DNA of 35,406 nucleotides, taken from Micromonosporaceae bacterium. GTDB lineage: Bacteria > Actinomycetota > Actinomycetes > Mycobacteriales > Micromonosporaceae. The translations under genes were made by a program, and so were the position numbers. The notes beneath the pieces are model-generated. The model was not told where the DNA came from. It ran no database searches and saw nothing but the letters and a program-made list of their open reading frames with translations. Location: contig JAFGOK010000007.1 of the NCBI GenBank assembly GCA_016926535.1, positions 1 through 35,406 of the forward strand, in the 5' to 3' direction. Positions 1-35,406 of this stretch are shown here, one piece after another. Each line of letters starts with the position of its first letter. The stretch's first letter is position 1.

Positions 1-517
1 ACGCCCCGCGCCCAACCACGCCCTCATCCCCGCAGCTCAACCCCAAGATTCAGTGCTCTAGCCGACCCGAATTCTGCGGAACGCAGGCGTCGCGGGGGCA
101 TTACCCGGGTCTTCCTGTCTCCGTGGCCCGAGGCCCTGGCGCCACATCCTGCGTGTTTGAACCAGGCTGCGACAGGTGGGTGATCACGCCTCTGCTCGAT
201 GTCGAGGGTGCGCTCCACACGAGCACTGACCAACTGCGTGTACACCTCCCTCGACATGACGTCAGAATCGGCCGACGCAAATAGTGCGGTTTGCCAATCA
301 GGAAGGTCAGCCTGGTTCGCTCACAACATCCCCGGCGATGACACTCCGACGAAGCCGGGCAGACTATGCCCGTACTGGCATCGACAAGCCCCGGTTCGGG
401 TAGCCCGGTCAGAACCGGTCTTGGCCGTCTCGGATGGTCGGCCAACCGATCGAGAGTGATCGGCGACTACTTCTCGTGACGGGAATTCTCACCCCTTGCC
501 GACCGGTCCGAGGCCGG

Positions 518-997
518 TCATGTCAGCGTGCCGGTAGTGGGGTCAAGGAGAACCAAGCGAAGCACGACGGTACGGCGTACCCCTTGATCGATCATGGCTT
601 GGATGCGATGCCGGCCCTCATAGATCTCGCCATCGTCGTCAAGGGAGATCGGATCCAGGGTGTCGACCAGGCATTCGACGGCCGCAACGTCAGCCTGACC
701 GAGGCCCTCAGTCTTGGCCAACTCCACCACCCGCCGGCCGGCCAGTTCGCCGGTGGCGCCCTCAGCGTGAGCCTGGCCGAGCAGCCGGATCGCGGTCTCA
801 GACGCCGCGACCCAGTCCTGGCGGTGGTAGGAGCAGCAGTTCCTCAGCCGCGGTCGGGAGAACCACTGCCGGATCCGGCGCTGGAGGCCGGGCAGCCGGC
901 GCCGGGCCATGCATGGCGGGCGTGTCAGCTCTCGCGGCAGCGGCAGGTCCTCGACGGGGGTGATGTCATGGTGCCACTGCTCGATCCACTCAGTCAC
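518..997 (-). CDS. hypothetical protein with ParB/Srx-like C-terminal motif
   Basis: 159-aa ORF with GTG start; C-terminal 'DDDGEIYEGRHRIQAMIDQGVRRTVVLRLV' resembles the ParB-type 'xxGxHRxxAxxxxG' nuclease-fold motif. The GTG overlaps the stop of a small upstream ORF (GTGA, 994-997). Confidence 0.5.
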   Translation of the reverse strand: MTEWIEQWHHDITPVEDLPLPRELTRPPCMARRRLPGLQRRIRQWFSRPRLRNCCSYHRQDWVAASETAIRLLGQAHAEGATGELAGRRVVELAKTEGLGQADVAAVECLVDTLDPISLDDDGEIYEGRHRIQAMIDQGVRRTVVLRLVLLDPTTGTLT

Positions 998-1191
998 GGG
1001 TTGCGCTCCTGCTCACAGGGTAGGTACTTGGCCCGTTGGCGGGCCTTGCGCGGGGCGGGGTGCCAGTCGTCGCCACTGCGGCATGTTCGCCGAGGGGTAG
1101 GGCAGCGAGTTCCGGATCTGACCGCAGACGAAACGTCCCGGGCTTGTCGGCGCGACCGTAAACTGGACAGGATTGGAATCCTAACTACCAT
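994..1191 (-). CDS. small Cys-containing hypothetical protein
   Basis: 65-aa ORF whose TGA overlaps the GTG start of 518..997; three Cys residues; start codon uncertain. Confidence 0.3.
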   Translation of the reverse strand: MVVRIPILSSLRSRRQARDVSSAVRSGTRCPTPRRTCRSGDDWHPAPRKARQRAKYLPCEQERNP

Positions 1192-1248
1192 TGTGGACTC
1201 TGGACTTCGGACTGGATCTAGGCTGCGCCCGTTGGGTGCTTCCTATCG

Positions 1249-2106
1249 TCATCGGACGACCCGGGATGGGTCGCTGAGACGGGTCCACGACGCTGGCGGC
1301 TGCTCAGGCAAGACTGGCAGTTGTTCGCGACCGCCGAGCAGAGCGCCCAGGCGTGGATACAGATGCGGCAGCTCTCGCAGGTTACGAACTTGCCCTGCGG
1401 CGGTGATGGTGTCCAAGGTGATGTGAGCCAGGCTGAGGCCACCGTGGTCCACCGCGTCGCGAAACTCGGCGAGCCACGGGTCAAACGCGGCGGTGTACTG
1501 GGGCTGAACCAGATAGTTGATCTGGAACGGGGGGCGGATGGCGCCGATAGCGCCGCGCAGTAACGTGTCCCGGCCGCCCTGGACCGCGACAGCCAGCGGG
1601 GCGCTGTGTTTGTCCCGCCCCCTGTGCACGGCGGCCAGGAGCGCCGGATGCTGGGCGATGGTGGGGTCAACCAGCCGACCGAACGACGCCGCCCACAGCA
1701 CGGCGTGACCGTTGGTGGTGAAGTCCGCTCGGATGGCAGCGGGACCGCGCACTCCGAGGCTGACGTGGGTAATGTTGTCCTGCAGCACCTCGGCGTAGGC
1801 CGCCATCACCTCGGCCTGGAAGCCGAGATGATCGAGCGCGGTGGCGATCTGGTAGCAGGTCGGCACACATGTGTTGACTGGAGCGCCGCTCATTGCCTGG
1901 TGGACCAGGGCTAGCGCTGCGTACAGCGGTATCACCTCGGCCGGGCACTTGACCAGGGCCGCCGCCATACCGGTGGACTCAAAGACAGGCAACCGGGGAT
2001 TCTCCGGGTCGAACCTGGGCTGGCCGGGTGCGGCACGCAGCCGGGCCGCCGGAATCGGATGGCGGACCGGCTCGCGGCGTTGACGCCTGGTGTTGCGGTG
2101 AGCCAT
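1249..2106 (-). CDS. hypothetical protein, possible papain/transglutaminase-like fold
   Basis: Long minus-strand ORF; ATG at 2106 is preceded by a purine-rich GGGGGA. Contains 'NTCVPTCYQIATALDHLGFQAEVM...TNGHAVLWAASFGRLVDPTI', an ordered Cys...His...Asp pattern. Confidence 0.6.
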   Translation of the reverse strand: MAHRNTRRQRREPVRHPIPAARLRAAPGQPRFDPENPRLPVFESTGMAAALVKCPAEVIPLYAALALVHQAMSGAPVNTCVPTCYQIATALDHLGFQAEVMAAYAEVLQDNITHVSLGVRGPAAIRADFTTNGHAVLWAASFGRLVDPTIAQHPALLAAVHRGRDKHSAPLAVAVQGGRDTLLRGAIGAIRPPFQINYLVQPQYTAAFDPWLAEFRDAVDHGGLSLAHITLDTITAAGQVRNLRELPHLYPRLGALLGGREQLPVLPEQPPASWTRLSDPSRVVR

Positions 2107-2404
2107 GTGGTGATCCCCCTGCACAACAGTCCCTACGATGAGTCATCGTATCGATGCGCTACGACAGTTTCCACCCTCGCAGCGGCACCCAGGTACACCA
2201 ACCGCCGTTCCAGACTCACTGGCCGGCCAGCGCACTACAGCAGATTGACGCCCACGCGGATCAGATCATGTGTCGCACCGGCAAGATGCTGCTCGCCCAA
2301 GGCCCCCACGGCGGCCAGCGGGTCACGGTGAAGTGCCCGCTGGAGGCCAACCCGTTCTGGGAGGCCACGTTCTGGCACGAGGCCAACGTCTGCCGGGTGT
2401 TCTC

Positions 2405-2434
2405 CTGCATATCGTTGTGCCTCGTTCAAGGCAC
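2405..2434 (+). repeat. left copy of imperfect 30-bp direct repeat
   Basis: cctgcatatcgttgtgcctcgttcaaggc with preceding t; second copy at about 20782-20811; 27/30 identical, 16-bp perfect core gtgcctcgttcaaggc. End coordinates approximate to a few bp. Confidence 0.5.
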
Positions 2435-2698
2435 AGGATTGACCACCGGCCGGACACATCGCCGCCGCCCCTCTTCGACACCCGTTCCCTGATCCCCGAC
2501 GATCCAGCCCCAGGCACCACAACACCGGGCACAGACAATCATGCCCAGTACCAGAAACCAGGGCATGCCTCGTGCATAGGCATGCCACCGGAGAGACCGA
2601 GCCCCGCGTCTACCATCACTTTGAGTAATGCAAATCATCGCGGCAGATCCGGTAGTTCTCTGGCAGGTCAATTGGAGGTCCTGCGTAGGTCTCGAAGG

Positions 2699-3082
2699 TC
2701 AGATTGTACGGATCGTAATGAGGTCTTCGAGACCCACGAGGTCGCCGGCGTTGCGGGTGTACACGGCGGCATCGTGGGCGTGTGCGGTCGCCGCGATGAG
2801 CAGGTCCATCACCCTGGCCCGCGGCTGGCGGCCGATCTCGACGAGCCGCGCCGCCAGATGCGCGTAGCTGTCGGCAACAGCCTCGTCGATGGGGAGCGGG
2901 TCGAATCGACGTTGGATGGTGCTCAGTCGCGACAAGCGGATCGCCCTGGCGTCAGCGGTTTTCGCGATCAGGACACCGAACTGGAGTTCGGCGAGACTGG
3001 CGATGCTGATTGCCAACTCACCGGGAATCGGGGTGACATCCGTTGCGATCAGGATGCTGGTATCAAGAATGCCGCGACTCAC
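2699..3082 (-). CDS. PIN-domain toxin (VapC-like)
   Basis: 'GILDTSILIA' N-terminus, 'SIASLAELQFG', 'RVMDLLIAATAHAHDAAVYTRNAGDLVGLEDLITI': conserved acidic PIN residues. GTG at 3082 overlaps the antitoxin stop (GTGA). Confidence 0.9.
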   Translation of the reverse strand: MSRGILDTSILIATDVTPIPGELAISIASLAELQFGVLIAKTADARAIRLSRLSTIQRRFDPLPIDEAVADSYAHLAARLVEIGRQPRARVMDLLIAATAHAHDAAVYTRNAGDLVGLEDLITIRTI

Positions 3083-3327
3083 CGCTCGGCCCACGGATCG
3101 GCGATGGTGTTGTCGAGGAGATTCCGCTCGCCGGCCCACTCCGGGTCCGTGGGGTGGCCGAACACGTCGGCGAGGTCATCCCACTGTCGCCAGGTCCGCG
3201 GACTGACCGGACCAAGCACGGCTGCGGGCCGGCCGGCAACGGTTATCGTGACGCGTTCACCCGTTTGAGCCCGGCGTACCAGATCGCTGGCGTTCTGACG
3301 CATTTCTCGCAGTCCGACTTCACGCAT
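3079..3327 (-). CDS. Phd/YefM-family antitoxin
   Basis: 'MREVGLREMRQNASDLVRRAQTGERVTITVAGRPAAVLGPV' is typical Phd/YefM. ORF extends to 3345 but the internal Met at 3327 fits better. Directly upstream of the PIN toxin. Confidence 0.9.
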   Translation of the reverse strand: MREVGLREMRQNASDLVRRAQTGERVTITVAGRPAAVLGPVSPRTWRQWDDLADVFGHPTDPEWAGERNLLDNTIADPWAER

Positions 3328-3478
3328 GTACCGACCGTAGCACATGTGCTATCGGAGGTCGACCGTTGCCGCTGCCCTCCCGCGTAGCGCCGTCCTTGCC
3401 TGGACCTTGAGGTGACGGTGCGCTGTCATCGGCAAATGATCGAGTTCCCGGAAGTCAGCCGCTGCCTGGTCATCACGC

Positions 3479-3498
3479 ACCGTCACCGCGGTGACGGT
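3479..3498. promoter_or_regulatory. 20-bp perfect palindrome between drmC and the TA module
   Basis: accgtcaccgcggtgacggt equals its own reverse complement; lies about 150 bp upstream of the antitoxin start. Confidence 0.5.
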
Positions 3499-3864
3499 CA
3501 TGTCCGAAATGTAGCCACGCGCCCGAGCGTATGACCATGAGGTGTCCTCAGTTGGTGCCCGTTGTCGGGAGTTCCGCGACACGCGACTGTTTGTCGTCGA
3601 ACGAAGGAGAAGTCCACTCCGTCGAGAGGGGTGGTCGTCGATTGGTGCAACGGCGACCCGCCAGGCTCCGGAAACTGGGCTACGACGGGTTCCTGGCCGC
3701 CGTGATGAGGCCAGAGCCAGATCCCAAGACCGCCTGACTGGAGGACCTGGTGACCGTTGATGGGCTCCTGGTTCGATTCGACCGGGACTGCGCGTCCTGC
3801 GTCGAACCGCAGCCATACGGTCGCACATGGTTTCGCGTGCTCGACACGAGACCACCAGGACGGA

Positions 3865-4620
3865 TCATCGAAGGGACAGTGGCCGCAGGATCTGGCTGGC
3901 GAACAGTCGGCGGAAATGGTCGACGGCTCGGTCGGGACCGGTCCCGCCATGGATGACGACGCCGGTTTCGAGGCTGTGCTCAACGCCGGACTGGGTGAGG
4001 TTGACGCTGCTGACAAACAGGATCTGCCGGTCGGCGACGGCGAGTTTGGCGTGCATCTTCGCCCCCGGGCTCGGTCGCGTGTCCGCGGGCCAGTGCCACA
4101 GCCGTATGCCGGACAGGCCGGCGAACGCGGCGGCTGGTTCGGTACCGGACAGGGCCGAGCCGGCGCCGGCGAGGGTTTCCACCACGATGTCAACGCCGAC
4201 ACCGCGCAGCAGCGCCGCTTGGAGCGCTGCGATGACCGGCGGGTACGGTCGGGCGGAGTACGTGACCAGGAGCAGTTCGCGGTTCGCGGCTGCGATCAGG
4301 TCGACGAGTACCGCCGCGGTTGCCCGTACCGGAGCGGCGGCGCTGGCGGGGCCGCTGACGACAAGTTCGACCTGTTGGCGCTGCACGCCGCGCTGGTAGC
4401 CGTCGGCGGCGCCACGCAGGTACGCCGCCGCAGCAGCAGCCGTCAGCCCCGCCGAGCGTTGGGCGGCCAGTACCGCTTGGACCAGGGATGCTTCCCCGGC
4501 GGCGTTCCAGGCGACCGCATCGGTGGGCCAGTCCTGTCCGATCTGATCGGCGACAGTGTGGACTCGTTCGGCGGGCAGTCGCTGGACGAGTGCGGCCACG
4601 GCAGCGGCGTACTGGCGCAT
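3865..4620 (-). CDS. drmC: DISARM protein DrmC, phospholipase D-like
   Basis: 'GAKMHAKLAVADRQILFVSSVNLTQSG' is an HxKxxxxD (HKD) PLD motif. ATG at 4620 shares one base with the drmB stop (TGATG). Confidence 0.87.
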   Translation of the reverse strand: MRQYAAAVAALVQRLPAERVHTVADQIGQDWPTDAVAWNAAGEASLVQAVLAAQRSAGLTAAAAAAYLRGAADGYQRGVQRQQVELVVSGPASAAAPVRATAAVLVDLIAAANRELLLVTYSARPYPPVIAALQAALLRGVGVDIVVETLAGAGSALSGTEPAAAFAGLSGIRLWHWPADTRPSPGAKMHAKLAVADRQILFVSSVNLTQSGVEHSLETGVVIHGGTGPDRAVDHFRRLFASQILRPLSLR

Positions 4621-6599
4621 CAGCGTGCCGTGCCGGCAGTCGCCGACAGCATCGAACTGGGGGTCGACCCAGCCGCGCTCGCCGCCGACGGCGTACCGGC
4701 GAATGTCGGCAGGTCGCGCAGCAGCGCCAGGTCCGGGTCGCCGACTGGTACCACGAGGCGGCGGTCGAGGAACCGGTTGCCGCGTTCGCAGGTGGTTTCG
4801 GAGACGAACAGGCACACGTGGCAGGCCGCGCCGTGCAGGAAGTCGTCGGATTGGCCGGGTAGCCGCTCGGCGCACAGGGGATCCGATGAGCAGCTCATCG
4901 CATCGCGCAGGGCGCAATCTGTGACGCGGGTCAGGGCGTCGGGTTCGCCGAGGGCGACCAGCCCGCCGAGGGTGCCTTCCGCGTCGGGGACGGCCGTGTA
5001 GATGAGGATCCCGGCGCGTGGATCGTCGTCGGTTCCGGCGTAGACGCGTTCGGCCAGGCTGGCTGAGCTGTATCCGCATTCCAGGGCGATCGCGCGGATG
5101 AGCAGGTGTGACAGGGTGTGTAGGGCGATGTAGCGGGCGCCGGGCCAGTGGCGCATCGGGTCGAACGGACCTTTGATCCGCTCGGAGTACCGGTTACGGC
5201 GGTAGCGGGCGTAGGCGTCGGCGTGGGCGGCGATCGTGGCGCTGGCGGTGACCCGTTCCTCCCAGGCAGCGATGAGGTCGTCGCGCACGCGCAGGAAGAG
5301 CCCTTCACCGCGGATCTCGGAGGCTGGCACCCATGGCGGGGTGGCTTCCCGGCTGATCGGGGCGCGTTCGACGAGGTCGGGGTCGGCCGGGTCGGGGGCG
5401 TCGAGGCGGGTGAAGCCGACCAGGGCGCGGACCATGCGTAGCCGTTCGACCTGCACCACGTCGGCCAGCGCGGTCTGCAGTCCGGCGGGGACGCCGCCGT
5501 CGTCGCGGAGCGTGAAGTCGGGCATCGGCTCGGGTACCGGTTTGGTGGTGAACACCTCCCATTCGGGCATCAGCAGGTCGGGGCGGGCTTGGCCTGCGGC
5601 GAAGGCGTCGGCGTGCCCGTCGGCAGCCAGGCTGGCCCGATGGGCGGCGATCGCCTCCCAGACCTGGGCGGCGGGCCAGGCCCGCAGGGATGTGAAGTTC
5701 GGCTGGGTAAGGGCGAACGCGAGCACCTCCGGGCCGGTCACGCCGGCCAGCGCGCCGTCCCACATCTCCACGACCTTGGCCCGCAGTGCGCTGGCGCCGG
5801 TCGGCGGCACCGCCAGCACCGTCAGCGTCTCGGCGAACCACTGGTTGGAGGCGCCAACGACGAGGACTTTCGGGGTCTGCTCGCACGGGCGGAACACGCC
5901 GAGGTGCGGGTGCCGGCCGCGGCACAGGGGCAGGTTGCGTTCGCCTGCCGCGCCCAGCGCTTCGCGGATGTTGCGGTGCATCTGGCAGTTCGTGCATGTG
6001 ATCTTGACGTTGGCGCCGAGGTTACCGCCGTGGTCGTCCATCCGCAGGGTGGGATGGGTGGCCTTGGCGCAGGGTGCTCCATGGTGGACGAATTCGACGT
6101 AGGGAAAGTCGTCGAGGTGCCCGTTGGTGCAGGCGAGCAGGAACCGGGCTGGTACCGCCAGGCGCTTCTTGTTGCCGCGGCAGGGGTGGAAGAATCGGGC
6201 CTCGTCGGGGCGGCGGGCTTTGGCGTTGATGAACCCGAACGTCTTGGAGTCCAACGCGGCGAGGGTGTTGCAGGCGGTACAGCGCAGCCACTGGGGAAAC
6301 GGGGTGACCGGGACTCCGATGCGCAGTGCCAGGTCGCTTGGGTCTCCGGGGGTCTCCTCCAGCCAGGGGGCGGCGCGTAGTTCGACCACCCCGGGCTGGC
6401 GGTAGACGTCACGGACCGCCGCCAGCAGCCGGGGTTCGTGGATCGGCTGCCAGCTCGGCACGGCCTGGTACGACCAGTCGTCGACCCCGCGGACCAGCAC
6501 GGTGAAGTTGGGCAGGTCGATCAGGCCGCCCACCCCGCCGGTGAACATCAGATGACTCGGGCGTGCGGTGCCCACCCGCCGCCGGTACGCCTCGTTCAC
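4620..6599 (-). CDS. drmB: DISARM protein DrmB, DUF1998 domain
   Basis: 659 aa; Cys-rich C-terminus 'CALRDAMSCSSDPLCAERLPGQSDDFLHGAACHVCLFVSETTCERGNRFLDR' typical of DUF1998/MZB-type proteins. GTG start overlaps the drmA stop (GTGA). Confidence 0.9.
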   Translation of the reverse strand: MNEAYRRRVGTARPSHLMFTGGVGGLIDLPNFTVLVRGVDDWSYQAVPSWQPIHEPRLLAAVRDVYRQPGVVELRAAPWLEETPGDPSDLALRIGVPVTPFPQWLRCTACNTLAALDSKTFGFINAKARRPDEARFFHPCRGNKKRLAVPARFLLACTNGHLDDFPYVEFVHHGAPCAKATHPTLRMDDHGGNLGANVKITCTNCQMHRNIREALGAAGERNLPLCRGRHPHLGVFRPCEQTPKVLVVGASNQWFAETLTVLAVPPTGASALRAKVVEMWDGALAGVTGPEVLAFALTQPNFTSLRAWPAAQVWEAIAAHRASLAADGHADAFAAGQARPDLLMPEWEVFTTKPVPEPMPDFTLRDDGGVPAGLQTALADVVQVERLRMVRALVGFTRLDAPDPADPDLVERAPISREATPPWVPASEIRGEGLFLRVRDDLIAAWEERVTASATIAAHADAYARYRRNRYSERIKGPFDPMRHWPGARYIALHTLSHLLIRAIALECGYSSASLAERVYAGTDDDPRAGILIYTAVPDAEGTLGGLVALGEPDALTRVTDCALRDAMSCSSDPLCAERLPGQSDDFLHGAACHVCLFVSETTCERGNRFLDRRLVVPVGDPDLALLRDLPTFAGTPSAASAAGSTPSSMLSATAGTAR

Positions 6600-9500
6600 C
6601 GGTTTCTCCTTCGCTCGGCTGGCAGCGCGCCGAGTTCGTCACCGTCTCCGCCGTCGCCGCCATCATCACCGCCGCCATCATCACCGCCGCCATCACCACC
6701 ACCGCCGCCGTCGCCGACGCCGCTGGGTGCGTTGTCCTCGTCGGTGCCGGCCGCCGGTGTGCCAAACGACCAGTCCGGGGCGTCATAGACGGTGTCGAAC
6801 AGCCCCGATCCGGGCAGCAACAGGTTGATCTCGTTCTCGGTCTCCCGCATCGACCGGCCGACGGTCAGATCGGTCCACCCGCCGTTGCCGGCCGGCTCCA
6901 GCAACCCGACGATCCTTGTGCCGCCGGACTTCGCATCGGCGTATCCCAGCCGCGCGCTGCCGCGCTTGCGCTCAGCCCACCGATCGCACAACGTGTTGAT
7001 GCGTTCGGCCAGATAGTCGCTGTTGCGCCGCCCGCCAGCGCGGGCCGCCCGTGCCAGCATCCGCTGGCGGAGTGCCGTCACCGTCGCCCCGGCCAGGTCG
7101 ACCTCGAAGGCGTTGGCGTTGACCGAGTACCGCTCGGTAACGTTGCGGACCGCGGCGACGAACGTGGCCGCTGTCCCCCGGTCCAGGCTGCGCCGGGAGT
7201 ACGGGGTGACGCTCAGCGCCTCGACCTGCCGGTAGAACGTGGCGTGGTAGTGGGCGAAGTCCTCGAAGTGGGCCAGGTCCCGTGGCCTGGTCCAGTTGTA
7301 GACCGTCACCACCAGGCCGGGGCCGTCCTCAGGTGCCCGGCCGACCCGCGAGGATGCCTGGATGTACTCGGCGGTGTTCTTCGGCTGCCCGGTGACGACC
7401 ATCAACGCAAACCGCGACACATCCACGCCGACCTGCAGCATCGACGTGGCCAGCACAACATCAACCGGTGTGTGCCCCCACCCTTTGGGCAGGTCCGCGT
7501 CGCGTTTGCCGGCCTGCGCCGCACGGGCCTCGGCGACCATCGCCGCCCGCCGGGCGCTGGTGTGCCGCTGGTCGTCGAAGCGCTCCTCCAGCTCCTTGAG
7601 TACCGCGGCGATATCCCCGGAGTTGATCCGCGAGGTCAGCTCCCGGATGCTGAGCATCCCACCGATCGGCGTCCGGTTGGACAGGCCCCGGCGGCCACCG
7701 TTGCGCCGCACCCGGGTGGTCACGTCGTCGTCGAGGTAGCGGCGCATACCCGCCAGTTCCCGGGTGGCGTTGAAGTACCCCACCAGGGTCAGGTACGGAT
7801 CGGCGGGCGCCCCGTACCGGTCGAACAGGCTCTGCCCAGCCAACAGCAGGATCTCGGCCAGCCGGATCTCGGCGTGCTTCATCCGCACCCCGTGCGCACA
7901 TACCCCCAGGTAGCGGCGCCCCGGCGCGGCCGGGCCGACCGGCTGCTCGGTGGAGAAGAACGTGTCCGAGGCGTCCAGCACCTGCGGCGGAAAGATCGAA
8001 AGATCACGCGCGTAGAGCCGACGCACCTGCTCGGCGGCCCGTTTCGTGGTCGCCGTCGACGCGATGATCTTCGGCCCGGTCCGTACCCCCTCGGGGGTCA
8101 TCCACGCGCACAACTCCTCGACGGCCGACTCAAACAGCCCGACCGTCGTCCCCAACGCCCCGGAGATCAGGTGCAACTCGTCCTGGATGATCAGATCTGG
8201 TGGGCGCAGCCGCGTCACCGGCACGCTCACCACCTTCGCCAGCCCCGGCTTGGGGTTGTGCCGCCCCCCGCAGTCGACCTTCCCGTCCAGATCCGGGTGG
8301 CGGTATCCGTGGCGCGGGCAGCGCTGGCTGACCCGCCCGAACAGCATCCCGGCGAACCCGTACCACGGCAGCTGCGCCAGCTTGTCAACGGTCGCGATCA
8401 GCAGGCTCGGCGGGTACCGGTATATCTCCTCGTCGACGGTGAGGATCGGCAGCCCGCGCTGCTCCTGGTTGGCCTCCCCGTCCACGCCCGGCACCGTGGC
8501 GGTGCGGGAGAACGGGCACGCCTCCGGCCCCTCGCCCCGGCCGCAGTACAGCCGAACCCGGCGGCGGTCGTCGTCGGGGTGCAGGTCCCGGTGGGCTTGC
8601 AGTGGCTCGCCGCACCATGGGCACACCAGTGTCTGCAGCACGTTGACCTTCGCCCCGCCCCGGCCGGTCTCGCGGGCCTCGGCGATCTGGTCGGCCGCGT
8701 CGCGGTACCAGTTCGGCGACACCGACCCGCCGACCCACAACCCGATCCGGAACGGCACCCCGCCCCACGTCTGCGGGTCCTCGCGGCGCAGCAGCTCCGC
8801 CGCGCAGACCAGCGCCGCCGCCCGCTGGAACTGCTGCGCGGTCAGCAGCCGCAGCGTGTAGCGCATCAGCACCGCGACCCCGTCACCGCCGTCACGGGCG
8901 TCCACACCGGACCCGACAACGCCCTGCAGGCGGCGGATGGCGAACGTGTACGCCGCCAACCCCAGGTACGCCTCGGTCTTGCCGCCACCGGTCGGGAAGA
9001 ACAGCAGGTCCACGCTGCCGGTGCGCTGCGCGTGGCCCGGGTCGGTCAACGCCGGCAGGTTCAGCAGCACGAACGCCAACTGGAACGGCCGCCACATCGC
9101 CGCCCGCGGCTTTGCCACCGCCGCTGCGGCGTCCTGGTAGGACAGTGTCGGGTCGTCGCCGCGCAGCCCACCGATCGCGGTGGCGCGCCGCTGCGCGGCC
9201 ATCGCCTGGTTGGCGAACGCCAACGCCCGCCGCGCCTGCCCGGCCTGCGGCGTGTGGCCTGACAGCAGCTCGACCCCGTCGCGGATGCGCTGGGCTACCT
9301 GCCGGGCCCGGTGCACCGCCCCGGCCGCCGCGTCCCGCAACCCATCCGGCAACCCCGCGACCCGGGCGTCCTGGGCGGTCAGCCACCGGTCGTAGCCGTC
9401 AACCAGACCCCCCAGCGCCGCCGCCAACCCCGCCGGATCATCGTCGGCCGCCAGCCGCGCCAGCTCATCCATGCCCAGCGGGACGCCCGAGGCCGCACCC

Positions 9501-10474
9501 GCCGCGCTCACCTGCGGCACCTCGTACACCGGAAGCCACGTCGTCGCCAGCCGCCACGCCCGCCGCTGACCGGCGCGCACCTCGGCGTGCACCGCCACGT
9601 TGTGGCCGGTGGCATGGCGCAACCGGTCCCGGTACAGCAGCCGCAGATGCCGCTCTTCGGGATCACCCCCACCAGCAGCACCCCGCGCCCCGACACCCGG
9701 ATCGAGCGGATCATCGGCGGCGCAGAACACCGCTGCCTGCCCGCCGGGAGCGGTGACGGTGATAGCGGGCTGGAACAGCCACGTCACATCCCCGTTGGGT
9801 TTCTCCTCCGGCTGGCAGTTGACCAGCGTCAGCCGCACCACCCGCCGCCCGTCACGCGACCGGACCCGCACCCGCAGCCACACTCCGCCGGTCCCGTCGT
9901 CGATTTCCCCACCGGTGACACCGTCAGCCAGCGGCACACTGAACTCGCCGGCACCGTCGAGCGCGACCGTCAACGGCCGCGCCACCGGCTCGCGCACCCA
10001 CCGCCGCTTCGGCCGCCCTTCCTCGCTGGGGACCTCCTCCGGGCGGTAGCGCCCCCACTCCACCAGGACCGACACCGCCGCCGTCGCGGCGTCCACCGTG
10101 AACGACAGCCCCATCGACGACGCCCACATCCGCCCCGCGTGCTGCGGCGACACCGTCTCCGGCAGGTCGGCCTCCCCCGCCCCGTCCACGCCAAGATCGA
10201 CATCCGGCATGAGCATCTGCCCCGCGGCAGCACCCCCGGGCTCCGGGCGTGGGCCGAGCATCCCCGCCAGGTACCGCTCCCGCGGTCCCATCGACCCCAC
10301 CGCGAGCGCCTCGGTCGGCCCATCCCACGGCCCCAGCAGATCCCGGGCGACCAGGTCGCCGAGCTCATCGCGGATCTGGTAGCCGGTGGCCGCCTCGAAC
10401 TCCTGCGGCACCTGCCAGGCCGTCGGCCCACCATCGCGCGAGGCGCTGGGCCCGGCTGAAGCTGGATTCGACAC
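6596..10474 (-). CDS. drmA: DISARM helicase DrmA
   Basis: '[21 protein letters not shown]' Walker A, '[23 protein letters not shown]' DELH box, '[36 protein letters not shown]' motif VI. GTG at 10474 is preceded by GGGAGG; ORF open to 10516. Confidence 0.92.
   Translation of the reverse strand: [1292 protein letters not shown]
6641..6720. repeat. in-frame low-complexity tandem repeat encoding a Gly/Asp-rich C-terminal tail of DrmA
   Basis: ~15-bp unit (caccgccgccatcat) repeated with variation; encodes [24 protein letters not shown] on the minus strand. Confidence 0.8.
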
Positions 10475-10548
10475 GGGCGTGCCTCCCTCGTCCTCGTACG
10501 CCTCCCCGCGCCGCACCCCGGCACGCGGTCAATGAACGTTCTGATCCG

Positions 10549-12105
10549 CTACTGAGGTGGTCCGGCCGATTTTGCAGAGTCAACGGCCGAGACGCCGCTC
10601 GCCGGCCGAGGCTGCCGCGGCCCCGGCACCGGCCGAATTCCCGACGCCGCCGCACCACGCCGCGCCGCCGACGTACCGTCGTCGCCGTTCCGGCGCCGCC
10701 ACGACCGACGGCGAAGATGCGGGTACAGGATCAGCATCACGGGAACCAGCGCGACCAGGACCGAGAATCCGTAGGCGCCCAGATAGTGGTGATCGAACAT
10801 CGAACGGTCCGCCCTGACCTGCGTGGCGTTGACGCCGAAAAACGCGACCAGGAACCCGATCGGCACCCCGATGATGCTCAGGACGCTGGCGGCAACCGCG
10901 TTCCACCGCTGTTTGCGGTCCTCCCACGCACGGTCCCGGATGTCGATCGCCATGATCTCCGATCGGATACTGCCGGCCAGCTGAGTGAACATCCGGCTGA
11001 GCGTGTCAGCCTGCGCCTGCAGGTCCATCGCCTGATACAGGGCCGAATGGAAGCTTTCGATGCGCATCAACGGGAACTCGACGCTGAAGGTCAGGTCAAA
11101 TTCGAGGTTCCCCAGACGATCGACCAGATCCTCAAGGTCCCGGCGCTGCTGGATACCCACATCCTGCTCCTGGTGATCATGCCGGAACTCCCGGACCCGG
11201 CGGTGCGCCTCCCGCCAGATCTGCCGAAACCGCGACGCTGTACCGACTGCCTGCACCGTCGACAGAAACACACTGTCCTGGACGAAATGCTGATGGCCGT
11301 ACAAGAAACTGGCATACGGCGTGACAGCGCCAAGCGTCCGCGGCGGCTGGTTCATCTCCTTGGGACGCACCATCCGGGTGAATTCTTCACGATACGGCGG
11401 ATCGTTTCGGAACAGGATCTCCTTGACCACCTCACTGTCAGGTGCTGGCACGCCCGCAACATTCTCGGCGAACACGATCTGGTGCCGCTCCGGCAGCAAC
11501 GCAACGGTCTCACCCTCGATGGCCTCAACACCCACATCCTCGGCAAGCACGGCGATGTACTCCGCCAGCGGCACGCCGCCAATCGCCACGCCAGGGTTGA
11601 TGGAGCGCTCCAACACCTCACACACCACTGACGTACTCTGCGTCAGCAGCGGGCTCGCCAGGTCGAACGTCACCGCCGCGACGACCTGATCGGCCGGCAA
11701 CCCGAACAGCCAGCACTCCGCCATCACGATGCCGGTACTCGCCAGCGCGTCGTCACGCTCGCCGCAGTCCCCAGCGCCGAACGTCACCTGCTGCGGCTCG
11801 ATCAACCTGTGCAGCAACGGGCGGGGCAGCTGATCCTGGAAGTAGTTGTAGAAGTCCCGCAGTCGCCCCAGTTCAAAACTCGGCTCAGCATCGCGGGTCG
11901 CATTCTCCCGGTGCAGCCACTTGGTCGCATAGATGTTGATGACACGCACTTTCGCCGTCAATTCTTCCAACGGCACCGACGACTGCGGCGGCAGGTCTGG
12001 AACAGGCGCGCCGTCAACGCCGTCGGTCCCATTCGTCTCCACATCCGCCGCACGCGACCAGAACGGTGGCCGCCACCCAGCCTGGCCACCTCCCGCGCCC
12101 GTCAT
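10549..12105 (-). CDS. CorA-like two-transmembrane protein embedded in the DISARM operon
   Basis: 518 aa; long N-terminal soluble part, helical stretch 'MDLQAQADTLSRMFTQLAGSIRSEIMAIDIRDRAWEDRKQRWN', then TM1 'VLSIIGVPIGFLVAFFGVNA', short loop and TM2 'GAYGFSVLVALVPVMLILYPHL'. Position and shape match CorA, with GVN in place of GMN. ATG shares a base with the drmMI stop. Confidence 0.75.
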   Translation of the reverse strand: MTGAGGGQAGWRPPFWSRAADVETNGTDGVDGAPVPDLPPQSSVPLEELTAKVRVINIYATKWLHRENATRDAEPSFELGRLRDFYNYFQDQLPRPLLHRLIEPQQVTFGAGDCGERDDALASTGIVMAECWLFGLPADQVVAAVTFDLASPLLTQSTSVVCEVLERSINPGVAIGGVPLAEYIAVLAEDVGVEAIEGETVALLPERHQIVFAENVAGVPAPDSEVVKEILFRNDPPYREEFTRMVRPKEMNQPPRTLGAVTPYASFLYGHQHFVQDSVFLSTVQAVGTASRFRQIWREAHRRVREFRHDHQEQDVGIQQRRDLEDLVDRLGNLEFDLTFSVEFPLMRIESFHSALYQAMDLQAQADTLSRMFTQLAGSIRSEIMAIDIRDRAWEDRKQRWNAVAASVLSIIGVPIGFLVAFFGVNATQVRADRSMFDHHYLGAYGFSVLVALVPVMLILYPHLRRRSWRRRNGDDGTSAARRGAAASGIRPVPGPRQPRPASGVSAVDSAKSAGPPQ

Positions 12106-15100
12106 CAGAACAGCTCCGACTGGTTCGAAGTCATCCGACGTCCTCTCGCCCGCGCCGGCCGCGAGATCTGCTCGGCGGCGTACCGCTCCTGGTTGAGTTC
12201 CAGCAGTCGGTCGAGGATCTCCTGCCGCACCACCGGTCCGACCGTGTACCGGATCCCCTGCCTGGTCTCGTGGAAGCCGTGATCCAGCCCGGCCGAAAGA
12301 AGATCGTTCCAGCCGTACGCGCGGGCCACCGCCTCATCGATCGTGACGTGGATACGGCGTAGCTCCACAATATCCGGATCAAGGCAGACCGGGTTGTGCA
12401 CCAGGTTGTACGTCGCCGTCAGCCCCGCCTGCCGCGCCAGCATCAACTCCCGCCGATACCCGTCCAGCCGCTCCCCCGCCACCCGCAACTCACCCGTCAA
12501 CTCCGGCCGAGCGAACGTCTCGAACACATCCGTCGGCGAGTAGTTGAGATCAGCCTTCATCGTCGAACTCCGAGTGATCGCCCACCAGTAGTGCGCAGCG
12601 CTCGACAGCAACCCCAGCAGCGCCGGATCATCCGAAGCGAACACCCCGAGTTTGTGCGCGAACACCTGCCCGGTCGGCACCATCACCGGCATCACGACCT
12701 TGCTCACCAGAGTGATCACCACGACCCGCTCCAGCCCCCGGATCGCGCCGTACAGGGCTGGCGCCCGTTCAGCGAACTGCCACCAACGGTCGCGCCGAAC
12801 GGCGCGATTGTTTCGGGCTCGCTCGGGCTTGACGAGACGTTCGACCTGCTCGAAGCACTCCCCGTGGGTGGCAGCGCGTTCCTGTGGCCAGTCGTGGAAG
12901 TTGATGACCCAGCGGCTGGCCGCACCCTCCGGGGACGAGTTGAGGTCCTGGCCGTTGAGGTACGGAAACAGCACATCGGCGTTACGTCGGTCGGTGGTGA
13001 TGAGTCGCCGGGCACGCGCGGGCTCCATCGTGAACCCGAGACCGAGGATGTTCGAACCTTGGAACGCGATCCCGCTGTTGGCGGCGAGTCGGTGGGCCGG
13101 GCCGCCGACCCGTGATCGTGCGTCGAGAGCGGTGTTGATGCCAGTCACCGTGATCTCATCAAGCACCCGGGGCACTTCGGCGGCGACTTGCGGATGCGAG
13201 GTCCAGACCGCGCAGTACTGCAGGACCGCCGACTTCGATGGCCACGGGCGGCTCTTGACTGCCTGGCGGATCTCGACACCTGTGGCCACGATCTGGTCAA
13301 GCCCGATCTCGCGGGTGTCTCCTTGGGTGAGCGTGTTGGTGGCGATCAGCCCGGTCTGGCCGCGCCCGCTGAGCAGGGTGTGTGCCCGTAGCAGGAAGTA
13401 GGCGACCAGGTCTGCGCTCCCCCGCGCGCCACCGCCGATCCCGTGGACCAGGTGTTCGCGGTAGGCCGGGCCGAGCGCACCGGTCAGCTTCTGCCCGCCG
13501 AGGAAGGGCGGGTTGCCGATGATGGCGTCGAAGCCGCCGGCCTCGAAGACCTCGGGGAAGGCCAGCGGCCAGTGCAGCGGCTGCCGGGTGAAAGCGCCCG
13601 ACGGCAGGTCGGTGGCCAGCCACGCCTTCGAGTACTGTCGCGCGGTGTCGGCTGCTTCGCTCGTGCCAGAGGACAGCACGCGGACCTGGTCTGCGACGGC
13701 CAGTGAGGCGGCGTCGAGGCCTTTTGTGCCTCGGCCTGCGTGGGCGAGGGCCGCGCCGACGATGAGGTCGGCGTAGCTTGCGGCTTGCGCGGTGCGGGCC
13801 TGGATCGCGGCCAGGCTCTCGCGTTTGGATACGACGGCGGCGAGGTCGTTGCCGGGGCGGCCGGCGAGTTTGCGGCGGTCGTTGGCGATCTCTTCGATCA
13901 GTGGTCGCACGTGGTCCAGCTCGGCGAAGATTGTGTCCTCGTGGAGTTTGTGTCCTCGGGCTGGGTCGAGGTGCAGGGCTTCGATCTGGTCGATGCTGGT
14001 CACGCCGAGCAGCGAGTCGCCGGCCACGAGCCGGTCGTCGAGGAAGGTGAACGGTCGGGTCGGGTCCATGGAGACCAGCCACAGCGAGAGCTTGGCCATC
14101 TCCACGGCCATCGGGTTGATGTCGACGCCGTACAGGCAGTGCTGGATGATCTCGCGGCGGGCGTCGATCATCACTGGGTCGGCCTCGGCGTCGTCGGTGG
14201 CGTCGATGCGGCGGGTGTCGGCCAGGTATTCACGGGCTGCGATGTGTCCCTCGACCGACCAGGCTTCCACCAGCCGGCATGCCAGGTACCGGCAGGCGGC
14301 GACCAGGAAGGCCCCTGAGCCCATGGCGATGTCGGCCACCCGTAGCGCCAGGATGTCGGTACTCGGCCGCAGCGCCCACTGTGTTCGGTCCGCGGTCTGC
14401 AGCGGGCCAGGTGCGTAGACCAGCGGTTCCAGGGCGCCCTCGACGACCTGCTCGGCGAGGAACCGGGGTGTGTAGTGGGTGCCGGTGTTGCGCCGCAGCG
14501 GCGAGGCGGTGACGTACAGGGCGCCTTCGCGGATCACCGTGGGCAGGCCGCGCAGGTCCTCGCGGAGGATCCCGACGAACGGCAGTAGCCGCTCGGCCAG
14601 GTTCCGGTCGCCGCCGGCGGCGGCCAGCAGCCGCCGGATCGCCTCGGTGCGTTCCGCCCCGTCGGGCGGGGTCAGCTTGCGTTCCAGGGACTTCGCCGTG
14701 CCGATGCCGGAGTCCTTGTACGCGGCGGCGATCCCGTTGGCCAGGGTCTGCGGGGTGCGGTGGGTGTCGGCGAGGTGTTCCAGGTCGGCCAGCGGCACCT
14801 CCTCCTCCAGCCCGGCCTTGCCGATCAGGCCGACGACGGTCTGCTCGGCGCGGTAGCCGTCGAAGGAGAGCAGGCCCTCGTAGACGTAGCCGATCTGCTC
14901 GACGTCGATCGCGCGGAACGACAGCCGCCGCAGCTCCCGTTTGATCACGACGTACTGCACCGAGCGGAGCATGTGCAGCACGGTGCGGTCGTCGACGGCG
15001 ACGCCGGCCAGCCACGGGTACCGGTCGGGGTCGAAGATCGAGCCGTCGTAGGCGGGCATCGCCACGCGCGGGTGGTGGATGCCGTAGTACACGGCGGTGA

Positions 15101-16199
15101 ACAGCGCCAGCAGCCGCCGCCACGCCGCCGTCGAGTGTTCCAGCTCTTCTTCGCTGCCGGTGGCGTCGGCGCGTTGCTTGAGTTCGTCGCAGAGCCGCCC
15201 GGCCGAGTAGGCCGCCTCGTAGACCGGGTTGTCGGCGGGCAGCAGGCCGCGTTCCTCGGCGAACAGCAGGAACACCACCCGCATCATCACCGACACGGCC
15301 GCCCGGTAGACCTGCTCTGCGGGGACGTCGGCCAGCCCGGCCTCGCCGGCCTCGCGGACCCGCAGGTCGTGGCGGCCGATCGCGTCGACGAGCTGCTCGA
15401 CGGCGCGGCGGACCTGCACGCCGAGGGTTTCGGTGACCTCCTCCTGGTTGTCGCGGCTGTCGGCCAGCAGTACTGGCAGCCGCTCGGCCTGTGGTACCCC
15501 GAAGAAGCGGCGGCGGTGCAGCAGGCTGGCGAAGGCGCGGACCACGACCCGGTCGGCGGACTCCGGCCAGGTCACCGAGTCGAAGACGGCGACCCCGGTG
15601 ACGCCGCCGCGGGGTGCCCAGACCAGGGCCCACCAGCGGCCGTCGGTGACCAGGGCGAGGGGGACGTCGTGGTGGCGGCACAGCAGGGCGGCGCGGTCGA
15701 CCGGGGTCGCCGGCCACGGGTCGCCGCCGATGCGGCCGGTCGGATGAGTGCCAGCCGGGTGGACCAGGCCGAGCAGTGCCGGGGTGTCGGTACCCGGTTC
15801 GACGAGCGTGAACGTCGGGGTGAGTGTCGTGTCGTGCTGGGTGACCGGCATCGCCAGCGCCGCCATGCCGTCGGTGTGCAGCGCGTCGCCCCAGCCGAGC
15901 AGTCCATGCTGGACGAAGCCGAGCCAGCCGGCGGGGTCGGTGCGCCGGTCGGCGTGGGCCAGGCGCAGCGCCTCCCGGGTGGGCTGGTCGACCGCGTCAA
16001 GGGTCGGCCAGGCGCGGGTCAGCACCGGCACGGTCAGGAACGGGCCGGTGACGTCAACCAGGGCCAGCCAGTCCAGGTGCTGCTGGCGCCCGTCAACCGA
16101 CGGGCCTCGTCCCCGGGAGGCGGTCGCGCCCGCTGCGGGGCTTCGACGCGATGCGGGGTTTCTGCTCGGTGCTGGGCTTCGACGTGGGGCCGGGCTCAT
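12105..16199 (-). CDS. drmMI: class 1 DISARM N6-adenine DNA methyltransferase DrmMI
   Basis: 1364 aa; SAM motif 'VADIAMGSGAFLVAACRYLA', catalytic 'IIGNPPFLGGQKLTG' (NPPF). Start overlaps drmD stop (ATGA). Confidence 0.92.
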   Translation of the reverse strand: MSPAPRRSPAPSRNPASRRSPAAGATASRGRGPSVDGRQQHLDWLALVDVTGPFLTVPVLTRAWPTLDAVDQPTREALRLAHADRRTDPAGWLGFVQHGLLGWGDALHTDGMAALAMPVTQHDTTLTPTFTLVEPGTDTPALLGLVHPAGTHPTGRIGGDPWPATPVDRAALLCRHHDVPLALVTDGRWWALVWAPRGGVTGVAVFDSVTWPESADRVVVRAFASLLHRRRFFGVPQAERLPVLLADSRDNQEEVTETLGVQVRRAVEQLVDAIGRHDLRVREAGEAGLADVPAEQVYRAAVSVMMRVVFLLFAEERGLLPADNPVYEAAYSAGRLCDELKQRADATGSEEELEHSTAAWRRLLALFTAVYYGIHHPRVAMPAYDGSIFDPDRYPWLAGVAVDDRTVLHMLRSVQYVVIKRELRRLSFRAIDVEQIGYVYEGLLSFDGYRAEQTVVGLIGKAGLEEEVPLADLEHLADTHRTPQTLANGIAAAYKDSGIGTAKSLERKLTPPDGAERTEAIRRLLAAAGGDRNLAERLLPFVGILREDLRGLPTVIREGALYVTASPLRRNTGTHYTPRFLAEQVVEGALEPLVYAPGPLQTADRTQWALRPSTDILALRVADIAMGSGAFLVAACRYLACRLVEAWSVEGHIAAREYLADTRRIDATDDAEADPVMIDARREIIQHCLYGVDINPMAVEMAKLSLWLVSMDPTRPFTFLDDRLVAGDSLLGVTSIDQIEALHLDPARGHKLHEDTIFAELDHVRPLIEEIANDRRKLAGRPGNDLAAVVSKRESLAAIQARTAQAASYADLIVGAALAHAGRGTKGLDAASLAVADQVRVLSSGTSEAADTARQYSKAWLATDLPSGAFTRQPLHWPLAFPEVFEAGGFDAIIGNPPFLGGQKLTGALGPAYREHLVHGIGGGARGSADLVAYFLLRAHTLLSGRGQTGLIATNTLTQGDTREIGLDQIVATGVEIRQAVKSRPWPSKSAVLQYCAVWTSHPQVAAEVPRVLDEITVTGINTALDARSRVGGPAHRLAANSGIAFQGSNILGLGFTMEPARARRLITTDRRNADVLFPYLNGQDLNSSPEGAASRWVINFHDWPQERAATHGECFEQVERLVKPERARNNRAVRRDRWWQFAERAPALYGAIRGLERVVVITLVSKVVMPVMVPTGQVFAHKLGVFASDDPALLGLLSSAAHYWWAITRSSTMKADLNYSPTDVFETFARPELTGELRVAGERLDGYRRELMLARQAGLTATYNLVHNPVCLDPDIVELRRIHVTIDEAVARAYGWNDLLSAGLDHGFHETRQGIRYTVGPVVRQEILDRLLELNQERYAAEQISRPARARGRRMTSNQSELF

Positions 16200-19100
16200 C
16201 GGGTCGCCTCCCGCCGGGGTACCAGGTAGATGACCGCGACCGGGAACAGGTGCGGGGTCGGGTCGGTGTACCGGTGGGCGATGCGGGCCAGTTCCGCGTC
16301 GCGTTCGGCGTCGAGACGTTCCAGCCGGGCCTGCCAGGCGGCCCGGTCGGCGCGCAGTTGCGCCGCCTCCCGCTCGTCGCCGATCGCCAGGGCCAGCTGG
16401 GTGTACTCGGACTCCGGTGCGTCAGCGTCGTCGAGAGCCTGCCGCAAGGTGGCGGCGAACCGGTCGAGGTTGGCGGTGATCCGCCGCTCCTCGTCGTCGC
16501 GACGTTTGGCCAGCCGGCCGTGCAGCGAGGTGAGGCGCTCGTCGCGGCGATGGTGCAGCGCGGCGATGAGCCCATCGCGGGTGCGCGACCAGCCGCCGGC
16601 CAGCCGGGAACCGATGTGACCGGGGGCGGGACGGCCGTCGGCGAGCGCGGCGGTCAGCAGCCGGTCGAGCAGGCCGAGGTTGTCCAGACGGGCGAACCGG
16701 CCATCGTCGCGGACCCAGCCGCCGGCGTGGAGGACCTCCTCGTGTAGCCGGATCCCGTCCGCGCCGAGGATCAGCAGCCGGGCGTAGGAGACGGCGATGA
16801 CCTGGTCGACGGCTGAGTCGTCGGTGAGCACGGCGGCGACCCGGTGCAGGTCGGTGTCGGCGCTGGAGACCGCGGCCTGCAGCAGCCGGGTCGACATCGC
16901 CACCAGCGGGTGGTTGAGGTGGGCCAGCACCACGTCGTCGCCCCGGTCCGGTTCGGCGGCCACGGCCTGGTCGAAGGTGACCGGCCGGATCCGCTCCGGG
17001 TGGTCGGGGTGGGCCAGCCCGGCGGTGGCCCGCGCCCACGCCCCGGTCAGCGGGGGGACCTCGAACAGTTGGCCGCCGGCTGGGCGCAGCGGCTGCTGGC
17101 GTGCCAGGTCGAGGGCGGTGTCGACCACCCGCCGCACCGTCGCCGGGCGCAGGTTCAACGTCTCCACGGTCCGGTCGAGCTGCTCACGCAACCGCTTGAC
17201 CTGACCGGAGATGTCCGCGTCGGAGGCGACGCGGCCTCGGCGCCGTTGGGTCGTCTTCGCGCTCAGGGCGGCGTCGACGTCCAGGCGCTCGCCGAGCATC
17301 CGCCGCTGCACCGCCTCAGCGAGGACGGCGTTGACCGAGCCGAGGTCCTCGGCCATCTGGGACACCTTGCGGGCCACCCGGGACAGGAACTCCAGGTCGG
17401 CGGCGAAGCCGTCGTGGGCGTGCTCCCAGCCGGCGCCGACGAAGTGGTGCACCTGCGGCTGGCGGCGCTGGCCGTACCGGTCGATGCGGCCGATGCGCTG
17501 TTCGAGCCGGTTCGGGTTGAACGGGATGTCGTAGTTGACCAGCCGATGGCAGTGGAAATGCAGGTCGATACCCTCGCTGGCGGCGTCGGTGGCCAGCAGG
17601 ATCCGCACCGGGTGCTCGCCGGGCCGGGTCTGGAACGCCCGCCGCAGCCGCTCCCGGTCCGCGCCGGACAGACCGCCGTGCAACAGCTCCAGCTTGTCGC
17701 CGCCGAGCCCTTCCTGCCGCAGCAGCCGCTCCAGCCAGGTCTGGGTGTCTCGGTACTCGGTGAAGACCACCACCCGCTCGTCGCCCCACCGCCCACCCGG
17801 CTGGCAGACCTCCCGCAGGTACGCGATGAGCGCCGTCGCCTTCGCGTCAGGGTTGGCGGTGTGGTGGCGGGCCCAGTCCTCCATCTGCTCCAGCAGCGCC
17901 AGCTCCGCCGGGCCTGGTCGGGTCGGGTCGTCACTCGTTTCGATCTTGCCCGCGCGGCCGAGGGCGGTCTCCTCCTCCGCGGCCAGGGCCTCGTCGTCGA
18001 GGTCGGCGGTGGTGTCGAAGAAGTCGTCGAGCCACGACTCGTCCTCGATGCCAGCGAAGGCAGCACAGCCCACGCCGGCAAAGCCGCCGAGGCTGCCCAG
18101 CGCGCCCTGGCCGCCGCTGCCGGCACGCCGGCCGCTGGCGAGCGTCTCGCGGTACACCCCGACAGTACGGCCGAACGCTTCCGGCGAGGAGAACAGCCGC
18201 TTCTTGAGCAGCAACGTGACCAGGTCGGCGGCCCTACGCCCGCGCCGGTTGGCACCCAACCGCGTGGCGCGCAACTGCGCGAAGCGGGTCAGCAGGTCGT
18301 GGACCTCCCGCTCGGTGTCCGGGTAGGTCACCTCGATCGGTTCGGTGTGCCGCAGCGGGAACTTCGCCCCGCCCGGGTCCACGTCGCGTTTGAGCCGGCG
18401 GACCACCACCTCGCGGCGGGCGGTCTCGTCCGGCTCCACCCCCCGGGCGAACCGCTGGTCATCGAGCAACTCCAGCAGCGCCTGAAACGACTCCGGATAT
18501 CCGTTATGCGGGGTTGCGGACAAAAACAGCCGGTGCTCAAAATGGGGGACCAGCCGGCGCAGCAGCTTGGTCTGCTGGGAGTCCACGGCATAACGCTGCT
18601 TGGGCGCTGCCGGGGCGACGTGGTGCGCCTCGTCAAGGACCAGCAGATCGAACTCCCGCCGAGCCGGCGGCGGTTGGTGCGGATCCGCCGACGGCAGCAC
18701 CTCGTCGAGCAGCCGCTGCGCCCGCGGTGAACGCAGCCACGGCAACGAGACGATCACCAGCGGGTACACCCGGAACGGGTTGGCCGCCGACCCGTGCGTG
18801 TGACGCAGCACCGCGCACTGCTCAGAGTTGACGATCGTGAAATCCAGGCCAAACTTGTCGGCCATCTCATCGCGCCACTTCACCGCCAGCCCAGCCGGGC
18901 ACACCACCATCACCCGCCGCGCCCGGTGCCGCAGCAGCAACTCCCGCACGACCAGCCCAGCCTCGATCGTCTTGCCCAACCCGACGTCGTCGGCGAGCAG
19001 CAGGTTCACCCGCGGGGCGGTCAACGCCCGAGCCACCGGCTCAAGCTGATAGTCCTCAACCGCCACCCCGGAACGAAACGGCGCCTGCAGCGTGTTCACA

Positions 19101-19456
19101 TCGGCCGAGGTCGCCGCACCCCACCGCACCGCATCCAGGAACGCCGCCACCTGGGCCGGCTCGTCGAAACGGCCGTCAACCTCCGGCAGCGACCCCGCCG
19201 GCAGCACCCGCCGCCCCGGCTCGACCTCCCACACCACCGACAACGACTCGCCGTACCGGCCGTCCTCGACGCTCTGCAACTCCACCAGCGTCGAGCCAGC
19301 CATCCCGGCACTGACCGTCTCGTTGCCCCCAGCGCAGTCCCGCGTATCCGGCTGCGGCGGTGCGCCGTCAACGTCGGCAACGACCCACCGATGCCCGCGC
19401 ACCTCGACCAGCTTGCCGACCTCAGGTGCCGCCACCGCATGCGCGAGCGCCGTCAC
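16196..19456 (-). CDS. drmD: class 1 DISARM SNF2-family helicase DrmD
   Basis: 'LLLADDVGLGKTIEAGLVVREL' Walker A, 'LLVLDEAHHVAP' DEAH box, 'FLSATPHNGYP', 'RIGRIDRYGQRRQPQVHHF' motif VI. GTG at 19456 with AGGAGGG upstream; ORF open to 19567. Confidence 0.9.
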   Translation of the reverse strand: MTALAHAVAAPEVGKLVEVRGHRWVVADVDGAPPQPDTRDCAGGNETVSAGMAGSTLVELQSVEDGRYGESLSVVWEVEPGRRVLPAGSLPEVDGRFDEPAQVAAFLDAVRWGAATSADVNTLQAPFRSGVAVEDYQLEPVARALTAPRVNLLLADDVGLGKTIEAGLVVRELLLRHRARRVMVVCPAGLAVKWRDEMADKFGLDFTIVNSEQCAVLRHTHGSAANPFRVYPLVIVSLPWLRSPRAQRLLDEVLPSADPHQPPPARREFDLLVLDEAHHVAPAAPKQRYAVDSQQTKLLRRLVPHFEHRLFLSATPHNGYPESFQALLELLDDQRFARGVEPDETARREVVVRRLKRDVDPGGAKFPLRHTEPIEVTYPDTEREVHDLLTRFAQLRATRLGANRRGRRAADLVTLLLKKRLFSSPEAFGRTVGVYRETLASGRRAGSGGQGALGSLGGFAGVGCAAFAGIEDESWLDDFFDTTADLDDEALAAEEETALGRAGKIETSDDPTRPGPAELALLEQMEDWARHHTANPDAKATALIAYLREVCQPGGRWGDERVVVFTEYRDTQTWLERLLRQEGLGGDKLELLHGGLSGADRERLRRAFQTRPGEHPVRILLATDAASEGIDLHFHCHRLVNYDIPFNPNRLEQRIGRIDRYGQRRQPQVHHFVGAGWEHAHDGFAADLEFLSRVARKVSQMAEDLGSVNAVLAEAVQRRMLGERLDVDAALSAKTTQRRRGRVASDADISGQVKRLREQLDRTVETLNLRPATVRRVVDTALDLARQQPLRPAGGQLFEVPPLTGAWARATAGLAHPDHPERIRPVTFDQAVAAEPDRGDDVVLAHLNHPLVAMSTRLLQAAVSSADTDLHRVAAVLTDDSAVDQVIAVSYARLLILGADGIRLHEEVLHAGGWVRDDGRFARLDNLGLLDRLLTAALADGRPAPGHIGSRLAGGWSRTRDGLIAALHHRRDERLTSLHGRLAKRRDDEERRITANLDRFAATLRQALDDADAPESEYTQLALAIGDEREAAQLRADRAAWQARLERLDAERDAELARIAHRYTDPTPHLFPVAVIYLVPRREATR

Positions 19457-19736
19457 GAGCCCTCCTCGTCGTGGAGCGAACACGACAAGGCGCCAGTCAC
19501 CCCTCGCAGGGATGACCACCACCCATACGGCCGGGCTAACTCTCCCGGGGCGCCCGGGTTGCGCCAACGCACAAGGATCACTCGACGGCGGTCCACCGAC
19601 CGGCCAGCCGGCACCGCCAGCCCCGCAACGACCCCGACGCCTGACTGCGTTTCGGAGCAGCGACCATGGTCACGGCTCTGGCCGTCGACGCCGATCCGCC
19701 GATCCGCCGATGCCGACATGCGGGACAAGACCGCTA

Positions 19737-19865
19737 CTACGCAACCGATTCCTGGAGCTTCAGCAGGAACCACACGCCATCCCGGTCGATCCCATGCCGA
19801 CGGGCATACCCACGTGAGACTTCCTCGGCATCTTCAGTCAGGCGCGCCAACTGCAGGCTGGGAGC
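19737..19865 (-). pseudogene. truncated MazG-like nucleotide pyrophosphohydrolase fragment
   Basis: My reverse-strand translation between two in-frame stops gives 'LQLARLTEDAEEVSRGYARRHGIDRDGVWFLLKLQESVA*', resembling the N-terminal helix of MazG-like enzymes (...FLLKLQEEVGEL...). Confidence 0.5.
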
Positions 19866-19942
19866 CTAGCCTCGGCGATCCGCGCCGAGCTGGCCAGAAT
19901 CGAGCCAGGCAGGATCGGACTCGATGATCGCCGGCAACTCGT

Positions 19943-20356
19943 TCACTCCAGCCCCGTGGTCGGGTGGCTGGCGGCGGAGACCATCGACGGGATGGTACCG
20001 GAAGGTCGCGCCTTCGGCAGGGTGCTGACCACCAGGTCGTAGGAATCGATGAGTAGATCCTTGATGAGCTCCACCGGCAGGCCAGCGGTGAGATCCACGG
20101 TGATCCAGTGCCGCTTGTTCATGTGGTAGCCCGGAGTGATCTCAGGATGCGCCTTCACCAGCACCCGAGCGTACTCTGGGTCGCATTTCAGTGACACAGA
20201 GCGCGGATCGGCCTTCGGGTCGGCCCCGTTGAACAGCGCGAACATCTTGCCGCCAACCTTGAACACGAGTGGGGTAGGCCCGAACGGAAACGTCACCTGC
20301 GAGCCGGCAAGTCGCTCGCAGTACTCCAGCAGGTGCGCTTGTGTGTTGCGTGGCAT
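19943..20356 (-). CDS. MmcQ/YjbR-family protein
   Basis: 'FPFGPTPLVFKVGGKMFALF...SLKCDPEYARVLVKAHPEITPGYHMNKRHWITVDL' is the typical MmcQ/YjbR pattern. Met at 20356 chosen; the ORF continues upstream into a different fragment. Confidence 0.85.
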   Translation of the reverse strand: MPRNTQAHLLEYCERLAGSQVTFPFGPTPLVFKVGGKMFALFNGADPKADPRSVSLKCDPEYARVLVKAHPEITPGYHMNKRHWITVDLTAGLPVELIKDLLIDSYDLVVSTLPKARPSGTIPSMVSAASHPTTGLE

Positions 20357-20404
20357 CACCACGGGCTCCTCCAACCGGAAACGCCGCAACGTCGCCGTCG
20401 TGGT

Positions 20405-20611
20405 CATCCATCGGTTGGCTTCGAGGATACCTGCGGCGGGAGGGAGGAAGCGGGCTGTCTGGAGGGCCGGGTCCAGGGCGCTGTGCTGGAACTGGAATCC
20501 GGTTTCGCGCAGCACTGCCGGTAGCACCCGATGGCTGTCCAGCACCTCGGCGGAGAACCCGCCAAGGGCCAGCCGCAACGCGGAAGCCGGGGCGGGGAGC
20601 AGGACTGGCCG
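20405..20611 (-). pseudogene. C-terminal remnant of a TIGR01777/DUF1731 epimerase-like protein
   Basis: Reverse-strand reading 'RPVLLPAPASALRLALGGFSAEVLDSHRVLPAVLRETGFQFQHSALDPALQ' matches the DUF1731 C-terminus; no upstream NAD-binding portion seen. Confidence 0.6.
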
Positions 20612-20781
20612 GCGCAGGGGAAGGCCTGGCGACCCGCCCGGCAGAGTGGGAACGCCACGTCACGGACTTCCTGGCCACGGCTCTTCTGGGAACTTCCCGC
20701 TGAGAGGATCCCCAGCCCAGGTCAGCACGACCACGACCAGCGGCGCCGCAGCCGAAGACCTGGGGTTGCGCCTGGACCAGA

Positions 20782-20811
20782 TCCTGCCCATCGTCGTGCC
20801 TCGTTCAAGGC
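20782..20811 (+). repeat. right copy of imperfect 30-bp direct repeat
   Basis: tcctgcccatcgtcgtgcctcgttcaaggc; same orientation as the copy near 2405. Confidence 0.5.
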
Positions 20812-20927
20812 GGGTTGAGTTCGAGAATCCACACCAGGACAATCATCAATGTCACCTTCCGTGTGTCGCAGTTCTTGCCCGTGCTACGGTCGCTGTCGCG
20901 CCGTGGCGCCGCACCTGGGGAGGGCAT

Positions 20928-22517
20928 ATGGGTGAGGTGTCGGCGTGGACCGGAGCCGAGGCAGAGGCGTTGCGGGTGGCTCTGCGGATGAGTCTCCGGG
21001 GCTTCGCGGAGCATCTGGGTGTGAGTGTCGGAGCGGTCGCTTCCTGGAAGCGTCGGGGGGTGACGGTGCGGCCCACTCCGGAGATGCAGGTGGTGCTGGA
21101 TGCCGCACTGGCCCAGGTCGACCCCAAGGTTCGGCAGCGGTTCCAAGCGATTCGCTGCACGCACCCCGACTCTGGGGTCTTCGTCGCGGGGCCTTCGGAC
21201 GGCGCCCCCCGACCTGGGGTGGCGATACAGGCCGCGGGCGGGATCTTGTTGACTGTGGTGGCGGATGGTCGACCGGTGACGTTGCCGCTGGACGCGGTGG
21301 CCGCCGCGGCGACGTCGCCAGCACCGCGTCAAGGTGTGGGAGTAGTGGGGCATTCGGACCCGGGAGCGACGGCTGACGAGCGTGCCTACGAGTTGTTCGT
21401 GCGTGGCTGTGGGCTGTTGGGCACCAACGACCGTCGCGAGATCGAGGCCGCTCAGGCGTTGTTGCAGCGGGCGGTGGATCGTGATCCGCATTTCGCTCGG
21501 GCGATCGCCGCGCGGGGGTACACCAGTTGGCGGCAGTACTTCGCAGGGTGGAGCGCCCACGCGCAGGCGTTGACCGATGCGCTGCGCGATGTCGAGATCG
21601 CCTTGGACGTTGATCCGGATTCGGTGTCGGCGAACGTGACGTTCATTCGGGCGTGCTGGGACATGGGGTGGCATGAGCGGGCGCTGGCTGCCGGTCGGTC
21701 GGTGCATGCTCGGCATCCCGACAGTCTGGAGGCGACAGTCGCGTTTGCCCGTGCGTTGAACAACGCCGGTCTGGCCCAGTGCGCCCTGCCGCTGATCGGG
21801 GCGGTCCTCGCGGTGGACGCGACGTACCCAGCGGCGGTGAAGCTCGGGATCTGGTGTCATCTCATGGTCGGTGACCATGCGGGGGCCGCTGCGATCTCCC
21901 GGGACTATCTGGTGCGGCATCCTTCGGATGCGAACACGCGCTGGGCCGTGGCCCTGGCCAGCAGTCATCTGCCCGGCGGTTTCGGGGACGCGATCAGGAT
22001 CGCTGGCGACGGGGTGGCCGCCGACCCGACCGATGCGACGGTGTGGCTCCTCCTGGGATACCTGCACCGGTTGGCCGGCGACGAGGATCGGGCCCAGGCG
22101 GTGTGGGAACGGGGCCGGACTCGGCTCGCGGCCGATGGTGGAGGGTCGAACCTGCGGGCCCGGGCGTGGCTGGCGAACCTGCACGCGGGGGTCGGCGATG
22201 AGCCGGCAGCGTTGCGGTGCGTGGCCGATCTGACCTCCGCCGACCCGCACAATGGTTACCTGCGCTACCGGCTGGCCCATGTGCTGGCGGAACTGCGGCG
22301 TTCGGAGGAGGCGGTGGAGATGCTGGCGTCGGCCGTGGCCGATGGATTCCTGTCGGCGCAGTTGTTGCGGCAGGAATTGGTGCTCGGCTTGGCGCCGCTG
22401 CGGCAGGCCGACGGGTTCTGGGCCACTGTGAGGCAGCTGGAGACGAATGTCGAGCGTTGCCGGCAGGTTTACGCGGCGGGCATCTCAGCGGTGAATGTGA
22501 CCACCCCTTCGATATAG
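20928..22517 (+). CDS. XRE-type HTH regulator with TPR-like C-terminal repeats
   Basis: N-terminal 'EALRVALRMSLRGFAEHLGVSVGAVASWKRRGVTVRPTPEMQVVLD' HTH, then helical TPR-like repeats. ATG at 20928 preceded by GGGGAGGG. Confidence 0.87.
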   Translation: MGEVSAWTGAEAEALRVALRMSLRGFAEHLGVSVGAVASWKRRGVTVRPTPEMQVVLDAALAQVDPKVRQRFQAIRCTHPDSGVFVAGPSDGAPRPGVAIQAAGGILLTVVADGRPVTLPLDAVAAAATSPAPRQGVGVVGHSDPGATADERAYELFVRGCGLLGTNDRREIEAAQALLQRAVDRDPHFARAIAARGYTSWRQYFAGWSAHAQALTDALRDVEIALDVDPDSVSANVTFIRACWDMGWHERALAAGRSVHARHPDSLEATVAFARALNNAGLAQCALPLIGAVLAVDATYPAAVKLGIWCHLMVGDHAGAAAISRDYLVRHPSDANTRWAVALASSHLPGGFGDAIRIAGDGVAADPTDATVWLLLGYLHRLAGDEDRAQAVWERGRTRLAADGGGSNLRARAWLANLHAGVGDEPAALRCVADLTSADPHNGYLRYRLAHVLAELRRSEEAVEMLASAVADGFLSAQLLRQELVLGLAPLRQADGFWATVRQLETNVERCRQVYAAGISAVNVTTPSI

Positions 22518-22532
22518 AGAGGTATTGGTTCG

Positions 22533-23105
22533 ATGACACTGGCCAAGAGCGACCGGAACTGGATGTCCGGGATAGCGGGCGAGGGGGTCGTGACGATCGG
22601 CGACCCTCGGCTGAAGGCACCCACGGCATCGGTGACGGTCCCCGACGAGGTGGCCGAGCTGCTTGCCTCGATGGTGGCTGGGTTGCGTTCCCTGAATGGG
22701 GCGGGTTTGGCGGCCCCGCAGGTCGGCGCGTCGGTGAAGGTCGTGGTCGTGGAGGTCCGCCGGACCGACGTCTTCCCCGACCGTCCGGAGTGCCCGCTCC
22801 TCCAGATGATCAACCCGGTGATCACGGCCCGGTCCGAGTCGATGCTGATGGACTGGGAGGGCTGTTTCAGCGTGCCGGGACTGATGGGGCTCGTCCCCCG
22901 GGCTGAGACGATCACCGTCGAGTATCTCGACCCGTCCGGGCAGCGGGTGACGGGTGAGTACAGCGGGTACGTCGCCCGGGTGATCCAGCACGAGGTGGAC
23001 CACCTCGACGCGGTCGAGTTCGTCGACCAGATGCGGGACATGCGCAGCCTGACCACGGTGGCCAACTATCTGGAGCATCATCGGTCGTCGACCCAAGGCG
23101 GGTGA
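22533..23105 (+). CDS. peptide deformylase-like protein
   Basis: PDF motif 1 'GAGLAAPQVG', motif 2 'EGCFSVPG', motif 3 'IQHEVDHLDAVEF'. Confidence 0.92.
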   Translation: MTLAKSDRNWMSGIAGEGVVTIGDPRLKAPTASVTVPDEVAELLASMVAGLRSLNGAGLAAPQVGASVKVVVVEVRRTDVFPDRPECPLLQMINPVITARSESMLMDWEGCFSVPGLMGLVPRAETITVEYLDPSGQRVTGEYSGYVARVIQHEVDHLDAVEFVDQMRDMRSLTTVANYLEHHRSSTQGG

Positions 23106-23138
23106 CTGGCACATCGCTGGTACACCACTGGTACAGCG
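23106..23138. promoter_or_regulatory. three direct repeats CTGGYACA at 11-bp spacing (candidate operator)
   Basis: ctggcacatcg (23106), ctggtacacca (23117), ctggtacagcg (23128). Directly after the deformylase stop and about 240 bp upstream of the methyltransferase start. Confidence 0.55.
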
Positions 23139-23377
23139 GTGGCTGGTGCCCTCAGGCGGCAGCCGGCAGGCTGGATGACATCCGGATCGGGTCCCTTCAG
23201 GGGCGTTGACTCGGAGGGCTCGCGACGGTCGCATTGATCTGGTCTGACGTCCCGGAGGGTGCTGGCCGGCATGTGGTGGGTTGCGACAATTCGGTGTCAT
23301 CGCGGCTGACCGGTCGGCTGGTCTGTTTCGTCGTCCCGATCGGTCGCGCCGTTTGCCTGTGGGAGAGGAATCACCTG

Positions 23378-24595
23378 GTGAGTGTCGCCACCGCTGGCGC
23401 GGCTTCAGCCGCCGTACTGCGTCGAGAGCTCGTGGATCAACTGGTTGCGGCCGGTTCGATCCGGTCGGACGAGGTCAGGGCGGCGTTCCTGGCCGTGCCT
23501 CGACACCGGTTTGCCCCGGAGGTGTCGCTGGAAGCGGCGTATGCCAATGACACGGTGCGCACCAAGCGTGACGCCCACGGGGTGACGACCAGTTCGATCT
23601 CCGCGCCCTGGCTGCAGGCGGTCATGTTGGAGCAGGCACAGATCCGCCCGGGGATGCGGTGCCTGGAGATCGGCTCGGGTGGCTTCAACGCGGCGTTGAT
23701 GGCCGAACTCGCCGGCCCCAGCGGCGAGGTGACCACGGTGGACATCGACCCTGATGTCACCGACCGGGCCCGCCGCTACCTGCCCGCCGCCGGGTACGAA
23801 CGGATCACCGTGGTCCTGGCCGACGCCGAGGCGGGTGTGGCGGCACATGCCCCCTATGACCGGATCGTGGTCACCGTCGGGGTATGGGACATCCCGCCGG
23901 CCTGGGTCGACCAACTCGTCGAGGGCGGCCGGCTGGTGGTGCCGCTGCGGATGCGAGGTCTGAGCCGGTCGATCGCGTTCGTGCGCGAGGGTGACCATCT
24001 GGTCAGCGACGGCCACGAGATGGCCGGGTTCGTGTCGGTGCAGGGTACCGGTGCGCACCCCGAGCACCTGGTCACCCTGCACGGTGAGGAGGTTGGCCTG
24101 CGGTTCGACGACCCGCCACAGGTCGACGCCGAAGCGCTCCGGGCGGCGCTGGGACAGCCCCGGACGGCGGTGTGGTCGGGGGTGCGGTTCGGGGCGATGG
24201 AGCCCTTCGACGGGTTGATGCTCTGGCTTGCCACCTGCCTGGACGACTTCTGCCTGCTGTGCCGGGCACGCACCGACGCCGCCCGGGCGCTGGTGGATCC
24301 GGCCTCACCGATCGCCACCCCGACACTGCTGGGCCAGCGGGGCTTTGCCTACCTCACCTACCGAGAAGTCGAGGCGTCCAACGGGGTGTTCGAATTCGGC
24401 GCCTACGCCCACGGCGAGGACGCCGCCGGACTCGCGAACACGCTCGTCGACCGGATCCGCGTCTGGGACCGCGATCACCGCCATGCTGCTGGCGCATGTA
24501 TCCGCGTCTATCCCGCCGGAGTCGCAGGCGATCAGATGGCCGCCGACCGGATCCTCGCCAAGCGACACACGAACGTCACGATCTCCTGGCCCTGA
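23378..24595 (+). CDS. FxLD-system methyltransferase (protein-L-isoaspartate O-methyltransferase-like)
   Basis: PIMT-like 'SSISAPWLQAVMLEQAQIRPGMRCLEIGSGGFNAALMAELAGPSGEVTTVDIDPDVTDRARRYL'; GTG at 23378 with GGGAGAGGAA upstream; next to an FxLD precursor. Confidence 0.87.
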   Translation: MSVATAGAASAAVLRRELVDQLVAAGSIRSDEVRAAFLAVPRHRFAPEVSLEAAYANDTVRTKRDAHGVTTSSISAPWLQAVMLEQAQIRPGMRCLEIGSGGFNAALMAELAGPSGEVTTVDIDPDVTDRARRYLPAAGYERITVVLADAEAGVAAHAPYDRIVVTVGVWDIPPAWVDQLVEGGRLVVPLRMRGLSRSIAFVREGDHLVSDGHEMAGFVSVQGTGAHPEHLVTLHGEEVGLRFDDPPQVDAEALRAALGQPRTAVWSGVRFGAMEPFDGLMLWLATCLDDFCLLCRARTDAARALVDPASPIATPTLLGQRGFAYLTYREVEASNGVFEFGAYAHGEDAAGLANTLVDRIRVWDRDHRHAAGACIRVYPAGVAGDQMAADRILAKRHTNVTISWP

Positions 24596-24652
24596 CCCTC
24601 CCGGGTGCCGGCCAGGCAGCACGCCCCCGTCACCGACGTACTGGAGGTTCCC

Positions 24653-24835
24653 ATGTCCCCAACCGCGACGACCGCCCCCAGCAATCTTCCCGCCGTCGAC
24701 GCCGACGCCGATGCGGTGTTCGACCTGGACGTCCATATCGTCGAATCCGGGCCGGTGATCGCTGAACTGTTGCGCAGCACCAGCGACAACTGCGGCGCCA
24801 CCTGCGCCTCGGCCTGTACCAGTTGCAGGTCCTGA
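24653..24835 (+). CDS. FxLD-family class I lanthipeptide precursor
   Basis: 60 aa: MSPTATTAPSNLPAVDADADAVFDLDVHIVESGPVIAELLRSTSDNCGATCASACTSCRS. Leader FDLD (FxLD) motif; core with 4 Cys and many Ser/Thr; GGAGG upstream of ATG; between MT and LanB. Confidence 0.93.
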   Translation: MSPTATTAPSNLPAVDADADAVFDLDVHIVESGPVIAELLRSTSDNCGATCASACTSCRS

Positions 24836-24900
24836 CAGTGCGATCCGGTGGGTCCGGCGCAGTCTCCGGACCCGCCGGGAATCGGCCCGGGGAGGTGGCG

Positions 24901-27900
24901 GTGTACCAGGTGCTCGATGCGGTCCTGCTCCGCGCGGCCACCCGCAGGGTGGATGCCGCGCTGCCCGGCTGGCCTGACCTGGCGCCCGGGACCGACCCCG
25001 AGCGGTGGCGTGACTGGTTGCTCCGGGTGTGGGCCGACGAGTCGGTCGTCGACGCCATCGCCGTGGCCAGCCCGGTCCTGGCCGCCGGAGTCGCACGGGC
25101 CTGCGCCGACCAGGTCCACGACGGCCGCCACCTGCGGCGGCTGGTGGTGTCCGTCGCCCGGTATCTGCTGCGCATGACCGGGCGGGCCACGCCGTTCGGC
25201 CTGTTCGCCGGTGTCACCGCGGCGGCCATCGGCGCGCAGCCGTCGCTGCGGTGGGGCCAGCGGCACCACCCCGTCCTGCGGGCCGACCACGCCTGGGTGG
25301 CCGGGGTGGCCACCGAACTGGAAGCCTGCCCCGCGGTGTGGACCCAGCTGCTGGTCGTGGCCAACGACCTCATCGAGCTGCGTGACGACCGTCTGGTACT
25401 GGCCTGCCAACACCCCGGCGACGACCGGATGCGATCGGACCGGCCGCCGATGGCCGCCGACGTGTCCATACGCGCCACCAGCGCGGTGTTGGCCGTCCTC
25501 ACCCATACCCAGTCGCCGATCACTGGTGGCGAGGTGGTGGACAAGCTGGCGGTGGACTTCCCGACCACTACCCCGGCGGCGGCCCAGGCGATGCTCGCCC
25601 GGCTGATCCTGCTACGCGTGCTGCTGACCGAGCTGCGGGCGCCGATGACGACCACCGACGGCCTCGCCCACGTCCGTGCGCTGCTGCGGGCAGTCGGTGC
25701 GCCGACCAGCCCAGCGGTGGCGCACACCGCCCGGATGTTGGACACGGTCGGCGAGCAGATCGCACGGCACAACCGACAACCGTCGGCCCAGGAGCGCCGC
25801 AGCCTGCGCCGGATGCTGCTGGACCGGGCCAGCCACCAGTCCCCGGAAGCCGCCGTACCGGTGACGGTGGATCTGCGGCTGGATGTCGACGTGAGGTTGC
25901 CTGAGTCACTGGTCCCCGACGCCCGGGCCGCCGCCAGCGTGCTGACCCGGCTGACGCCCCACCCACAGGGCATGGCGGCATGGCGGGACTACCACGGCGC
26001 GTTCCTGGAACGCTACGGCGCCGGCGCGCTGGTCCCGCTGAACGAGCTGGTCGACCCGGACACCGGGCTCGGTTTCCCAGCGACCTACCGCAGTTCGCAT
26101 CGGCGGATCACTGACGCTTCGGTGACCGAGCGCGACCGGCGGCTGCTGCGGCTGGTCCAGACCACGGCCGCAGCCGGCGGCCAGGAGATCGTCCTCGACG
26201 AGGCGACGATCACGCAGATCGCCGGGTCGGAGGCCGCCGCGCTGGCACCACCACCGCACGTCGAACTGTTCGCGCAGATCCACGCCCCTGATCGGGATGC
26301 GCTGCGGTGCGGCGACTACCGGCTGCTGGTGGCCGGGGCGGCCCGAGCGGCCGGGGCGACCACCGGCCGGTTTCTGGACCTGCTGCCAGCGGCCGACCGT
26401 GCCCGGTTCCAGGCGGCCTACACCCAGGTGAGGGCCCATCGGGCCGGGGCGGTCGCCGCCCAGCTGGTGTTCCCACCGCTGCGGTCGGCCTCCGAACACG
26501 CCGCCCGAGCCCCGATCATGCTGCCCCACCTGGTGCGGGCTGGCACCTTCCCCACCGGGGACACCCCGGCGGTCGGCCCCGACGACCTCGCGGTGGGCGG
26601 CGACCTCGACGGCCTGTACCTGGTGTCGCTGCCCGACCGGCGGCTGATCGAGCCGACCGCGTTCAACGCCGTGGAGTTCCGCCACTTCAGTCATCCGCTG
26701 GCCCGGTTCCTGTGCGAGGTACCCCGGGCCCTGGCGGCGGTCTACATGCCCTTCACCTGGGGGGCTGCCAGTGCGCTGGCGTTCTTGCCCCGCATCCGCT
26801 GTGGCCGTGTCATCGTGGCGCCGGCCCGGTGGAACCTCACCACGGAAGACCTTCCCGAATCGGGCGACGGTGGCCAGCTGTGGTGCGAGGCGGCGGCCCG
26901 GTGGCGGCGACGATGGCGAGTTCCGGACCTGGTGCACCTGGTCGAGGCCGACAACCTGCTGCCCCTGGACCTGAGCGAACCGGCGCACCTGGAGCTGCTG
27001 CGGATCCACCTCGACCGTCACGGCCATGCCCGGCTGGATGAAGCCCCGTCCCCGCAGGCGTTCGGGTGGCTCGACGGCCACGCTCACGAGATCGTCATCC
27101 CGCTGACCGCCACCGCCACGCCGCTGCCCGCTCCCGAGGTCGCCACCGTCCGGGTAGTACGCCGCGACGACGGGCATCTGCCCGGCGCGTCGTCGTGGTT
27201 GTACGCGAAGCTCTACACCAGCCCAGAACGCCACGCCGATCTTGCCGCCCGGGTCCCGGACCTGGTCGCAGGATGCGACAGCATCGTCGACTGGTGGTAT
27301 CTGCCCTACCGTGATCCGCAACCGCATCTGCGGCTGCGGTTGCGGCTGTCGGACCCCAACGCTTTCGGCACCGCCGCCGCCCTGCTCGGGGCGTGGGCGA
27401 GCCGGCTGCGTGGGCAGCGACTACTCGGCCGGCTCGAACTGGACACCTACCAGCCGGAGACCGGGCGCTTCGGCGACGGGCAGGCCATGGCCGCCGCCGA
27501 GCGGGTCTTCGCCACCGACTCCACCGCCGCGCTCGCCGAACGCGTCACCGCGACCAGGGCCACGATCCCCATCGACGCCGTGGCCGCGGCCAGCCTGGTC
27601 GACCTGGCCATCGCCTTCACCGGCGACACCACCACCGGTATGCGCTGGCTGCGCGACAGGCTGCCCCACGAGCCCACCACAGTGGACCGAACCCTGCACA
27701 CTGCCGCGGTCGGCCTGGTCACCCCCCAGGATGGATGGGCAAGACTCCACGCGGTCGACGCCGACGGCGCCCTGCTGCGGGCGTGGCAGGATCGCCGCAC
27801 CGCCCTGGTCGACTACCGCCGCCAAGTGGACGAGCACCGCAGCAGCGACCAGGTCCTGGCGTCGCTGTTGCACCTGCACCACATCCGGGTGCACGGCATC

Positions 27901-27987
27901 GACCCCGACCGGGAGCGCCTCGGTCGGCGGCTGGCCCGCGCCGCCGCGCTGCGGTGGACGGCCACCCACCCGGAAGCCACCCGATGA
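24901..27987 (+). CDS. lantibiotic dehydratase LanB, with C-terminal SpaB_C/thiopeptide-type domain
   Basis: N-terminus 'YQVLDAVLLRAATRRVDAAL', 'LRMTGRATPFGLFAGV' (LanB N-domain), C-terminal 'SSWLYAKLYTSPERHADLAARVPDLV...WWYLPYRDPQPHLRLRLRL' (SpaB_C). ORF open from 24823; GTG at 24901 with GGGGAGG favoured. Confidence 0.93.
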   Translation: MYQVLDAVLLRAATRRVDAALPGWPDLAPGTDPERWRDWLLRVWADESVVDAIAVASPVLAAGVARACADQVHDGRHLRRLVVSVARYLLRMTGRATPFGLFAGVTAAAIGAQPSLRWGQRHHPVLRADHAWVAGVATELEACPAVWTQLLVVANDLIELRDDRLVLACQHPGDDRMRSDRPPMAADVSIRATSAVLAVLTHTQSPITGGEVVDKLAVDFPTTTPAAAQAMLARLILLRVLLTELRAPMTTTDGLAHVRALLRAVGAPTSPAVAHTARMLDTVGEQIARHNRQPSAQERRSLRRMLLDRASHQSPEAAVPVTVDLRLDVDVRLPESLVPDARAAASVLTRLTPHPQGMAAWRDYHGAFLERYGAGALVPLNELVDPDTGLGFPATYRSSHRRITDASVTERDRRLLRLVQTTAAAGGQEIVLDEATITQIAGSEAAALAPPPHVELFAQIHAPDRDALRCGDYRLLVAGAARAAGATTGRFLDLLPAADRARFQAAYTQVRAHRAGAVAAQLVFPPLRSASEHAARAPIMLPHLVRAGTFPTGDTPAVGPDDLAVGGDLDGLYLVSLPDRRLIEPTAFNAVEFRHFSHPLARFLCEVPRALAAVYMPFTWGAASALAFLPRIRCGRVIVAPARWNLTTEDLPESGDGGQLWCEAAARWRRRWRVPDLVHLVEADNLLPLDLSEPAHLELLRIHLDRHGHARLDEAPSPQAFGWLDGHAHEIVIPLTATATPLPAPEVATVRVVRRDDGHLPGASSWLYAKLYTSPERHADLAARVPDLVAGCDSIVDWWYLPYRDPQPHLRLRLRLSDPNAFGTAAALLGAWASRLRGQRLLGRLELDTYQPETGRFGDGQAMAAAERVFATDSTAALAERVTATRATIPIDAVAAASLVDLAIAFTGDTTTGMRWLRDRLPHEPTTVDRTLHTAAVGLVTPQDGWARLHAVDADGALLRAWQDRRTALVDYRRQVDEHRSSDQVLASLLHLHHIRVHGIDPDRERLGRRLARAAALRWTATHPEATR

Positions 27988-29210
27988 GCCCCGCCCTCGG
28001 TACCGCAGCAGCGGCTGCCGACATCGCCGACCGTCTCACCAACCCCGGTTCGCCCACCGGATTGGTCGGGCGGGGGCAGTCGCTGGCCGACGGGGCCGCC
28101 GGGGTGGCGCTGCTGCACATCGAACGCGCCCGCACCGGCTGCGGCAGCTGGGACACCGTGCACGCCTGGCTGACCGCGGCCGTCGGTGAGGATCTGTTGG
28201 CCACCGCAGACGCCGGCCTCTACCTCGGTGTGCCCGCCGTCGCGTACACGCTCCACACCGCGATCGGAGACCGGACCAGCCGCCACACCACCACCGTCGA
28301 CCGGCTCGACCGGGCCGTGGCGGCCCTGGCACACCGACGCGTCGACCGCGCCATCACTCGCCTCACCCACCGGGGGCTGCCCACTCTGGCCGAATACGAC
28401 GTCATCAGCGGGTTGACCGGCATCGGCGCCCACCTGCTGCGCCACTCCCCCGACAATGACGCCCTGCCCCGGATCCTGGCCTATCTGGTCCGGCTGACAC
28501 ACCCGTTGCACCATGACGGCGTTCTGGTTCCGGGCTGGTGGACCGCGCAGGACCCGCACGCGGAGATCTCGGCGGGCTTTCCCGGCGGCCACGCCAACAT
28601 TGGCCTCGCCCACGGCATCAGCGGCCCGCTGGCGCTGCTGGCCCTCGCCCACCGCCGGGCCATCGTCGTCAACGGGCACCGCGAGGCGATCGAACGGATC
28701 TGTGCCTGGCTGGACACCTGGCGCCAGCACGACGACACCGGCGTGTGGTGGCCACAGTGGACCGCCCGGGCCGACCACCGCACGGGGCAGACCACCCAGC
28801 CCGGCCCGCTGCGCCCCTCCTGGTGTTACGGCACCCCCGGGGTGGCCCGCGCCCAGCAGCTGGCCGCCCTGGCCACCGGCGACACCACCCGGCAACAGAT
28901 GGCCGAGGACGCCCTCGCAGGCTGCCTGGACGACCCCCACCAGCTCGGCGCCATCATCGACGGAAGCCTGTGCCACGGGTGGGCCGGGCTACTGCAGACC
29001 ACCCGCCGGGCCGCCGCGGACGCCGCAACCCCGGTACTTGCCGCCCACCTGCCGTACCTGACCGACCGGCTGCTGCGGCACGCGGCCACAGCACCCCCAG
29101 CCGCGTCTGGGCTGCTCGAAGGCGCCGCCGGGATCAGCCTCGCCCTGCACGCCGCAGCGCGGGACGCCGCGCCGAGTTCCGGATGGGACGCATGTCTGCT
29201 GATCGCCTGA
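27984..29210 (+). CDS. lanthionine synthetase C family protein (LanC cyclase)
   Basis: 'NIGLAHGISGPLALL', 'SWCYGTPGVARA', 'SLCHGWAGLLQ': conserved LanC zinc-site motifs. ATG overlaps LanB stop (ATGA). Confidence 0.93.
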   Translation: MSPALGTAAAAADIADRLTNPGSPTGLVGRGQSLADGAAGVALLHIERARTGCGSWDTVHAWLTAAVGEDLLATADAGLYLGVPAVAYTLHTAIGDRTSRHTTTVDRLDRAVAALAHRRVDRAITRLTHRGLPTLAEYDVISGLTGIGAHLLRHSPDNDALPRILAYLVRLTHPLHHDGVLVPGWWTAQDPHAEISAGFPGGHANIGLAHGISGPLALLALAHRRAIVVNGHREAIERICAWLDTWRQHDDTGVWWPQWTARADHRTGQTTQPGPLRPSWCYGTPGVARAQQLAALATGDTTRQQMAEDALAGCLDDPHQLGAIIDGSLCHGWAGLLQTTRRAAADAATPVLAAHLPYLTDRLLRHAATAPPAASGLLEGAAGISLALHAAARDAAPSSGWDACLLIA

Positions 29211-30301
29211 CCTCCGCCGATGCCGCCACCACCCTGGTGGGGCACCCCCAGCCGGCCCACCAACCGACGACAGCCGACGACAAGGTCAACGCCCTGGAAC
29301 AGGCGGTCTGGGCCATGCTCGCCGGCAACGCCGAGACTGAGACGTGCCCCGGGGTGTCCCAGGTCGGACTACTGGAGGCCGTCGAACGCTACCGGGCCGC
29401 CGGGCGCGCCGCCCTGCGCTGGCAGGTCGACGACCGAACCTGGGCACAGATCAACCTCGGGTTCGCCGACCCAGCCACCGCCGAACGCATCATGATCGAT
29501 CACCTGTGGCCGTGGCTGCGGGCGGCCACGGCGGTGGGCACCCTCACGTCGTGGTGGTACATCCGCAAAACCCCCTGGTGGCGCCTGCGGCTGCAGACCG
29601 CGGCATCCCAGCACGCGGCGATGCACCAGTCGATCGCCCCGATCCTTGACCAGTTGCTCACCCAAGATCGGATCACGACGTGGTCCACCGGCGTCTACGA
29701 ACCCGAGATCCACGCCTTCGGCGGCCCGGAAGGCATGGCAGTCGCGCACCAGTTCTTCCACGCCGACAGCTCCGCGATCCTTGACTACCTCGACACCGGC
29801 GGTACCCCAGGTTCACAGCCAGCCCGGTTGGGGCGCCGGGAGATGTCCATGGTCCTGTGCACGGCACTCCTGCGCGCCGCAGGTCAGGACTGGCACGAGC
29901 AGGGCGACGTCTGGCAGCGGGTGACCCGGATGCGGCCCCTGCCCGCCGACGTCGCCAACCAGGCCCACCGGACAGTCCCCGCCGTGTACCGGCTGCTCAC
30001 CCTCGACACCGGCCCCAGCAGCCCGCTGCGCCACGACCACGGCCCACTCGCCGACGCCGCCGCGTGGCTGGACGCCGCAGCCCAGACCGGCCAGGCACTC
30101 AAGACGACAGCGGCTGCCGGCACTCTGCGACGGGGACTGCGCGCCGTTCTCGCCCACCACGTGATCTTCCACTGGAACCGTCTCGGGCTGGACGCCACCA
30201 CCCAGGCGCTCCTCGCCCACACCGCCGCCGAAGCCGTGTTCACCGCCGCCGACGGCGAACCCGCCGGATGCGAGCCAGGCAATGATGTGGCCAGAACCTG
30301 A
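29192..30301 (+). CDS. thiopeptide-type bacteriocin biosynthesis domain protein (stand-alone SpaB_C-like)
   Basis: 'WAQINLGFADPATAERIMIDHLWPWLRAAT...SWWYIRKTPWWRLRLQ...YEPEIHAFGGPEGMAVAHQFFHADSSAILDYL' is the typical pattern. Start overlaps the end of LanC. Confidence 0.88.
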   Translation: MSADRLTSADAATTLVGHPQPAHQPTTADDKVNALEQAVWAMLAGNAETETCPGVSQVGLLEAVERYRAAGRAALRWQVDDRTWAQINLGFADPATAERIMIDHLWPWLRAATAVGTLTSWWYIRKTPWWRLRLQTAASQHAAMHQSIAPILDQLLTQDRITTWSTGVYEPEIHAFGGPEGMAVAHQFFHADSSAILDYLDTGGTPGSQPARLGRREMSMVLCTALLRAAGQDWHEQGDVWQRVTRMRPLPADVANQAHRTVPAVYRLLTLDTGPSSPLRHDHGPLADAAAWLDAAAQTGQALKTTAAAGTLRRGLRAVLAHHVIFHWNRLGLDATTQALLAHTAAEAVFTAADGEPAGCEPGNDVART

Positions 30302-30375
30302 TCCCACCGGGGCGTGCCGGATGTGCGCCGCCCATCTCCACGCCTGGCCTGGCCTGCTGAGCTGATCGCAGCCCA

Positions 30376-30421
30376 TGATGGTGGGCGGTGCGGACCGCCC
30401 TGGTCTGCCCGCCCACCATCA
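30376..30421. terminator. candidate bidirectional terminator/hairpin
   Basis: Perfect 13-bp inverted repeat tgatggtgggcgg (30376-30388) / ccgcccaccatca (30409-30421), 20-nt loop, between convergent genes ending at 30301 (+) and 30433 (-). Confidence 0.7.
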
Positions 30422-30432
30422 CGAGCCGCCTG

Positions 30433-31068
30433 TCATGCAGGGTTGGCTGGGGTGTCGGCCGCGATCCGGGTGTAGCCGGCGAGTTCCAGCCAGTCCCGGG
30501 TTCGGGAGTACTCGGCCGGATCGTCGTGGTACAGCCCCGCTCCAAGGCGCCGCCGCAACGCGTCGACCGCCTCGGCCAGGCTCCGCCGGTCCTCCGGCGG
30601 CAGCGCCCCGCCCGCAGCCAAGCAGGCATCCACACTGGCAAGAACCTGTCGCGCCGCCGGATCCAACCGGAACGACAGCAACGTCGGCAGGCGCCGACGA
30701 CGCCAGTACCGCAACGCGTGCAGCGCGGCCCGGTGGGGCGCACCGTACCAGTACACAGGTCCCCGGTTCGGGTTCGGCTCCCACTGCCCCGGGCACCGCC
30801 GCCCGCGCCGCTTGGCAATCGCACGGTCGGCGGCGTAACACTCCAGATCCGCACACCAGCCAGCCCGGCTGGCCATCAGAGCGTCCAAGGCCCGCACCAG
30901 CGCCGCCTCCTCATGATCGAACGGCCCGGCCAGCTCCCGCAGGAAACTCAGCGTCGCATGGAACCCGATCGGCCGATACAACTGCACGCACGAGCGCAGC
31001 GCAGACACACGGACCCGGTGCGGCAGTCCCGGGTCACGCACCCGCCGGGCGTACCAGCTGAAACTCAC
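30433..31068 (-). CDS. hypothetical protein
   Basis: 211-aa ORF with normal composition, e.g. 'HRAALHALRYWRRRRLPTLLSFRLDPAARQVLASVDACLAAGG'; no family recognised. Confidence 0.65.
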   Translation of the reverse strand: MSFSWYARRVRDPGLPHRVRVSALRSCVQLYRPIGFHATLSFLRELAGPFDHEEAALVRALDALMASRAGWCADLECYAADRAIAKRRGRRCPGQWEPNPNRGPVYWYGAPHRAALHALRYWRRRRLPTLLSFRLDPAARQVLASVDACLAAGGALPPEDRRSLAEAVDALRRRLGAGLYHDDPAEYSRTRDWLELAGYTRIAADTPANPA

Positions 31069-31077
31069 TCAGCGAGG

Positions 31078-31602
31078 CTAGACCTCGCCTGCAGCGCAAC
31101 CACCTGAATATCCGGCGGCATCCAGCAGCGCCACCCAGTTCGCCTCGACGAAGGCCTTGAGTTCCCGGGGTCTGAGATCAACTGGAATTTTCCCGTCGGC
31201 GGTCGGGACGACCCGTTCCACGTCGTAACTGCCATCCAGGTCGACGAACTCCGGCCCCGACCGCAGCGACAGATCCATACTCACCAGACGACACACGAAG
31301 AAGTGCTGCACCCGCAGACCAACCGCACCACCACCGGCACCGGCAGTGCCACCGGTGCCGTCGACCCGATCGGTAGCCAGGAACACCTGCTGGATGCGGT
31401 CGACCTCTGCGCCGAGCTCCTCGCGCACCTCCCGGACCATTGCCGCGTACACCGAGCCATCGCCCGGCTCCACCCGACCACCCGGCGTCGTCCAGTACGG
31501 CATCAGGCCCGGCCGAGTCCGCCGGATCAACAGCAACCGACCAACGTCATCGACCACCAGCGCCCGTGCCGAACGCTGGCACACTGCAGGGATCAGCCGC
31601 AT
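31078..31602 (-). CDS. NUDIX hydrolase
   Basis: 'MPYWTTPGGRVEPGDGSVYAAMVREVREELGAEV' Nudix box; GGGGAGGTGCG precedes ATG at 31602. Confidence 0.9.
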   Translation of the reverse strand: MRLIPAVCQRSARALVVDDVGRLLLIRRTRPGLMPYWTTPGGRVEPGDGSVYAAMVREVREELGAEVDRIQQVFLATDRVDGTGGTAGAGGGAVGLRVQHFFVCRLVSMDLSLRSGPEFVDLDGSYDVERVVPTADGKIPVDLRPRELKAFVEANWVALLDAAGYSGGCAAGEV

Positions 31603-31710
31603 CGCACCTCCCCTGACATCATGGTGTCCTGACCGGCCGGAACCGGCGCCAACTCCGGCCCCGGCAGCTGCCTGTGCGGATCACCCCGGGTCGGGCACAC
31701 TGCTGCCACC

Positions 31711-31850
31711 ATGCTGTCACTGCTGACGTTCAACATCGCCGCAGCCGCCCGGCCCTGCGCCGAACCTCTACGCACTTGGCTCCATCAGCGCGACGACGTC
31801 CGCGTCCTCAGCGAAACCAGCGGCGGACCCGGCACCATAGTGAACAGGAG
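31711..31850 (+). pseudogene. N-terminal remnant of an endonuclease/exonuclease/phosphatase-family protein
   Basis: 'MLSLLTFNIAAAARPCAEPLRTWLHQRDDVRVLSETSGGPGT' resembles the EEP N-terminus (LTxNI...VLxETS); the rest of the domain is missing and the ORF stops at 31941. Confidence 0.5.
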
Positions 31851-31945
31851 TGACTTGGTTCGCCACACGGACCTTTCTGGACGAGATGGTCTTTCGCGAC
31901 CGGCCTGGATCGCCGAATTCCGTTGTCACCTGAACGAGTGAGGAC

Positions 31946-32734
31946 GTGACGGCGCGAGTTCGCTCTGCTTCGATGTGGTCCGTGTATGTCGCCCAACCGT
32001 GGTACGCATCGGAAACAGCCTGGGCCGCTGTCGGCGTGCTGGCCTCAGTCATCATTGGAGTTGTCTCGATCTTCGCAGCGTACAAGATCGCGAATCCCCG
32101 ACGCAGACTCGCCTACGACCTGCTCACGTGCGCGCCGCTTCTGAACGCACCACCTGATGTCCGCAGTGGCATAGAACTGCGGCACTGCGGGGAAGTCCTG
32201 ACGGCACCGCACTTCATGGAGATCGTCTTGACCAACGACGGACGCCGGGATGTGCCCACAACCGCATTCGACAGCGGCGAGCCCATTGAATTCGACGTCA
32301 CGGCATCGATCGTGACCCTACTTCGCAGCGACTCCCGCCCAGATGAGACCACCTCACCGGCCGTCCACGGTACTGGCTCGAAACTCTCGATCGGCCCCGG
32401 GCGAATCGCCAGAGGGCAACGTGTCATCGTGACACTGCTGGTCGATGGACCCGAACCAGGTCTCGTCTGCCGGCACAATCTCATCGACGTGCAGTGCCGG
32501 CGCCAAAGCCTTTGGACTGGTAGGGTCATGATGCCCGTCATAGAAATGATTGGTGTATCTGTCGGCCTTTTAGCGGTTGGAGCTGTTCTGGCTGGACTGG
32601 ATTCATTGCATACGATACGTCCTCTGGCCATAACGATGATGTCGTTGGGAGTCAGTGGGGTGGCTGCCGGTGTCGGAGGCGCGGTGACGTTGATCTTGAA
32701 TGATCAGCAGCGCCGTATGTCACGGATGCCCTGA
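31946..32734 (+). CDS. hypothetical membrane protein (about 3 predicted TM segments)
   Basis: N-terminal 'WAAVGVLASVIIGVVSIFAAYKIA', soluble middle, C-terminal 'VIEMIGVSVGLLAVGAVLAGL' and 'ITMMSLGVSGVAAGVGGAVTLIL'; GTG start with AGTGAGGA upstream. Confidence 0.6.
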   Translation: MTARVRSASMWSVYVAQPWYASETAWAAVGVLASVIIGVVSIFAAYKIANPRRRLAYDLLTCAPLLNAPPDVRSGIELRHCGEVLTAPHFMEIVLTNDGRRDVPTTAFDSGEPIEFDVTASIVTLLRSDSRPDETTSPAVHGTGSKLSIGPGRIARGQRVIVTLLVDGPEPGLVCRHNLIDVQCRRQSLWTGRVMMPVIEMIGVSVGLLAVGAVLAGLDSLHTIRPLAITMMSLGVSGVAAGVGGAVTLILNDQQRRMSRMP

Positions 32735-32818
32735 CAGGTAGCCGCTGGGGGACGATCGACTGAGCCGCGTGTCACCAGATGGCCTACACAGTCGTCGTCT
32801 TCGTTGCCTCAGACTGGG

Positions 32819-33778
32819 CTACTGGATGACCGTCCAACTCTGGGCGCGATCACCGCGAATGAGGCTGTCGAGTCGTAGCCGAAGCTCGGCCCGTGCTGGG
32901 GGCTTGTGCGGCGCGGCACGCAGGTAGGCGGCCAGGGAGTGCAGTTCGCGCAGCTCACGGACCACCGGCCAGCCTGCCCACTCAACAAGGTCATAGCCAT
33001 AGGCGAGACTGAACTCCCGCCGCTGATCTTCGGTCAGGCCGAACCGGTTGCCGGGTGTCCCCCGTTGCGCCAGATCGATTTCGCGAGGTCCCCAGCAGAC
33101 ACTGTCCCAGTCTCCGAGCACGTAGCCCTGTGGATGACGCTGGTCAGCAAGGAGATTCCCGGTGTGGGCATCATTGTGAATCAGTCCCCGACCCAATGGG
33201 AAGTCCAGCGCCGCGTAGGCGGCCCCGGCGCAGGCCATCCGTTCGGCGAGGTAGGCCCGGTCCGGTGCCGAGAGCACCGGAATCGTGCGAGCGGCATCCA
33301 TCGTGATGGCGTGGGCGAGTCTGGCCAGCGGCCGGGCATCGGGTAGGGCGAACGGCGGGTCGGGTAGGCGATGGAGTTGCCGCAGCAGAGCGCCCAGCAC
33401 GGTCACGGGAGCTGGGCTTCCGGAGGCCGCATCGGGCAGATATCGCCACAGGCTGGCCACCATGTGATCAAGGTCCATCACGGCGGGAAAGGCCGGCTCG
33501 ACTGTCGGGAATCTCTGCCCGGTCAGCCAACTGGTCACCCGGAGGGCCGTGTGCCAGCGGTCGCGGTTCTCGTCAGTGGCGTCAGCGAGGCGGACTACGA
33601 TCTGCTCATCGGGAAGCAGGTAGATCCCGGAACCGTGCACGCGCAGAGCCCGAGCCCCGGCTGTGGAGAGCCCCAATCGGTGACCGAGGGCAAGCAACGC
33701 CGCCGCGAACTGGTCAGGGCCGGTCGAGGCCGAGGCCGAGGCCGAAGTTGACGCCGTCGGCGGCTCAGGCAGTGTCAT
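32819..33778 (-). CDS. aminoglycoside phosphotransferase (APH)-family protein
   Basis: 'GRGLIHNDAHTGNLLADQRHPQGYVLGDWDSVCWGPREIDLA' kinase catalytic and metal motifs. Start at 33778 overlaps the end of the upstream gene; ORF open to 33949. Confidence 0.87.
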   Translation of the reverse strand: MTLPEPPTASTSASASASTGPDQFAAALLALGHRLGLSTAGARALRVHGSGIYLLPDEQIVVRLADATDENRDRWHTALRVTSWLTGQRFPTVEPAFPAVMDLDHMVASLWRYLPDAASGSPAPVTVLGALLRQLHRLPDPPFALPDARPLARLAHAITMDAARTIPVLSAPDRAYLAERMACAGAAYAALDFPLGRGLIHNDAHTGNLLADQRHPQGYVLGDWDSVCWGPREIDLAQRGTPGNRFGLTEDQRREFSLAYGYDLVEWAGWPVVRELRELHSLAAYLRAAPHKPPARAELRLRLDSLIRGDRAQSWTVIQ

Positions 33779-35243
33779 GGACGGCCGCCCGCAACCGCGC
33801 CCGCAGATCCGCCACGCCGGGGTGTTTCTCATGCGGCCGTGTGACCCGTTCCAGGTCTTGCAGCCGGGACATCGACCGAGGAGACACCAGGGCAGCAACT
33901 CCAGCCAGGGCATCATCTCCGATCCGGACACCCTGATCGACGTCGTCATCGCCCTGGAACCAGGCCGCCGCCAAGGCGATGAGGTTGAGGGTCCTGCTAC
34001 GGGTGTACGCGACGCTGCGACCGGCGACGGCCTGCATCAGTAAGGGACGGGCCTTGGCCGCCGCTGTGGGGACGGCGTCTGCCAGCACATGGTAGGTATG
34101 GCCGCGCAACGCCATGAGTTCGGCATGATCGAAGTGGCTCAGCCAGGGAGGACGCTCGTCGGCGCTCACACCGGCGACGAGATGGTCCTCGGCCCGGCTG
34201 ATAGCACGCTCGCAGGCCCGGACCCTACCCATCGCCGCGTAGCACCAGCTTTCGTACGATGCGGTCGCGGCGAAAGCCAAGTCCGCCACGGTGGAATCCA
34301 AATCCGCCGCCGTGGCGTGGGCAAGCTGAATCAGACGCAGTCCCTCATCAGGTCGGTGGAGGTGGAGGGCCTGATGGGCAAGCTGGCGCAACACATGACC
34401 GACCAGACCGACGTCGCCAGCCTCCCGGGCAGCGTCTATCGCGACCATCCACAACTGACGAGCCTCACGGTGCCGTTCCACGTCGTAGTTGGTCCAGGCG
34501 GCCACCGCGGCAAGATCAGCGGTCGCGGCGAGGAGACGCGTCCGCGTCGTCCCACCGGTAATCAGCGCATGCTTTCCCGCGTCAATCACCCATCGCAACT
34601 GCGCGAGAACGGCCGGGCGGGGCACGCCCCCGCCCCACTGGTTGTCCCAGTCCCGGAATGCTCTGGTTGTAGCCTCGATGCGTTCCACGTCGGCCACACC
34701 GATACGACGCGACGTCTCGGCCCCAATGCCTCGAACCAGCGCGCTGAGGCGATCATGCAATGGTCCGGCGTCAGGATCGCCGAATGCCAGGACCGCCACT
34801 GTGGCCAGAAGATCTCGTCGTTGCATCCAACTCACCACCTGCGAGTCAGAACCGTCCTCCCCTGGGGCATCCGATCGCAGGCCTGAATCAGGAGAGGCAA
34901 CAGGTTCACCTGTCAGAATCGCACTGTCGGACTCAGATGTCCCGGCAGACCACATCCCCCGGACGATGTGGAAGCCGAGGTCCCGGTCGGAGGCTGCGCC
35001 GAGGACATGGCGGAATCCGGCACGACGGAGCTCGCCCGGCCAGCGCCGACGGCCACATTCCAGCTTGCCGACCTGGTTGGCATCCAGGGTCGCCTCAGCC
35101 AGATCATGCTGCGCAACGTAAGCGTTGACGGCATCAGCCAACTCCTGCCGGGACATCGGACGGCCGGACCCCGACGGGGACGGCGTCCTCAGCCGCGCCC
35201 GCTGAAGCAGGCGATTCGGCGGCGGCCGACGACTGCTTGTCAC
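33765..35243 (-). CDS. HTH-type regulator with TPR-like helical C-terminus
   Basis: 492 aa; N-terminal 'MSRQELADAVNAYVAQHDLAEATLDANQVGKLECGRRRWPGELRRAGFRHVL' then helical repeat-like region, common in actinomycete regulators. Confidence 0.72.
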   Translation of the reverse strand: MTSSRRPPPNRLLQRARLRTPSPSGSGRPMSRQELADAVNAYVAQHDLAEATLDANQVGKLECGRRRWPGELRRAGFRHVLGAASDRDLGFHIVRGMWSAGTSESDSAILTGEPVASPDSGLRSDAPGEDGSDSQVVSWMQRRDLLATVAVLAFGDPDAGPLHDRLSALVRGIGAETSRRIGVADVERIEATTRAFRDWDNQWGGGVPRPAVLAQLRWVIDAGKHALITGGTTRTRLLAATADLAAVAAWTNYDVERHREARQLWMVAIDAAREAGDVGLVGHVLRQLAHQALHLHRPDEGLRLIQLAHATAADLDSTVADLAFAATASYESWCYAAMGRVRACERAISRAEDHLVAGVSADERPPWLSHFDHAELMALRGHTYHVLADAVPTAAAKARPLLMQAVAGRSVAYTRSRTLNLIALAAAWFQGDDDVDQGVRIGDDALAGVAALVSPRSMSRLQDLERVTRPHEKHPGVADLRARLRAAVHDTA

Positions 35244-35406
35244 GCCGACATCCCCCCTTCACGCTTGTCTCGGACCTTTCGTCGACCTGCTAACTCCGAC
35301 GGATCCGGATGGCGATTCGATCAGCACTTGCTCCGACGCCTGGATACCCTTTGCCATGCATCTTTGTCGATTGTGTATATAGCCGAGTCTTCCCACGGGC
35401 CAACCG

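Follow-up and report, generated by a model that had tools for sequence, protein, structure and literature searches.

A class 1 DISARM operon in the window (the whole stretch of DNA that was analysed, 35,406 nt) was found to carry, between drmMI and drmA, an extra gene that was absent from 20 other class 1 loci and whose product is predicted to be a membrane protein of the CorA superfamily. We read it, tentatively, as an embedded and co-expressed accessory gene, not as a DISARM subunit; its product is plausibly an independent membrane-acting defence effector.

The DISARM operon and its embedded gene

All five genes by which class 1 is defined (drmA, drmB, drmC, drmD and drmMI; PMC9252829) were present on the minus strand, with canonical gene order and strand. 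Matches to PADLOC and NCBIfam were very strong, with E-values of 0 for DrmD, 0 for DrmMI, 1.6e-273 (PADLOC) and 0 (NCBIfam) for DrmA, 3.8e-68 and 6e-203, respectively, for DrmB, and 5.5e-90 for DrmC. These five matches, together with an open reading frame of 518 codons starting with ATG and having no internal stops, bear out the original observation of a complete canonical operon interrupted by an intact gene. The operon is laid out as follows, in the direction of transcription.

16196..19567, minus strand: drmD, SNF2-like helicase, 1123 aa (PADLOC DrmD, E = 0; NCBIfam NF038317, 1333.7 bits, cut-off 610)
12105..16199, minus strand: drmMI, MmeI/Eco57I-type adenine methyltransferase, 1364 aa (PADLOC DrmMI, 1724 bits; Pfam Eco57I and MmeI domains)
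12114..12117, minus strand: GGAG, possible ribosome-binding site 8 nt upstream of the ATG of the CorA-like gene (sequence)
12103..12107, minus strand: TGATG, one base common to the drmMI stop and the start of the CorA-like gene (sequence)
10549..12105, minus strand: embedded gene of the predicted CorA superfamily (2-TM-GxN), 518 aa (intact reading frame; homologues; AlphaFold model and Foldseek matches to CorA/ZntB)
6596..10516, minus strand: drmA, helicase, 1306 aa as called, start uncertain (NCBIfam DISARM_DrmAS, 1329.8 bits, cut-off 950)
4620..6599, minus strand: drmB, DUF1998/MZB protein, 659 aa (NCBIfam DrmB_fam, 676 bits)
3865..4620, minus strand: drmC, PLD-family nuclease, ~251 aa (PADLOC DrmC, 5.5e-90 on residues 155-402 of a longer reading frame)

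The genes are tightly packed. There is a 4-nt overlap between drmD and drmMI; base 12105 is common to drmMI and the CorA-like gene (...CTGTTCTGATGACG, TGA/ATG), as had been noticed earlier; a gap of 32 nt leads to the called GTG start of drmA; drmA and drmB overlap by 4 nt; and drmB and drmC are joined by a 1-nt TGATG overlap, which sets the start of drmC. Thus the arrangement that links drmMI to the embedded gene also joins two core genes of the operon. The overlap and the GGAG upstream of it lend support, at the level of sequence, to the earlier proposal that the gene is integrated in the operon and probably translated together with drmMI. Its product is the only membrane protein of the operon.

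The lower GC content of the gene (64.8%, with 70-72% in the drm genes) was rejected as proof of foreign origin, since a non-DISARM homologue from the same genus has 64.2%. Next to the operon, on the plus strand (23273-30301), we observed lanthipeptide-type biosynthesis genes coding for an FxLD-system methyltransferase (TIGR04364), two thiopeptide-type bacteriocin proteins (TIGR03891) and a LanC-like protein.

Sequence and predicted fold of the CorA-like protein

That the gene is real is far above chance, as a homologue is 54% identical over 422 aa; the homologue profile, which itself includes the window protein, scores this protein at 2e-178. Hydropathy analysis gave exactly two transmembrane (TM) segments, both near the C-terminus.

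10816..10905, minus strand: TM1, residues 401-430 (hydropathy; helix 362-430 in the model)
10828..10836, minus strand: GVN, a GxN motif, residues 424-426 (G and N invariant in 20 homologues)
10711..10788, minus strand: TM2, residues 440-465, followed by the basic tail RRRSWRRR (hydropathy and sequence)

TM1 is closed by F-F-G-V-N, with G424 and N426 invariant, so that hydropathy and the alignment of 20 homologues both agree with the earlier description of a large soluble region followed by a C-terminal two-TM hairpin with FGVN. The strict motif of classical Mg2+ channels is GMN; this form was not seen in the family, the window protein having GVN and its relatives GIN or GVN.

In the AlphaFold model of the window protein (pLDDT 77.4; 76.6 for a Streptomyces homologue) residues 1-45 have low confidence and are followed by a mixed strand/helix domain and then by long helices; helix 362-430 enters TM1, a short loop comes past GVN, helix 439-472 contains TM2, and the basic tail is again of low confidence. 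The top PDB matches to both models (the first 11 for the window protein and the first 12 for the Streptomyces homologue) were all CorA, ZntB, CmaX or MRS2 structures. The best Foldseek match had an E-value of 2.9e-4 and a probability of 0.96. The TM-scores were low (~0.1-0.35); thus the topology is supported, while the exact domain arrangement is uncertain.

Sequence comparison detected less. The Pfam CorA profile matched 0 of 20 family members at E<=0.1, no family in Pfam or PADLOC fitted the window protein, and searches of solved structures, with the single sequence and with a profile, returned nothing CorA-like; NCBIfam gave a weak match to ZntB (6e-4, residues 361-469). The claim of CorA likeness therefore stands at the level of fold, where comparison of two predicted structures with the PDB, a check proposed from the outset, returned CorA-type proteins as best matches, and does not extend to the Pfam profile or to strict GMN. 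Membership of the CorA superfamily, with GxN instead of GMN, is in this sense well supported by the models. With CorA, ZntB, MRS2 and CmaX the family shares a predicted mixed alpha/beta cytosolic domain, a long stalk helix running into TM1, GxN, a short loop, TM2 and a basic tail; it differs from them in G[VI]N and in its lack of Pfam CorA matches. Pentamer formation and cation transport are further traits of the superfamily; the window protein may likewise form an oligomer and conduct ions.

Homologues and the contents of the drmMI-drmA slot

Homologues were found in the same genus (54% identity), in Rugosimonospora (45%) and at two further Micromonosporaceae loci, as well as in Streptomyces, Thermomonosporaceae, Microtetraspora and one uncultured actinomycete; the viral contigs and phage records searched contained none. 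The family was present in 4 of 41 sampled genomes of the host's family and, among 51 sampled genomes of the host's order, in the host's genome only. In the tree the window protein falls inside a Micromonosporaceae group (100/100) of genes found outside DISARM. No drm genes were detected near the homologues at 21 distinct loci (up to 10 kb or more per side, less at contig ends); the sole match to drmD came from a helicase motif common to the DEAD-box helicase of one locus (L004). The neighbours of close homologues were ordinary, e.g. a 5'-nucleotidase and this helicase in L004 and an ABC transporter in L034.

At 16 of the 21 loci the CorA-like gene directly follows a gene for an APH-family kinase (Pfam PF01636, ~300 aa), which in most cases overlaps it by 11-32 nt (L002:17070-19455 and L007-L021). 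The hosts of this conserved pair, which in Streptomyces is apparently undescribed, are Streptomyces, Thermomonosporaceae and the uncultured actinomycete; its CorA-like member belongs to the same family as the window protein (~29-36% identity). The copies of Micromonosporaceae and that of Microtetraspora have no such kinase, and the window copy, with drmMI as its upstream neighbour, has none next to it. An APH kinase gene elsewhere in the window (32819..33718) was considered as a displaced partner and rejected: it lacks the WLMQN family signature (RELGMTTWLMQN) of the paired kinases and goes together with an NsdA-family regulator gene. Three of the four Micromonosporaceae homologues are flanked by genes for SAM-dependent methyltransferases (L004:12878-13657, L006:998-1948 and 3628-4263, L034:11751-12545); this was seen post hoc, only those of L004 and L006 cluster together, and it may be due to chance.

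We compared the window with 20 other class 1 loci having drmMI and drmA on one stretch, a small and phylogenetically unweighted set that draws in part on plasmid annotations. A CorA-like homologue was present in 0 of the 20: the window gene was the only match in a family profile search over L023-L027, L058-L070 and L079-L089, and tblastn of L098-L100 found no homologue. The slot was empty in 10 loci (L023, L025, L027, L060, L064, L067, L068, L079, L080 and L082; in L067 it holds ~1 kb without a clear gene) and occupied by unrelated genes in the other 10, with the following cargo.

L024: three reversed genes including YfbU
L026: GIY-YIG protein
L058: inverted partial drmMI and serine recombinase
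L061: adenosylhomocysteinase-like gene, NUDIX and HTH genes
L081: DEDD exonuclease, a PDC-S48 match (PADLOC, 3e-230)
L087: ATP-binding protein and O-methyltransferase
L088: xisI/xisH
L089: PIN-domain pair
L098: ~11 kb including a ShosA-like gene (PADLOC, 2e-61) and HTH genes
L099-L100: >20 kb of mixed genes

As drmD and drmMI were contiguous in all 14 actinobacterial loci where both were seen, the variable junction is that between drmMI and drmA, which is an insertion-prone slot. Plainly non-defence cargo is found there as well (transposases, NUDIX, recombinase, oxidoreductases), so position in the slot is by itself weak evidence of a role in defence.

Several of these loci deserve separate mention. 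The gene at L081:6472-8031, lying between drmMI and drmA, is the PADLOC candidate PDC-S48, a DEDD exonuclease whose C-terminal part includes a hydrophobic segment. L065, a close DISARM relative (drmA 59% identical) on a contig without drmMI, has ietAS-like ATPase and S8 protease genes, identified by PADLOC, directly upstream of drmA (L065:1123-4610). At L058:6174-8173 an inverted partial copy of the 3' part of drmMI, its target-recognition end, precedes the serine recombinase gene; this arrangement resembles an invertible cassette that would switch the specificity of DISARM methylation. A related recombinase is encoded upstream of drmA in L059 (7190-8569).

The host genome assembly (G000; 4.94 Mb in 790 contigs, 82% complete) has four drmA loci, on contigs C567 (the window), C400, C227 and C298; those of C567, C227 and C298 are of one related type (61-64% identical). 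It is possible that the genome has multiple DISARM systems or that some of these loci reflect contamination of the assembly (4.4% estimated). The other operon that could be read through, on C400 (L060), has no CorA-like gene. Two type III CRISPR Cas10 genes with GGDD were located outside the window (L101:1003-3099 on C380 and L102:427-2292 on C573).

Possible roles and known parallels

Nearly as likely as an accessory effector is a plain hitchhiker, an ordinary actinobacterial CorA-type transporter engaged in ion homeostasis or some small-molecule task, which landed in the slot and has no role in defence. The housekeeping genes around close homologues, the pairing of the Streptomyces gene with an APH kinase and not with defence genes, and the non-defence cargo of the slot all suit it. 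Still, the gene lies on the strand of the operon, overlaps drmMI by one base, is intact and has kept every residue that is invariant in the family, as expected of a co-expressed gene under selection.

The gene could also be a true but lineage-specific DISARM component, with an activity of DrmMI, DrmAB or DrmC directly triggering the membrane protein. Its position within the operon, the likely translational coupling and the want of any other membrane protein there are in favour; we regard this as unlikely, however, because a direct trigger fits poorly with the absence of the gene from all other sampled DISARM loci, including that on C400 of the same genome, and with homologues that are not near DISARM. 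For the same reasons the original proposal of a candidate new DISARM component is not supported: the conserved drm association that it had named as its own test was found neither around the 21 homologues nor in the 20 other operons. A more elaborate scheme would give DISARM a membrane effector arm: the CorA-type gate would open when DISARM recognises unmethylated DNA, or in response to a small molecule produced upon infection (possibly nucleotide- or SAM-derived), and the cell would go into arrest should DNA targeting not succeed. This seems to us rather improbable. Least credible, and very improbable, is the idea that a type III CRISPR system at another place in the genome supplies the signal in trans, as SAM-AMP or a different nucleotide product of Cas10: CRISPR CorA effectors do bind SAM-AMP, and the two Cas10 genes on other contigs leave such a route, but the known CorA effectors have their own Cas10 gene as a neighbour (PMC10600005), and among the operon genes we found no Cas10, phosphodiesterase, SAM lyase, NrN, DEDD or SAM-AMP lyase, so that the SAM-AMP link suggested earlier gained no positive evidence.

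We thus return to an embedded accessory gene. A CorA-superfamily gene of Micromonosporaceae stock would have been captured in the drmMI-drmA slot and would be co-transcribed with the operon; its product would assemble into an oligomeric membrane gate of CorA type, whose cytosolic domain may sense an infection-linked signal and open (or close) an ion path in response; this would add a second, membrane-acting layer to the DNA targeting of DISARM. Co-expression is favoured by the DISARM context, strand and overlap, a gated membrane protein by the family-wide conservation of the hairpin and cytosolic core, and a role in defence, weakly, by the defence genes that occupy this slot elsewhere; a membrane-acting accessory stays plausible since related DISARM operons carry candidate defence genes there. 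The single locus, the lack of a PADLOC match, the ordinary neighbours of homologues, the low TM-scores and the non-defence cargo count against it.

Should the embedded gene turn out to protect the cell, the class 1 operon would amount to a platform whose slot has exchangeable contents: depending on the genome, a CorA-type membrane protein, a ShosA-like protein or the DEDD exonuclease PDC-S48. Reading the drmMI-drmA interval would then be a cheap way to new defence genes, and CorA-type defence would extend beyond type III CRISPR. Separately, the Streptomyces kinase and CorA-like pair merits a test.

CorA-type defence proteins are already known from type III CRISPR (PMC10600005). Like these, the window protein has a large N-terminal domain and a CorA-like hairpin and is encoded inside a defence locus; unlike them, it has no adjoining Cas10 or SAM-AMP-degrading enzyme. 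Embedding in defence operons is likewise of a known kind, and guilt-by-embedding is treated as an accepted route to the discovery of defence genes in PMC12988326 (citing Payne et al. 2024). We found nothing relevant on CorA with DISARM in the literature searched, and a CorA-like gene within DISARM is missing from PADLOC 2.0.0; the arrangement was seen once, at this locus, with no recurrence, which sets it apart from the embedded candidates listed by PADLOC (PDC genes). Its layout is like theirs: a single gene lodged, on the same strand, among the core genes of a known defence operon.
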